Below are positions 1 to 64,000 of a DNA stretch of 64,000 nucleotides, piece after piece. A program made the position numbers and the translations under genes. Where the stretch lies: the NCBI RefSeq assembly GCF_003202035.1, contig NZ_QJKC01000004.1:124001-188000 (forward strand). The letters run 5' to 3'. How positions within the stretch are numbered: position 1 is the stretch's first letter; the number at the start of each line of letters is the position of its first letter. Source of the stretch: Aquitalea magnusonii (GTDB taxonomy: Bacteria; Pseudomonadota; Gammaproteobacteria; Burkholderiales; Chromobacteriaceae). The notes beneath the pieces were generated by a model that saw nothing but the letters and a program-made list of their open reading frames with translations, was not told the origin of the DNA and did no database searches.

Positions 1-804
<804 letters not shown>

Positions 805-839
805 CTATAGGGTCGTTTAGAAGTCGGTATGGGTCGGAA

Positions 840-1127
840 TTACTCGACGATGCCCATTACATCTTCCTCGCGCATCACGAGGACTTCTTCACCGTCAACC
901 TTGACGGACTGACCGGAGTACTTGCCGAAAATCACTTTGTCACCAACTTTCAGTTCCAGCGGACGGCGCTCGCCATTGTCCAGAACCTTGCCGTTACCGA
1001 CAGCCAGCACCTCGCCCATGTCGGGCTTTTCAGCAGCTGCACCCGGCAGAACGATACCGGAAGCAGTCTTTTCTTCAGCCTCAAGGCGCTTGATAACAAC
1101 ACGATCGTGCAGCGGACGAATTGCCAT
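840..1127 (-). CDS. groS: 10 kDa co-chaperonin GroES
   Basis: Lid of the GroEL chamber; forms a heptamer. At 95 residues it has the usual family length. It starts [14 protein letters not shown], has the mobile loop that binds GroEL around residues 17-33 ([11 protein letters not shown]) and ends with the typical [12 protein letters not shown]. The ATG at 1127 is preceded by a good AGGAG ribosome binding site. It is the first gene of the groES-groEL operon. The CIRCE operator and sigma70-type promoter about 70-125 bp upstream predict HrcA repression released by heat shock. Confidence 0.98.
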
Positions 1128-1197
1128 TGATCTCTCCTAATACAAGTGGCTGTTGAAAGCAAAAATCATCTGCCAGGATGGCAGTACGGGGCGGGCT

Positions 1198-1224
1198 TTA
1201 GCACTCACCCCTGACGAGTGCTAA
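1198..1224. promoter_or_regulatory. CIRCE operator (HrcA binding site)
   Basis: A perfect inverted repeat, TTAGCACTC, nine spacer bases, then GAGTGCTAA. This equals the CIRCE consensus bound by the heat-shock repressor HrcA. It lies upstream of groES and touches the -10 box of the predicted promoter, so bound HrcA would block transcription start. The palindrome is seen directly; the repressor itself is not encoded in this window. Confidence 0.96.
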
Positions 1225-1252
1225 TAATAGGGACGGGGAAACGATGTTTCAA
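1224..1252 (-). promoter_or_regulatory. groESL sigma70-type promoter
   Basis: Read on the minus strand, TTGAAA (1252-1247) is followed by 17 bases and TATTAT (1229-1224). This is a near-consensus housekeeping promoter whose -10 box abuts the CIRCE element. CTTGAAA could also be the -35 of a sigma32 promoter, but no CCCCAT box is found at the right spacing. Confidence 0.8.
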
Positions 1253-1302
1253 GAGGGGGGCCGGCAAAAACTTGCCAGCCCTTGCCGGCATTAAGTGAAG
1301 GT

Positions 1303-2409
1303 TCAGCGCGAAGAGTCGTCGCGCCGCAACACCATCCAGCGCGGGGTCTTGAAACGGACAATCATGCGGTACAGCCGCAGATAGGCCAGTACAAAAAGCA
1401 GCACCAGCAGCATCAGCACCCAGGTGTGATTCCAGAACAGCATGGCCGGCACCACCGAAAAAGAGGCCAGGGCCCACAGATAAGGGGAGGTCATGCTATT
1501 GCGCTGGGTCAGATGGTGGGCCTCTTTGGAGCCGACCATCCACAACACCATGCGCTTGTACACCATCTGGTGCAGATGGAGTGCATCCGGGTAGCCCACC
1601 GCCCGCCCCTGCAGAAACTTGCGCCGGTAAATGGAGAAAATCGTCTCAAAAACCGGATAAATCACACACAACAGAGGAAACCACGGCGACACCGCCGGAT
1701 TGCGCGCCACCAGCAATACGGATATTTCGGCAATCATGAAGCCGATCAGATAGGCTCCGCCATCTCCGGCAAAAATCAGCCCACGCGGAAAATTCCAGAA
1801 CAAAAAACCGAAGATGGCTCCGACCATGGCAAAGCACACGCTCATCAATACAATGTCCTGCACTTTAAAGCAGACATAAGCAATGGCCAGGAAGATGAAC
1901 ACCGCCACCATGCCCGACAAGCCGTTATAACCATCGATGATGTTGACCGCATGCGCCACGCCGCCCACTGCCACCATGGTCAGCAGCAGAGACAGCCACC
2001 AGTAATGCCCCAACAAGGTATCGATCAGCGGAATATCCAGTCGAGCCAGCCCGGCCCCCAGCAGGAAATAGCCCAGCGCCGCTGCCACAAAGGTGGCGAG
2101 CAGGCGCGGCAAAGGGCCGATTTTCTTGGTGAGATCCTCGACAAAGCCCGCAGCAAATGCCGGCAAGGCCGACAACAACAGTAACAAAACCCAAACCGAA
2201 GAATTCAGAAATCCAGATAGCGCACACCCGACAATCAGACCAATCATGATGGGCAATCCACCAATTCTGGGCACTGGTGTCGCATGAAATTTCTGCACAC
2301 CATTGACATCACTATCCGTCGAATAGCGGGAATGCAAATGAGAGTAACGGATCAACAACAGCCCCGAAAAAAGCGAAGCCGACAGCGCGAGCAATAGTAT
2401 CTGCAACAT
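1303..2409 (-). CDS. Polyprenyl-phosphate sugar-1-phosphate transferase (WecA/MraY superfamily)
   Basis: Polytopic inner-membrane enzyme expected to start a lipid-linked glycan by moving a sugar-1-phosphate (often GlcNAc or a deoxy-amino sugar) from a UDP-sugar to undecaprenyl phosphate. Its 368 residues form about ten or eleven hydrophobic segments. Superfamily motifs seen are VEDLTKKIG near 90-97, the NIIDGYNGL box at 156-164 (equivalent to the NxxDGxxGL motif), GDGG at 215-218 and a late HLH at 278-280. It diverges from the rhamnose operon that starts at 2609. The short cytosolic tail and motif spellings fit WbpL/WecA-type glycan initiators better than MraY. The donor sugar cannot be told from sequence. 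Confidence 0.85.
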   Translation of the reverse strand: MLQILLLALSASLFSGLLLIRYSHLHSRYSTDSDVNGVQKFHATPVPRIGGLPIMIGLIVGCALSGFLNSSVWVLLLLLSALPAFAAGFVEDLTKKIGPLPRLLATFVAAALGYFLLGAGLARLDIPLIDTLLGHYWWLSLLLTMVAVGGVAHAVNIIDGYNGLSGMVAVFIFLAIAYVCFKVQDIVLMSVCFAMVGAIFGFLFWNFPRGLIFAGDGGAYLIGFMIAEISVLLVARNPAVSPWFPLLCVIYPVFETIFSIYRRKFLQGRAVGYPDALHLHQMVYKRMVLWMVGSKEAHHLTQRNSMTSPYLWALASFSVVPAMLFWNHTWVLMLLVLLFVLAYLRLYRMIVRFKTPRWMVLRRDDSSR

Positions 2410-2504
2410 AGGAAGTCAGGGCCTGAAAGGGCGTAAAAGTGTAATTAACCGTATTCGTAGAGCAGTCACAGGACCGTCCGGTAAGAAGCTGGCCGATTTT
2501 GTCT

Positions 2505-2510
2505 TATAAT
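2505..2510 (+). promoter_or_regulatory. Candidate -10 box of the rhamnose/polysaccharide operon promoter
   Basis: A perfect TATAAT lies about 100 bp upstream of rfbB in the divergent gap 2410-2608. The expected -35 position about 17 bp upstream reads TAAGAA, a weak match, so the promoter may need an activator or be misplaced. No ops or JUMPstart element was recognised in this gap. Confidence 0.4.
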
Positions 2511-2608
2511 ATCCGCCTTGCAAGCGGATACATTGCAATAATTAACAGCGGGCTACTTTACCATGGCTCTGCCCATAGCAAAAACCACTTACTTATTGGA
2601 ATTGTTAA

Positions 2609-3673
2609 ATGATATTGGTGACTGGCGGTGCCGGCTTCATTGGAGCCAACTTTGTTCTGGACTGGCTGAATGGCAATGGCGAAGGTGTGATCAACCTGGA
2701 CAAGCTGACGTACGCCGGCAATCTGCAAACCCTCGCCAGCCTGGAAAGCGACCCGCGCCACGTATTTGTTCAAGGCGATATCGGCGATCGGGAACTGGTC
2801 AGCCGCCTGTTGCAGGAATATCAGGTTCGCGCTGTCATCAACTTCGCGGCGGAAAGCCATGTTGACCGCTCCATCCACGGCCCGGGTGAGTTCATCCAGA
2901 CCAATGTGGTAGGCACCTTCAACTTGCTGGAAGCTGTCCGGGCCTACTGGAATGCACTGGAAGGCGAAGCCAAGGCAGCCTTCCGCTTCCTGCACGTTTC
3001 CACCGATGAAGTGTACGGGACCCTGTCCGCCACTGACGCACCATTCAGCGAAAGCAACCGCTACGAACCCAACAGCCCCTACTCGGCCAGCAAGGCCGCC
3101 TCGGACCACCTGGTACGCGCCTGGCACCATACTTACGGCCTGCCGGTGCTCACCACCAACTGCAGCAACAACTACGGCCCCTATCACTTCCCGGAAAAGC
3201 TGATTCCGCTGGTCATCCTGAATGCACTGGCCGGCAAGCCCTTGCCAATTTACGGTGATGGCCAGCAAATCCGCGACTGGCTGTATGTCAAAGACCATTG
3301 CAGTGCCATCCGCACCGTGCTGGCGCAAGGTCGCCTGGGTGAAACCTATAATGTTGGCGGCTGGAACGAAAAAGCCAATCTGGACGTTGTCCACACCATT
3401 TGCAGCATTCTGGACACCTTACGCCCCAAAGCCGATGGTACAGGCTACGCCGAGCAGATCACCTATGTACAGGACCGCCCCGGCCATGACCGCCGCTATG
3501 CGATTGATGCACGCAAGCTGGAACGCGAACTGGGCTGGAAACCGGCAGAAACCTTTGAAAGCGGCATCCGCAAAACAGTACAGTGGTATCTGGATAATCA
3601 GGACTGGGTCAGCAACGTCACCAGCGGCAATTATCGCCAATGGCTGGAGCAACACTACGGGAACAAGGCATGA
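2609..3673 (+). CDS. rfbB: dTDP-glucose 4,6-dehydratase
   Basis: Second step of dTDP-L-rhamnose synthesis: converts dTDP-glucose to dTDP-4-keto-6-deoxyglucose in the cytosol using bound NAD. The 354-residue extended SDR has the nucleotide-binding GGAGFIG at 6-12, the dehydratase motif STDEVYG with catalytic Asp-Glu at 133-134, and YSASK at 158-162. Length is normal for RmlB. It is the first gene of the plus-strand operon. Its TGA overlaps the rfbD ATG by ATGA, which suggests translational coupling. Confidence 0.97.
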
Positions 3674-4563
3674 GCCGCATCCTGATTACCGGCATCAATG
3701 GCCAGCTGGGCTTTGAGCTGCGCCGCTCGCTGGCCATGCTGGGCGAGTGCATCTGCCTGGATCGCCAGCAACTGGATCTTTCCCGCCCGGCGGGCATTGC
3801 CGCAGTGCTGGATCAAACCCAGCCGGACATCATCGTCAACCCGGCGGCCTACACCGCAGTGGACAAAGCCGAGAGTGAAGCGCAGCTGGCCCATACTGTG
3901 AATGCCGCCGCACCAGCCGCGATGGCCGACTGGGCCGCGGCAAACAATGCACTGTTGCTGCACTACTCCACCGACTATGTATTTGATGGTGACAAGGCCA
4001 GCCCTTATGCAGAGGACGATGCGACCAATCCACAGTCCGTCTATGGCTTAAGCAAATGGCAGGGTGAACAAGCCATTCTTACCAGCGGTGCAGACCACAT
4101 CATCCTGCGCACCAGCTGGGTGGTGGGGGCACATGGCGGCAACTTCCTGAAAACCATCATACGACTGGCGCGCGAACGCGACAGCCTGAACGTGGTGGCC
4201 GACCAGATTGGCGCGCCCACCCCCGCGGCGCTGATTGCCGATATCAGCGCCCACATCATCAAACAGTGGCAAACCAGTCAGGACAAAACACTGCTTGGCA
4301 CCTACCACCTCACCAGCAGCGGCAGCACTAGCTGGCATGGTTATACCGAATTCCTGCTTGCGCTGGCGGAACGTTACGGTGTGGCACTTCAACTGAAGCC
4401 GGAAAACCTGCACGCCATTCCCGGCAGCGCCTATCCGACCCCGGCGAAACGCCCCGGCAACTCCAGGCTGAATTGCAGTAAAATCGAGGGAAATTTCGGC
4501 CTGATCATGCCAGCATGGCAGAGCGGCGTGGAACAGGTGTTCCAGCAGATCTTCAATTCCTGA
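3670..4563 (+). CDS. rfbD: dTDP-4-dehydrorhamnose reductase
   Basis: Last step of dTDP-L-rhamnose synthesis, an NAD(P)H reduction at C4. The ATG at 3670 gives 297 residues, starting [14 protein letters not shown] with the Rossmann glycine motif, followed by YSTDYVFDG and a YGLSK catalytic motif. An upstream in-frame start would add ten residues inside rfbB and has no support; the four-base overlap with rfbB fixes the chosen start. Length matches RmlD. Confidence 0.96.
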
Positions 4564-4579
4564 TGCAGGACGCAAGCAG

Positions 4580-5449
4580 ATGAAACGTAAAGGCATCATC
4601 CTGGCGGGGGGCAGCGGCACCCGCCTATACCCCGCCACACTGGCCGTCAGCAAACAATTGCTGCCCATCTACGACAAGCCGATGATCTACTACCCGCTCA
4701 GCACCCTGATGCTGGCCGGGATTCGCGACATCCTGATCATCTCCACCCCGCAGGACACCCCGCGCTTCGAACAGCTGCTAGGCGATGGCAGCCAGTGGGG
4801 CATCAGCCTGCAATACGCGGTACAACCCAGCCCGGACGGACTGGCACAGGCCTTCATCATTGGCGAAAACTTCCTGGCCGGCGCGCCTTCGGCACTGGTG
4901 CTGGGCGACAATATCTTCCATGGCCATGACTTCCCCAAACTGCTGAAAGCGGCCAACGCCAAACAGCAAGGTGCCAGTGTGTTTGCCTACCACGTACAGG
5001 ACCCGGAGCGTTATGGCGTGGTGGAATTCGACGCCCAGGGCAAGGCCTTGTCCATCGAGGAAAAACCTGCCACTCCGAAGTCCAACTATGCCGTCACCGG
5101 CCTGTACTTCTACGACAATCAGGTCGTCGACATCGCCAAATCCATTCGCCCCTCAGCGCGCGGCGAGCTGGAAATCACCGATGTCAACAATCACTACCTG
5201 CAACAAGGCCAGCTGGATGTACAGACCATGGGCCGTGGCTATGCCTGGCTGGATACCGGCACCCACGAATCCATGCTGGAAGCCAGCCAGTTCATTGCCA
5301 CCGTGGAAAACCGTCAGGGCCTGAAAGTAGCCTGCCTGGAAGAAATTGCCTACGTGCAGCACTGGATTGATGCATCCCGGCTGGAACAGCTGGCGCAACC
5401 GCTAAAGAAAAATGCCTACGGGCAATACCTGCTGCAGCTGCTGAAGTAA
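4580..5449 (+). CDS. rfbA: Glucose-1-phosphate thymidylyltransferase
   Basis: First step of the rhamnose pathway: dTTP plus glucose-1-phosphate gives dTDP-glucose. The 289-residue protein starts [18 protein letters not shown], the nucleotidyltransferase signature, followed by the substrate-binding region with [23 protein letters not shown] and [10 protein letters not shown] are also typical of RmlA. It lies 16 bp after rfbD in the operon. Feedback inhibition by dTDP-rhamnose is known for the family. Confidence 0.97.
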
Positions 5450-5464
5450 GAAAGCAAGCCATTC

Positions 5465-6016
5465 ATGAAAATCATCGATACCGCCATTGCGGACGTCAAA
5501 ATCATTGAACCTGCCGTATTCGGTGACGACCGAGGTTTTTTCTTCGAAAGCTTCAACCAGCAGCACTTTGATCAGGCTATTGGCCGCAAAGTTGAGTTTG
5601 TTCAGGACAACCACAGCCGCTCCAGCAAGGGTGTGTTGCGTGGGCTACACTACCAGATGCCACCTTTTGCCCAAGGCAAGCTGGTACGCTGCACGCTGGG
5701 CGAAGTGTATGACATTGCTGTGGATATCCGCCGTAGCTCGCCTACATTCGGTCAATGGGTTGGTGTCATGCTGTCTGCTGACAACAAGCGTCAACTGTGG
5801 ATTCCGGAAGGCTTTGCCCACGGTTTCCTTACCCTAAGCGAACATGCTGAAGTGCAGTACAAGGCTAACGCCTACTGGAACGTCAACGCGGAACGCTCAA
5901 TCCTCTGGAATGATCCGCAACTGGACATCGCATGGCCACTGAACAACATCGAGCCCATCCTGTCCGCCAAAGATATGGTAGGCGAGCGCTTTGCGAAGGC
6001 CGAGCTCTCCAACTGA
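5465..6016 (+). CDS. rfbC: dTDP-4-dehydrorhamnose 3,5-epimerase
   Basis: Third step of dTDP-L-rhamnose synthesis: double epimerisation at C3 and C5 of the 4-keto sugar. The 183-residue cupin has the typical FGDDRGFFFESFNQ start, LRGLHYQMPP containing a catalytic-site histidine, and the late IPEGFAHGF box. It completes the rfbBDAC set, so the whole rhamnose pathway is encoded in one run of four genes. Confidence 0.97.
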   Translation: MKIIDTAIADVKIIEPAVFGDDRGFFFESFNQQHFDQAIGRKVEFVQDNHSRSSKGVLRGLHYQMPPFAQGKLVRCTLGEVYDIAVDIRRSSPTFGQWVGVMLSADNKRQLWIPEGFAHGFLTLSEHAEVQYKANAYWNVNAERSILWNDPQLDIAWPLNNIEPILSAKDMVGERFAKAELSN

Positions 6017-6035
6017 CCCCGAACCAAGACTCCCC

Positions 6036-6848
6036 ATGCATGTAAGCGCCTCTCTGGTTCTGTACAACAATCCGGCTGCACAATTGCAACGGCTGCTGGC
6101 CAGCATTAACGCTAGCACTATGCCCATTCATCTGGTAGTACAGGACAACTCGCCCAAAACGACGCTGGCTGCACTTTTTGGTCGACATGACTATCGTCAC
6201 AGCGGCAGCAACATTGGCTTTGGCGCGGCACACAATCGGGCCATTGCCGGTCTGCACAGCGATGTGCATCTCATCCTGAATCCGGACATCGAATTCAGCG
6301 CCGACACGGTAACAAAACTCATTGCTCCGCTGGAGGAAAAGGCTGACATCGTCGCCTGCGCACCGTTGGTGCGCTACCCTGATGGCCGCCTGCAGCGACT
6401 GAATAAACTGCTGCCCACACCAGCCAACCTGTTTGCCCGCCGCTTTCTACCCTTTCTGGCCAAGCGACTCGACTACGACTACGAAATGCAATGGTTCGGC
6501 TACGACCGTCGCATTGATCTGCCCAACGCATCCGGCTGCTTCCTGGCTACGCGCACGGCCGCGCTGCAGCAGCTGGGTGGCTTTGACGAGCGCTTCTTCA
6601 TGTATATGGAAGACACCGACCTTGTACGCCGGCTTGGTCGTCTTGGGCGTGTGGTCTTCATCCCAGAGGCTGTTGTCGTTCACGAATTTGGTAAGGCCTC
6701 GTATCGCAATATCAGACTGATGTGGATCCACATACAGTCCGCGGCCCGTTATTTCAACAAATGGGGCTGGATATTCGACAAGGAACGTAGCCTTATCAAT
6801 CAGCGCGCTCTCGACGCCAAAATCCTGCCACCCAAGTATGATTGCTGA
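6036..6848 (+). CDS. Family-2 glycosyltransferase, rhamnosyltransferase-like (WbbL type)
   Basis: Predicted cytosolic, membrane-associated transferase that adds a sugar, plausibly rhamnose given the neighbours, to a lipid-linked acceptor. The start at 6036 (MHVSASLVLYNN) gives 270 residues with a GT-A fold: VVQDNSP, the SNIGFGAAHNRAI box typical of WbbL-like enzymes, LNPDIEF as the metal-binding region, and FDERFFMYMEDTDL in the acceptor half. An earlier in-frame start would run into the end of rfbC. It is the fifth gene of the operon, 19 bp after rfbC. Acceptor and linkage are unknown. Confidence 0.85.
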   Translation: MHVSASLVLYNNPAAQLQRLLASINASTMPIHLVVQDNSPKTTLAALFGRHDYRHSGSNIGFGAAHNRAIAGLHSDVHLILNPDIEFSADTVTKLIAPLEEKADIVACAPLVRYPDGRLQRLNKLLPTPANLFARRFLPFLAKRLDYDYEMQWFGYDRRIDLPNASGCFLATRTAALQQLGGFDERFFMYMEDTDLVRRLGRLGRVVFIPEAVVVHEFGKASYRNIRLMWIHIQSAARYFNKWGWIFDKERSLINQRALDAKILPPKYDC

Positions 6849-6860
6849 GCCCCGCCGATC

Positions 6861-8159
6861 ATGAAACCCAGCTTTGATCTGATCGTCATCCTCTTGTTCC
6901 GGCTGTGGCAAGCCGGCGCGGGCCTAGTGACCACCCTGCTTGCCGTCCACTTTCTTACGGCGGAAGAACAAGGCTGGTACTACAGCTTCACCAGTATGGC
7001 CGCTTTCTACACGCTATTCGAACTGGGCCTTTCCAGCGTACTGATCCAGGTATCCGCACACAGCTTCAGCAACGCCAGCTGGAGCGCGGACTACAGGATA
7101 GAAGGCGCCAACGCAGCCTACTGCTCGGCACTGACCGGGCGGGCTTTTCATTGGTACGGCATGATGGCTGCGGCCTTCTGGCTGCTGATGCTGCCGGGAG
7201 GCTATCTTTTCTTCAGCTCGCAACACGCGGACCAGACGCTGAACTGGTTGCAACCCTGGGTCGCCATCTGCAGTTTTACTGCACTGAGCCTGCTGTCCAT
7301 CCCCTTCCTGGCCATTCTGGAAGGCAGCGGGCAAATCACTCGCGTTTATATTGTTCGTCTTTTGCAAATCATGTGCGGCTCAGTGTTGTGCTGGGCCGCC
7401 TTCTTCTTGCATGGAGGGTTATGGGCCACCGTCATGGCGCCAGCCATCGCCATGCTGCTTCCTGCTGGCTGGCTGCTGCTGAAACGCAAAAATCTACTGC
7501 TCACCGCCGTACAAAATCGCAGCGCCACATTCGCCTGGCGACAAGAAATCTGGCCCCTGCAATGGCGGCTTGCTCTCAACTGGCTATGCGGCTACCTGCT
7601 CACCCAGATCAACATCCCCTTGCTGTTTCATATGCAAGGGGCTGTCGTGGCCGGCAAGCTCGGTTTGTCCCTCGCCATTGTCAACACCATTAGTCTGCTC
7701 TCACAATCCTGGCTTACGCGGCGGGTCCCAGCCATGGCCTTGGCCGCCGCAAACAAGGACTGGCACTTGCTGGACACGACCTTCCGGCGCAACTTCATGC
7801 GTTCGCTGTCAATGTTCATCGGCATGGCCTCTGTCGCGCTGTTGCTGGTCAGTCTGTTTCCCCAAGTACGCTTTGTTCAGCGCCTGCTCGACCTGCCGGA
7901 CTTCGCGGGCCTGCTCGCCTACACGCTGGCCAACCAGTTCATTGGCGGCCTCACTGTGCAATTGAGAAGCTTCAAGCGGGAGCCGTTTCTGTTGCTCATC
8001 GTTTCCACTACCGTTGTGGCAGTAATCGGCACCCTGATTGTTGTGCCGCGCTACTCGGTAAGCGGCATGATCGCAGTGCTCGACAGCATCTATATTTTCA
8101 TCAACATTCCGGTCGCGCTCCTCCTGTGGAGAAGATACAACCGCGACTGGAGAGTCTGA
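6861..8159 (+). CDS. Wzx-like polysaccharide/O-antigen flippase
   Basis: Predicted inner-membrane MOP-superfamily flippase that moves undecaprenyl-linked oligosaccharide to the periplasm. The 432 residues form about 12 hydrophobic segments separated by short basic loops. Sequence between Wzx proteins is poorly conserved, so the call rests on length, topology and position between two glycosyltransferases. It starts at ATG 6861 without a clear Shine-Dalgarno sequence, 12 bp after the previous gene. A less likely alternative is another multi-pass polysaccharide exporter. Confidence 0.7.
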   Translation: MKPSFDLIVILLFRLWQAGAGLVTTLLAVHFLTAEEQGWYYSFTSMAAFYTLFELGLSSVLIQVSAHSFSNASWSADYRIEGANAAYCSALTGRAFHWYGMMAAAFWLLMLPGGYLFFSSQHADQTLNWLQPWVAICSFTALSLLSIPFLAILEGSGQITRVYIVRLLQIMCGSVLCWAAFFLHGGLWATVMAPAIAMLLPAGWLLLKRKNLLLTAVQNRSATFAWRQEIWPLQWRLALNWLCGYLLTQINIPLLFHMQGAVVAGKLGLSLAIVNTISLLSQSWLTRRVPAMALAAANKDWHLLDTTFRRNFMRSLSMFIGMASVALLLVSLFPQVRFVQRLLDLPDFAGLLAYTLANQFIGGLTVQLRSFKREPFLLLIVSTTVVAVIGTLIVVPRYSVSGMIAVLDSIYIFINIPVALLLWRRYNRDWRV

Positions 8160-8216
8160 CCGCCGCGCCCTGCAACGCGATCGGCCTTGAATCATATCCA
8201 GAAAAGATTGCCCCCC

Positions 8217-9239
8217 ATGTCCCATACCAGCCAATATCTACTGAGCATCGCCATTCCCACTTACAACCGCGCAGACTTTCTTAAAATCAACCTTGATCAT
8301 CTCGTCAAGGAGATGCGCGGGGTGCACCCGGATCGAGTGGAAATCATCGTGTCAGACAATGGCTCCAGCGACCACACCCCCCAGGTGGTCGAGGCTGCCA
8401 TCCGGGAGGGGCTGCCTGTACGCTACATCCGCAACCCTCAGGACATAGGCTCAGACGCCAACATTGCCCAATGTTTCAATGAAGCCAAAGGCAAATACGT
8501 TCAGATCATGGGGGATGACGATCTTTATCTGGAAGGGAAACTGGCGGACCTGCTCGACATCCTACAAGCCAATGACTACGGCGTAGTATGCATGAAGTCT
8601 TATGGTTACGAAAAAGACTACGTACAGGAATTTCCAGGCGGTGGCGGCGAAGTAATCGACTACAGCGATGCCGGAAGTTTTCTGTACAAAATCGGTGCGC
8701 TGATCAGCTTTATCTCCGCTTGCATCATCAACAAAGAGGTACAGGCTTCTACTGACGCCAACCAGTTTTGCGGCACCAATCTGGTACAGGTGAACCTGGT
8801 GATTCAGGCCATTATCTCCAAGCCCCGCAATGCCTTTGTTGCTCGTTACATGCTTGCCTGCAAACGCAACAACTCTGGTGGGTACGACTTCTCCGAGGTC
8901 TTTGTTGAACGCATTTTCCGCATCCTAGACTCGTTCCAGCCCAAAGGCTTGACCGAAGACGCCATCAAGGCCTTCGGCAAAAAAATGCTGATTTCTTACT
9001 ATCCGTTCAACCTGCTGCGCCAACGACTTTCCCGCGCAGGGGATCTCACAGCCGCCTATCGCCGCTTCCATGACCGGTTTGGCAGCTCGCCGCTTTTCTA
9101 TATCTGGGTCGCGCCTATCCTCAAGCTGCCCAGACCGCTGGCCATCTTGTGGGCCTGGGTAACGGTATTCCTTGGTCGCGTGCTTACGGGCGATCTGCGA
9201 CGCGGCATCCACTTCGCCATCAATCGGCTGAAAGGGTAA
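8217..9239 (+). CDS. Family-2 glycosyltransferase (abequosyltransferase-like start)
   Basis: Predicted sugar transferase of the polysaccharide operon. With the ATG at 8217 it has 340 residues: LLSIAIPTYNRADFL at the N-terminus, IIVSDNGSSDHT, and the metal-binding QIMGDDDLYL. This layout resembles transferases of the Salmonella WbaV group, which attach a 3,6-dideoxyhexose. That would fit the rfbFGH genes further along, but it is a weak inference. A start at 8187 would add ten residues and has no ribosome binding site. It is the last gene before a bidirectional terminator. Confidence 0.8.
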   Translation: MSHTSQYLLSIAIPTYNRADFLKINLDHLVKEMRGVHPDRVEIIVSDNGSSDHTPQVVEAAIREGLPVRYIRNPQDIGSDANIAQCFNEAKGKYVQIMGDDDLYLEGKLADLLDILQANDYGVVCMKSYGYEKDYVQEFPGGGGEVIDYSDAGSFLYKIGALISFISACIINKEVQASTDANQFCGTNLVQVNLVIQAIISKPRNAFVARYMLACKRNNSGGYDFSEVFVERIFRILDSFQPKGLTEDAIKAFGKKMLISYYPFNLLRQRLSRAGDLTAAYRRFHDRFGSSPLFYIWVAPILKLPRPLAILWAWVTVFLGRVLTGDLRRGIHFAINRLKG

Positions 9240-9260
9240 GACCTTTAGGGTTTGTACAAT

Positions 9261-9290
9261 AAAAAACACCCGCCAAGGCGGGTGTTTTTT
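9261..9290. terminator. Bidirectional intrinsic terminator
   Basis: A GC-rich stem (CACCCGCC against GGCGGGTG) is flanked by six A on the left and six T on the right. It can end transcription from both the plus-strand rhamnose operon and the converging minus-strand operon ending at 9303. Confidence 0.9.
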
Positions 9291-9302
9291 ATCGTCCGGC
9301 GA

Positions 9303-11081
9303 TCAGACAATGGCACGAGCCAACTCCCGGTTGTGCCGGGTTTCCTCATCAGGCAGGAAAGGGAACATATCGTCCAGCGGCTTGGACTCCAGCTTGCCCT
9401 CCGCATTACGGAAAGTGGATGCTTTGGGAGAAATCCACTGCTCCGAAGACAGCATCACCTCGCATACCTCGGGCTGATCGGAAGCCAGTACTTTCCCCAA
9501 CACCTCGTCCAGCGAAGAGTGCTCAGCCACCTTGGAGTAGCCCAAACGATAAGCAGCGGCCAGCGCCTCGAAATCGGGATTGAAAACATTGGACTGCGGA
9601 TTAGCGCCCACATAGCGAGAATTAAACAAGTTGTCCTGTGTCGCCTTGATTGAGCCGTAACCGTCATTATTGAAGATGAACACCTTAATCGGCAGCTTGT
9701 TAGCACCGATAGTGAGCAACTCCTGACTATTCAGCATTACACCGCCGTCACCAGCAATGCACAACACCCGCTGCCCCGTGCCATAGTGCGCGCCAACGGC
9801 TGTCGGCAAATCCCAGCCCATCGATCCCCAATTACCGTTCAGTGCGGCGCGTTGACCGGCCTTGATCTTGTAACCTTGATAGAAGCTGACGCAATCAAGA
9901 CCATTGCCAGTGACGATGATATCGTTCTGAGCCGACAAACGGGACAGGGCTTCCATGAATACGTAAGAGTTGATAAAGCCGCAATCTGCTCGCTGTGCGT
10001 CCGTCACCAGAGGATACTTGTCCTCCCAATAACGACACAGTTCCAGCCATTTCGCGTTATGGGCCTCATAGCCAGCCAGCTTTTCTTGCAGTGCTGGCAC
10101 GAAGCCGCGCAAATCCGCCAGTAATGGCATATCCGCTTTCAAGGGATGGGCTTGTAGCTGGCCCGGATCAATATCAACAAAAATTTTCTTGGCACCCACT
10201 GCAAACTTGGAAGTTTCAAAGCCAGTCTTTGCCACGCAGAAACCCACCCCCAACCCCAAAATCAGGTCCGCGTTCTGCATGATCAGGTTGGCATGCCGTT
10301 GCCCGGCCGTGCCAAAAGTGCCAAAGGCGCAGGTGTTGTCCGATTCCAGCAAATCCTTGCCGGTGTAGGGCGTCAGCACTGGAATCTGCAGTCGCTCAAC
10401 GAGCCCTCTCACTGCCTCGTACATACCAGAGAGGCGCACGCCGTTGCCCAGGATCAACACGGGTCTTGCCGCACTTTCCAATGACTTCACCACCTCATCC
10501 AGCTGCGTCCGCCAAGCGTCATCGCCCGGAGCCTCAGGTTGCCAATGGGGTAGCGTATCCAGATCAACCTCGGCGGACTGCATGTCCAGCGGCAGCTCGA
10601 TCCACACCGGACCGGGGCGGCCATTCTTGGCGATGTGGTAGGCCTTTTCCAGTTCGTACTGGATCATGGACGGATCACGCAGGGAAACGGCATATTTCGT
10701 CACTGGCTTCACCATTTCCAGTACGTTGCCTTCTTGCGGTCCCACTTGCCTTACCTTGTCATAGTCCGCCACCAGATTGGAACGTACCTGGCCAGATACC
10801 ACCAGCATCGGTACGGAGTCATACCAGGCGCCCACGACCCCGGACAAGGCATTGACCGCGCCGGGCCCGAAAGTAGCGAAACAAACACCGAAGCCGGACA
10901 TGCGGGCATAACCATCGGCGGCAATGGCACAAGCTTGTTCGTGATAGTTGCACACGTAATCCACTTTTTCGCTTTTCCCCAGCGCATCCAGCAGATACAT
11001 GATGCCCCCGCCCGACAGCAGGAATACATGTCGGGTACCGATTTTCTCCAGAAAGCGGATCACTACATCAGATACATTCAT
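9303..11081 (-). CDS. Thiamine-diphosphate-dependent enzyme, acetolactate-synthase family
   Basis: Three-domain TPP enzyme of 592 residues. The catalytic glutamate lies in NYHEQ (Glu48), and the Mg/TPP motif runs from GDGG at 444-447 to NN at 471-472. The family transfers a two-carbon unit from pyruvate to a keto acceptor, or does related carboligations. It is the last gene of a 16-gene glycan operon, so a sugar role is more likely than branched-chain amino-acid synthesis; no ilvN small subunit or ilvC is nearby. YerE, which adds the acetyl branch to CDP-3,6-dideoxy-4-ketoglucose in yersiniose synthesis, is a known family precedent and rfbFGH lie in the same operon. The actual substrate is not shown. 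Confidence 0.8.
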   Translation of the reverse strand: MNVSDVVIRFLEKIGTRHVFLLSGGGIMYLLDALGKSEKVDYVCNYHEQACAIAADGYARMSGFGVCFATFGPGAVNALSGVVGAWYDSVPMLVVSGQVRSNLVADYDKVRQVGPQEGNVLEMVKPVTKYAVSLRDPSMIQYELEKAYHIAKNGRPGPVWIELPLDMQSAEVDLDTLPHWQPEAPGDDAWRTQLDEVVKSLESAARPVLILGNGVRLSGMYEAVRGLVERLQIPVLTPYTGKDLLESDNTCAFGTFGTAGQRHANLIMQNADLILGLGVGFCVAKTGFETSKFAVGAKKIFVDIDPGQLQAHPLKADMPLLADLRGFVPALQEKLAGYEAHNAKWLELCRYWEDKYPLVTDAQRADCGFINSYVFMEALSRLSAQNDIIVTGNGLDCVSFYQGYKIKAGQRAALNGNWGSMGWDLPTAVGAHYGTGQRVLCIAGDGGVMLNSQELLTIGANKLPIKVFIFNNDGYGSIKATQDNLFNSRYVGANPQSNVFNPDFEALAAAYRLGYSKVAEHSSLDEVLGKVLASDQPEVCEVMLSSEQWISPKASTFRNAEGKLESKPLDDMFPFLPDEETRHNRELARAIV

Positions 11082-11117
11082 GATGAACTCTTCAAATGAT
11101 TTGGCTTTACAAGCCGG

Positions 11118-11732
11118 TCAGGCGCGCAGTAAGCAACCGCCATCCGCGACATCGGCGTCCACTACCGCATTCGCGGCGATGAGCACATTGCTGCCGACAC
11201 GGACCCCCGGCAACAGCACGGCGCCGGCCCCGATAAACGTGCGCTCACCCACCTGCACGCCGCCGCACATCGTGACAGATGGCGCGATGAAACAGTGTTG
11301 GCCGATAACGCAATCATGATCGATTCTGGCCCCGGTATTGACGACCACGCCGGCGCCGATCACCGCCGAGGCCTGCACGACAGCCCCCGCCATGATTTGC
11401 GATCCTTCATGCGCCTGCGCATGAACCGAAACGATGGCGCTGGCATGCCGCACATTGATAAAGCGGTATCCCTTGTCGCGCCAGATTGCGAACAGTTTGG
11501 CGTTGACTCGGCTCTTGGGTGTGGCGCCAACGCCGTTTGCCAACCAGACGGAGTCCGGCGCAAAGGATTGCAATACATCGTCGCCGCCAATCACCTCAAT
11601 GCCCAGCACTTTGTCGCCGGGTTGCGCGACGGGATCGACAACGCCGGACGGCGTCAGGCCCTGACTTTGCAAAGCGTCGATAATTACCTTTGCGTGACCG
11701 CCCGCGCCCAGTACATAAATGGGTTTACTCAT
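11118..11732 (-). CDS. NeuD/PglD-type sugar O/N-acetyltransferase
   Basis: Predicted cytosolic acetyl-CoA-dependent acyltransferase of 204 residues. The N-terminal Rossmann-like part begins MSKPIYVLGAGGHAK; the C-terminal half is a left-handed beta helix of hexapeptide repeats with the conserved catalytic histidine in IDHDC (His139). PglD-like members N-acetylate the 4-amino group of UDP-amino sugars; NeuD members O-acetylate sialic acid. Next to a LegC-type aminotransferase, N-acetylation of the new amino group is the best guess. The ATG at 11732 is chosen; an earlier start would run into neuC. Confidence 0.82.
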   Translation of the reverse strand: MSKPIYVLGAGGHAKVIIDALQSQGLTPSGVVDPVAQPGDKVLGIEVIGGDDVLQSFAPDSVWLANGVGATPKSRVNAKLFAIWRDKGYRFINVRHASAIVSVHAQAHEGSQIMAGAVVQASAVIGAGVVVNTGARIDHDCVIGQHCFIAPSVTMCGGVQVGERTFIGAGAVLLPGVRVGSNVLIAANAVVDADVADGGCLLRA

Positions 11733-11748
11733 GATTCGCTCTTCGCGC

Positions 11749-12936
11749 TCAGTTGCCTGAAGGCATGTAGTCATAGAATTTCTTGGCGAGAACGCCATCA
11801 AGCCCAACCGTCTTCAGTTTTTGCGCAATCCTGACGGCGGCGTCGCCCTTGCCGTAGAGCGAAACATCCTGCGGCAGTCCCGCCATAAACGACTCGGACA
11901 GGGCAAGATCAATGGCGCGTCGGATATCGCCGGCATTCTCGAGACAATCGATAACGGACAAGGCTTTCAATCGGCCCCTTTGACGGTCGCCGATATTGAC
12001 CGTTGGCACCCGTACGGCCGGCGCTTCAATCAGCCCGCTGGAGGAGTTGCCGATCACCACGTCGGCACACTGCATCAGACTGAGATATCGCCGCTGCCCC
12101 AGCGAGTTGAAAAAGCGCACCCGCTGCGGGTAACGCGCCGCATAGGCCTGAATCCGGGAGCTTATGGCCGCATTGCCGGCATCAGCATTGACTCCGGTGA
12201 AAATCACCGCAGCGTCCGGATAAGCTTCGAGCGCCGACATTAGTTCGTCAGCTGCAGCGCCCGGCTCCATATCGCCCAGCGTGGCGGGATGGTACGTGAC
12301 GAGAAATACCGGCTTCTCCGCCAGGGCCACGCCAAGATCCTGCTCCAGCTCGGCAAGAGACATCATCGGCGTCCGCTGCAAGTGGTCCAGTCCCGGCGCG
12401 CCGTAATTGAATACCATCGCCGGATTTTCACCCATCTGCAGAATGCGCTGCCGGTAGGCCTCTGCGGCGGCAAAGTGCACATGCGACATTTTGGTAACCG
12501 CGTGGCGAATGGACTCGTCCATCGCACCCTCACTGGTTTCACCGCCATGAATGTGCGCTACAGGTACACGCATGAACAAAGCGGCCTGCGCGGCTGCCAG
12601 CTCCTCATAACGGTCCCCCAACAGCACGACCAGATCCGGAGACAAGCGCTCATAGGCTTCGGCAAACCCCATCGTGGCCAAAGCGGTGGACTTGCTGACG
12701 CCAACGCCCGAATCACCCGCCATCTGCATTTCGATGCGTGCATCGACAGGGAAACCATCCCGCACAACCACCTGCTCTGTCCGGCCCCACTGCTCGCACA
12801 GGTGCGCCCCGGTAACAATCACCTGCAACTGTAATGCGGCATCTGCCTGTACCGCCTTCATTACCCAGTACAAATGGCCGTAATCGGCGCGGGTGGCCGT
12901 GACAAAGCAAATCCTGCGAGGGGCTTGATCGCTCAC
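11749..12936 (-). CDS. neuC: Hydrolysing UDP-N-acetylglucosamine-type 2-epimerase (NeuC/LegG family)
   Basis: Removes UDP and inverts C2 of a UDP-HexNAc-type sugar, giving the free aldose that a NeuB-type enzyme condenses with PEP. The 395 residues include TATRADYGHL near the start, VLLGDRYEE, HIHGGETSEGAMDE and the UDP-binding DVVIGNSSSGLIEAP. It starts with GTG at 12936, overlapping the stop of the aminotransferase gene by GTGA. In this context the substrate may be a 2,4-diacetamido sugar, as for LegG, rather than UDP-GlcNAc. Confidence 0.9.
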   Translation of the reverse strand: MSDQAPRRICFVTATRADYGHLYWVMKAVQADAALQLQVIVTGAHLCEQWGRTEQVVVRDGFPVDARIEMQMAGDSGVGVSKSTALATMGFAEAYERLSPDLVVLLGDRYEELAAAQAALFMRVPVAHIHGGETSEGAMDESIRHAVTKMSHVHFAAAEAYRQRILQMGENPAMVFNYGAPGLDHLQRTPMMSLAELEQDLGVALAEKPVFLVTYHPATLGDMEPGAAADELMSALEAYPDAAVIFTGVNADAGNAAISSRIQAYAARYPQRVRFFNSLGQRRYLSLMQCADVVIGNSSSGLIEAPAVRVPTVNIGDRQRGRLKALSVIDCLENAGDIRRAIDLALSESFMAGLPQDVSLYGKGDAAVRIAQKLKTVGLDGVLAKKFYDYMPSGN

Positions 12937-14075
12937 AACCCCACCTCCGCCATCACGATGGCGGCCACTTGCTCCAGTTCAGCATCACTGATGCCAGTGG
13001 AGCACGGCAAGGTTACGATCCGCTGCCAGATGCTCTCGCTGACTGACAAGTCGCCACGCGGACAAGCGGCAAAGGGAGCCTGAAAATGCAGCGGCTTCCA
13101 GAACGGACGCGCGTCGATGCCCTTCTCGCGCAAGCGGGCTCGCAGCGCTGCCGAATCGCCCTCCTTAAGCACAAATCCGGCGAACCAGCAGGCGCTTTCG
13201 GCGAAGTCCGGCATGGGAAATGGCAAAACGCCTGGCAGCGCGGCAAAACGCTTGTCGTAAAAAGCGCTGATCTCGCGCTTGCGTGCAACAAAGCGAGGCA
13301 ACAACTCCATTTGGGCGCAACCGACGGCAGCCTGGATGTTAGTCATCCGGTAGTTGAAGCCGACCATGTCGTGATCGTAATCAGCACCGACGCGGGCAGT
13401 CGTAGTCAGATGACGCACTCGCTTGACAAGAGCCTCGTCATTGCCGGAGACTGCGCCGCCGCCGCCAGCAGTGACGGTCTTGTTGCCATTGAATGAGAAC
13501 ATGGTGAGATCTGCGCCCAGCTCGCCAAGGCTGCGGCCCTTGTAGCGCGCGCCCAACGCAGCCGCCCCATCGGCAACTACCGGCAAGCGGAACTCACGCG
13601 CGAGGGCAACGATGGGATCCATATCGGCCGGCATGCCCAGCGTGTATACCGGCACAATCGCCGCGACACGCTTGCCCGTTGCCTTATGAAGCAGTGCTCC
13701 GTGCTCATTGCGCGCGGTTTCTTCGCGCAAGGCTTTCTCCAGCTGGCGCGGATCCAGCGTCCAGCTTTCGCTATCAATATCCAGCATCCACGGCAGAGCG
13801 TGCGCGTGAGCAACCGCGTTTGCCGTGGCGATAAAACTGAGCCCTGGGATGATCACGAGGTCACCTGGCTCGACGCCCACCGCGATCAACGCGGCATGAA
13901 GCCCTGTGGTGCCGGCGGAAGTGGCAACGGTATATGCGTAGCCCGCAGCCTCTCCCACCATCTGTTCAAACCGGTTGACGAAGGGCCCCACTGTCGAAAC
14001 AAACGTGGAGTCGATGCACTCGTTGAGATAGGCCCGCTCGTTGCCGGCCAGGTTCGGAATGGCCAAGGGGATCAT
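12933..14075 (-). CDS. LegC-family PLP aminotransferase
   Basis: DegT/DnrJ/EryC1/StrS-type enzyme predicted to convert a 4-keto nucleotide sugar to the 4-amino sugar using glutamate. The 380 residues start MIPLAIPNLAGNE, have the PLP-phosphate contact ATSAGTTGLH, VVADGAAALGA, and the Schiff-base lysine in SFNGNKTVTAGGGG (Lys199). LegC members act in legionaminic acid synthesis. It overlaps both neighbours by four bases: the ATG at 14075 lies in the stop of the SDR gene, and its stop lies in the GTG of neuC. Confidence 0.88.
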   Translation of the reverse strand: MIPLAIPNLAGNERAYLNECIDSTFVSTVGPFVNRFEQMVGEAAGYAYTVATSAGTTGLHAALIAVGVEPGDLVIIPGLSFIATANAVAHAHALPWMLDIDSESWTLDPRQLEKALREETARNEHGALLHKATGKRVAAIVPVYTLGMPADMDPIVALAREFRLPVVADGAAALGARYKGRSLGELGADLTMFSFNGNKTVTAGGGGAVSGNDEALVKRVRHLTTTARVGADYDHDMVGFNYRMTNIQAAVGCAQMELLPRFVARKREISAFYDKRFAALPGVLPFPMPDFAESACWFAGFVLKEGDSAALRARLREKGIDARPFWKPLHFQAPFAACPRGDLSVSESIWQRIVTLPCSTGISDAELEQVAAIVMAEVGL

Positions 14076-15058
14076 TTTGCGCTCACCCCGCCCTGGAAGA
14101 CATTGGCAAGATACCAGTCAAAGGTCTGGCGCACGCCTTCTTGCAAGGACACCTCCCCGCTGACGCCGGTCAGGTCTTGCAACAGACCGGTCTTGGGGCA
14201 GCGGCGCGACGGGGAGCCCGGTGTCGCAGGTTGCGGCACAAGATTGAGCTTGCGATCTACAGTGGTTACCACTACTTCGGCCAACTCGCCGATGGAAATT
14301 TCCGGCGATTCATTACCGATGTTGACAGTCTTTCCCAGAGCGCTTTCGGATTCGGTCAGCGCACGAATCATGCGCACCGCATCGCTGACGTAGCAGAAGG
14401 TACGACGATGGTCCACGCTGAATACATCCAGCGTATCGCCATCTTTCGCCTTCCACGCCTTGAACAACAACTCCGGAATCACATGGGACATTCCCATGCG
14501 CGGGCCATAGACATTATGCAAGCGGACATTGGTAACCGGCAGGCCGCTCATATTGCACATGGCTTCGCCGTACAGTTTGGAGAGCATGTAGCTAGTGCGA
14601 GGCTGGTCCAGTCCGGTCAGGGCAATCGGGGTGGTCTCAGGGGTCGGAATCGGCATGTCCATATGGATCAGACTGCCAGCGTAGACTTCAGAAGTGGAGC
14701 TGAACAGCAAACGCTGCAGCTTCTCTTGGCGGCGACACAGACGGATAACGTTGTCAGTCATCTTGGTATTGTCGGCCAGTACTTCGTAAGGTCGCTGCAA
14801 TACATGGGTCACGCCGATAATGGCCGCCAGATGGTACACATGCGTGAAGTCGGTCGGCAAATCCTGCAGGGTGGATTCATCCAGCAAATCCGCTTTCAGC
14901 ACCTTTACGCCCAACTCATTGATGCAAGACTCGATGAACGGGTCCTGCACACCCCGCTTGAAGTTGTCCAGCAAGGTTACATCATGCCCCTCGGAAGCCA
15001 GGGAACGGGCCAGATGGCCGCCAACAAAACCTACACCGCCAGTAATGAGTACTTTCAC
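14072..15058 (-). CDS. Extended SDR resembling UDP-hexuronate decarboxylases (ArnA/UXS-like)
   Basis: NAD-dependent sugar-nucleotide enzyme of 328 residues with GGVGFVGG at 7-14 and the catalytic YMLSK at 157-161. The central motif reads STSEVYA (121-127), the Ser/Thr-Ser-Glu form typical of UDP-xylose synthase and the ArnA decarboxylase, rather than the STDEVYG form of 4,6-dehydratases. RRTFCYVSD around 218-226 parallels the ArnA region with its catalytic arginine. It follows a nucleotide-sugar 6-dehydrogenase that could supply its substrate. A C4 epimerase or LegB-like dehydratase role remains possible. It starts with GTG at 15058 behind AGGAG. Confidence 0.72.
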   Translation of the reverse strand: MKVLITGGVGFVGGHLARSLASEGHDVTLLDNFKRGVQDPFIESCINELGVKVLKADLLDESTLQDLPTDFTHVYHLAAIIGVTHVLQRPYEVLADNTKMTDNVIRLCRRQEKLQRLLFSSTSEVYAGSLIHMDMPIPTPETTPIALTGLDQPRTSYMLSKLYGEAMCNMSGLPVTNVRLHNVYGPRMGMSHVIPELLFKAWKAKDGDTLDVFSVDHRRTFCYVSDAVRMIRALTESESALGKTVNIGNESPEISIGELAEVVVTTVDRKLNLVPQPATPGSPSRRCPKTGLLQDLTGVSGEVSLQEGVRQTFDWYLANVFQGGVSAK

Positions 15059-15101
15059 GTCAGCTCCTGAATAATTTCAAAATTTGATAAGGCAATCCGG
15101 C

Positions 15102-16490
15102 TCAAGAGCCGCGACCGACAGATTCGACCCGGCAACCCGCTTGCACAAAGGCTTCGCGCTGAGCGGCGCTGAGGCAATCATTGCTGTCCAGAATATAAGG
15201 CGTGCGCCCGTCCAGCCATGCAACCGGATCCAGTTTCTTGTATTCCTTGTGCGGCACGGCAAACACCACCGCATCCACATCAGGGCACGATGGCAAGGCA
15301 TCATCCACCGGAATCTGCAGGTCATCCCAATAGTTCAACAATGGATCGGCGCACATGACCACCGCGCCCTCCCCAACCGCAATCTCATAGAATGTCTGGG
15401 AGGGAGAATAACGGGTGTCCGCCACATCCTGACGATAAGACACGCCCGCCAGCAGCACTCTCGCGCCATTCAGTCCGCCAAGATGCGTCCGCAGCTTGTC
15501 TACAGGGTGAAGCGGCATGGCCTGGTTGATCCGCACGGCCATCCGCGACAAGGGGAACTCGATGCCGTCCAGACCCAATATGTCCTTCGCAGCCAGATCG
15601 GCGAACAAGGGATCTTTGGTCAGGCAGTAGCCCCCCACGCCGAAACCCGGCTGGCGGATATTGCTGTGTGTGGGCCGCTTGCGGATGGCGCCCACGACTT
15701 CGAACATGTCGACGCCGGCTTTTTCGGCAAACTTGCCCCACTCGTCCATGAAAGCGATGGTCAGTGCGCGATAGCTGTTTTCCAGAACTTTGGAAGTTTC
15801 CGAAGCCGTTGTATTGGAAAGGCGGGTAAGCGGGTACTCCGCCACGTTGACCACCGTGGACATGAAGGCTTCGCAGGCATCCGCGGCAGCCGGCGTATCG
15901 CCGGCGAATACACGCCAGTAATCCGTGATGGAGGCAAGATATTGGTCTCCAGGCATCACCCGCTCATAAGCGTGCGCCAGTAAAAACGCATCCTCCGGCA
16001 AACCTCGCTCAAGCGCGCATTGCGCCAGCGCAGGCTTGACGATGTTGCGGCAGGTGCCCGGCGGCACAGTCGTTTCCACAATCACGAGGCATCCTTGCGG
16101 AATGTTTCGGCCAAGCGTCTTGATGGCCTCAAGGAAAGGCCCGGTTTTGAGATGGCCGTCCCCGCTAAGATCGCCAATATCGAAATGCACATCCACTACA
16201 ACCACGTCTGCTGTTCGCAACGGTTCGATATCGGACGTAGCGTTCAGGTTACCGGTTGCATGCGAATCGGCGGTCAGACGTATCAGGTCATTATCCGTGG
16301 TGCCGAAGGGAAAGACACCTTCATTCAGCTTGCGTATGCGCTCCCTGCCCACCGGGCTGTCCAGATCCAGTCCCACAACCTGATATAAAGGCTTTCCCTG
16401 CTGGCGTTTGCCAGCCTGGGCGCAAGCAACAGCCATGGCCGCACCGACAAAACCAAGACCCTGAATACAAACTTGTTTCTGCATAATCAT
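15102..16490 (-). CDS. Nucleotide-sugar 6-dehydrogenase (UDP-Glc/GDP-Man dehydrogenase family)
   Basis: Predicted cytosolic NAD enzyme that oxidises C6 of a UDP-hexose or UDP-HexNAc to the uronate in two steps. The 462 residues have GLGFVG (11-16) in the N-terminal Rossmann domain and the catalytic cysteine in GVGGYCLTKDP (Cys289), then a C-terminal UDP-binding domain. The loop spelling is closer to WbpO/TviB-type HexNAc enzymes than to UDP-glucose dehydrogenase, but substrate choice is inference. ATG codons at 16490 and 16484 are both possible. It lies between neuB and the decarboxylase-like SDR. Confidence 0.85.
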   Translation of the reverse strand: MIMQKQVCIQGLGFVGAAMAVACAQAGKRQQGKPLYQVVGLDLDSPVGRERIRKLNEGVFPFGTTDNDLIRLTADSHATGNLNATSDIEPLRTADVVVVDVHFDIGDLSGDGHLKTGPFLEAIKTLGRNIPQGCLVIVETTVPPGTCRNIVKPALAQCALERGLPEDAFLLAHAYERVMPGDQYLASITDYWRVFAGDTPAAADACEAFMSTVVNVAEYPLTRLSNTTASETSKVLENSYRALTIAFMDEWGKFAEKAGVDMFEVVGAIRKRPTHSNIRQPGFGVGGYCLTKDPLFADLAAKDILGLDGIEFPLSRMAVRINQAMPLHPVDKLRTHLGGLNGARVLLAGVSYRQDVADTRYSPSQTFYEIAVGEGAVVMCADPLLNYWDDLQIPVDDALPSCPDVDAVVFAVPHKEYKKLDPVAWLDGRTPYILDSNDCLSAAQREAFVQAGCRVESVGRGS

Positions 16491-16526
16491 TCAATCCAGT
16501 CAAAATCGCATTGCGCCAACATCACA

Positions 16527-17609
16527 CTACAGATGGTCGCCAACATTCAAATCCAGCTTGGCTGTGCTGCCCACAAGATCCCACAAGTGCTCCGCACCAA
16601 GGCCATCGCCAGTCCGTGCGGTAGCCAGATCGTCGCGCTCCAGTCGATGCCCCGCCTTGATTGGGCGAGCGGCAACCACCTGCTTTCTGACGGCCGCCCG
16701 CGTATCCCACTCACTATCATTGGGGGCCTTCGTTGCACTTCCCATTGCCACTTCCAGCTGGCGAATAGCACCAACCATCTGGGCCAGTTCAGCAGGTTCG
16801 AGGGATGCGGCGTGATCAGGCCCTGGCAATGTGCGATCCAGCGTGAAGTGCTTTTCAATCACCACTGCGCCAAGCGCTACTGCGGCAGTCGGGATCAGGG
16901 TGCCTTCCGTATGATCGGAATAACCAATGCGCAGTCCGAAAGCCTTGCCCAGCGTTTGCATGGAGCGAAGGTTCACTTCATGCATCGGAGTCGGATACTG
17001 CGAAGTGCAATGGAGCAAGACAACTTGTTCTGCAAGCGCTGCTCTCGCTGCTTGCGAAGACCAAGTGCGCCAAACCTCACCCAAAGAGGCGGGCTCGCTT
17101 TCGTGAGTAATGGCATGGCAAATGGTTGCAAGCGCAGCCTCCACCTCGGAAAGCGTAGCCATTCCAGTAGATACCACTAACGGTTTGCCAGTATGAGCAA
17201 ATTTCCACAGCAACGGAAGGTTAGTCAGCTCCCCGGAAGGTACTTTGAAAAACGGCATATCCATTTCACAAAGGAAGTCCAAACTACCTTCGTCAAAAGC
17301 CGTGGAAAGAAACTGGATGCCGCGTTTGACACAATAGGCCTTCAGTTCATGATGGATGTCATGCGAAAGCTCCAGTTGCTTTAGCATTTCATACTGACTG
17401 CTCCCGGCACCAGTCTGCTTCGCTTGATATGCCGCTTTCGGTGCCGACCGCGAAACCAGCTTTTCTGTCTTGAATGTCTGGAACTTGACCGCATCGGCCC
17501 CGGCGGATACTGCTGCATCGACTAGGCGAAAAGCCATTTCGCGGTCGCCGTTATGATTGACGCCCGCCTCGGCGATGATGAAAACACTGTTTTGACTGCC
17601 AAATGCCAT
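16527..17609 (-). CDS. neuB: N-acetylneuraminate/legionaminate-type synthase
   Basis: Condenses PEP with a free N-acetylated aldose to give a 2-ulosonic acid, with a divalent metal. The start at 17609 gives 360 residues, supported by a GAGGTGG ribosome binding site; longer starts would reach into the acyltransferase gene. Motifs: FIIAEAGVNHNGD at the N-terminus, VKFQTFKTE, VPSGELTN, LLHCTSQYPTP, GYSDHTEG and IEKHFTLDR, then a C-terminal antifreeze-like SAF domain. An insertion of roughly 25 residues before LLHCTSQ is longer than in the shortest family members. The acceptor (ManNAc, legionaminate precursor or other) cannot be fixed from sequence. Confidence 0.93.
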   Translation of the reverse strand: MAFGSQNSVFIIAEAGVNHNGDREMAFRLVDAAVSAGADAVKFQTFKTEKLVSRSAPKAAYQAKQTGAGSSQYEMLKQLELSHDIHHELKAYCVKRGIQFLSTAFDEGSLDFLCEMDMPFFKVPSGELTNLPLLWKFAHTGKPLVVSTGMATLSEVEAALATICHAITHESEPASLGEVWRTWSSQAARAALAEQVVLLHCTSQYPTPMHEVNLRSMQTLGKAFGLRIGYSDHTEGTLIPTAAVALGAVVIEKHFTLDRTLPGPDHAASLEPAELAQMVGAIRQLEVAMGSATKAPNDSEWDTRAAVRKQVVAARPIKAGHRLERDDLATARTGDGLGAEHLWDLVGSTAKLDLNVGDHL

Positions 17610-17644
17610 AGCCACCTCGAATGACATGTCTAAAGGGGAGGAGA

Positions 17645-18877
17645 TCATGCCCAAGACAACAACTTGCGCATGCGCTGTCTTAGGGGCTTCTCCAGCCACT
17701 CATAAGAAATCGCTGAAAAAATATAAATACCTACCCATGCCATGACCACATGCAGGAACCGCGTTCCCGGCAACATCAAGACAAAACCGTAAAAATAAAT
17801 ATGCCAAATATAAATAGAGTAACTACGTTCACCCAGCCTCACACACCAACTCGTGGAAAGAAGCCTGGAGAAATGCCCGACTGGACAAACATAGCAATAA
17901 TAAATACAAAAGCAGACAATGGGGGCATAACCAAATAGTTGGAAAATTTCATCAAACAGCGGAAAGGCATATTTCTGAGGGAGGAAAGTTTCTAAAACAT
18001 ATAAAAATGACAGCAAGCTACCAATTTTAACAAAGATCGTTTCAGAACGATTCAATACTCGATCAAATTGTTTCAAACAATAATCCGCGACGACAATACC
18101 ACATATAAACTGCAACAACCTTGAGTATGGAGAAACATACCAAACCCAAAATGAAAAAGAAAATTCAGGGCTTCGTGAAACAGAAGAAATATCACCAAAA
18201 ATACTGACTCCAATCCTATCAAAAAATGCCTCATTAGTATGCAGGCATCTAAAAGCAGAGGAAAGAACCAGTATGCTGAATATTGTTAAAATTCCGGTCA
18301 TTTTCAGAGAAAAACTACGCACTCTTACAAGCCAGTACCATAACAATGGATAAAATGCATACATAAGCATTTCAGTACTAACAGACCATGTAATACTTGC
18401 GCGCGGAAAAATATAGTAAAAAGTAGCCCCCGTGCTCGCCAACTGATAAAACCAAGACTGGGACATTGATATAAAAAAAGGAATCACTCGGAGCACATCT
18501 GGCCACGGGACACCACCACCACGAGTAACCAATACCAAATCAATAATAAAAGTTGCTAAAAACAAAGGATACAACCGAGAAAAACGTGCCACAAAAAACG
18601 CATAGAATTTTTTTAACGAACCATTGATTTTAACACTATAATTATAGTGAATAATAAATCCACTCAAAACAAAAAAAATATCCATCCCAAGAAAAGCGCA
18701 ATTTGCAAGAAATCGCCCAAAAAACATGGTATCCCTAGAGACAAAACCGAGTAAAAGATGATTAAGCAAAATAAAAAATGCCGCAAAAAAACGCAGACCA
18801 GTCAGTGATTTTATATCAGGCCGGGCAGGCGAAAAAATGACAGAATCATCAGAATGTCTCATTTCCTTAATTACCAT
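17645..18877 (-). CDS. Acyltransferase-3 family membrane protein (OafA/WecH type)
   Basis: Inner-membrane O-acyltransferase predicted to acetylate a glycan or its precursor. The 410 residues begin the family core with LTGLRFFAAFFILLNHLL, which carries the conserved RF and catalytic-site histidine, followed by about ten hydrophobic segments. The SGNH domain of longer OafA members is absent. The start at 18877 overlaps the end of the upstream gene by seven bases; a later ATG at 18862 is possible. The gene is strikingly AT-rich compared with neuB downstream, a sign of separate ancestry. Confidence 0.85.
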   Translation of the reverse strand: MVIKEMRHSDDSVIFSPARPDIKSLTGLRFFAAFFILLNHLLLGFVSRDTMFFGRFLANCAFLGMDIFFVLSGFIIHYNYSVKINGSLKKFYAFFVARFSRLYPLFLATFIIDLVLVTRGGGVPWPDVLRVIPFFISMSQSWFYQLASTGATFYYIFPRASITWSVSTEMLMYAFYPLLWYWLVRVRSFSLKMTGILTIFSILVLSSAFRCLHTNEAFFDRIGVSIFGDISSVSRSPEFSFSFWVWYVSPYSRLLQFICGIVVADYCLKQFDRVLNRSETIFVKIGSLLSFLYVLETFLPQKYAFPLFDEIFQLFGYAPIVCFCIYYCYVCPVGHFSRLLSTSWCVRLGERSYSIYIWHIYFYGFVLMLPGTRFLHVVMAWVGIYIFSAISYEWLEKPLRQRMRKLLSWA

Positions 18878-20892
18878 TTCGTAGCGCCAACCGTCCAAAA
18901 ACCATACCCAAGATGTCTTGGGTCCAAATTCTTTGTCATCGCCACTTTCGCATAATTATAATCTGGTGCATTTTCGTAAACTAACTTGTAATCCTGTCCA
19001 TTAGAATAATACAAGAAGCCAGGTTCCATCTCGAAGTTTGGAATATCCACAAATTTATCTGCCAAACCATTTCCACCAGTATCCGCATAACTAAGCGGTA
19101 TAGGTGCGACACGGCCATTTCGCATTAACGAAACACTACCCGGAGCAGCAATCCTATTCGACAAAGGATAATTACCATAAACCTTCTTATAATTTTCCAA
19201 CTTAGCTGTCAGTAAACGTAACTTTCCCAGCATGACTGGATAAATCCGTGCTTCTTCGTGAAAGTTAATTTCAAAAAACTTACCAGACTCCGACTTCCAC
19301 TTTTCGCCCAGCAGGCTGTATGCTGAAATAGCAAACACCGTCCCAAGACTGGGGTAATAATTTCCGTTGTCTATCTCAATAAAGACATGCCTAGCAGAAA
19401 AAACATATTGGCTAATATTGTAACGCTCACGATAGGAGGCATCGTGAATCAACATTAGATTATTGCCCCAATGACGGTATTCATTCACACCAACCCCAAG
19501 ACTATTTTTTCCGCCTCTGGCGTAAATGATATTACCGGTGTATTCATAATTCCATATATTTCGCTTACCTACACGATACCCCGAGGTGTGATCAACTATA
19601 ATAAAGGTCCCAACATCATGAAATTCTTTTGCATTATTTCTTATATAGCCAGATATTGCATCTTGACGCATCCAGTCCCGCCACACGTCAGCACCAATAA
19701 ACATGGATGTCATTGAAAATGACGCAAACAAGCAGGAAATGATGACATAGCCCGATTGGACACGAACGCGCTCATGCCGGACAAAAGCCAGACCAGTGCT
19801 AATACAACCAAGCAAAAAAAGCAAAACTGCAGGCAGTCCAGGTAAAATATGACGACCTTCATAATAACTTGTAAGTACGGGTGGCTTGCCTACCAGTACG
19901 TAAGGTAAAATGGCGAAGCAGCCAAAAACAATCCCCATACACGCCAATGCTATTGACTTTCCAGCATGACGAAGCAGCAGCTCTTTCCCCTGAAAAGCAA
20001 GCATTAGCAAAGAATAGCTGATGGCAAAAGCAATAACCAAGCCTTTAGTAGTACTACCAAAAAAAGCGACAGCAAGAAGATCGCGCACGGCCTTAAAAAA
20101 GGTCGGCAAAATTTTAAATGCATTCCAAATCAAATCTGAAAATTGAATCGCATTATAATCAGCATACATTTGAGAATGTTGTGTCGTTACCCATTTCAAT
20201 ACATAAAAAACAATCGGAAGCAAAACGAAAGCTGCATTTGATCTTAAGAAGATGAACAACTCAGCCCAAAAAGCAACCTGCACACCATCGGCATTCTTTC
20301 TGAGTAAAGCCCACAAGCTCTTGCAATTCGTAATCTGTAGCCTAGAGCCCAATGGATAGCGAAAGAAAAAATATGCCAGCAACAACGCATAGACAACCAG
20401 CAATGAATTAAGGTAAAAAGAGAAAAAGAAAAAAGGTAATGAAATTAACCTTAAGTACAGAGTACGATTTTTAGAAAAAATCAACGCTCCAAACCAGAAG
20501 CAAGCGATATACAAACAATAAAAAGCTACACTTGTTTGATACCGAACCAAGGCAACAGGCGTAATGGCATGCAACAGTGCCAAAACAAAAGCCATTGGAG
20601 CATTAACCCATTCTTCGCGCCGAAAAAACTTGGCCACCAATACAGAGGCGGCTCCCCAAAATACAAAAACGAACCACCGTATAGCCAGTGCAGGATTAGG
20701 CAGACTATTTATCGCATAAGTAGCATACCCACCCCACCAGATTCCGAGCTCGCGCCCAATACGAATAGCCTCCTCTTTTCCTTTAAAAATCCAGACCCAG
20801 TCATCCCAAAAATATCCTGGATTACTCAAAGAAAAGTAACAAGAGAAAAACAGTAGAAAAAAAACTAAGGGCAGCCTTTTTAAGGTTAGCAA
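18871..20892 (-). CDS. Large GT-C-like membrane glycosyltransferase candidate with pseudopilin-like C-terminal tail
   Basis: I do not recognise a named family with certainty. The 673 residues start with a hydrophobic segment followed by YFWDDW, an acidic pair in the first outer loop as in GT-C and GtrC-type transferases that use lipid-linked sugars. About ten to twelve further hydrophobic segments run to residue 415, then a soluble tail of about 250 residues. The last 110 residues (AKLENYKKVYGNYP ... YYSNGQDYKL) resemble the globular domain of GspG-type pseudopilins. It starts with TTG; an in-frame TGA lies just upstream and no ATG precedes the first helix. The gene is AT-rich. Next to GtrA/GtrB-like genes, a periplasmic sugar transferase is plausible. 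Confidence 0.6.
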   Translation of the reverse strand: MLTLKRLPLVFFLLFFSCYFSLSNPGYFWDDWVWIFKGKEEAIRIGRELGIWWGGYATYAINSLPNPALAIRWFVFVFWGAASVLVAKFFRREEWVNAPMAFVLALLHAITPVALVRYQTSVAFYCLYIACFWFGALIFSKNRTLYLRLISLPFFFFSFYLNSLLVVYALLLAYFFFRYPLGSRLQITNCKSLWALLRKNADGVQVAFWAELFIFLRSNAAFVLLPIVFYVLKWVTTQHSQMYADYNAIQFSDLIWNAFKILPTFFKAVRDLLAVAFFGSTTKGLVIAFAISYSLLMLAFQGKELLLRHAGKSIALACMGIVFGCFAILPYVLVGKPPVLTSYYEGRHILPGLPAVLLFLLGCISTGLAFVRHERVRVQSGYVIISCLFASFSMTSMFIGADVWRDWMRQDAISGYIRNNAKEFHDVGTFIIVDHTSGYRVGKRNIWNYEYTGNIIYARGGKNSLGVGVNEYRHWGNNLMLIHDASYRERYNISQYVFSARHVFIEIDNGNYYPSLGTVFAISAYSLLGEKWKSESGKFFEINFHEEARIYPVMLGKLRLLTAKLENYKKVYGNYPLSNRIAAPGSVSLMRNGRVAPIPLSYADTGGNGLADKFVDIPNFEMEPGFLYYSNGQDYKLVYENAPDYNYAKVAMTKNLDPRHLGYGFWTVGATKW

Positions 20893-20940
20893 TTTAATTA
20901 CTCAGCAAGGTGATCCGCAATGAAAGCTAGCCTCGTAGGC

Positions 20941-22014
20941 TCACTCGAAAATTGTTGCCGCGATATCATAATCACTAGGGCGACCTACATCCAACCAATG
21001 CTCAAAAATTGGGAAACAGGATACTTTTTTCCCTTTTTCGATCAAACACTCAGCCACATCGGTCATATTAAATTTTTCTGATGCTGGCAAATATTGGAAA
21101 ACCTCACGCGATAGGAAATACATTCCGCTATTAACCATGAACTTGTAGACCGGCTTCTCATCAATCTTCGCAACCACACCATCCTCTTCAGCGATTACAC
21201 CGAATGGAACTTCAACATGGTACTGAGTGGAAGCAATAGTCATACAAGCATTGGTTCGCATATGATCTGCAAAAAACATTCGTACATTCAGATTGGTGAG
21301 AATATCACCATTGAAAACCAACATATGCTCATCTGGTTGATCTACCAGAGCCAATGCACCACCGGTACCTAAAGGAGTGTCTTCATTGATATATTTAATT
21401 TCGACACCATAGCGGCTACCATCGCCAAAGTGCTCCATGATCTTCTCCGGTAGATAGTGCGTAGTGATGTAAAACTTACGTACACCGAACTCGATCATTT
21501 TCATGATGCTAATTTCCAGAATTGGACGCCCATTCACTTTCAGCATCGGTTTGGGAGTGGTGTCAGTAAAAGGTCGCATGCGCGTACCGAAGCCACCCGC
21601 CATGACAATGGCTGAAAAATTCTTCTTCTGGAAATCATACTCATGGCAAAGATAATCAGCACCAATTACGTCTACCGGATCTCCAAGCTGATCTACCAGC
21701 ACTAGCTGTCGTAAGCTATGCTCGGTAAACAAGTCACGTCGTGTATCTTCCGTAGCATCTTCGTTAGCAGTAATCGGCTTTGATCTGCTACTCGCTTGCT
21801 TGATCTTGAGTACTTCCTGTGCAGAGTCGGCCAGCCCTCGCCCAGCCAAGAAGGCACGACGTACATCACCATCAGTGAATATATTCTCGAATTTTCCTTC
21901 ATTATTGTAGTAAAGACAGCACGCTACTGAGCCACTGTTCTGAATACAGCTGACGATATCGGAAATTTTGGATTCCGCATTAACAGAAATTCTGGAGAGC
22001 TCAACATTTTTCAT
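20941..22014 (-). CDS. CBS-domain nucleotidyltransferase (PtmE-like sugar-phosphate nucleotidyltransferase)
   Basis: Predicted cytosolic enzyme activating a sugar-1-phosphate. Residues 1-125 look like a CBS-domain pair; residues 133-357 are a GDP-mannose-pyrophosphorylase-like domain with IVMAGGFGTRMRPFT (signature at 140-150), PKPMLKVNGRPIL, FNGDILTN and the late EHWLDVGRP. The same architecture occurs in PtmE, which makes a GDP-amino sugar in Campylobacter legionaminic acid synthesis. It is not a CMP-sialate synthetase: the PARGGSK-type motif of those enzymes is absent. Nucleotide and sugar are unknown. Confidence 0.8.
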   Translation of the reverse strand: MKNVELSRISVNAESKISDIVSCIQNSGSVACCLYYNNEGKFENIFTDGDVRRAFLAGRGLADSAQEVLKIKQASSRSKPITANEDATEDTRRDLFTEHSLRQLVLVDQLGDPVDVIGADYLCHEYDFQKKNFSAIVMAGGFGTRMRPFTDTTPKPMLKVNGRPILEISIMKMIEFGVRKFYITTHYLPEKIMEHFGDGSRYGVEIKYINEDTPLGTGGALALVDQPDEHMLVFNGDILTNLNVRMFFADHMRTNACMTIASTQYHVEVPFGVIAEEDGVVAKIDEKPVYKFMVNSGMYFLSREVFQYLPASEKFNMTDVAECLIEKGKKVSCFPIFEHWLDVGRPSDYDIAATIFE

Positions 22015-22053
22015 TGCAATTGCTCAAAATATATTCTTAATGGGTTACCGACA

Positions 22054-23124
22054 TCATGCTTTCTGATCAAGCCATTTGCTTGTTCTAGTAATGGCATCCA
22101 CTAGACTGGTGGAGTCACAAAGCAGTCCTTCTTTGGAGGCTTTATCGATGTCAGCCAGATACTTATTTACCGGTGCACCAGAGATTACCTGCGTCATTAC
22201 TTTTACCGACTCGGTTGGCATATCGTGGCACTGAGCAACCAGCAGGGCAAGCTCCTTGATGGATAGTACTTCCTTACCGGCAATATTGTATGGCACGCCA
22301 CTGCGTGACTTCACCAACATTCGGATCAAGGATGCAGCTAAGTCAGCAGCATACAAATAGGAGCGTAGTGGAGTACCATCACCCATGATCACAATGTCCT
22401 TACCCGCACGGGCATCGCGGATGAAGTTGCCAATTGCATAGTTGGCATTCATGGGTAGATAAGGACCGACGAAAGCAAAGCATCGCGCGATGGCCAATTT
22501 GAAACCATGTTTTCTTGCCTCTGCCGCAGACATGATTTCCATCATTCGCTTGGTCTGACCGTAGACAACCTTCTCACTCGTCAACGCTGCCATGCTGTCA
22601 ACTTCTTCGACAAAGCCACTTTCACTCTGGTATTCAAGCACCGAGGTATAGACACCACCGGAGCTCGTAACAAGCAACGCTCGGACCTGTTTTTCTGCGG
22701 CCAATTTCAGAACCCGGCCCATACCAATTACGCCAGCGCATATATGTTCACTCGCCCAATCATCATACCCGCCAAGATTGGGTACAGACGCAGCATGAAT
22801 GATATGACTGACAGGCTGATCAGGAAACTTGAAATCATCGAGATCACCCTCCACCCACCGCAGCGCATCATTGCCACGAAGATGAGGATAGCGTGCAAAA
22901 AATTTGGCAGTATCACGAAGTAGCACAGTAACCGTCAGATTCATCCGCCGCTCACGTGCTATCCAAAGGAACGCTTCAACTAACCATATGCCAAAGAAAC
23001 CACTAGCGCCGGTAATAAAGACATTACCGTTTTCAAAATCATGGTGAACATCACTCGTTTTCTGAATGATTTCATTCAAATCTTGTTTAAAAAGAGAAAA
23101 ACCGGCAGGAATTGATGTATTCAT
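22054..23124 (-). CDS. Extended SDR nucleotide-sugar epimerase/reductase
   Basis: Cytosolic NAD(P)-dependent enzyme of 356 residues. After an N-terminal extension of about 33 residues it shows the Rossmann motif GASGFFG (39-45), the catalytic TSSGGVY region (153-159) and YGQTK (188-192). It lacks the Asp-Glu pair of dehydratases, so epimerisation or keto reduction is more likely. As it shares an operon with rfbF, rfbG and rfbH it could be the final C4 reductase of a CDP-3,6-dideoxyhexose, analogous to abequose or paratose synthase, or a YerF-like reductase. That is inference. Confidence 0.7.
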   Translation of the reverse strand: MNTSIPAGFSLFKQDLNEIIQKTSDVHHDFENGNVFITGASGFFGIWLVEAFLWIARERRMNLTVTVLLRDTAKFFARYPHLRGNDALRWVEGDLDDFKFPDQPVSHIIHAASVPNLGGYDDWASEHICAGVIGMGRVLKLAAEKQVRALLVTSSGGVYTSVLEYQSESGFVEEVDSMAALTSEKVVYGQTKRMMEIMSAAEARKHGFKLAIARCFAFVGPYLPMNANYAIGNFIRDARAGKDIVIMGDGTPLRSYLYAADLAASLIRMLVKSRSGVPYNIAGKEVLSIKELALLVAQCHDMPTESVKVMTQVISGAPVNKYLADIDKASKEGLLCDSTSLVDAITRTSKWLDQKA

Positions 23125-23130
23125 AGCTAT

Positions 23131-24072
23131 TTATTCGAAATTGACGCGTTCCCGCTCGACAACCATCGGTCGTTTAACCGTATGCGTCACCAGAAGGCCA
23201 ATGTACTCACCTAACATTCCAACAAGGAAAAATAAAACACCTAGAAAGAAAAATAATGCTATTGCAAGAGGTGCAAAACCTACTTGAAAATCATCCCACG
23301 CAATAAGTTTCCGCACCAGATAATAAACCCCAAGCATGAAGCTCAAGCCACTCATGGAGCCACCAATAATGGTTGCGAGACGTAAAGGAGCTTTGGAGTG
23401 ATTTACCACCCCAAGCAAAGCACTATCAAGATAAACAAAGAAATTTCCTTTTGATAGCCCTGATCTTCTCAATGGCTTATCAAAAGGGACTTCCACGCGT
23501 GGATAGCCAATCTCGCAGATCAACCCACGAAAATATGGGTAAGGATCCTGCATATCACGTAAAATATCCATTACCTTTTTATCGTAAAGGCCAAAACCGG
23601 TAAAGTTCCTCACTTGATCGACTTCTGATATCCTAGTAATCAGCGAGTAATATAATTTCCTCAAATAAGGCGTAAGTCCTTTTTCCTGATGCGATCGGCG
23701 AACCCCAATGACTATTTTACTGCCTTTCAACCAATTATTGACAAAATCAACAATTAGCTCCGGCGGATCCTCCAGGTCTGAAGCCATGCCGATCACGGCA
23801 TCACCTTGGGCCTGAAGCAAAGCGTGATATGGTGAACGTATATGCCCAAAATTGCGGACGTTGAAAATTGCCTTTATCCGTTTATCCGCCTCACATAGCT
23901 GCTTTATTTTTAAATCAGTACCATCGACACTGTCATTATCAATCAGAATTATTTCATAGTCCAATTCTGGGAACTGACTCATAGCCAGCCCAACTCGCCT
24001 AGTCAACTCTTCAACATTGTCCACTTCGTTATAACAACCTGCAACGATGCTAACAATTTTTTTATTGCTCAT
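23131..24072 (-). CDS. GtrB/DPM1-type family-2 glycosyltransferase
   Basis: Predicted enzyme that moves a sugar from a nucleotide donor to undecaprenyl phosphate on the cytosolic face. The 313 residues have a GT-A domain (IVAGCYNEVDNV, IILIDNDSVDGT, and the metal-binding DLEDPPEL) and two C-terminal membrane segments near residues 230-290, the standard GtrB layout. Its start overlaps the stop of the GtrA-like gene by ATGA. GtrB proteins often carry glucose; here a CDP-dideoxy or other local sugar is possible. Confidence 0.88.
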   Translation of the reverse strand: MSNKKIVSIVAGCYNEVDNVEELTRRVGLAMSQFPELDYEIILIDNDSVDGTDLKIKQLCEADKRIKAIFNVRNFGHIRSPYHALLQAQGDAVIGMASDLEDPPELIVDFVNNWLKGSKIVIGVRRSHQEKGLTPYLRKLYYSLITRISEVDQVRNFTGFGLYDKKVMDILRDMQDPYPYFRGLICEIGYPRVEVPFDKPLRRSGLSKGNFFVYLDSALLGVVNHSKAPLRLATIIGGSMSGLSFMLGVYYLVRKLIAWDDFQVGFAPLAIALFFFLGVLFFLVGMLGEYIGLLVTHTVKRPMVVERERVNFE

Positions 24073-24509
24073 GATCTTACGCTCTTAAATGTAAATTTTC
24101 GGTGACCGACATACGAAAAAACGACACTAATCACCATAAGACCAGCCTGTGCAATCCAGAATGGGATTCCAATCTGACTTACCAACAGCCATAGCCCCGC
24201 GATTCCAAGAACAGTACTACCTCCATATACGACATAGCAGCGCAAATACTCTAAAAACCAGTGCGACTTACTTCTAAACACAAGAAATTTGTTTGTGAAA
24301 AATGATACTGTAATACACACAATGTTAGTAAAGATAACAATTAGTACGATGTGAAATTTTTGCTGAAATAGATAGTAGACCACCACAGTGAATACATAAG
24401 CAAAAATGGTATTACCTCCTCCAACAAGTACATAGCGGAGGAGCTCTTCGGTCGAAATACCTTTTTTCTTAGCCAGCCTATTAAGGCTGGCCACCATAGA
24501 CTTAATCAA
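24069..24509 (-). CDS. GtrA-like membrane protein
   Basis: Small inner-membrane protein of 146 residues with four hydrophobic segments and the GtrA signature [15 protein letters not shown]. GtrA proteins are thought to flip undecaprenyl-phosphate-linked sugars made by GtrB. The start is TTG at 24509 behind AGGTG, overlapping the rfbH stop; ATG 24497 is an alternative. Paired with the GtrB-like gene downstream, it forms a module for periplasmic glycan decoration. Confidence 0.85.
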
Positions 24510-25822
24510 AAATTAACACCTAAAAAGGCCTCAATTTTGGTAGCCGCCCAATCCAGCATTTCTTCGGTCAATGCTGGTTGGACTCCAATCCAGAAGGTGT
24601 TGTTCATGACGATGTCTGTATTAGTCAACTCACCCACAACACGGTAATTTCGACCTATCATATAAGGCTGACGTGTCAGATTGCCCGCAAACAGTAAACG
24701 GGTGCCTATGCGATATTGATCAAGGTACTGCAGTAATTCCACGCGAGAAACTGGTGCATTTTCACGAAGCGTGATCGGAAAGCCAAACCAGGAAGGATCA
24801 GACTTTTCAGTAGCCTCTGGCAAAATGAGGAACTCTTCACAGCTACGAAGGCGAGTCTTGAGGTAGGCGAAGTTGTCCTTGCGCTTTTGTACAAACTCAG
24901 GAGCCTTGGCCAGCTGTGCCAAACCGCAGGCCGCTTGCATGTCCGTGATCTTGAGGTTGTAACCAAGATGGCTATAAGTGTACTTGTGATCGTAGCCTTC
25001 CGGTAGGCTGCCCAGTTTCTGGCAGAAACGCTTGCCACAGGTATTGTCGCGGCCTGGTGCGCAATAGCAATCACGGCCCCAATCGCGGAAACTTTCCGCG
25101 ATTTTCTTCAGTTCTTCATTATTGGTGAATACTGCACCACCTTCGCCCATGGTGATGTGGTGGGCCGGATAGAAGCTAACAGTACCGATATCGCCGAATG
25201 TACCAACCATCTTGCCATCGTAAGTGGAGCCCAGTGCGTCGCAGCAGTCCTCCACCAGCCACAGATTGTACTTCTTGCACAGCGCGGAGATGACTTCCAA
25301 GTTGTACGGATTGCCCAAGGTGTGGGCTAGCATGATGGCTTTGGTTTTCGAACTGATGGCAGCTTCTATCTTGCTGGCATCAATGTTGTAAGTACCGAGC
25401 TCCACATCGACAAATACAGGAATTGCGCCGAACTGGATGATCGGGTTTACGGTAGTGGGAAAGCCTGCGGCCACACCGATGACTTCGTCACCTGGGCGGA
25501 TAGCTCTTTCGCCCAGCTTGGGTGATGTGAGCGTACTAAAAGCAACAAGGTTGGCCGAAGAGCCAGAGTTAACGGTAATAAGATATTTGACACCGTAAAA
25601 CTCAGCAAGCTTACGCTCGAATTCGTCGTTGAAGCGGCCAGTCGTCAGCCAACCGTCCAGCGAGGCCTCCACCATCATTTGCAGCTCCTCAGCCCCGATA
25701 AGCTTGCCGGACGGCGGCACAACGGTCTGTCCTGGTACAAAAGGTTTTGCCGCCAGCGCTTGCTCGGCGTATTCAGCCACCAGTTGGCTGATTTTCTCAC
25801 GAAGAATTTTGGTATCCGTCAT
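24506..25822 (-). CDS. rfbH: CDP-6-deoxy-4-keto-glucose 3-dehydrase (E1, PMP and iron-sulfur dependent)
   Basis: Removes the C3 hydroxyl of CDP-4-keto-6-deoxyglucose, the committed step to CDP-3,6-dideoxyhexoses. The 438 residues keep the aminotransferase fold, but the PLP lysine is replaced by histidine in [12 protein letters not shown] (His221/222), the hallmark of E1. Cysteines 252, 254, 262 and 267 form the [2Fe-2S] site region. Length equals the known DdhC/RfbH enzymes. The known pathway needs an iron-sulfur flavin reductase (E3, DdhD), which is not encoded beside it. Confidence 0.95.
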
Positions 25823-25834
25823 TGATTCACACTC

Positions 25835-26899
25835 TTAATACTTAATGGGAGTTTTTTGATATTCATGGATTTGTTGCAAACACAGTTGACGCATGTCCTC
25901 ACCTGCCAGCCAGGCCTTGTGCCACAAAACAATCTTTTCCAGCGCCTGCTCCAATGACCAACGAGGGCCCCAACCAAGCAGATGGCGGGCTTTGGAAATG
26001 TCCAGTTTTAGAAAACCAGCTTCGTGCGGCTGAGCAGCATCATCTAAGCGCCAGCTAGCGCCGCTACCCCATTTGTCGCACAACTTGGACACAATCCATT
26101 CTACCGGTTTGGCATCTTCGTCTTTGGGACCGAAATTCCATCCTTCAGCAAAAGCCAAAGGCTCGTGCCAGAGCCTTTCTGCCAAATCTAGGTATCCGGA
26201 AAGCGGCTCTAGTACATGCTGCCAAGGGCGAGTAGAAAGCGGATTGCGAATAACTACAGGCAATCCTTTTTCAAAGGCCCGCAGCATATCGGGAACCAGA
26301 CGATCTTCAGCCCAGTCACCGCCACCAATCACATTACCAGCACGGACTGTTGCTAGTGAAATGCCCGCCTCTTGCATGAAGGAACGGCGATAGGCAGAGC
26401 TGACCAGTTCTGCACAAGCTTTGCTACTGCTGTATGGATCATGCCCGCCCATAGGCTCATCTTCACGATACCCCCATACCCACTCACGGTTTTCGTAGCA
26501 CTTGTCTGTCGTGATGTTGACAATCACCTTGGCGCTACCAACCTGCCGAGTTGCTTCAAGAAGATGCACGGTTCCCATCACGTTGGTGGCGTATGTTTCT
26601 ATCGGATGCCTGTAGGAATAACGCACAAGAGGCTGGGCCGCCATGTGGATGACAATTTCAGGCTGAAAATCCTGAACTACGCGCAACACATGGTCGTAAT
26701 CACGGATATCTCCGATCTCGGAACGCATACCGTGCATTAGTCCAGCGGTTTCGAACAAGGATGGAGAGCTGAGTGGTGATAAAGCGAATCCATGCAGTTC
26801 AGCACCAAGCGACTGAAGCCACAAGGACATCCAGCTACCTTTGAATCCGGTATGCCCAGTCAGTAAAACACGCTTGCCTTGCCAGAACTCGGGGGTCAT
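25835..26899 (-). CDS. rfbG: CDP-glucose 4,6-dehydratase
   Basis: Converts CDP-glucose to CDP-4-keto-6-deoxyglucose with bound NAD. The start at 26899 ([23 protein letters not shown]) gives 354 residues, has AAGGTG upstream and overlaps the rfbF stop by ATGA; the GTG at 26914 is less likely. [10 protein letters not shown] and [13 protein letters not shown] are typical of this family, with the Thr-Asp-Lys catalytic variant. Second gene of the operon. Confidence 0.95.
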
Positions 26900-27666
26900 T
26901 CCCACACCTTCCACGGTGCCTTACCACTATTCCACAGTTCTTCCAGGTGCTGCTTGTCCCGCAGGGTATCCATAGGCTGCCAGAAACCATCATGCTTGAA
27001 GGCTTGCAGCTGACCTGAGCGTGCCAACGCTTCTAGAGGTTGGCGCTCCCAGATGGTAGTGTCGTCGTCTATAAGACTGATTACCTTTGGCGACAGGACA
27101 AAAAAACCACCATTGATGTAAGCACCGTCACCAGTCGGTTTTTCCATAAAACTATTGACGCTACTCCCGTTGATTTCCAACGCCCCAAACCGGCCAGGTG
27201 GCTGGACAGCGGTTACAGTAGCTTGCTTGCCGTGAGCTTTGTGAAACTCAATGGATGCACGAATATCAACCGTACCAACACCATCACCATAGGTAAAGCA
27301 GAAATCTTCATCACCTACATACTGAGCCACACGGCGTAGACGCCCACCTGTCATGGTACTTTCACCAGTATCCACAAGCGTCACCCTCCAGGATTCGGCG
27401 TTATTCTGATGCACTTGCATTTCATTGCTACGCATATCAAATGTAACATCTGACATATGCAAGAAGTAGTTTGCAAAGTACTCTTTGATGACATAACCCT
27501 TATAACCGCAACACACAACAAAATCATTAATACCATGCGCAGAGTACATTTTCATGATATGCCAAAGGATTGGGCGACCGCCGATCTCAATCATTGGTTT
27601 AGGTTTGAGATGAGTCTCTTCGGAAATTCTGGTCCCCAAACCACCAGCTAGCAATACTGCCTTCAT
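26896..27666 (-). CDS. rfbF: Glucose-1-phosphate cytidylyltransferase
   Basis: Makes CDP-glucose from CTP and glucose-1-phosphate, the entry step to CDP-3,6-dideoxyhexoses. The 256 residues start [25 protein letters not shown], with [12 protein letters not shown] and [12 protein letters not shown] near the end, all typical of RfbF/DdhA. It is the first gene of the 16-gene minus-strand operon; 607 bp of AT-rich sequence lies upstream and must hold the promoter. Confidence 0.96.
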
Positions 27667-27713
27667 TTAAATGACTCCAAAAACAGAGTGGAAGATAAAA
27701 AATATCAACTTTA

Positions 27714-27740
27714 ATCTTAACACATATCAAGCAATGTCAA
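27714..27740 (-). promoter_or_regulatory. Candidate promoter of the rfbF operon
   Basis: On the minus strand a perfect TTGACA (27740-27735) is followed by 15 bases and TAAGAT (27719-27714), about 50 bp before rfbF. The -35 is ideal but the spacing is two bases short, so the call is tentative. Confidence 0.35.
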
Positions 27741-27818
27741 AGATGCGGCATGTCCAAATAAAATGACCCAATCAAGTCAATAACCACGGACAATACATCA
27801 CTGCCGCACAATTAGACC

Positions 27819-27840
27819 CTATTCACTAATCGGTGAATAG
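27819..27840. repeat. Perfect inverted repeat upstream of rfbF
   Basis: Arms CTATTCAC and GTGAATAG are separated by six bases (TAATCG). It lies about 150 bp upstream of rfbF and 80 bp upstream of the candidate promoter. It has no T-tract, so a protein-binding site is more likely than a terminator. The regulator is unknown. Confidence 0.5.
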
Positions 27841-28033
27841 TCATACCATTTAGCACAACATAAAATAATACAGTTATAAAACGGCAAGCCACCACAATAA
27901 GAAGTGCAAATGCATCATAAAAAGATGCCTACAAATAAATTTCATTCGCCGCCCTACAAAATCACACAGAATACTTTACCATGCAACTGATGACATATAA
28001 TGATGAAAGAGCTCTTCAAACCTATAGGAATGT

Positions 28034-28162
28034 ATGAATCCAAAAGAAGTAAATTCTGAACTTTTGGCTAAATCAGTATTCAACCCATCACACTTGATGC
28101 AATACAGTATCACCAACTACTTGTCACCAGCCTACCTGAAATGTGCAATGAAGTATGCTTAG
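28034..28162 (+). CDS. Possible 42-residue small ORF or gene remnant
   Basis: An ATG at 28034, nine bases after ATAGGA, opens a frame of 42 codons ending in TAG at 28162. The translation starts MNPKEVNSELLAKSV, is mildly hydrophilic and has no recognisable domain or signal peptide. It lies opposite to the neighbouring operons in an AT-rich gap where chance frames of this size are common. It may be a remnant or chance frame. Confidence 0.2.
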   Translation: MNPKEVNSELLAKSVFNPSHLMQYSITNYLSPAYLKCAMKYA

Positions 28163-28273
28163 AATCAGATAACAGTTTATAAACACTTACTCAGGGAGTC
28201 ATGGTACTTGCAAAGCATGGCAAAAAAAGCCAAAATGACTAATCATGTGCGATGAAATAGTTGCTTACAATAT

Positions 28274-29617
28274 TTACTTGGCAGTATCGACTGCGCCTGA
28301 GTAATTTTCATGGGCCAATTCGGCAAGCAAGGCCCCAGCTACAAACAACAACAACTGCAACATGTGATCGCGGAAGATGCTTTCGTTGAGCATGCGTCCC
28401 AGGAAACCACACACCATCAGCATCAGCATCAGTCCGCGAACATCCTGTTGATAGCGGAAGCGCCTATAGCCGGTGAAAAACAGGCTGCCGCAAAACAGCA
28501 ACCACAGTACGATACCGGGAACACCCAAGGCTACACCCAGGTCAATGAAACCGCTATGCGCATGCCCCAGATTATTCTTGATGCCCATGCTGGTGGCCGC
28601 CTGGGCAAATACTTCGCGCATGAAGCCAAACCCAAGGGGATGGCTGGCAATCATGTCCAGACCGCTGTGAATCCAGGCTACGCGCTTAAAGGCAGAGTCG
28701 TCCATTGGCTCACCATTGGACATCAATGGTAGTGGGCCAATACCAGTCCATGCAGGGTAATGTTTGTAATCCCATCCAGCTGCAACTGACTCTGAAAATG
28801 CCAAATTTCTACTGTCTTTCTTGATGGCATAAGTGACCAGCCCACCAAGGCTGGAAATCACCACCAGCCAGATCAGTAATAGCTTAGCCCAGCCGTGCTT
28901 CACACCCTGGAAAATGGAATATAACAGCAACATGGAAAAGCTCAGGTAGACCATGCCTATCATGCCGTTACGGGCAGCAGCATGCAGGCTGACAAACACG
29001 AACAAAGCCAGAATGGCCAGCAACCATGGTTTGCTGATACGGCTGACCCTTTGCCGGCCCCAATGACCAAAACACAGGGTGGCGACGACAAAGGCCAACA
29101 CGAAGTTGATCAGGAAGGTGAACTCAAGATACGTGGGAGTGGAAAATGTTTCTCGGTACGGCCAGGTACCAGTTGTGAGGTATTTGTAGGCTTCGATGCA
29201 AAACTCGGTCATCGCCAGTGCAACGCCACCGGCGATGACGACGTCAACAATCGAAAACTTGCGCGAGACCCGGAACAAAACCATTCCGATGGAAAACCAC
29301 AATACAGCGATGCCCAACTGGCTACGTAATTCTGCTCTCGAAATATCTGGCCAGTAACTAAGAAACAAAGTATGTAATGTTGCATATGCCATGAATAAGC
29401 CAAGAAACATGATGGGATACTTGGCTGTACGTATAACAGGCATACTACCAGCAACCAAAGGTAGCGCAAGTAACAGTAAACAGGCTTGCAATACATAGCG
29501 TAATGCGACGGTGTGTGAAACACTGCAAGTGGCAACAAATAGAAACGACAACAGGATAACCAATGAGCCATGCCATCGAGAATTCACCCAAGCATTAGCA
29601 TTGAAATGACTAAACAT
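28274..29617 (-). CDS. waaL: O-antigen ligase / polymerase family membrane protein (WaaL-like)
   Basis: Inner-membrane protein expected to join undecaprenyl-linked O-chain to lipid A-core on the periplasmic side. The 447 residues form about 11-12 hydrophobic segments. A large periplasmic loop around residues 265-345 precedes NNLGHAHSGFIDLGVALGVPG, the Wzy_C-type histidine region, and the hydrophobic C-terminus. The neighbouring core-type family-9 transferase favours ligase over polymerase, but Wzy and WaaL cannot be separated firmly by eye. The ATG at 29617 lies nine bases from the upstream gene. Confidence 0.78.
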   Translation of the reverse strand: MFSHFNANAWVNSRWHGSLVILLSFLFVATCSVSHTVALRYVLQACLLLLALPLVAGSMPVIRTAKYPIMFLGLFMAYATLHTLFLSYWPDISRAELRSQLGIAVLWFSIGMVLFRVSRKFSIVDVVIAGGVALAMTEFCIEAYKYLTTGTWPYRETFSTPTYLEFTFLINFVLAFVVATLCFGHWGRQRVSRISKPWLLAILALFVFVSLHAAARNGMIGMVYLSFSMLLLYSIFQGVKHGWAKLLLIWLVVISSLGGLVTYAIKKDSRNLAFSESVAAGWDYKHYPAWTGIGPLPLMSNGEPMDDSAFKRVAWIHSGLDMIASHPLGFGFMREVFAQAATSMGIKNNLGHAHSGFIDLGVALGVPGIVLWLLFCGSLFFTGYRRFRYQQDVRGLMLMLMVCGFLGRMLNESIFRDHMLQLLLFVAGALLAELAHENYSGAVDTAK

Positions 29618-29626
29618 GCAATCCTC

Positions 29627-30748
29627 TTAATTTTTTATTTCAGCCATATCATATGAAATTTTTCTCTCATTGATATGTGGAAAATTATTATTCATGACCT
29701 GGGCCAGCCCCTCGACCAAGGCTGGCAATGGAATTGAGTAAACCGAAAATTCACTTGACTGAACAACAACAGCATTTTGGTTATTTGGCCCCCAAGCTCG
29801 GCTATTCAAATAAGTTGACGTTCTGTCTTTTTCATACAGTCCTAGCAGCGGTTTGTCGAATGCAGCTGCTGCATGAACGATGGAGGTATCTGGCGAAATA
29901 ACCACATCAGCATATTTTACCAATGCCACTGCAGCAAAATAGGTTCTAAATGGAGATTTCTGCATACCAATTGTACTAATGCCAGCCAGATCCTCCGGCT
30001 TTGCAGTCAGTACGATATTCCAATCAGCATAATTCCCCTGCATGTAGGCAAGAATAGCATCCAGTTGCGCTTGATCCAGCCGCCGGTATGGCCCTTCACC
30101 TTTTAGATTGATTAGCAAGGTTCGCTGCTTAGGCAGATTTTTGAGATAGGTTTGTACTTTGCCTTCTTCAACAGAATCAATATGAACATCATAATGTCTG
30201 TTGCAATGCTTGCAATCGATATGCAATGCCTCCAGCAAAGCAAAGTTCCGCCAGGCAGCATGCTGATTCAAACTGAAATCTTCTTTCAAATTGACATCAA
30301 ACACCGGGTATAATTCACGATTAAAGCCAATAACATGCCGAACCTTGCTCCAACTCATCAGGACAATATCCTTATAAGTTGGAACTTCATTCCTGAGGTC
30401 AATCAGCAGATCATACTTTTCTTTACGCAATTGCAAGGCAAGTTTGATCACCGAGAACAGCTTGTCGTTATGTACATGCAGTTGATCTACATGTGGATTC
30501 AATTTCAGCAACTCGGCATTGCGCAAACCTGCTATCACATCGACCTGTTTTCCCGCCAGTTTGAGTTCCCGAATAGCGATGGTGGATACGATCAGATCAC
30601 CAAACTTGTCATTGTCTCTCAGAAAGAGGACTTTCCTGATGGACTCCGGCTTGAATACCGGAGCTGGGGCACGCTTCAACAGCCATAAGGCCAATTTGCC
30701 AAACATGGCTCTACGCTTTGCGTGCAGTGGTCCTAATCTGATTTTCAT
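29627..30748 (-). CDS. Family-9 glycosyltransferase (heptosyltransferase-like)
   Basis: Predicted peripheral inner-membrane enzyme adding heptose or a related sugar to the LPS core. The 373 residues include KVLFLRDNDKFGDLIVSTIAIRELK, the N-terminal GT9 motif, LLINLKGEGPYRRL, and SPDTSIVHAAAAFDKPLLGLYE, the C-terminal donor-binding motif in which a conserved D-T-S/G-x-x-H-x-A is seen. It starts at ATG 30748 with a weak binding site and is followed immediately by the ligase-like gene, so the two are probably co-transcribed. Confidence 0.85.
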   Translation of the reverse strand: MKIRLGPLHAKRRAMFGKLALWLLKRAPAPVFKPESIRKVLFLRDNDKFGDLIVSTIAIRELKLAGKQVDVIAGLRNAELLKLNPHVDQLHVHNDKLFSVIKLALQLRKEKYDLLIDLRNEVPTYKDIVLMSWSKVRHVIGFNRELYPVFDVNLKEDFSLNQHAAWRNFALLEALHIDCKHCNRHYDVHIDSVEEGKVQTYLKNLPKQRTLLINLKGEGPYRRLDQAQLDAILAYMQGNYADWNIVLTAKPEDLAGISTIGMQKSPFRTYFAAVALVKYADVVISPDTSIVHAAAAFDKPLLGLYEKDRTSTYLNSRAWGPNNQNAVVVQSSEFSVYSIPLPALVEGLAQVMNNNFPHINERKISYDMAEIKN

Positions 30749-30812
30749 ATGGTTCCGGAGCCTGGAGGTTCAGCCGATATCTATTCAGCTGGCAATTATC
30801 GCATGATTCATG

Positions 30813-30842
30813 AAAAAAGCCCGCCAGTCGGCGGGCTTCTTT
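30813..30842. terminator. Intrinsic terminator after gltD
   Basis: Stem GCCCGCC / GGCGGGC with a four-base loop. On the minus strand it is followed by six T, ending the gltBD transcript. On the plus strand the tail is only TTCTTT. Confidence 0.85.
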
Positions 30843-30867
30843 ACTCAAGCGCTCAGGCTACCCCTGC

Positions 30868-36823
<5,956 letters not shown>

Positions 36824-37119
36824 TGCTTTGTCCTGCTTATAATTGTGAATCGAGTGAATCGATTCTAAGGGCAACTTGCTTGACCTTGCAACCAGTTATT
36901 AGCTGCTTTTCCGCAGCGCAATAATTGTTTAAATTCAACAGCTTGATTGCGTTTTTCTGTAGAAAAATCAGGGAAAACCCGCAAAATATGCACATTTTTC
37001 TTCCAGTTTTGTGACACCCATATTCATATTTACGACTTTCTCCGTCGTGTACCGCCCTTATCCAAAACCGGGAAAAACACCATATTTTGAATATTGTCTG
37101 ACAACATTCACGAGGTGAT
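36824..37119. other. Divergent promoter region between gltB and the cardiolipin-synthase-like gene
   Basis: An AT-rich gap of 296 bp with no credible gene. It must hold the gltBD promoter and probably that of the plus-strand gene at 37120. Short self-complementary stretches (for example TTTTCTGTAGAAAA near 36955-36968) are visible, but no operator of a known regulator could be assigned. Confidence 0.5.
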
Positions 37120-38637
37120 ATGCGTAGCGATGCCACTACAGCGGCAACCCAGGATTTCGTGCGCAAGCTGGCCGACCAGGCCTTCGCGCGCTCGGCCGGT
37201 GCGCCACTGATTGCCGGCAATAGTGTGCAATTGCTGTATGACAGCAGCGATAACTTTCCCGCCTGGAAACAGGCCATTGCCGCAGCGGAAGAGTCGGTAT
37301 TCATTGAAATGTATATCGTGGCCAACGACCGTTTTGGCCGCGAGATCCGCCAGTTGCTGATGGACAAGGCCGCGGCCGGCGTCAAGGTATGCCTGCTATA
37401 CGATTGGCTTGGCAGCTGGAAAGCCAGCCTGGGCGGATTTTTCCGGCCGCTGGCCAGTGCCGGCGCCGAGGTGCGTGCCTATAACCCGCCCACGCTGACC
37501 GGCGGGCTGACCCTGCTGGGGCGCAACCATCGCAAGCTGATCGTGGTGGACCGGCAAACCGCGTTTATTTCCGGCCTGTGCATCAGTTCCAGCTGGGAAG
37601 GCCAGCCGCAAGCCGGCATCGCCCCCTGGCGCGATACCGGGCTGGCACTGCGCGGTCCGCTGCTGGCCGAGGCGCTGGCGGCGTTTGCCGATAGCTGGGC
37701 CAGCTGTGGCCCGCCACTGGACGCGCACTGGCTGGATTTTCCCACCCCCATCGCGGAATGCGGCACCATTGCCGCCCGCCTGATTGCCACCACCCCGTCC
37801 ACCGCCCACATGATGCGGCTGGACATGCTGATTGCCAGTTTTGCCCGCCGCACGCTGTGGCTGACCGATGCCTATTTCATGGGCACCAGCACCTATCTGT
37901 CGGCACTGAAACAGGCCGCACGCGACGGGGTGGATGTGCGGCTGCTGGTGCCGCGCTCCAGCGACATCCGCTGGATTGCCACCGTGTCGCGCACCATGTA
38001 CCGGCCGCTGCTGGAATCCGGCGTGCGGGTGTTCGAATGGAATGGCCCGATGATTCACGCCAAAACCGCCGTGGCCGATGGCCGCTGGGCACGCATCGGC
38101 TCCACCAATCTGAATATCTCCAGCTGGCTGGCCAACCGTGAAATCGATGTCGCCATCGAAGATGAAACAGTGGCCGGTGAACTGGCTGCGCGCTTTCTGC
38201 AGGATCTGCAGCAGTCCACCGAGGTGGTGCTCAGCGGCCACAAGCGCACACCGGTACTGACCCAGCCGCGCCAGCGCCAGCCCCCCTCCTTCCTGCTGCC
38301 GGCGGCCAGCCATGCTGCACGCAGCAGTGCCAGTGCCGCGGCGCGCCAGGCGGCACGCATCGGCGATGCGCTGGGTGCGGTGGTACGCGGCACCCGCAGC
38401 ATCGATACCAGCGAGGCGGCGGCTTTTCTCACCATCGGCCTGGCCTTGCTGGCGCTGGCCGTGCTGGTGCTGCTGTTTCCCTGGCTGGTGGCCGGACCGC
38501 TGGCTTTCCTGCTGCTGGTCAGCGGTGGTGCCATCGTGCTCAAGGCACTGGGCCTGTACCGCCGCCGTAATGAAAAAAAACAACAGTTGGCCGCGACAAA
38601 AAATAATCTCAAACCGCCAGCACCGCCTGCCGGCTAA
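37120..38637 (+). CDS. Phospholipase-D family protein, cardiolipin synthase (ClsB-like)
   Basis: Predicted membrane-associated phosphatidyl transferase making cardiolipin or a related phospholipid. The 505 residues contain two HKD motifs: HRKLIVVD (His137, Lys139, Asp144) and HAKTAVAD (His313, Lys315, Asp320), each followed by the expected Gly-Ser/Ser-Asn region. The N-terminal membrane helices of ClsA are absent, as in ClsB. Unusually, two strong hydrophobic segments lie at the C-terminus (about 434-454 and 456-477) before a lysine-rich tail. A binding site GAGGTG precedes the ATG. Confidence 0.88.
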   Translation: MRSDATTAATQDFVRKLADQAFARSAGAPLIAGNSVQLLYDSSDNFPAWKQAIAAAEESVFIEMYIVANDRFGREIRQLLMDKAAAGVKVCLLYDWLGSWKASLGGFFRPLASAGAEVRAYNPPTLTGGLTLLGRNHRKLIVVDRQTAFISGLCISSSWEGQPQAGIAPWRDTGLALRGPLLAEALAAFADSWASCGPPLDAHWLDFPTPIAECGTIAARLIATTPSTAHMMRLDMLIASFARRTLWLTDAYFMGTSTYLSALKQAARDGVDVRLLVPRSSDIRWIATVSRTMYRPLLESGVRVFEWNGPMIHAKTAVADGRWARIGSTNLNISSWLANREIDVAIEDETVAGELAARFLQDLQQSTEVVLSGHKRTPVLTQPRQRQPPSFLLPAASHAARSSASAAARQAARIGDALGAVVRGTRSIDTSEAAAFLTIGLALLALAVLVLLFPWLVAGPLAFLLLVSGGAIVLKALGLYRRRNEKKQQLAATKNNLKPPAPPAG

Positions 38638-39117
38638 TCTGTCTTAAAACAATCCGTTAACGCGGCAGCGCCGGGCTGAAACCCTTGCCAGACAAGGCTT
38701 TCAACCGGATATTTGATCAAACCTGCAGAATATTTTCACTCCCTGATATTGCCTTGCAACACAAGCACGGTAAAAGGTCTACAATGCGCGCTTTCTTGGG
38801 ATGTTCTCCAAGCCGGCCGACGTGAAGGACGCACCATTTGGCTGCTCCCTAAGAAAGCCGGGGGTCTGCGGCCACACCACGTCAGCCTGCAGGATGCACC
38901 CCGGTTTTCGTGCGCGCCCAGTAACATTTACGCGCCTCAAGGCCAGCCTCGCCCACCGGCGACTGCGCCCCAACGCGCACCGAGTGACACTGCAGCAAGC
39001 TGCGGGCCGACAGGCGTTACAGGTGCACGGTATTGCTCTTGCCCATGGCAAAGGCTGCCTTCCTGAATGGCCATCCCCGGCTGTGGTGTCCGAGTTTTGA
39101 CCGACAAGGACTCAGGT
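38638..39117 (+). promoter_or_regulatory. Promoter and long leader of the amino-acid decarboxylase gene
   Basis: No credible gene lies in these 480 bp. A TACAAT (38780-38785) is a reasonable -10 box, with TTGCAA 20 bp upstream as a poorly spaced -35. From there about 330 bases of GC-rich, repeat-containing sequence precede the ATG, much more than a normal 5' UTR. The region could hold a cis-regulatory RNA or a regulator site; no known riboswitch was recognised. Confidence 0.45.
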
Positions 39118-41373
39118 ATGCGTTTTCATTTTCCCATCGTCATCATCGACGAGGACTTCCGCTCGGAAAACACCAGCGGCTCCGGCATCCGCGAACTGGC
39201 AGCGGCCATGGAGGCCGAAGGCATGAGCGTGATCGGTTACACCAGCTATGGTGACCTCACCTCCTTTGCCCAGCAGCAAAGCCGGGCAGCCGGTTTCATC
39301 CTGTCCATCGACGACGAGGAATTCCAGACCGACGACGCCTCGGAAAACGCCCTGGGCCAGTTGTACAGCTTTGTGGCGGAAATCCGCCGCCGCAACCCGG
39401 ACATCCCGGTCTACCTGTACGGCGAAACCCGTACTGCGCGCCATATTCCCAATGACATCCTGCGCGAGCTGCATGGCTTCATCCACATGCATGAGGACAC
39501 GCCGGAATTCGTGGCGCGCCATATCATCCGCGAATCCAAGAGCTATCTGGACAGCCTGGCCCCGCCGTTTTTCCGCGCGCTGGTGGACTACGCCCACGAT
39601 GGCTCCTACTCCTGGCACTGCCCCGGTCACTCCGGTGGTGTGGCCTTCCTGAAGAGCCCGGTAGGCCAGATGTTCCACCAGTTCTTTGGTGAAAACATGC
39701 TGCGCGCCGACGTATGCAATGCGGTGGACGAACTGGGCCAGCTGCTGGACCACACCGGCCCGATTGCCGCGTCGGAACGCAATGCCGCACGCATCTTCAA
39801 TGCCGACCACCTGTTCTTCGTCACCAACGGCACCTCCACATCCAACAAGATTGTGTGGCACAGCTGCGTGGCGGCCGGCGACATCGTGCTGGTGGACCGC
39901 AACTGCCACAAGTCCAATCTGCACGCCATCATGATGACCGGTGCCATTCCGGTCTTCCTGATGCCCACGCGCAACCACTACGGCATCATCGGCCCGATTC
40001 CGAAGTCGGAATTCCAGCTGGACAGCATCAAGAAAAAGATTCTGGCCAACCCCTTTGCCCGCGAAGCGCTGGAAAAGAACCCCAAGCTCAAGCCGCGCAT
40101 CCTCACCATCACCCAGTCCACCTACGATGGCATCCTGTACAACGTGGAAGAGATCAAGGGCCTGCTGGATGGCGAAGTGGACACCCTGCACTTTGACGAA
40201 GCCTGGCTGCCGCATGCCAGCTTCCACGATTTCTATGGCGACTTCCACGCCATTGGTGAAGGCCGTCCGCGTTGCAAGGACAGCCTGATCTTCTCCACCC
40301 AGTCCACCCACAAGCTGCTGGCCGGCATCAGCCAGGCTTCGCAGATTCTGGTGCAGGACCCGCAAAACCGTCAGCTGGATACCGCCTGGTTTAACGAGGC
40401 CTATCTGATGCACACCTCCACCAGCCCGCAATATTCCATTATTGCCAGCTGCGACGTGGCAGCCGCCATGATGGAACAGCCGGGCGGCCAGGCACTGGTG
40501 GAAGAATCGCTGGTGGAGGCCCTGGACTTCCGCCGCGCCATGCGCAAGGTGGACGAGGAATACGGCAACGACTGGTGGTTCAGCGTATGGGGCCCGGAGG
40601 AGTTGTCCGACGACGGCATCTGCGACCCGGTGGACTGGGAACTGAAACCCGGCGCGCACTGGCATGGTTTTGCCGGCATCGAAGAAGGCTTCAACCTGCT
40701 GGACCCGATCAAGGCCACCGTGCTGACGCCGGGCCTGGATGTGGACGGCAGCTTCGAAGAGATGGGCATTCCGGCCGCCATCGTCACCAAATACCTGACC
40801 GAACACGGTGTGGTGGTGGAAAAAACCGGCCTCTACAGCTTCTTCATCATGTTCACCATCGGCATCACCAAGGGCCGCTGGAACACGCTGATTTCGTTGC
40901 TGCAGCAGTTCAAGGACGACTTCGACAAGAACCAGCCGCTGTGGCGCGCCATGCCGGACTTTGTCGCGCGCTACCCGCAGTACGAACGCGTGGGTCTGCA
41001 GGACCTGTGCCAGCGCATCCATGCGCTGTACACCAAGCACGACATCGCCCGCCTGACCACCGAGATCTATCTGTCCGAGATGGAGCCGGCCATGCGTCCG
41101 TCCGATGCTTTCGCCAAGATGGCCCACCGCGAGATCGAACGCGTGCCGGTCGACCAGCTGGAAGGCCGCGTCACCGCCGTGCTGCTGACCCCGTATCCGC
41201 CGGGCATTCCGCTGCTGATTCCGGGCGAACGTTTCAACAAGACCATTGTTGACTACCTGCGCTTTGCCCAGGCTTTCAACCGCGAACTGCCGGGCTTCGA
41301 AACCGACGTGCACGGCCTGGTGGCTACCGAAGTGGAAGGCCGCAAGGTGTACTGCGTGGATTGCGTCAAGTAA
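39118..41373 (+). CDS. PLP-dependent Orn/Lys/Arg decarboxylase (fold type III-like, biodegradative family)
   Basis: Decarboxylates a basic amino acid, giving a diamine or agmatine and consuming a proton; such enzymes serve acid resistance or polyamine supply. The start at 39118 has AAGGA upstream and gives 751 residues. The N-terminal wing (1-125) begins MRFHFPIVIIDEDFR; the PLP domain has WHCPGHSGG, FVTNGTSTSNK, HFDEAWLPHASFH and the Schiff-base lysine in STHKL (Lys399). Length equals inducible Arg/Lys decarboxylases of this family. Lys, Arg or Orn preference cannot be decided here; no antiporter gene is adjacent. Confidence 0.9.
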   Translation: MRFHFPIVIIDEDFRSENTSGSGIRELAAAMEAEGMSVIGYTSYGDLTSFAQQQSRAAGFILSIDDEEFQTDDASENALGQLYSFVAEIRRRNPDIPVYLYGETRTARHIPNDILRELHGFIHMHEDTPEFVARHIIRESKSYLDSLAPPFFRALVDYAHDGSYSWHCPGHSGGVAFLKSPVGQMFHQFFGENMLRADVCNAVDELGQLLDHTGPIAASERNAARIFNADHLFFVTNGTSTSNKIVWHSCVAAGDIVLVDRNCHKSNLHAIMMTGAIPVFLMPTRNHYGIIGPIPKSEFQLDSIKKKILANPFAREALEKNPKLKPRILTITQSTYDGILYNVEEIKGLLDGEVDTLHFDEAWLPHASFHDFYGDFHAIGEGRPRCKDSLIFSTQSTHKLLAGISQASQILVQDPQNRQLDTAWFNEAYLMHTSTSPQYSIIASCDVAAAMMEQPGGQALVEESLVEALDFRRAMRKVDEEYGNDWWFSVWGPEELSDDGICDPVDWELKPGAHWHGFAGIEEGFNLLDPIKATVLTPGLDVDGSFEEMGIPAAIVTKYLTEHGVVVEKTGLYSFFIMFTIGITKGRWNTLISLLQQFKDDFDKNQPLWRAMPDFVARYPQYERVGLQDLCQRIHALYTKHDIARLTTEIYLSEMEPAMRPSDAFAKMAHREIERVPVDQLEGRVTAVLLTPYPPGIPLLIPGERFNKTIVDYLRFAQAFNRELPGFETDVHGLVATEVEGRKVYCVDCVK

Positions 41374-41397
41374 GGCGCCCACCTTGCACCATGCAAA

Positions 41398-41427
41398 AAG
41401 CCGCAGGCACTGTCCTGCGGCTTTTTT
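41398..41427. terminator. Bidirectional intrinsic terminator
   Basis: Stem AAGCCGCAGG / CCTGCGGCTT with a six-base loop and a T-tract on the plus side; five A on the left give a T-tract for the minus strand. It separates the converging decarboxylase and diguanylate cyclase genes. Confidence 0.9.
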
Positions 41428-41448
41428 CTGGCCCGGGTCTGCGGCGCC

Positions 41449-42363
41449 TCAATGACGGCACAGGGTATTGCGGCCGCTGGCCTTGGCCTGGTACAGCGCC
41501 ACATCGGCACGCGCATACAGCTGGGCCAGATCATCACCGGCCCGCCACATGGCCAGCCCGGCCGAGCAGCTATAGCCGAAACCCGGCAGCTCGGGCAGCG
41601 GTCGCGACGCCGCCACCGCGGCCAGCATGGCGTGCAAGGACAGCTCGGCCTCGGACTGGCTGTAGCCAGGCAGCAGCAACAGAAACTCCTCGCCGCCCAG
41701 CCGGCCAAAACCGTCGTGCGGCCGCAACATGGGCTGGATGCGCTGCACAAAGTCGATGATGACGCGGTCTCCGGCCGGATGACCCAGGCGGTCGTTGATC
41801 TGCTTGAAATGATCGAGATCGATAATCGCCACCGCCAGTGGCAAGCCGTTAGCCGCGGCCCGTGCCAGCAAGCGGGCAAACTGCTGCATGATGGCGGAGC
41901 GATTGCAGATGCTGGTCAGCGGATCGGTCTGTGCCGCGCGCTGGGCCAGGTCGCGTGCCTGGCGCAATTCGCGCTCGGACACCTTGAGTTCGCTCATGTC
42001 GGTGGCCACGCACAACATGCTGCCATCCGGCTGCATGGCCTCGGTCATCCATATCCAGCGACCATCGGTCAGGTCGGCCTCGAAGGCACGATAAACCTGC
42101 TTGCCACGACGCGAACGGGCCGACACCAGCCAGGCTTCGAAATCATGGGTATAGATCAGCGCACCAATGCAGCGCTGATAATTGCGCCGCATCAGCTCGG
42201 ACCAGCTGAGCGTTTCGTGCGGCGCCACATCATAAGCCTGACAAAACGCCGCATTGGCATAACGCAACCGGTCATGGCGATCAAACAGGGCCAACAGCAC
42301 GGGCGAATCGTGCAGCGCCGCCTGCAGCTCGCCGGCGATGGCGCCTTGTTCTGGTAAAGACAT
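41449..42363 (-). CDS. PAS-GGDEF diguanylate cyclase
   Basis: Makes the second messenger cyclic di-GMP. The start at 42363 gives 304 residues: a PAS-like sensor domain at about 15-130 (ALFDRHDRLRYANAAFCQAYD) and a GGDEF domain with GGEEF at 223-227. The allosteric I-site RxxD is present (Arg214-Asp217), so product inhibition is likely. No membrane segment or EAL domain is found, so it is cytosolic and probably cyclase-only. A start six codons upstream (42381) is possible. The signal sensed by PAS is unknown. Confidence 0.9.
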   Translation of the reverse strand: MSLPEQGAIAGELQAALHDSPVLLALFDRHDRLRYANAAFCQAYDVAPHETLSWSELMRRNYQRCIGALIYTHDFEAWLVSARSRRGKQVYRAFEADLTDGRWIWMTEAMQPDGSMLCVATDMSELKVSERELRQARDLAQRAAQTDPLTSICNRSAIMQQFARLLARAAANGLPLAVAIIDLDHFKQINDRLGHPAGDRVIIDFVQRIQPMLRPHDGFGRLGGEEFLLLLPGYSQSEAELSLHAMLAAVAASRPLPELPGFGYSCSAGLAMWRAGDDLAQLYARADVALYQAKASGRNTLCRH

Positions 42364-42692
42364 CCGCTGGTTTCCACCCATTTTGTTATTGGCCGTCAGC
42401 GCGCTCTCACCTTCGCGCTGGCGTACCGCTGCTCGGCGATGCCGACAGTCTGTTTAAAGATAGTTGCCAATTATTGATGCCGCTAACAAAAACCGGCGGC
42501 AGCCTTGCGCCCCCCGGCCTGCCCCGGTAGGCCAAGGCATAGCGCGCATCACCTCACCCTGCACGCCTGGCATGATTCCACGCGCTGGCAGGCCCGGTCA
42601 AAACCGATGGCCGTGACAGTCAACTTGCCTTTTCCCCAGCCCGTAAGCTGAAGTCCCGCCCGCTACGGGCGCAGCAGAACAAGGAGAAGGCA
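42364..42692. other. Intergenic gap with divergent promoters
   Basis: About 330 GC-rich bases between the minus-strand cyclase and the plus-strand GMC oxidoreductase. I see no gene; an AAGGAGAAGG ribosome binding site for the latter lies at the right end. No convincing promoter hexamers or palindromes stood out. Confidence 0.4.
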
Positions 42693-44276
42693 ATGCAACA
42701 TTATGACTACATCGTGGTGGGTGGCGGCTCGGCGGGCTGCACCATCAGCTGCCGCTTGGTGGAAGCCGGCAAGCGGGTACTGCTGCTGGAGGACGGCCCG
42801 CCCGACAACAGCCCCTTCATTCACATGCCGGCCACCTTCATCAAGGTCATCGGCAGCAAGCGCAGCGTGATCTATCACAGCGAACCACAGGCCAGTGCCG
42901 CCGGCCGCCGCCTGCATGTACCGCAAGGCCGCACCCTGGGTGGCGGCAGCTCAATCAACGCCATGGTGTATATCCGCGGCACCGCTGCCGACTACGACGA
43001 CTGGGCGGCCCAGGGCTGCACGGGCTGGGAATGGGAGCAGGTGTTGCCGGCGTTCAAGAAAGCCGAAAACCACATGCGGCTGTCCGGCCCCTACCACGGC
43101 ACAGCCGGGCCACTGCACGTCAGCGATACCCGCTATCGCCACCCGCTGAGCCTGGCCTTCGTCAAGGCGGCGCAAGAGTGCGACCTGCCTTATAACGATG
43201 ATTTCAACGGCCCAGTGCAGCAAGGCAGCGGTTTTTTTCATACCACCACCTTCAATGGCCAGCGTGGCAGCACCGCCGCCACCTATCTGGCAGCGGTAAG
43301 GCAGCGTGACAATCTGGAAGTACGCACCGGCTGCTATGTGGAAAAGCTGTTATGGCAGGGCAAGCGTGCCATCGGCGTGCAGTGGCGTACTACTGATGGC
43401 CAGCAGCAGCAGGCCCATGCCGAAGCCGAAGTCATTCTGTGCGCCGGTGCGCTGTCCACCCCCAAGATTTTGCTGCTGTCCGGCGTGGGCCCGGCGGCAC
43501 AGCTGCGCCAACAAGGCATTGAGGTCGTACAGAATGCGCCGGAAGTTGGCCAGAATTATCAGGATCACCTGGAGGTATCGGTGTATGGCCGCTGCCGCGA
43601 GCCGATCAGCCTGCTGGGGCAGGAGCGCGGTTTCAAGGCCTTGCGCAACGGCTTGCAGTGGCAATTGCTGCGTACGGGCCTGCTCACCTCCAATGTGGTG
43701 GAAAGCGGCGGCTTTGCCTGCACCGACGGCGGCACTCGGCCGGATATCCAGTTTCACGTGCTGCCGGTGCTGGTGGGCGATGTGGAACGGGCGCCACTGC
43801 CCGGCCACGGCATCTCGATCAACCCCTGCCTGCTACGGCCGAAATCACGCGGCTCGGTCAGCCTGAACAGTGCCGATGCCCGCGCCCCGCTGCGCTTTGT
43901 CAGCGGTGCGCTCAGCCATGAGGACGATGTGGCTGGCCTGCTACGCGGGGTCAAGCTGGCGCGGCGCATTCTGCGGGCCCCTTCGCTACAGCAGGTGATC
44001 AGCGGCGAGCTGCTGCCCTCGCCCGCCGCAGAGGCCAGTGATGCGCTGCTGATCGAGCACATCCGCAGCCATGCCAAAACCGTCTACCACCCGGTGGGCA
44101 CGTGTCGCATGGGCAGCGATGCCGCTGCCGTGGTCAATCCGCAGCTGCAGGTCAATGGCGTGGAAGGGCTGCGCATCTGCGATGCCTCCATCATGCCCAG
44201 CATCATTTCCGGCAATACCAATGCGCCGGTCATCATGATTGCCGAACGCTGCGCCGACTTCATCCTGCAAGCCTGA
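42693..44276 (+). CDS. GMC-family FAD-dependent oxidoreductase (choline/alcohol dehydrogenase-like)
   Basis: Flavoprotein oxidising an alcohol to an aldehyde or ketone. The 527 residues begin YDYIVVGGGSAGC (FAD motif at 10-15), have the GMC signatures GRTLGGGSSINAMVYIRG and GALSTPKILLLSGVGP, and end with YHPVGTCRMG and the active-site His/Asn region SGNTNAPVIMIAER. It resembles BetA and related alcohol dehydrogenases, but no betaine aldehyde dehydrogenase is adjacent, so choline is not assured. An AraC-type gene converges from the right and may regulate it. Confidence 0.9.
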   Translation: MQHYDYIVVGGGSAGCTISCRLVEAGKRVLLLEDGPPDNSPFIHMPATFIKVIGSKRSVIYHSEPQASAAGRRLHVPQGRTLGGGSSINAMVYIRGTAADYDDWAAQGCTGWEWEQVLPAFKKAENHMRLSGPYHGTAGPLHVSDTRYRHPLSLAFVKAAQECDLPYNDDFNGPVQQGSGFFHTTTFNGQRGSTAATYLAAVRQRDNLEVRTGCYVEKLLWQGKRAIGVQWRTTDGQQQQAHAEAEVILCAGALSTPKILLLSGVGPAAQLRQQGIEVVQNAPEVGQNYQDHLEVSVYGRCREPISLLGQERGFKALRNGLQWQLLRTGLLTSNVVESGGFACTDGGTRPDIQFHVLPVLVGDVERAPLPGHGISINPCLLRPKSRGSVSLNSADARAPLRFVSGALSHEDDVAGLLRGVKLARRILRAPSLQQVISGELLPSPAAEASDALLIEHIRSHAKTVYHPVGTCRMGSDAAAVVNPQLQVNGVEGLRICDASIMPSIISGNTNAPVIMIAERCADFILQA

Positions 44277-44295
44277 GCCCTGCCCCCAAGCGAAA

Positions 44296-44321
44296 AGCCC
44301 GCTGCCGCAAGGCAAGGGGCT
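44296..44321 (-). terminator. Probable terminator of the AraC-type gene
   Basis: Imperfect hairpin with outer AGCCC/GGGCT and inner TGCC/GGCA around a GCAA tetraloop. On the minus strand it is followed by TTTT; on the plus strand there is no T-tract. Confidence 0.45.
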
Positions 44322-44384
44322 GCTGCTGGTTAAGCTGAAACAATCAGAAGGGCAGCACCAGCTTGGCCCACAGCGAACTGCCCT

Positions 44385-45371
44385 CTAGCACTTACGCCCG
44401 CCGGGCTGGCTGCGACCTTGCCGGCGGGTATGGCTGGGCGTTTCGCCAAAGCGCTGTTTGTAGCTGCGGCAGAAATGGGCGATGTGATTGAAACCCCAGC
44501 GGAAAGCCAGCTCGCTCACCGACAGGTGGCGCAGCGCCGGGTCTTGCAGATCGATGCGGCAGCGCTCCAGCCGCCTCCCCCACAGATAGCGGCTGACCGA
44601 CAGGCCCTCCTGCTCGAAAATGCGCGCCAACTGGCGGGCAGACAGCCCCAGCGCGCGGCTGATGCGCTCGCCGTCCAGCTCATCTTCGGTCAGGTGCTGC
44701 TCGATATAAGCCTTGGCACGCCACAAACTGCACAGGGTGGATTTGCCGGCCAGCGCCTGACCGCACTGCACCGCCCACAAGGAATGCAGCCACTCCAGCA
44801 ACTGGCTGGCCTGATGCGCGCGCGCGGCAAGCGCTGCCGGCACGCCTTCGGCCAGCAGCTGCCGTACTACCTGCGGCCCCCAGCCAGCAATACCGACACT
44901 GTGGTCGATCTTGACCAGCCCCTTCCCCGGCCAGCCGCCGACCTGCTGCTCGAACAGCTGGCGCGGAATGTCCAGCACCGCCATGGCCATCTGCTCGGGA
45001 AAACCATGGCCATAGGGCTGGGCGGTGTCATACAGCACCACATCACCCGGTACATGCAGCGCGCAGTCCACACCCTGATGGCTGAAGCCTCGCCCCTGCA
45101 GCATCAGACAGGCAAAGATACTGTCGCGGCCATCATGGCGGATGCTGTGGCCGCTGCGTGCCACGGCATGGGCATTGGCCTGGATGGTGGCCATGCGGAA
45201 CAGGCCGAAGTCCTGGTAACGCAGGCTGGCGTCCAGCTCCTGCTCTGGCGGGCGCTGGCACTCCACATCAATCAGCAGCCGTCCTACTTGTTCGCGCCAG
45301 AAATCCACCCGTTCGCTGCGGCTGACTGCACGGGTGGAAATGCTGACATCCGCCAGCACGCGGGCGGTCAT
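44385..45371 (-). CDS. AraC/XylS-family transcriptional regulator
   Basis: Cytosolic DNA-binding regulator of 328 residues. Residues 1-190 form a sensing domain of the type seen in FeaR-like regulators (RSERVDFWREQVGRLLIDVEC near the start); residues 225-320 hold the two helix-turn-helix motifs (RISRALGLSARQLARIFEQEG; HLSVSELAFRWGFNHIAHFCRSYKQRFGETPS). The ATG at 45371 has CGGGAG upstream. Longer in-frame starts reach into the promoter and are rejected. It converges on the GMC oxidoreductase gene, the likeliest target. The inducer is unknown. Confidence 0.9.
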   Translation of the reverse strand: MTARVLADVSISTRAVSRSERVDFWREQVGRLLIDVECQRPPEQELDASLRYQDFGLFRMATIQANAHAVARSGHSIRHDGRDSIFACLMLQGRGFSHQGVDCALHVPGDVVLYDTAQPYGHGFPEQMAMAVLDIPRQLFEQQVGGWPGKGLVKIDHSVGIAGWGPQVVRQLLAEGVPAALAARAHQASQLLEWLHSLWAVQCGQALAGKSTLCSLWRAKAYIEQHLTEDELDGERISRALGLSARQLARIFEQEGLSVSRYLWGRRLERCRIDLQDPALRHLSVSELAFRWGFNHIAHFCRSYKQRFGETPSHTRRQGRSQPGGRKC

Positions 45372-45567
45372 CGGCGGCTCCCGGCTGACGGCAGGCAAGA
45401 TACTGGACGACACATGGCAGGCGGCCACGCAGGCCGACCGGCGCGGTGGGTAATGGTGTGCATGGTTTCTCCTCCGGGTGGCCCTCTTGCGCGGGGCCGT
45501 ACAGCCGGCGGTGTCATCACCGCTCGGCCTTGCCAGACGCGGGAATAGCCCACGACTGACCTTGCTC

Positions 45568-45596
45568 CATATTATTAATATGTTAAACAAAGTCAA
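45568..45596 (-). promoter_or_regulatory. Promoter with overlapping palindrome for the AraC-type gene
   Basis: On the minus strand TTGACT (45596-45591), 16 bases, then TAATAT (45574-45569) form a good sigma70 promoter. The perfect palindrome CATATTA-T-TAATATG (45568-45582) covers the -10 box and could be an operator. The predicted leader is about 190 bases. Confidence 0.65.
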
Positions 45597-45621
45597 GGCC
45601 GGCCATTAGCCAGCCCCATGC

Positions 45622-46401
45622 TTACCAGCCGTTCTCCAGCACCAGATGGCCCGGCGCGCTCAGCCGGCTCAGGCGAAAGCCCATTTTCATCAGCTGGCGG
45701 TGGGTGTCTTCCACCATGGCCGGATTGCCACAAATCATGAAGCGCGAGCGCTCCACGGTCAGCGGCAGGCCAGCCGCATCAGCCAGTTCGCCACTGGCCA
45801 GCAAGGCCGGAATGCGCTGCTGCAACATGCCGGGCTCGGCCTGACGCGTCACCACCGGCAGATACTGCAGCCGCTCGCCCCACTCCGCCCACAAGGGGTG
45901 CTGACGCAAGGCAGCGATTTCCTCGCGATAGGCCAGTTCGCCGGCTTCACGCACGCAATGCACCAGCACGATATGGGCAAAGCGCTGCCACACTTCCGGC
46001 TGCTGCAGGATGGACAGATAGGGTGCCAGGCCGGTACCGGTGGCCAGCAGCCACAGGTCTTCGCCATCGGGCAGGCGGTCCACGGTGAAAAAGCCATTGG
46101 CCTTGTTGTCCAGCAGCACTGCAGCGCCGGCCTGCAAGCGGGCCAGGCGCGAGGTAAACAGGCCGTCCGGCACCACGATGGAGAAAAACTCCAGATGCTC
46201 GTCCCAGCTGGCGGAGGTCATGGAATAGGCGCGCCACACCATGCCACCGTTTTCCAGCGGCAGGCCCAGCCGGGCAAACTGGCCGGGGGTGAAGCGCCAG
46301 GATGGTGGGCGGGCCAGGCGGAAGCTGAGCAGCTTGTCGTTCCAGTGGTGTAAGGAGAGGATGGGCTGGGTGGTGAATTTTTCTGCGGCGGGGGCGGTCA
46401 T
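45622..46401 (-). CDS. fpr: Ferredoxin/flavodoxin-NADP reductase
   Basis: FAD enzyme moving electrons between NADPH and ferredoxin or flavodoxin, used in oxidative-stress repair and iron-sulfur supply. The 259 residues include FTPGQFARLGL, the FAD-binding RAYSMTSA, LLATGTGLAPYLSIL for NADP binding, and MICGNPAMVEDT near the end; length is normal for bacterial Fpr. The ATG at 46401 has AAGG upstream; a TTG two codons earlier is less likely. A palindrome directly upstream suggests repression (see 46407-46431). Confidence 0.93.
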   Translation of the reverse strand: MTAPAAEKFTTQPILSLHHWNDKLLSFRLARPPSWRFTPGQFARLGLPLENGGMVWRAYSMTSASWDEHLEFFSIVVPDGLFTSRLARLQAGAAVLLDNKANGFFTVDRLPDGEDLWLLATGTGLAPYLSILQQPEVWQRFAHIVLVHCVREAGELAYREEIAALRQHPLWAEWGERLQYLPVVTRQAEPGMLQQRIPALLASGELADAAGLPLTVERSRFMICGNPAMVEDTHRQLMKMGFRLSRLSAPGHLVLENGW

Positions 46402-46406
46402 GAGCA

Positions 46407-46431
46407 ATACCTTAGTAATTTACTCAGGTAA
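46407..46431. promoter_or_regulatory. Palindromic operator candidate before fpr
   Basis: Arms ACCTTAGTAA and TTACTCAGGT around a single T match at nine of ten positions; the symmetry extends to ATA and TAA at the ends, about 25 bp in all. Size and arm spelling recall type-1 sites of IscR and other Rrf2 regulators. It overlaps the fpr ribosome binding region, starting six bases before the ATG. A second GTAATTTAC copy extends it upstream to 46436. Confidence 0.55.
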
Positions 46432-46452
46432 TTTACCGCATCAGGGCCGCCA

Positions 46453-46476
46453 CAACAAGCCAGACACGGCTTGTTG
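46453..46476. repeat. Perfect hairpin between the trans-sulfuration gene and fpr
   Basis: Arms CAACAAGCC and GGCTTGTTG with a six-base loop. No T-tract follows on either strand, so it may be a weak terminator of the upstream minus-strand gene or an mRNA end-stabilising hairpin. Confidence 0.45.
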
Positions 46477-46502
46477 CGCAGCCCGTTTCAAGTCATGACG
46501 GC

Positions 46503-47648
46503 TTAATCTGCCAGTGCCTGTGCCAGATCAGCCAGGATGTCCTCGATATCTTCCACACCGATGGACAGCCGCAGCCCGCCCTCGCGGATGCCCAGCGCAG
46601 CCTTCTGTTCCGGCGGCATGCCGCCGTGCGACATGGTGTAGCTGTGGTTGACCAGCGACTCCACCCCGCCCAGTGATTCGGCCAGGGCAAACAGCTGCAG
46701 CTTGCTGGCGATGCGGCTGGCTTCGGCACGGCTGTCTTGTTTCAGCCAGATAGTGATGATGCCGCCAAACCGGCGCATTTGCTGCTTGGCGATGTCGTGG
46801 CCGGGATGGTCGGCAAAGCCGGGGAAGAACACCTTTTCCACCTTGGGATGGTCACGCAGGAAGGCCGCCACTTGTTCGGCATTGTCGCAGTGGCGTTCCA
46901 TGCGCAGGTGCAGGGTCTTGATGCCGCGCAGGGTGAGGAAGCAATCCTGCGGCCCCGGCACGCCACCGGCCGAGTTCTGGATGAACTTGATGTCGGTAAA
47001 CAGCTGCTGCTCATTCACCGCCACCAGCCCCAGCAGTACGTCAGAGTGGCCACCCAGGTATTTGGTGGCGGAATGCACCACGATATCGGCCCCCAGGTCC
47101 AGCGGGTTTTGCAGATAAGGCGTGGCAAAGGTGCTGTCCACCGCCACCTTGCAGCCATGCTGGTGGGCAATCGCCGACAGCGCGCGGATATCCACCAGGT
47201 TCAGCAAGGGGTTGGTGGGCGATTCCAGCCACAGCAACTTGGTGCGAGGGCTGATGATGGCGGCCAGATTGGCGGGGTCGGTGAGGTCGGCAAAGGTCAC
47301 GGTGATGCCGGCCGGCGCCATCACCTTGGTCAGCAGGCGGTAGGCGCCGCCGTAGAGGTCGGCCACGGCAATGACTTCATCGCCCGGCTTCAGCGTGGCG
47401 CGCAGCACGGCGTCGATCGCCGCCATGCCGCTGGCAAAAGCCAGGCCATGCTGGGCGTTTTCCAGGCTGGCCAGGCAGCTTTCCAGTGCGGCACGGGTGG
47501 GGGTGCCGGTACGGGCATAGGCAAAGGGCAGTTGTTCGCCGATTTCGGCAAATTCGAATACCGATGTCTGATAGATCGGCGGCATCACCGCGCGGCTGTG
47601 CTGAGTGCTGTCATGGCCGGAATGGATGGTTTTGGTGGCAAATTTCAT
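46503..47648 (-). CDS. Trans-sulfuration PLP enzyme (cystathionine gamma-synthase / lyase family)
   Basis: Cys/Met-metabolism enzyme of 381 residues acting in cystathionine formation or cleavage. Motifs: PPIYQTSVFEF, the phosphate-loop contact FASGMAAIDA, ESPTNPLLNLVDI and the Schiff-base lysine in HSATKYLGGHSD (Lys196). The active-site tyrosine and arginine in FAYARTGTPTR are kept. The ATG at 47648 follows AGGAAT. MetB, MetC and cystathionine gamma-lyase are too alike to tell apart by eye. Confidence 0.88.
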   Translation of the reverse strand: MKFATKTIHSGHDSTQHSRAVMPPIYQTSVFEFAEIGEQLPFAYARTGTPTRAALESCLASLENAQHGLAFASGMAAIDAVLRATLKPGDEVIAVADLYGGAYRLLTKVMAPAGITVTFADLTDPANLAAIISPRTKLLWLESPTNPLLNLVDIRALSAIAHQHGCKVAVDSTFATPYLQNPLDLGADIVVHSATKYLGGHSDVLLGLVAVNEQQLFTDIKFIQNSAGGVPGPQDCFLTLRGIKTLHLRMERHCDNAEQVAAFLRDHPKVEKVFFPGFADHPGHDIAKQQMRRFGGIITIWLKQDSRAEASRIASKLQLFALAESLGGVESLVNHSYTMSHGGMPPEQKAALGIREGGLRLSIGVEDIEDILADLAQALAD

Positions 47649-47878
47649 GATGTATTCCTGATTTTTCCTTGCTGCATGCTGCGGCAGCCCGCCGCCAGCG
47701 GCCGGACTGGCCGGTACGGGCAGGCCATACCACTGGCATGAATAAAAGCATGATCACGGCAAAACCCAGCAGCTTGCCGGCATTTTCTTGATCATTCCCA
47801 ATAATCCGCCGCAATTTTCTTTACAGCCCCGGCGATTGGGACTATTTTTCGCCGTTTCAGATTCAAACGGCTGTACGA

Positions 47879-49633
47879 ATGAAGCTAGAACGCGCTTTTG
47901 ACATTCTCTTTCACCAACTGGAAACCCTGCCGCGCGCCGATTGCCTGTCTGCCAAAACCGGCAAGCAGTGGCAGTCGCTCAGCAGCCGCGAGGTGATGGA
48001 GGCGGTCAATGCCGTCAGCCTGGGCCTGCTGCAACAGGGCATGGTACGCGGCGACAAGGTGGCCATCGCCGCCGACAACTGCCCGGCCTGGACCATTGTC
48101 GATCTGGCACTGCAACAGATCGGGGCCATCAGTGTACCGCTCTACCCCACCTGCACGCTGGATGATGCACGCTATATCCTGGCGCATGCCGAGGTCAAGC
48201 TGGCCTTTGTCGGCAGCGCTGCCCTGCACAAGAAGCTGGCGCAGGCGCTGGATGGACGCAGCTGCCCGCTGTACGCACTGAACCCGCTGGCCGGGCTGCC
48301 CGCCTGGACCGCGCTGCGCGATGCCGGCCGCCATGGCGATCTGCGCCAGCTGGCTGCGCTGCGCAGCAGCATCCGGGCCGACGATGTATTCACCATCATC
48401 TATACCTCGGGCACCACCGGTCGCGCCAAGGGGGTGATGTTGTCGCACCGCAATGTGCTCAGCACCGTCATCGCCACGGCCGAGCACACCCGCCTGCCCG
48501 CCGGCCAGTGCCGGGCACTGAGTTTTCTGCCGTTGTCGCATATCTTCGAGCGCGCCGGCGTGCTGTACTACCTGTTCACCGGCACCGGAGTGTATTTTGC
48601 CAGCGTCGACAGCCTGTCCACCAGCCTGCGGGAAGTACGTCCACATACCTTCAGCGCGGTACCGCGCGTACTGGAAAAAGTGCATGACAAGCTGGTGGGC
48701 AAGGCCCGCGATCTGTCAGGCTGGCGCCGCCGCCTCTACCTGTGGGCCATCGCCCGCGCCGAAGCCTACCAGCCCGACCAGCCGCCACGCGGCCTGGCTG
48801 CGCTGCAACATGCGCTTGCCGACCGGCTGGTCTACCGCCAGTGGCGCGCGGCCATGGGCGGTGAACTGCGCTGGGTGAATGTCGGCTCGGCCGCGCTGCA
48901 GCCACGGCTGGCGCGCCTGCTATGGGCCAGCGGCATCGCCGTGGCCGAAGGCTATGGCATGAGCGAAACCGCGCCGGTGATCAGCGCCAATCCCTTTAGC
49001 GCAAAGGATGTGCGCATCGGCAGCGTGGGCATTCCGCTCAAGGGCGTGGAGTTGAAACTGGCTGATGATGGTGAAATCCTGGTGCGCGGCCCCAATGTCA
49101 TGGTGGGCTATTACAAGGAGCCGGCACTCACCGCGGAAACCGTGCAGGACGGCTGGCTGCATACCGGCGATATCGGCGTGCTGGAACAGGGTTATCTGCG
49201 CATCACCGACCGCAAGAAGGAAATGTTCAAGACCAGTAACGGCAAATACATCGCCCCGCAATTGCTGGAAAACAAGCTGAAGGAATCGGCCTATATCGAC
49301 CAGATCATGGTGGTGGGCGACGGGCAGAAATTCGCCGCCGCGCTGATCGTGCCGCTGTATGAGCGGCTGCAGGAGTGGTGCCAGGAACATGGCATCACTT
49401 ACACTACCAATAGCGAGATGCGCCTGCACCCGCGCATCGTCGAGCTGATCGAGCGCGAAGTGAAACGCTTCAACCGGCACTTCGGCAGCTGGGAGCACAT
49501 CAAGAAGTTTTCCCTGCTGGACAAGCCCTGGTGCGTGGACGCCGGTGAGCTGGCCCCCACACTCAAGCTGCGGCGCAAGGTAATCAGCGAACGCTGCCGC
49601 GCCCTGATCGACACCATGTACCGCCACGCCTGA
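47879..49633 (+). CDS. AMP-dependent acyl-CoA synthetase (long-chain fatty-acid type)
   Basis: Activates a fatty or other carboxylic acid to its CoA thioester through an acyl-adenylate. The 584 residues carry the P-loop YTSGTTGRAKG at 175-185, SFLPLSHIFERAG, EGYGMSETAPVIS, the ATP-binding GWLHTGDIG and the hinge ITDRKKEMFKTSNGKYIAP. The lysine-containing C-terminal domain ends normally. The DRKKE(M/L)FKTSNGK form is typical of FadD15-like ligases. It diverges from the trans-sulfuration gene across a 230-bp gap. Confidence 0.9.
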   Translation: MKLERAFDILFHQLETLPRADCLSAKTGKQWQSLSSREVMEAVNAVSLGLLQQGMVRGDKVAIAADNCPAWTIVDLALQQIGAISVPLYPTCTLDDARYILAHAEVKLAFVGSAALHKKLAQALDGRSCPLYALNPLAGLPAWTALRDAGRHGDLRQLAALRSSIRADDVFTIIYTSGTTGRAKGVMLSHRNVLSTVIATAEHTRLPAGQCRALSFLPLSHIFERAGVLYYLFTGTGVYFASVDSLSTSLREVRPHTFSAVPRVLEKVHDKLVGKARDLSGWRRRLYLWAIARAEAYQPDQPPRGLAALQHALADRLVYRQWRAAMGGELRWVNVGSAALQPRLARLLWASGIAVAEGYGMSETAPVISANPFSAKDVRIGSVGIPLKGVELKLADDGEILVRGPNVMVGYYKEPALTAETVQDGWLHTGDIGVLEQGYLRITDRKKEMFKTSNGKYIAPQLLENKLKESAYIDQIMVVGDGQKFAAALIVPLYERLQEWCQEHGITYTTNSEMRLHPRIVELIEREVKRFNRHFGSWEHIKKFSLLDKPWCVDAGELAPTLKLRRKVISERCRALIDTMYRHA

Positions 49634-49688
49634 GCCCGCGCCTGCCAAGGCGCCGGCCCTGGCGGGCGCCCAACACGCAGGAGACTTC

Positions 49689-50084
49689 ATGATTGCCGCG
49701 ATTGACCATATCGTACTGACCACCGCCCGCCTGGATGAGTGCATCGCCTTTTATTGCGATGCGCTGGGCATGACGCTGGAGCGCTTCGTCGGCGGCACGC
49801 CAGCGGTGGAAAGGCTGGCGCTGCGCTTTGGCCGGCAAAAGATCAATATCCATGTGCAGGGCAAGGAGTTCGAGCCCAAGGCCCAGCTGCCCACCCCCGG
49901 CGCACTGGACCTGTGCTTGATCGCCGCGCTGCCGCTGGCCGAGGTCATCCAGCAACTACAAGCCAGGCAGATTGCCATTGTCGAAGGTCCGGTACTGCGT
50001 ACCGGTGCCACCGGCAAGATCAACTCAGTGTATGTGCGCGACCCCGATCACAACCTGATCGAGATTTCCGAATACCTGTCCTAG
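49689..50084 (+). CDS. VOC-superfamily protein (glyoxalase/dioxygenase-like)
   Basis: Small metal-binding fold protein of 131 residues: two beta-alpha-beta-beta-beta units starting IDHIVLTTARLDECIAFYCDALGM and ending YVRDPDHNLIEISEY. His7 and the late Glu at the ENLIE-type position are likely metal ligands. VOC proteins include glyoxalases, dioxygenases and resistance proteins, so the function is open. AGGAG precedes the ATG. It follows the acyl-CoA ligase by 55 bp and may be co-transcribed. Confidence 0.85.
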   Translation: MIAAIDHIVLTTARLDECIAFYCDALGMTLERFVGGTPAVERLALRFGRQKINIHVQGKEFEPKAQLPTPGALDLCLIAALPLAEVIQQLQARQIAIVEGPVLRTGATGKINSVYVRDPDHNLIEISEYLS

Positions 50085-50102
50085 CCCCCAGCCCGCCGTG
50101 GC

Positions 50103-50762
50103 TTAACGCTGGTGCGCCAGCTCCAGCTTGCGCTCCACCCGCTTTTGCAGCCGCTCGAAGCTGGCACTCATCATCCAGTACAAGGCCGCCGCACCCAGAT
50201 AGAGCGGCAGCGGCTGGAAAGTCTGGGCAATCACTTCCTTGGTGGCCAGCATCAGCTCGGTCACGGTAATCACCGACACCAGCGAGGTGTCCTTGATCAG
50301 GCTGATCAGCGAATTGGACAGGCTGGGCACCGACAGCCGCAATGCCTGCGGTGCCACGATATAACGCATGGTCTGCCACCAGCTCAGGCCCAGCGACAGC
50401 CCGGCATCCCACTGGCCACGCTCCACCCCGGCAATGCCGCCGCGCAGGCTTTCCGACAGATAGGCCGCCACATTCAGCGTCAGGGCGATGATGCCGGCCG
50501 GCACCGGTTCCAGTTCGATGCCGATGCCCGGCAAGCCATAATAGATCACGAAAATCTGCACCAGCAGCGGCGTACCGCGCATGGCACTGACGTAAAAAGC
50601 CACCAGCTGCGACAGCACCGGCACCTTGCCCACCCGCAGCAGGGCCACCACAAAGCCCAGCAGCAAACCCAGCACCATGGACACCACGGCAAACATCAAG
50701 GTATACAACGCGCCCTTGAGCATGACCGGCAAGGCGGCCCTTATCAGATCGGCCCACTCCAT
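50103..50762 (-). CDS. Polar amino-acid ABC transporter permease
   Basis: Inner-membrane channel subunit of an ABC importer. The start at 50762 gives 219 residues with about five membrane helices and the EAA loop ESLRGGIAGVERGQWDAGLSLGLS, which contacts the ATPase, as in HisM/GlnP/TcyL. It lies 113 bp after the substrate-binding gene on the same strand. The ATP-binding subunit is not found next to it. Confidence 0.92.
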   Translation of the reverse strand: MEWADLIRAALPVMLKGALYTLMFAVVSMVLGLLLGFVVALLRVGKVPVLSQLVAFYVSAMRGTPLLVQIFVIYYGLPGIGIELEPVPAGIIALTLNVAAYLSESLRGGIAGVERGQWDAGLSLGLSWWQTMRYIVAPQALRLSVPSLSNSLISLIKDTSLVSVITVTELMLATKEVIAQTFQPLPLYLGAAALYWMMSASFERLQKRVERKLELAHQR

Positions 50763-50875
50763 GTATTCATCCCCATTCAAAAACACCTGCGCCCCTGACC
50801 GGCAGGGGCGCAGCAATCAGCCCATTCTAATGGTACTGACGGTAAAACACGATGGCCGCAGCGGGCCAGACCCGC

Positions 50876-51658
50876 TTACTTGGCGGCGGTCGGCGCCTTG
50901 GATACATCAATACCAAACCACTTCAGCGAAATCTTCTTGAAGCTGCCATCGGCCTTCATGTCATTCAGTGCCTTGTCCACCGCCTGCTTGAACTTGGGGT
51001 TGTTCTTGGCAAACGGAATGCCCATGGTGGTGATGTCACCCACCGGATGGCCAGCCTTCAAGGGCAGCTTGGCTTGCTTGATGGCAAAGGGAATCAGCAG
51101 GCTGTCATTGAGCGCGGCGTCGATACGGCCGCTGGCCAGGTCCTGCAGGTTCTCCGGTGCCGAGGGATAGACCTTGACCTCGATGCCATTCACCGCCTTG
51201 ACCATGTCGGCATAGTTACTGCCCTGGCCCACGCCCACCTTCTTGCCTTTCAGGTCATCCAGCGACTTGAACACGCGGCTCTCGTTCTTGCGCACGATCA
51301 GCTGGGCGCTGGAATAGGTATAAGGCTGGGAAAAATCGAAGGTTTCCTTGCGCTTGTCGGTAATGCCCACCTGGTTCACCACCACGTCAAACTTGCCAGC
51401 CTGCAAGCCAGCCAGCAGGCCGCTCCATTCACCAGTGGTGAATTCCGGCTTCACCTTCAGGCGCTTGGCCACCTCGGTGGCCACTTCCACATCAAAGCCG
51501 GTGAGCTGTTGATTGGCATCCTTGAAGGTAAAGGGCGGGTAGGTGCCTTCCACGGCAATTTTCAGCGTACCGCGCTGTTTCACGGTATCCAGCAGGTCGG
51601 CAGCCAGGGCGTGGCCAGCGCAGGCGGCGATAAGGGTAGCCAGCAGAATTTTTTTCAT
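50876..51658 (-). CDS. Amino-acid ABC transporter periplasmic binding protein
   Basis: Periplasmic SBP family-3 protein that captures an amino acid for the permease. The start at 51658 gives 260 residues with a signal peptide MKKILLATLIAACAGHALA cut before ADLLD. Motifs typical of the family: GTYPPFTFKDANQQLTGFDVEVA, WSGLLAGLQAGKFDVVVNQVGIT and KGKKVGVGQGSNY. Ligand is unknown; cystine or another polar amino acid is plausible. The ribosome binding site lies in a small palindrome. Confidence 0.93.
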   Translation of the reverse strand: MKKILLATLIAACAGHALAADLLDTVKQRGTLKIAVEGTYPPFTFKDANQQLTGFDVEVATEVAKRLKVKPEFTTGEWSGLLAGLQAGKFDVVVNQVGITDKRKETFDFSQPYTYSSAQLIVRKNESRVFKSLDDLKGKKVGVGQGSNYADMVKAVNGIEVKVYPSAPENLQDLASGRIDAALNDSLLIPFAIKQAKLPLKAGHPVGDITTMGIPFAKNNPKFKQAVDKALNDMKADGSFKKISLKWFGIDVSKAPTAAK

Positions 51659-51661
51659 ATC

Positions 51662-51682
51662 AAAATAACCCTGAGTTATTTT
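51662..51682 (-). promoter_or_regulatory. Hairpin around the ribosome binding site of the SBP gene
   Basis: Arms AAAATAAC and GTTATTTT flank CCTGA; on the mRNA the loop reads TCAGG and joins the SD-like AGGG ten bases before the ATG. It may be an operator or an RNA hairpin that tunes translation. Confidence 0.4.
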
Positions 51683-51770
51683 AAACAAACAATTTAATCA
51701 AAGGCGGAATATATCAATACTCACGCCGGCAAGCCAGCAACTTCTACAGTGGTCACAGCATACGCCGGGT

Positions 51771-52541
51771 TTAGCGCACAAACAGCCATATTGTCAGTGC
51801 GGTTCCCACCACCACCACAAAGCCGCGCAACAAGCGCTCCGGCAGGCGGTGCATCAGCCAGCCACCCACCACGCCACCGACAATGCCACCCGCGCCCAAG
51901 GCCAACACCGCCGACCAGTTGATCAGCGGCGAAAAGGCAAAAATCACCACCGCCGAAGCATTCATGGTCATGGCCAATGCATTCTTGGTGGCCGTGGCCA
52001 TCCGCACCTGCTGGCCGGCAATGGTCAGCGCCGCCAGCATCAGAAAACCGATGCCCCCACCAAAATAACCGCCATAAACGGCAATCACCCCCTGGATCAG
52101 CATCAACAAGGGCGTGGACAGATGACGCGCGGGGGCATCGGCGGCCACCACCGGCTTGCGGCGAAAGCTGCCCCAGGCAAACACGCTGGTGGCAAACAGC
52201 ACCAGCCATGGCACCAACCGGGTAAAGATGCTCACCGGCGTCGACAGCAATAGCAGCGCCCCCAGCACGCCCCCAATCAGGCTGACCACAAACAGCTGCC
52301 GAAACGGCACCGGTCCCACGCCGCCCACCAGCTTGCGCCCGGCCAGCGCCGAGGTGATCTGGCTGGGAAACAGCGCAATGGTACTGCTCATATTGGCCGC
52401 CAGCGGGTTCAGCCCGGCCAGCAACAAGGCGGGAAAGGTAATGAAGGAACCACCGCCGGCCAGCGCGTTCTGGATGCCGGCATACAAACCGGCCGCAGCA
52501 ATCAGTGCCAGCAAGGGAAGCGGCAGGGACAAATTCGACAT
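51771..52541 (-). CDS. TauE/SafE-family (TSUP) membrane permease
   Basis: Predicted inner-membrane transporter of a sulfur-containing or organic anion. The start at 52541 gives 256 residues with about eight hydrophobic segments and the two TSUP repeats, GIQNALAGGGSFITFPALLLAG near the N-terminus and YGGYFGGGIGFLMLAAL in the second half. Longer in-frame starts add a hydrophilic stretch without a binding site. Substrate is unknown; sulfur-amino-acid metabolism nearby (46503-47648) is only a loose link. Confidence 0.88.
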   Translation of the reverse strand: MSNLSLPLPLLALIAAAGLYAGIQNALAGGGSFITFPALLLAGLNPLAANMSSTIALFPSQITSALAGRKLVGGVGPVPFRQLFVVSLIGGVLGALLLLSTPVSIFTRLVPWLVLFATSVFAWGSFRRKPVVAADAPARHLSTPLLMLIQGVIAVYGGYFGGGIGFLMLAALTIAGQQVRMATATKNALAMTMNASAVVIFAFSPLINWSAVLALGAGGIVGGVVGGWLMHRLPERLLRGFVVVVGTALTIWLFVR

Positions 52542-52740
52542 AAAAACAGCTCCGCAGTAGATCGGCCACACGCCAGCCGCCATTCTGCCTTGGATACCGA
52601 AGAAAAACACTCGGGTTTTCCCGCCGGGCCACACATGCAGCGCACGGCAAGCCGGCAGACTGGCCGTCGGCCAGCAGCCCTGTTAGTCTGTCGGCATACG
52701 CCGACAAGGCCGCCAGCATCCACTGCGGCAGGGAGAAAAC

Positions 52741-54432
52741 ATGAAGCTGATCACCGGAGTCGCCGCCGCACTGGCGCTGGCCGTAACAGGCTGGTGCACC
52801 ATCGCCCCCGGCATTGTCGGCATGCGTAGCGAAGACAAGATGCGCAGCGACTTTGCCGCGCTGGGCAACAGCAGCGCGGGATCCTTGCTCAGCCTGCAGC
52901 AGTTTGATCGCGGCTGGTTCAGCTCCAGCGCCCGTGCCCAGCTGAAATTGCCGCTGGGCGGCCAGCAGCAAATCTTCCAGCTCGACTACCACATCAACCA
53001 GTTTCCGCTGCCTTTCGTGCGCTGGTCGCGCACGCAAACCACCATCACCCCGCTGGATGCCCAGGGCCAGCCCGGCCAGCCGCTGCCGCTGCAGATTGAC
53101 ACCATCCGCGCCACCGATGGCAGCACCAGCAGCCAGTTTTCCGGGCAGAACATCACTCTGGGCAGCCCGGCCGGCGCCCTCAGCTTCAGCATCAAGGGCA
53201 GCGCACGCAGCCAGGCAGGGCAGCCGGTCAGCTACGACCTGACCCTGCCGGATATCAGCTACCGCGCTACCGTCCCGGCGGCTGGCGACATCAGGCTGAG
53301 CCTGGTCAATCTCAAGCTCAATGGCAGCCTGGCCGCCTTCAGCACGCCGGAAGAACCGTGGGCCTCGCAACTGACACAGCAATTCGACAGCGCCAGCCTG
53401 CAAAGCGGAACGCTGCCGCTGGCCCAGCTAGGCCCCGCCCATCTGGAGATCAGCGTGCGCGACAAGGCTGGCAATGTCGACGTCAGCTATCGCACCCACC
53501 TGGCCAGCCTCAAGCTGACACCCCCCGGACTGCCGCCCATCCAGCAGGACAATATCGATGCCGACTTCAGCTACAACAATCTGCACAAACAGACGCTGAC
53601 CGCCTGGCAAAGCGAAGCCCTGGCACTGAACAACCGCGCCGACCTGCGCGCCAACCCCGCCGCCATGCAGCAGGCGTCGATGGCGCTGGTCTACAAATAC
53701 ATGGGCACCTTCCTGGCCCAATCCCCCAGTTTCAAGCTGGATCGCCTGTCCTTCCACATGCCACAGGGCAGCTTCAAGGCCAATTTCACCATCGCTTTTG
53801 ATGGATCGGGCGTCAAAGCGGCCGACATCACCCTGCCCTGGCTGGCGGCACAGGGACAGCGCCGCAGCAGCCTGCAAGCGGGCATGACGCTGGAGCGCAG
53901 CCTGCTCGACGGCCTGCTGCCCCGTAGCGGCGGCCCCGGACAAACCGCCCAGGCCAGGGCAAGCGCCGATGTCATGCTGGCGCAATGGCAGGCACAAGGG
54001 CTGATCAAGGATGATGGCAAATTCATCAGCAGCAGCCTGCAAATCGACAGCAACGGCATCAAGGCCAATGGCCAGCCGCTCAAGCTGCCGGCCGCCATGG
54101 CGGGCATGAGCGGCATGAACGGCGCACCGCCTCAGCCGGCCCCCGTCCCCCCTGCCACGGCAGCCCCATCCGTAACAGCAGCCCCATCCGTAACAGCAGC
54201 CCCGTCCGCCGCTGCGGCCATCGCACCAGCGCCGCCAGTGGCTCCGGAGCCCCCCAAAGTGGCAGCAGCCAGTGCCAACAGCAGCCCCATACCCGCCGCC
54301 GTGGCGGCCAGCAAGGCCGAGCCAGCCACAACGGCCCCGGCCCACCACCCCCTGCCCGGCCCGCAGCGCGACCTCAGACACTGCCTGAGCCTGCCCAACG
54401 ACCGCGCCATCATGCGCTGCGCCGAGGGTTAA
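52741..54432 (+). CDS. DUF945 (YdgA-like) protein with low-complexity Ala/Pro/Val tail
   Basis: A protein of 563 residues with an N-terminal signal anchor (MKLITGVAAALALAVTGWCTIAPGIVG) and a long beta-rich DUF945 domain (about 30-440) as in E. coli YdgA; the function of the family is not established. The last 110 residues are rich in Ala, Pro, Val and Thr and include a DNA-level tandem repeat (54160-54207), then a short conserved-looking cysteine-containing end. AGGGAG precedes the ATG. Probably periplasmic and anchored to the inner membrane. Confidence 0.82.
   Translation: MKLITGVAAALALAVTGWCTIAPGIVGMRSEDKMRSDFAALGNSSAGSLLSLQQFDRGWFSSSARAQLKLPLGGQQQIFQLDYHINQFPLPFVRWSRTQTTITPLDAQGQPGQPLPLQIDTIRATDGSTSSQFSGQNITLGSPAGALSFSIKGSARSQAGQPVSYDLTLPDISYRATVPAAGDIRLSLVNLKLNGSLAAFSTPEEPWASQLTQQFDSASLQSGTLPLAQLGPAHLEISVRDKAGNVDVSYRTHLASLKLTPPGLPPIQQDNIDADFSYNNLHKQTLTAWQSEALALNNRADLRANPAAMQQASMALVYKYMGTFLAQSPSFKLDRLSFHMPQGSFKANFTIAFDGSGVKAADITLPWLAAQGQRRSSLQAGMTLERSLLDGLLPRSGGPGQTAQARASADVMLAQWQAQGLIKDDGKFISSSLQIDSNGIKANGQPLKLPAAMAGMSGMNGAPPQPAPVPPATAAPSVTAAPSVTAAPSAAAAIAPAPPVAPEPPKVAAASANSSPIPAAVAASKAEPATTAPAHHPLPGPQRDLRHCLSLPNDRAIMRCAEG
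54160..54207 (+). repeat. 18-bp tandem repeat in the DUF945 gene
   Basis: Two exact copies of GCAGCCCCATCCGTAACA (54160-54177, 54178-54195) and a partial third copy encode repeated Ala-Pro-Ser-Val-Thr-Ala. The unit is a multiple of three, so copy-number changes would keep the frame. Confidence 0.8.
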
Positions 54433-54470
54433 GCCCGCCTCAGCAAGCCGGCGAACGCCCCGCCAAGCAA

Positions 54471-54502
54471 AACGCCCCTGGGATGGACCATCCAGGGGCG
54501 TT
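54471..54502. terminator. Strong hairpin terminator between converging genes
   Basis: Left arm AACGCCCCTGGGATGG and right arm CCATCCAGGGGCGTT pair along 15 bases with one bulged G. TTTT follows on the minus strand (ychF side) and TTTC on the plus strand. Confidence 0.75.
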
Positions 54503-54535
54503 TCACATGCAACAGCGGCCAAGGCCGCTGCTGAC

Positions 54536-55627
54536 TCAGACGTTGAACAGGAAGTTCATCACGTCACCATCCTGCACTACGTATTCCTTGCCTTCCGAGC
54601 GCATCTTGCCGGCTTCCTTGGCCTTGGCTTCGCCACCCAGGGTGACGAAATCGTTATAGGCAATGGTCTGGGCGCGGATGAAGCCACGTTCGAAGTCGGT
54701 GTGGATCACACCGGCAGCCTGCGGGGCGGTGTCGCCGACGTGGATGGTCCAGGCGCGCACTTCCTTCACCCCGGCGGTGAAGTAGGTCTGCAGGCCCAGC
54801 AGCTTGTAACCGGCACGGATCAGGCGGTCCAGACCCGGCTCTTCCAGGCCCATTTCGGCCAGGAATTCGGCCTTGTCGGCGTCATCCAGATCAGCGATTT
54901 CGCTTTCGATGGCTGCACACAGGGCCACCACCGGTGCGCCTTCGCGCTCGCCCAGCGCTTGCAGCTTGTCCAGGTAGGGGTTGTTGCTGAAGCCGTCTTC
55001 CGCCACGTTGGCCACGTACATGGCGGGCTTGATGGTCAGCAGGCACAGCGGCTTGAGGATGGCTTTTTCTTCGTCGGACAAGTCCAGCGAGCGCACCGGC
55101 TGGCCCTGGTCCAGATGCGGCACCAGCTTTTCCAGTACGGCGATCAGCGCACGGGCGTCCTTGTCACCGGACTTGGCTTTCTTGCCTTCGCGCTGCATGG
55201 CCTTTTCCACCGAGGACAGGTCGGCCAGCGCCAGTTCGGTGCCGATGGTTTCGATGTCGGCAATCGGGTCGACCTTGCCGGCCACATGCACGATATTGTC
55301 GTCGTCAAAGCAGCGCACCACATTGACGATGGCGTCGGTTTCGCGGATGTTGGCCAGGAACTGGTTGCCCAGGCCTTCACCCTTGGACGCACCCGCCACC
55401 AGGCCGGCGATGTCGACGAATTCGACGATGGCCGGCTGGATTTTTTGCGGGTTGATGATCTTGGCCAGTTCGGCCAGACGCGGGTCCGGCACTTCCACGA
55501 TGCCCACATTGGGCTCGATGGTGCAGAAGGGATAGTTGGCGGCTTCGATGCCGGCCTTGGTCAGCGCATTAAACAGGGTGGACTTGCCAACATTGGGCAG
55601 GCCAACAATACCGCACTTCAGACTCAT
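54536..55627 (-). CDS. ychF: Redox-regulated ATPase/GTPase YchF (Obg-like)
   Basis: Cytosolic P-loop ATPase of the TRAFAC class that binds ribosomes and affects stress responses. The start at 55627 ([17 protein letters not shown]) gives 363 residues, the usual size: P-loop [25 protein letters not shown] (switch II), NVVRCFDD, and a C-terminal TGS domain ending in [14 protein letters not shown]. An upstream in-frame start is rejected. It lies 59 bp after pth, a common pairing. Confidence 0.97.
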
Positions 55628-55686
55628 GTCAGCATTCCTTGAAATCGGTTCACAATCAGGCGGGCCGTTTGCGCCGGCCCGGTTCA

Positions 55687-56268
55687 TTACTTGGCTGCAG
55701 TATGCAGTTCTTTCATGGCCATCGCCATATTGCCGGCAATGGCCAGCGGCAGATGATTCAGCGATTTGAGCACGGCGTCATCAATGGCGCTTTGCTCTTC
55801 CGCCCGCGGCTTTTTCAGCACGAAATTGGCCACTTCGTTGCGGTCGCCCGGATGGCCGATGCCCAGACGCAAGCGCCAGAACGCCGGGGAACTCAGGCGC
55901 GCGGCAATGTCTTTCAGGCCGTTGTGGCCGCCATGGCCACCGCCCTGCTTGAGGCGGGCCGTGCCGGGCGGCAGGTCCAGCTCATCATGCACCACCAGGA
56001 TTTCATCCGGCAGTATCTTGTAAAAATGCGCCAGCGCCAGCACGGCCTGGCCGGACAGGTTCATGAAGGTCAGCGGCTTGAGCAGCCAGATATCCTGGCC
56101 TTCGATCTGCACGCGGGCAATATCGCCGTGGAACTTGCCCTCGGTACGCCAGTTGCCCTTGTATTTCCAGCACAGCTCGTCCAGCAGCCAGAAACCGGCG
56201 TTATGGCGGGTCTTTTCATATTCCGGCCCGGGGTTGCCCAGACCGACAATCATGCGAATGGCGGACAT
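55687..56268 (-). CDS. pth: Peptidyl-tRNA hydrolase
   Basis: Frees tRNA from prematurely released peptidyl-tRNA. The start at 56268 gives 193 residues, normal for Pth. The active-site histidine is in KTRHNAGFW (His22), with Asn12 in GLGNPG and the catalytic aspartate in [11 protein letters not shown]. It sits between rplY and ychF in the conserved order. Confidence 0.97.
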
Positions 56269-56344
56269 GATCGGATTTTCCAGTAAAAAGGCCCGCTGCA
56301 GGCCAAAGCCTGACAACGAGCCCTTGTCAAACAAGCACTAATGC

Positions 56345-56905
56345 TTAGGCGTTGGCCAGAGCAATGGCTGCGTCTTCGCCACGAACCAGGGCGGCGATTT
56401 CAACACCGGCCGGCAGTTTCAGGTCGGACAGGTGTACGGCTTCGCCTACCTTGATGGCAGACAGGTCAACTTCGATGAACTTCGGCAGGTCGCCCGGCAG
56501 TGCGCGAACTTCCACTTCATTGATGATGTGGCTGATCTTGGCGCCTTGCAGCTTAACGGCGTCCGATTGGTCGGCGTTAACGAAGTGCAGTTGAATCTTC
56601 ACGTGTACTTTTTGGCTCAGGTCAACACGCTGGAAATCAACGTGCATCACTTGCTGTTTGTACGGGTGGTTCTGGAAGTCACGCAGGATGACAGCTTGCT
56701 TCTGGCCGTCGATGACCAGGTCCAGAATGGCGGAGTGGAATGCTTCTTCCTTCAGTGCGTAGAACACGGTGTTGTGGTCCAGCACGATGGATTCTGCAGC
56801 GCCGTTGCCGTATACCACGGCCGGCAGTTTGCCAGCGTGACGCAGGCGGCGGCTCGCACCAGTACCCATCTCTTCGCGCTTGGCGGCGATCAGTTCATAA
56901 GCCAT
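56345..56905 (-). CDS. rplY: 50S ribosomal protein L25/general stress protein Ctc
   Basis: Binds 5S rRNA in the large ribosomal subunit. The 186 residues form the long CTC type: an N-terminal L25 domain (about 1-95) with RREEMGTGASRRLRHAGKLPAVVYG-like features in shortened pieces, and a C-terminal beta domain (about 96-180) with HLSDLKLPAGVEI. The ATG at 56905 is standard. It follows prs by 60 bp and is probably in one transcript with it. Confidence 0.96.
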   Translation of the reverse strand: MAYELIAAKREEMGTGASRRLRHAGKLPAVVYGNGAAESIVLDHNTVFYALKEEAFHSAILDLVIDGQKQAVILRDFQNHPYKQQVMHVDFQRVDLSQKVHVKIQLHFVNADQSDAVKLQGAKISHIINEVEVRALPGDLPKFIEVDLSAIKVGEAVHLSDLKLPAGVEIAALVRGEDAAIALANA

Positions 56906-56965
56906 GTAAAGCTCCAGTATTTCAAGTTAAAGGCACCAGCCCCGCCGCGACCAGCGGGCCTGATG

Positions 56966-57949
56966 TTACGGCAGGCAAGCGCCCGACGAAACCAGTTCCT
57001 CATTGAAGAGGTAGGACACCGATTCCTCGTTGTTGATGCGGCGCAGCGTCTCGGCCAGCAGGCCGGCGATGCTGGCAACCCGGATGTTCGGGCAGGCCAG
57101 GGCCTGTGCAGTCAACGGAATGGTGTCGGTGACAACGACCATGTCGATGTCGGAATTCTTGATGCGATCCACGGCCTGGCCGGAGAAAATCGCATGGGTG
57201 GCGTAAGCCAGCACGCGCTGGGCACCGCGCTCTTTCAGCGCGGAAGCGGCCTTGCACAGGGTGTTGGCGGTGTCGATCATGTCATCCACGATCAGACAGG
57301 TACGGCCGGATACATCACCGATGATGTTCATCACCTCGGCCACATTGGCCTTGGGACGACGCTTGTCGATGATGGCGAGGTCGGTGTTCAGGGCCTTGGC
57401 CATGGCACGGGCACGCACCACACCGCCCACGTCCGGGCTGACCACGATCAGGTCGTCAATGCGCTGGGAACGGATGTCTTTCAGCAGCACCGGGGTGGCG
57501 TAAACGTTGTCCACCGGGATGTCGAAGAAACCCTGGATCTGGTCCGCGTGCAGGTCGACGGTGAGTACACGGTCGATGCCGGCGCTGGTCAGCATGTTGG
57601 CTACCAGCTTGGCGGAGATCGGTACGCGTGCCGAGCGCGGACGACGGTCCTGACGGGCGTAGCCAAAATACGGGATGGCTGCGGTAATCCGGCCGGCAGA
57701 AGCACGCTTGAGCGCGTCGGCCATGGTCAGGATTTCCATCAGGTTGTCATTGGTGGGCGCACAGGTGGACTGCAGGATGAACACGTCGCGACCACGGACA
57801 TTCTCCAGCAGTTCAACAGCGACTTCGCCATCGCTGAACTTGCCGACATCGGCGCGGCCGAGGGAGATATCCAGATGCTTGACCACGTTTTGAGCGAGTT
57901 CCGGGTTAGCGGTCCCGGTAAATACCATCAAACTGTCGTATGACGCCAT
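56966..57949 (-). CDS. prs: Ribose-phosphate pyrophosphokinase (PRPP synthetase)
   Basis: Makes PRPP for nucleotides, histidine, tryptophan and NAD from ribose-5-phosphate and ATP. The 327 residues include [20 protein letters not shown], the flexible-loop region [39 protein letters not shown] and the PRPP-binding [12 protein letters not shown]. Length is slightly above the usual 315. It follows a terminator that isolates it from the tRNA. Confidence 0.97.
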
Positions 57950-57976
57950 GATTCCATTTGCCTTAGCAGGATAAAG

Positions 57977-58009
57977 AAAAAGCGTGTAAGGGATTCTTAC
58001 ACGCTTTTT
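57977..58009. terminator. Intrinsic terminator between tRNA-Gln and prs
   Basis: Stem AAAAGCGTGTAAG / CTTACACGCTTTT with A-tracts and T-tracts on both sides. It likely ends the ispE-tRNA transcript on the minus strand. Confidence 0.85.
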
Positions 58010-58037
58010 TCATGCTCTCTCTATTGAGAGAAAGTCT

Positions 58038-58112
58038 TGGCTGGGGAGGTAGGGATCGAACCTACGAATGCCGGAATCAAAATCCGGTGCCTTACCACTT
58101 GGCGACTCCCCA
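58038..58112 (-). tRNA. tRNA-Gln (anticodon TTG)
   Basis: The minus strand folds into a full cloverleaf: acceptor arm TGGGGAG/CTCCCCA, D arm with AAGTGGTAAGG, anticodon loop TTTTGAT with TTG, T arm with GGTTCGATCC, discriminator G, and an encoded CCA. Length is 75 bases. It lies eight bases after ispE. Confidence 0.97.
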
Positions 58113-58120
58113 ATAAACTT

Positions 58121-58972
58121 TCATTCAATGTCCAGCAAGGGGTGGCTATTCAGCCCTTTTGCAACAAATCCCTTATATTTTACGGACATTGCCTGATAAA
58201 CTTTATCGGCTTCTTCCTTTGACTGGCACTCCAGAAACACACATGCTCCTGAACCAGTCATCAGCGGCGAACCATATTTTTTCAACTCGCTCAGTACTTC
58301 ATTCACCGCCGGGTACATCTCTGAAACAACTTGCTGCAGCTCGTTTCGTCGTTGCTGCGTTGTTTCGAGGATTCGCATTATGCTGATGCGACCTTCCTCT
58401 GTCAACACCCTTCCTGCAAATTTTTTAAATATTTCTGCAGTTGGTACATGTACCCCGGGATGAATTACAACATACCAGGCTGGTTTGAGATTGATTTCAT
58501 TCAGTTTTTCGCCAATCCCGGTAGCCAGCGCATTTTTGCCGAAAATGAACACCGGAACGTCCGCACCCAGCGACAAACCCAGCTCCATTAATTTTTCACG
58601 GGAGAAATTTGTCTGCCACAGCTGGTTGAGCGCCAATAAAACCGTGGCGGCATCGGAGCTGCCACCGCCCAAACCACCGCCCATGGGGATGCGCTTGGTC
58701 AAACGGATGGAGGCGCCCAAGCTGCAGCCGCTGGCCTGTTGCAGCAAACGGGCGGCACGCACCGTCAGGTCCTGCTCCGGCGCCACACCCTCAATCGGGT
58801 TGAGCAAGACAATCCGGCCATCGTCGCGCACCGCCAGTTCCACCGTGTCGCTGTAGTCGATGAAGCGGAAGACCGTTTCCAGCAGATGATAGCCATCGGC
58901 GCGTTTGCCGACGATGTGCAGCAACAGGTTGAGTTTGGCCGGCGCGGGGTAACTGTGAAATTGTGGGGACAT
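58121..58972 (-). CDS. ispE: 4-diphosphocytidyl-2-C-methyl-D-erythritol kinase
   Basis: GHMP kinase of the MEP isoprenoid pathway. The start at 58972 gives 283 residues, the family norm; TTG 59008 and ATG 58984 are longer alternatives. PAPAKLNLLLHIVGKRADGYH carries the active-site lysine (split over the N-terminal motif), and IPMGGGLGGGSSDAA is the ATP loop. The C-terminal two thirds are encoded by noticeably more AT-rich DNA than the first third, a possible recombination junction near residue 115. Confidence 0.96.
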   Translation of the reverse strand: MSPQFHSYPAPAKLNLLLHIVGKRADGYHLLETVFRFIDYSDTVELAVRDDGRIVLLNPIEGVAPEQDLTVRAARLLQQASGCSLGASIRLTKRIPMGGGLGGGSSDAATVLLALNQLWQTNFSREKLMELGLSLGADVPVFIFGKNALATGIGEKLNEINLKPAWYVVIHPGVHVPTAEIFKKFAGRVLTEEGRISIMRILETTQQRRNELQQVVSEMYPAVNEVLSELKKYGSPLMTGSGACVFLECQSKEEADKVYQAMSVKYKGFVAKGLNSHPLLDIE

Positions 58973-59015
58973 GCGGGAATTCATCCGGGAATTAAGCGGA
59001 AAAGACAATCAGCGC

Positions 59016-59567
59016 TTAGCGCCAGTTTTGCGGCAACAAACGCAAGGTGAGTTTGTCACGCTGCATTTCCACCCGTTTGGGATAGAGGCCTGGCGCGTCG
59101 GCATCGCTGACAAAGCGTATGGTCCAGCCCTGCTGGTCGAGGCTGCCATCGCTGGCAAACTGGTAGGGCGCATCCGGCGCAGGCAGGCCGCGTATCCACC
59201 ACACCAGATTGCCCAGTGGCAGGGTCCAGCCCAGCACGTCGTGGGTCAGGTCCTCGACATTGGCGGCCTGCCAGCTTTTGCCATCGGCCAGCAGGGTGAC
59301 GCCGCTGGCATCGCGCCGCAATTGGGCCATCGTGCTGCCCAGCGGGCTGTTCACCGAGAGCTGGTCGGCTTGTGGCTGGTGCGACCAGTCGAACTGGCCG
59401 ACCGAGCCCTTGCCATCCATATTGATGGAAATGCGGCCGCTGACGGTAAACGGCCGGTCCTGCACGGCGGAGCTGGCGCTGCCTGCCGGACGGAATACGG
59501 TTTCCGTGGCGCAGCCGGCCAGCAGCAGGCTGCCGGCCAGCACGGCCACGAGGAGCGGGCACTTCAT
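59016..59567 (-). CDS. lolB: Outer-membrane lipoprotein localisation factor LolB
   Basis: Lipoprotein that receives lipoproteins from LolA and inserts them in the outer membrane. The 183 residues start with a type-II signal peptide with lipobox LLAGC, cut before the cysteine at about 19; FTVSGRISINMDGKGSVGQFDW fits the beta-barrel start of LolB, and WLPLGNLVWWIRGLPAPD-like residues appear in the middle. Its ATG overlaps the stop of the TPR gene by ATGA. lolB-ispE order is common in Betaproteobacteria. Confidence 0.92.
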   Translation of the reverse strand: MKCPLLVAVLAGSLLLAGCATETVFRPAGSASSAVQDRPFTVSGRISINMDGKGSVGQFDWSHQPQADQLSVNSPLGSTMAQLRRDASGVTLLADGKSWQAANVEDLTHDVLGWTLPLGNLVWWIRGLPAPDAPYQFASDGSLDQQGWTIRFVSDADAPGLYPKRVEMQRDKLTLRLLPQNWR

Positions 59568-61324
59568 GGCAGACGGAAACGCTTGAGGACGTCCTGCAGC
59601 GCCTCATTGCCGGGATCGCGCGCCAACGCACGGTTCCACACGCCCAGCGCTTCCTGCTTGCGGCCCAGCCTCCACATCACCTCGCCCATATGGGCGGCGA
59701 CTTCGCTGTCCTGCATGGCGGCGTAGGAGCGCTCCAGGTATTTCAGGGCGGCTTCGTTGCGTCCCAGCTTGAACAGCACCCATCCCATGCTGTCGAGGAT
59801 CATCGGATTATCCGGGTCGGCCTTGAGTGCCTTTTCGATATAAGCGAGAGCCTCCAAGTGGCGGCTGCTGCGATTGGCCAGGGTATAGCCCAGGGCATTG
59901 AGCGCCTGTGGATCGTCCGGCTTTTCCTTGAGCAGGGCCTTCAGGTCACGTTCGGCATCGCCTAGATTGCCCAGCTGGTCGGAGACCAGTGCGCGGTCGT
60001 AGAGCAGCTCGGGCGAGCGCGGCCAGCTTTCCAGCGCCTGGGTCAGAATGCGGTAGGACAGGTCGTAGCGCTTGGCATTGCGTGCCATTTCGGCCTGCTG
60101 CATGGCCACCTGCACTTTTTCCTGCTCGCCCTCGCCCAGCGGCGCCAGTCGCTGCAGCGCCTGGTCCAGCTTGCCATCGGCAGCGTCCAATGCGGCCAGC
60201 CGGGCTTGCGCGGGCAGATACTGCGGCCCCTTGCCCACGCTTTCATACCAGCGATACGCCGCGCTCTTGTCCTGGCGGTCTTCTGCCACCTGGCCCAGGG
60301 TGAAGCGGATGAAGTCGGCTTCCGGGTGTTTCTGCTGCAGGGCGGCACTCAGGCGCTGGTCGGCTGCGTCAAGATCGCGCAACTGGTAGGCCAGCAAACC
60401 GGTGGCATAAAGCAGTTCCGGATTGTCCGGATTCTGCTTGAGCAAGGCTTCAAAGGCACTGCGTGCCTCGACAAAGCGCTTGGCCCCCACCAGCAGGCGC
60501 GGATAGGCCGTGCGCAGTTCCAGCCCGGCATCGGGACGGCGCTGCAGTTCGCGCTGCAGGAAATCGATGGCCTGGTCCAGCCGGATGCGGCGCAGACGGT
60601 CGGTTTGCCAGGCTACCGGCAGATCCCATTTGGGGGCGATCTGCGCCAGCCGGTCGAACTCGCGCTGGATGGTGGCTTCGTCATTGATCTCTGCCGCCAC
60701 GGCGATGACGGCAAAACGGGCTTCCGGCAGCTCCGGATAGCGGCTGGCCAGGCGGTTGACCAGCGCCGATGCCGCCTGCTTGTCGGACTGGCGGGCCGTC
60801 AGCCGCGCCAGTTGCACGAAGATGTCGGGGGCACGCTGCGGCTCGCGCTTGAGCAGGTCTTCCACCAGCGGCTCGCTTTCCGCCAGCTTGCCGGAACGCA
60901 ACATGGTGATGAACAGCTGCTCGCGCGGGACTTGCGAGCTGGGGTCCAGCTCCATCCACAAGGCCAGCGCAGCGGAGGCTTCTTTCAATTGTCCGGAGAA
61001 CAGGGCGAACTCGGCAGCGCGCTGGGCCAGCCGCGGGTCTTTGGTCTGGCGGGCCAGATCGAGATAGGTCACCGCAGAGGAACCGGCCGCGCCGCGCTGG
61101 GCGGCGATTTCGCTGGCCAGTACGCCATAGACGATTTGCGGCGTCAGCTCCAGCCGGGGCAGATTGGCAGTGTCCTCGGCGCTGGCTGTCGCTTCGTCGT
61201 CAGCCGCTTCCGCATTGCTCGGGGCCGGCGCATTGCTGTGCAAGGGGGATTTCAAGGTGGTGCAGGCTGACAACAGCAGCACCAGCAGCAAGGAAATAGG
61301 TCGATTCAGCGGTGTCATTCGCAT
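59564..61324 (-). CDS. Tetratricopeptide-repeat lipoprotein
   Basis: Predicted outer-membrane-anchored scaffold of 586 residues. A signal peptide with lipobox LLSAC is followed by an acidic linker and about 10-13 TPR-like helical hairpins from residue 60 to the end (for example DPDNPMILDSMGWVLFKLGR). It is translationally coupled to lolB, a conserved arrangement in Neisseriales and relatives; the exact role is unknown. ATG 61324 or 61318 may be the start, with no strong binding site. An extended -10 TGCTATTCT lies just upstream. Confidence 0.85.
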   Translation of the reverse strand: MRMTPLNRPISLLLVLLLSACTTLKSPLHSNAPAPSNAEAADDEATASAEDTANLPRLELTPQIVYGVLASEIAAQRGAAGSSAVTYLDLARQTKDPRLAQRAAEFALFSGQLKEASAALALWMELDPSSQVPREQLFITMLRSGKLAESEPLVEDLLKREPQRAPDIFVQLARLTARQSDKQAASALVNRLASRYPELPEARFAVIAVAAEINDEATIQREFDRLAQIAPKWDLPVAWQTDRLRRIRLDQAIDFLQRELQRRPDAGLELRTAYPRLLVGAKRFVEARSAFEALLKQNPDNPELLYATGLLAYQLRDLDAADQRLSAALQQKHPEADFIRFTLGQVAEDRQDKSAAYRWYESVGKGPQYLPAQARLAALDAADGKLDQALQRLAPLGEGEQEKVQVAMQQAEMARNAKRYDLSYRILTQALESWPRSPELLYDRALVSDQLGNLGDAERDLKALLKEKPDDPQALNALGYTLANRSSRHLEALAYIEKALKADPDNPMILDSMGWVLFKLGRNEAALKYLERSYAAMQDSEVAAHMGEVMWRLGRKQEALGVWNRALARDPGNEALQDVLKRFRLP

Positions 61325-61405
61325 GGAGTCTGTGCCGGTTGAACGCGTAGAATAGCACGCTCGGTTATTTGATCTAGTCAATCTTGTCCTGAAAGCAAAA
61401 GCAGC

Positions 61406-62221
61406 ATGCCTGAATTGCCTGAAGTCGAAACGACCCGTCGTGGTGTGGCACCCTATCTGGACGGTGCCACGCTGCAAGGTGCCATCGTGCGTGATGGCCG
61501 CCTGCGCTGGCCGGTGCCGCCACAACTGGACGCCATTCTTTCCGGTCTGACAGTACGCGCAGTCACGCGTCGTGCCAAGTACCTGATCATCCATTTCGAT
61601 AGTGGTTCCCTGCTGATCCATCTGGGGATGTCCGGCAGCCTGCGCTATGTTCCGGCCACCACCCCGGCGCAGAAACATGATCATATCGACCTGAAGCTGG
61701 GCAGCCATGTGCTGCGCTACCGCGATCCGCGCCGCTTTGGTGCCATGCTGTGGCATGTGGGGCCGCTGGAGTTTCATCCGCTATTGCAGGCGCTGGGGCC
61801 GGAGCCCCTGACCGACGACTTCAACGGTGATGTGCTGCACGCTGCCATCAGCAAGCGCAGCGCCGCCATCAAGCTGGTCATCATGGATAATCACGTGGTG
61901 GTTGGCGTGGGCAATATCTACGCCAACGAATCGCTATTCCATGCCGGCATCAACCCCACCCGCGCGGCCAGCACGCTGAGCCGGGCGGAATGCCAGGCAC
62001 TGGCGACGGAAATCAAGCGGGTACTGGCGCTGGCGATCGAGGCCGGTGGCAGCACGCTGCGCGATTTCGTCAACACCGAGGGCAAGTCCGGCTACTTCCA
62101 GCAGGAATACTTTGTCTACGACCGGCAGGAGCAGGCCTGTCGCATCTGCAGCAGCCCGATTCGGCAGATACGGCAAGGCCAAAGGAGTTCCTACTATTGC
62201 CCGCTGTGCCAGCCATGCTAG
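61406..62221 (+). CDS. mutM: Formamidopyrimidine-DNA glycosylase
   Basis: Base-excision repair enzyme removing 8-oxoguanine and formamidopyrimidines, with AP-lyase activity. The 271 residues start [13 protein letters not shown] with catalytic Pro2 and Glu3, have Lys57 in RRAKYLI, the helix-two-turn-helix with [13 protein letters not shown], and a C-terminal zinc finger CRIC ... CPLC. It diverges from the TPR lipoprotein gene across 81 bp. Confidence 0.98.
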
Positions 62222-62263
62222 AGTGGCTGATCATTCAACCCCGCACATGAAGCGCCGCGCACC

Positions 62264-63094
62264 TTGAAGTCTACTGCTACCACGTCTTACCTCACCCGCG
62301 CCAGCCGTTTGCTGCGCCTGGTCTGTCACATTGCCTTGGGCATTTTCATCGTCGCCACCCGTTATCCGCGCCTGGCCCAGGCCGAGCGCGCCGTGGTCAC
62401 GCGGCGCTGGTCCGGTCATCTGCTGAAGATTCTCGGCATCTCGGTGCGGGTGGAGGGCGTGAATCCGGGCTTTTATCCGCCCAATACCCTGCTGGTGGCC
62501 AACCATGTGTCCTGGCTGGATATTTTCGTACTGAGCAGCTGCACGGTGTCGCGCTTTGTCGCCAAGCGCGAAATCCGCTCCTGGCCGCTGATCGGCTGGG
62601 TGGTGAATGCGGGCGGCACGCTGTTTATCGACCGCAGCAATCGCCGCGACGCCAGCCGCGTCAACCAGCTGCTGGCCGATGCGCTGGGCAAGGGCAGTTG
62701 CATGGCGGTGTTTCCGGAGGCCACCACCTCGGAAGGGCACGGCATCCTGCCATTCAAGGCCTCGCTGTTTGAAGCAGCCCTGCCCTCGCGCAGTACGGTG
62801 CAGCCGGTGTCCATGCGCTACCAGCTGCCCGATGGCAGCCTGACCACCGCGCCGGCCTACGCCGGCGACACCACTTTCTGGCAAAGCATCAAGCGGATAC
62901 TGGCGCAGCCGGCGATGGAGGTCGTACTGACATACGGCCAGCCGCTAAAGGCGGGCGAAGGCGAGCTGACCACGCGTTTTGCCCTGTCGGAGCGGGCGTT
63001 CCGCGAAGTCAGCCTGGGCCTCAAGCTGCCACTTCCCGATACACCGGGCAGGGCAGCGAAAACGTCTGCCGATCCTCAAGCCGAAGTGCAGTAA
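62264..63094 (+). CDS. 1-acyl-sn-glycerol-3-phosphate acyltransferase (PlsC-like)
   Basis: Predicted inner-membrane enzyme making phosphatidic acid by acylating lysophosphatidic acid, or acylating an ornithine-lipid-type substrate. The 276 residues have an N-terminal hydrophobic segment, the HX4D motif in ANHVSWLDIF, the FPEATTSEG motif and a final basic tail. The only in-frame start before the helix is TTG at 62264, 42 bp after mutM; no good binding site is visible. The last 74 bp overlap the 3' end of apaH on the other strand. Confidence 0.88.
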   Translation: MKSTATTSYLTRASRLLRLVCHIALGIFIVATRYPRLAQAERAVVTRRWSGHLLKILGISVRVEGVNPGFYPPNTLLVANHVSWLDIFVLSSCTVSRFVAKREIRSWPLIGWVVNAGGTLFIDRSNRRDASRVNQLLADALGKGSCMAVFPEATTSEGHGILPFKASLFEAALPSRSTVQPVSMRYQLPDGSLTTAPAYAGDTTFWQSIKRILAQPAMEVVLTYGQPLKAGEGELTTRFALSERAFREVSLGLKLPLPDTPGRAAKTSADPQAEVQ

Positions 63095-63842
63095 GGCTGC
63101 CGCCCCACAGGCAGCCACTGTCGATGGACAGGATGTCTTCGGTCACATGCAGGCCCAGTGCCGACCAGTGGCCGCAAATGATGGGCGTGTGGCTGCTGCG
63201 CCGGCCCTTGGCCTCGAACCAGGGAATCAGGTTGGCCGGCGCACCGTCCAGCTCGCCCTTGTAAGCCAGATCAACCTCCCCTTCCCGGGTGATGAAGCGC
63301 ATGCGGGTCATGGCATTGACGATCACCCGCAGCCGCTCGGCGCCCTTCAGGTCGTCAGCCCAGCGCGTGGGCTTGTTGCCATACAGCCGTGACAGGAAGT
63401 CGCGGTAGTAAGGGCCGGACAGGCCGTCCTCCACCTCTTCAGCCAGCCGCAATGCCTTGTCTATGCTCCACTCCGGCAGCAGGCCGGCATGCACCATGGC
63501 ATAGCCTTGCTCGGCAATCATCAGCGGCTGGCAGCGCAGCCAGTCCAGCAGCACCTTGCCGTCCGCCGCGTTCAGGATGTCGTCCACCGTATCACTGCGG
63601 TGCAGCTTGCCAAAGCCTTCGGACACCGCCAGCAAATGCAGGTCGTGATTGCCCAGCACGATCTGCACCCGGTCCTGTTGCTGGAATACCCAGCGCAGCA
63701 CCTGCAAGGACTCCGGGCCACGGTTGACCAGGTCACCGGTCAGCCACAGCGTATCCTTGCCGGGATTGAATTCGATTTGTCGCAGCAGTTGCTGAAAGGG
63801 GCCGAAACAGCCCTGGATATCGCCAATTGCGTATGTCGCCAT
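63021..63842 (-). CDS. apaH: Symmetrical diadenosine tetraphosphatase
   Basis: Cleaves Ap4A and related stress alarmones (and Np4 RNA caps) symmetrically. The start at 63842 (MATYAIGDIQGCF) gives 273 residues, as expected. Metallophosphatase motifs: GDIQGCFGPF, GDLVNRGPES, GNHDLHLLAV and the late ICGHWSALGLH. The longer in-frame start at 63896 lacks a homologous extension. Its 3' end overlaps the converging PlsC-like gene. Confidence 0.96.
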   Translation of the reverse strand: MATYAIGDIQGCFGPFQQLLRQIEFNPGKDTLWLTGDLVNRGPESLQVLRWVFQQQDRVQIVLGNHDLHLLAVSEGFGKLHRSDTVDDILNAADGKVLLDWLRCQPLMIAEQGYAMVHAGLLPEWSIDKALRLAEEVEDGLSGPYYRDFLSRLYGNKPTRWADDLKGAERLRVIVNAMTRMRFITREGEVDLAYKGELDGAPANLIPWFEAKGRRSSHTPIICGHWSALGLHVTEDILSIDSGCLWGGSLTALRLEDRQTFSLPCPVYREVAA

Positions 63843-64000
63843 CTTCACCTCTGACAATGCGGCTGGTCGCACCGGGCCAACCGCGGATAGTCTCATGATA
63901 CCCCATGCTACAATGCACGGCCTTGGTTACCACGATGCTACGCCGCCCGACAGCCGCCCTGGCTTTCGCCCGGCCAGCCTCACCGCCGGAACTCCACCCA
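63843..64000. other. Right edge: apaH upstream region and possible start of a new gene
   Basis: No complete gene. A TACAAT (63909-63914) could be a plus-strand -10 box. An ATG at 63935 opens a frame that stays open to the edge (22 codons), too short to assign. Confidence 0.3.

Follow-up and report, generated by a model that had tools for sequence, protein, structure and literature searches.

The CMP-legionaminic acid pathway comprises LegB, LegC, LegH/NeuD, LegG/NeuC, LegI/NeuB, LegF/NeuA and PtmE, and its product has nine carbons. The Kdo pathway (KdsA, KdsB) yields an eight-carbon ulosonic acid, and its synthase is KdsA, which uses a sugar phosphate as acceptor. Other relevant systems are the UDP-glucuronic acid decarboxylases ArnA, RsU4kpxs and UXS, for which a dehydrogenase supplies the uronic acid. 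In the case of ArnA, an aminotransferase takes the 4-keto pentose and the product goes to lipid A. Psychrobacter cryohalolentis makes 2,3,4-triacetamido-2,3,4-trideoxy-L-arabinose (PMC8040287), and its Pcryo_0617 (PDB accession number 8vr2) is titled oxidoreductase/decarboxylase; that pathway appears to end at the pentose, with no NeuC or NeuB step. C6 oxidation of UDP-GlcNAc followed by decarboxylation has been proposed for the incednine enzymes IdnS2/IdnS3 (PMC11284099) and probably also applies to Bacillus UXNAcS (UDP-XylNAc synthase). There, the product is reduced to XylNAc and there is no amination or ulosonic acid step.

The locus analyzed here is located in a 64,000-nucleotide stretch of Aquitalea magnusonii DNA (the window; assembly GCF_003202035.1, contig NZ_QJKC01000004.1, positions 124,001 to 188,000). 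It carries a legionaminic-acid-type gene set in which LegB is replaced by a sugar dehydrogenase and an SDR predicted to be a decarboxylase. The relevant features, in window coordinates, are:
16527..17609 (-), NeuB-type ulosonic acid synthase, which condenses a 2-acetamido sugar with PEP (the ORF can start upstream as far as 17699)
15102..16490 (-), nucleotide-sugar 6-dehydrogenase
14072..15058 (-), extended SDR, predicted decarboxylase giving a 2-acetamido-4-keto-pentose nucleotide
12933..14075 (-), LegC-type PLP aminotransferase acting at C4
11749..12936 (-), NeuC/LegG-type hydrolysing 2-epimerase
11118..11732 (-), NeuD/LegH-type acetyltransferase (ORF open to 11807)
9303..11081 (-), TPP enzyme at the 3' end of the operon
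20941..22014 (-), CBS domain plus sugar nucleotidyltransferase, PtmE-like in architecture, which probably supplies the nucleotide sugar

The six genes from NeuB to NeuD were identified by profile searches. NeuB matches TIGR03569 with 470 bits (cut-off 400) and contains PF03102 and SAF domains, the dehydrogenase matches TIGR03026 with 229 bits (cut-off 190), the SDR matches PF01370, LegC matches TIGR04181 with 408 bits (just under the cut-off of 420, E 4e-122), NeuC matches TIGR03568 with 444 bits (cut-off 236), and NeuD matches TIGR03570 with 190 bits (cut-off 161). The intergenic distances are 36, 43, -4, -4 and 16 bases, so the set looks like one operon. The TPP enzyme follows after a further 36 bases, but is not part of the core because it is missing from the cassettes of other phyla; it probably belongs to a branched 3,6-dideoxysugar branch. 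Promoter and terminator scans gave no more hits than shuffled sequences. The dehydrogenase catalytic cysteine is residue 289 in PGFGVGGYCLTKDP, and in a tree with long branches the enzyme groups on the WecC/ManNAc-dehydrogenase side, apart from the UDP-glucose dehydrogenases (support 90-92). LegB is absent from both the locus and the genome; the best LegB-model score in the genome is 170 bits and that of the SDR itself is 124 bits, compared with a cut-off of 475. The SDR also lacks the RDF and [QS]SPY motifs of LegB. The preliminary description, which noted the six-gene run without a LegB-type dehydratase, is thus confirmed. Its assignment of the SDR motif STSEVY to decarboxylases is not, however, diagnostic. 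Both STSEVY and RRTFCY are present in the SDR, but STSEVY occurs in 15/15 LegB sequences.

Other evidence does support the decarboxylase reading. ArnA R619, reported as strictly conserved in this decarboxylase subclass (PMC10338323), aligns with R286 of the SDR. The residue is Arg in 43/43 family members and in 7/7 decarboxylases (ArnA, four 4-keto-pentose synthases, UXS1 and Pcryo_0617), and in 0/22 dehydratase, epimerase or fucose-synthase references. It is Leu in LegB (9/9), Tyr in GalE and the three RmlB-type enzymes, Leu in Gmd, Lys in Fcl and Ser in TviC-like enzymes (7/7). Mutants of EvdS6 show that the R619 equivalent is not essential for decarboxylation; hence it is a marker of the subclass rather than proof of activity. 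The proline of the R619-x-Pro motif is P288 (42/43), the catalytic residues T122, E124, Y157 and K161 are kept, an Arg precedes the Tyr, and there is no Pro at 156 and no Asp at 220. A search of the family profile against solved structures ranked Pcryo_0617 first (208 bits), followed by UXS (202-203 bits), a GlcA 4-epimerase (178 bits) and a 4,6-dehydratase (155 bits), whereas the LegB profile ranked epimerases and RmlB-type enzymes first. The AlphaFold model (pLDDT 94.8) gave human UDP-xylose synthase and Pcryo_0617 as top Foldseek hits, unlike the LegB control. Structure alignment by VIA did not discriminate, as all the extended SDRs listed score Z 35-39. Sequence identity is about 27% to Pcryo_0617 and about 25-30% to ArnA/RsU4kpxs/UXS. 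In an unrooted tree with long branches the SDR family forms one clade (99) apart from LegB.

These results bear on the possibility that the SDR retains the carboxylate and performs only C4 oxidation or C4 epimerisation, giving a uronic acid branch or a nine-carbon diacid. The 4-epimerase is the third-best kind of match to the family profile, and a dehydrogenase with a 4-epimerase is probably the arrangement of the Vi-type pair. Nonetheless, TviC-like epimerases lack the Glu of the SDR (SSST instead of STSE) and have Ser at the R619 column, Pro before Tyr and RD (7/7), and a plain 4-epimerase gives LegC no ketone. This alternative is considered unlikely.

The gene set recurs in many phyla. A dehydrogenase is adjacent to the SDR in 61 of 65 family loci, and in 15 other loci from about eight phyla the pair heads an otherwise legionaminic-type cassette with NeuC and NeuB, in other phyla also with NeuA and the acetamidino-type genes. 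LegB and the pair never co-occur (0/17 with LegB; 0/20 LegC comparators with the pair). In one such cassette (locus L016) NeuC and NeuB are a single fused protein. A homologue of the CBS-nucleotidyltransferase (PF00483, with PF00571 at E 9e-4, below its cut-off) lies in all 17 dehydrogenase/SDR cassettes. The preliminary description proposed a UDP-linked precursor, but UDP is assumed and the precursor may be GDP-linked, as is probably the case for Campylobacter legionaminic acid; PDB matches of the nucleotidyltransferase include both guanylyl- and uridylyltransferases. No match was found to viral contigs and no DNA match to plasmids or E. coli.

In a tree, LegC clusters by head module (3 changes compared with 9.8 in shuffled data, 0/500), yet Salinibacter and Bacteroidetes members nest among LegB-linked LegC, so heads were swapped within cassettes. 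In contrast, NeuB does not separate cassettes by head (8 changes compared with 10.2, 71/500), and the window NeuB is closest to one from a LegB cassette (63-64% identity), so the NeuB sequence does not speak for an eight-carbon product. No single column of LegC, NeuB or NeuC separates pair-type from LegB-type cassettes at the thresholds used.

An alternative is that two branches share the operon, such that the dehydrogenase, SDR, LegC and NeuD make a nucleotide diacetamido-pentose used directly as a glycan residue whereas NeuC and NeuB make ordinary Neu5Ac from UDP-GlcNAc. NeuD-dehydrogenase-SDR-LegC sets without NeuB exist in Bacteroidetes (loci L047 and L052-L054), and the Psychrobacter triacetamido-pentose is a glycan residue. 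However, the window NeuC and NeuB are closer to those of LegB cassettes (most 45-56% and 47-64%, respectively) than to those of E. coli K1 (35% and 42%), the pair stands where LegB stands in many phyla, and there is no NeuA for CMP-Neu5Ac. We regard this alternative as improbable, and for the first two reasons a separate hexuronic acid branch is also disfavoured.

It is also doubtful that this is a legionaminic acid pathway in which LegC is fed by a FlaA1/WbpM-type 4,6-dehydratase encoded elsewhere and the pair serves another sugar. FlaA1-type dehydratases sit next to LegC in other genomes (loci L127, L132, L133 and L140), and this genome has one that could in principle feed LegC. That gene lies on another contig next to its own aminotransferase (31% to LegC), and the pair is conserved with LegC, NeuC and NeuB across phyla without it. 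Least likely is that the SDR behaves like UXS and releases the reduced XylNAc nucleotide, with LegC having another role and the acid being 5-acetamido-3,5-dideoxy-oct-2-ulosonic acid, still with eight carbons. A Halobacillus locus contains dehydrogenase-SDR-NeuC-NeuB-NeuA with no adjacent LegC or NeuD, but here LegC directly follows the SDR with overlapping codons and is present in 13 of the 15 other NeuB cassettes.

The best explanation, held with reasonable confidence, is therefore the chemistry proposed in the preliminary description, although its substrates, the release of a 4-keto product and the eight-carbon product are inferred without activity or glycan data, and whether a 4-keto product or a reduced XylNAc is released cannot be read from sequence. 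The dehydrogenase would oxidise C6 of a nucleotide-linked GlcNAc to the uronic acid. The SDR would oxidise C4, the β-keto acid would lose CO2 and a 2-acetamido-4-keto-pentose would be released, as ArnA does with UDP-glucuronic acid. LegC would then place an amino group on C4, NeuD would acetylate it, NeuC would remove the nucleotide with inversion at C2, and NeuB would condense the free 2,4-diacetamido-pentose with PEP. The predicted product, 5,7-diacetamido-3,5,7-trideoxy-oct-2-ulosonic acid (320.122 Da, one CH2 less than legionaminic acid), is a hybrid of Kdo and legionaminic acid for the surface polysaccharide. No such pathway was found in the literature searched, which lacked most subscription papers. 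The only PF02348 gene in the genome is KdsB, next to LpxK and Adk, and two other genomes with this locus likewise have KdsB and no NeuA. KdsB normally activates the eight-carbon Kdo and may activate this acid too; otherwise the CMP step is unexplained.

It is about as likely as not that 5,7-diamino-octulosonic acids form a widespread, undescribed class of surface sugars beside the sialic, legionaminic and pseudaminic acids, which arose by exchanging the LegB head for dehydrogenase plus decarboxylase more than once and is activated by KdsB in some Betaproteobacteria. If true, a sialic-like surface sugar class with eight carbons has been hidden in genomes from about eight phyla under annotations such as 'sialic acid synthase' and 'epimerase/dehydratase'. 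It would correct nonulosonic acid predictions that rest on NeuB alone, explain cassettes without LegB and give a direct assay based on a mass shift of one CH2. It would also show that LegC, NeuC and NeuB accept pentose analogues, and would link the Kdo and sialic acid worlds through KdsB.

The six genes are located where the preliminary description had placed them, all on the minus strand, with intergenic gaps of 36, 43, -4, -4 and 16 bases; a TPP enzyme follows after 36 bases. Family models confirmed the assignments of NeuB, a nucleotide-sugar dehydrogenase, an SDR, LegC, NeuC and NeuD, and the dehydrogenase cysteine was correctly identified as Cys289. LegB is missing from both the locus and the genome: the SDR reaches 124 bits and the best gene elsewhere 170 bits, against a curated cut-off of 475. 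The genome has a single NeuB; the weak second PF03102 match lies in an open frame that appears to encode a DAHP-synthase-like aldolase. A separate WbpM/FlaA1-like dehydratase with its own aminotransferase is encoded elsewhere in the genome. The following additional features were noted:

Window 9303-11081 and 22054-27666, a TPP enzyme (best match among solved structures 8rph, 419 bits, against 231 for the best acetolactate synthase) together with RfbF, RfbG, RfbH and a reductase-like SDR, suggesting a branched 3,6-dideoxysugar of the yersiniose type; the Pandoraea locus L021 has the same set.
Window 18871-20892, a 673-residue protein without any Pfam match, between the acyltransferase and the CBS-nucleotidyltransferase; conserved in L189, from a same-genus genome (78%), and in Pandoraea (36%).
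Contig C33 of the genome (L190:7217-11122), the separate WbpM/FlaA1-like dehydratase with its own aminotransferase.

The preliminary description took the SDR motif STSEVY as a decarboxylase mark. However, 15 of 15 LegB-type proteins examined have the same STSEVY, and the motif is therefore not diagnostic. A better marker is ArnA R619, which is described as strictly conserved in the decarboxylase subclass and was used to identify CalS9, AviE2 and EvdS6, although the same paper shows that its equivalent is not essential in EvdS6 (PMC10338323). We aligned 43 members of the SDR family with E. coli ArnA (R619 was verified in the sequence), four 4-keto-pentose synthases, human UXS1, Pcryo_0617, LegB, RmlB-type, Gmd, GalE, Fcl and TviC-like epimerases. 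The R619 column corresponds to R286 of the window SDR, and is Arg in 43/43 family members and in all seven decarboxylase sequences, whereas it is never Arg in LegB (9 Leu), RmlB/RfbB/RffG and GalE (Tyr), Gmd (Leu), Fcl (Lys) or TviC-like (7 Ser) sequences. Three more columns agree: Pro at 288 (42/43), the absence of Pro before the catalytic Tyr (Pro in all 22 of those dehydratase, epimerase and fucose-synthase references), and Ala/Thr/Ser/Val instead of Asp after R219. R154 is also invariant but is found in Gmd and one LegB as well.

The AlphaFold model of the SDR has a mean pLDDT of 94.8. A Foldseek search with this model ranked human UDP-xylose synthase first, followed by Pcryo_0617, an oxidoreductase/decarboxylase. 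A LegB model generated as a control, which is weaker (pLDDT 82.9), ranked 4-epimerases and 4,6-dehydratases first, with no UXS among its top 50 and the decarboxylase EvdS6 at rank 33. The family profile scored Pcryo_0617 with 208 bits and UXS with 202-203 bits, followed by a glucuronic acid 4-epimerase with 178 bits and a 4,6-dehydratase with 155 bits, whereas the LegB profile retrieved epimerases and RmlB-type enzymes, with no UXS among its matches at E 1e-40. In a phylogenetic tree the SDR family forms one clade (support 99) outside LegB; the tree is unrooted with long branches and hence does not say whether UXS is the sister.

The expected mass of the predicted acid is 320.122 Da, compared with 334.138 Da for Leg5Ac7Ac, and the expected masses of the intermediates, if these are UDP-linked rather than GDP-linked, are 621.061, 575.055, 576.087 and 618.098 Da. 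The individual pieces of the pathway have precedents in ArnA, UXS, apparently the Bacillus UXNAcS, the proposed IdnS2/IdnS3 route in incednine (PMC11284099) and the triacetamido-arabinose of Psychrobacter (PMC8040287). No paper with a diamino-octulosonic acid or this gene order was found, in a literature search that could not cover most subscription papers.

One scan of 84,980 species genomes yielded 80 loci. A dehydrogenase is next to the SDR in 61 of 65 family loci, and two of the four exceptions sit at a contig start. In 15 loci besides the window and its near relative the pair sits with NeuC and NeuB, although in one of them, L009, the contig starts at the SDR, so that the dehydrogenase cannot be seen. 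LegC is present in 13 of these loci, NeuD or a formyltransferase in 13, a CBS-nucleotidyltransferase in 15 and NeuA in 12. The hosts are Acidobacteria, Halobacillus, Spirochaetaceae, Omnitrophota, Pandoraea, Pelagibacteraceae, Planctomycetota, Lentisphaerae, Salinibacter, several Bacteroidetes and Rokubacteria; many of the genomes are metagenome-assembled, but Halobacillus, Pandoraea and Salinibacter are isolates. Two further partial loci (L022, L037) show the same order. None of these 17 holds a LegB orthologue. Conversely, 20 comparator loci chosen by high LegC or LegB scores have LegB (16), a FlaA1-type dehydratase (3) or neither (1), and none has the pair. The rest of the cassette is the same in both sets, down to a formyltransferase and accessory genes that look like those for acetamidino groups. 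Fusion proteins in two of the pair-type cassettes tie the NeuC, NeuB and NeuA steps together inside such cassettes. Individual loci of note are as follows:

L016:12108-14354 and L032:1339-3060, NeuC-NeuB and NeuA-NeuB fusion proteins, respectively, inside pair-type cassettes.
L010:6792-13242, Halobacillus CBS-nucleotidyltransferase, NeuA, dehydrogenase, SDR, NeuC and NeuB without adjacent LegC or NeuD, possibly for a mono-amino C8 acid in a Gram-positive.
L036:14500-15495, L055:13268-14164, L059:12182-13096 and L073:14240-15136, a formyltransferase-like gene beside or in place of NeuD, hinting at an N-formyl group as in ArnA.
L047, L052, L053 and L054, Bacteroidetes loci with NeuD, dehydrogenase, SDR and LegC but no NeuB, in which a diacetamido-pentose is probably used directly.
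L024-L031, L033-L035, L038, L040-L044, L046 and L051 (mostly Actinobacteria), the same SDR family following a second, different dehydrogenase type (such as PGYVGGGCLSKDP) without NeuB, an unassigned amino-pentose branch.
L127, L132, L133 and L140, LegC next to a FlaA1/PglF-type dehydratase, a third way to feed LegC.

LegC clusters by head module, that is, LegB or the dehydrogenase/SDR pair (3 changes against 9.8 in shuffles, 0 of 500), NeuC does so weakly (11 of 500) and NeuB does not (71 of 500). LegC of the Salinibacter and Bacteroidetes pair-type cassettes nests among LegB-linked LegC, so the head was exchanged more than once. The window NeuB is closest (63-64%) to NeuB of a LegB cassette in another genome of the same order, while Pandoraea, whose other operon genes match at 57-80%, has a different NeuB (48%). 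NeuB thus looks interchangeable and does not by itself speak for a C8 product. Both NeuB and NeuC of the window are nearer to LegB-cassette copies than to those of E. coli K1, which argues against the alternative of an ordinary sialic acid branch.

The window genome, the same-genus genome with the operon at 96-99% identity (L189) and Pandoraea anhela each have a single strong CTP_transf_3 gene. This gene is KdsB, next to LpxK and Adk, in the window genome and Pandoraea, and is taken as KdsB in the third by its score; the third genome also has one marginal match of 22 bits. KdsB normally activates Kdo, an eight-carbon acid, so a C8 product fits, but this evidence is indirect.
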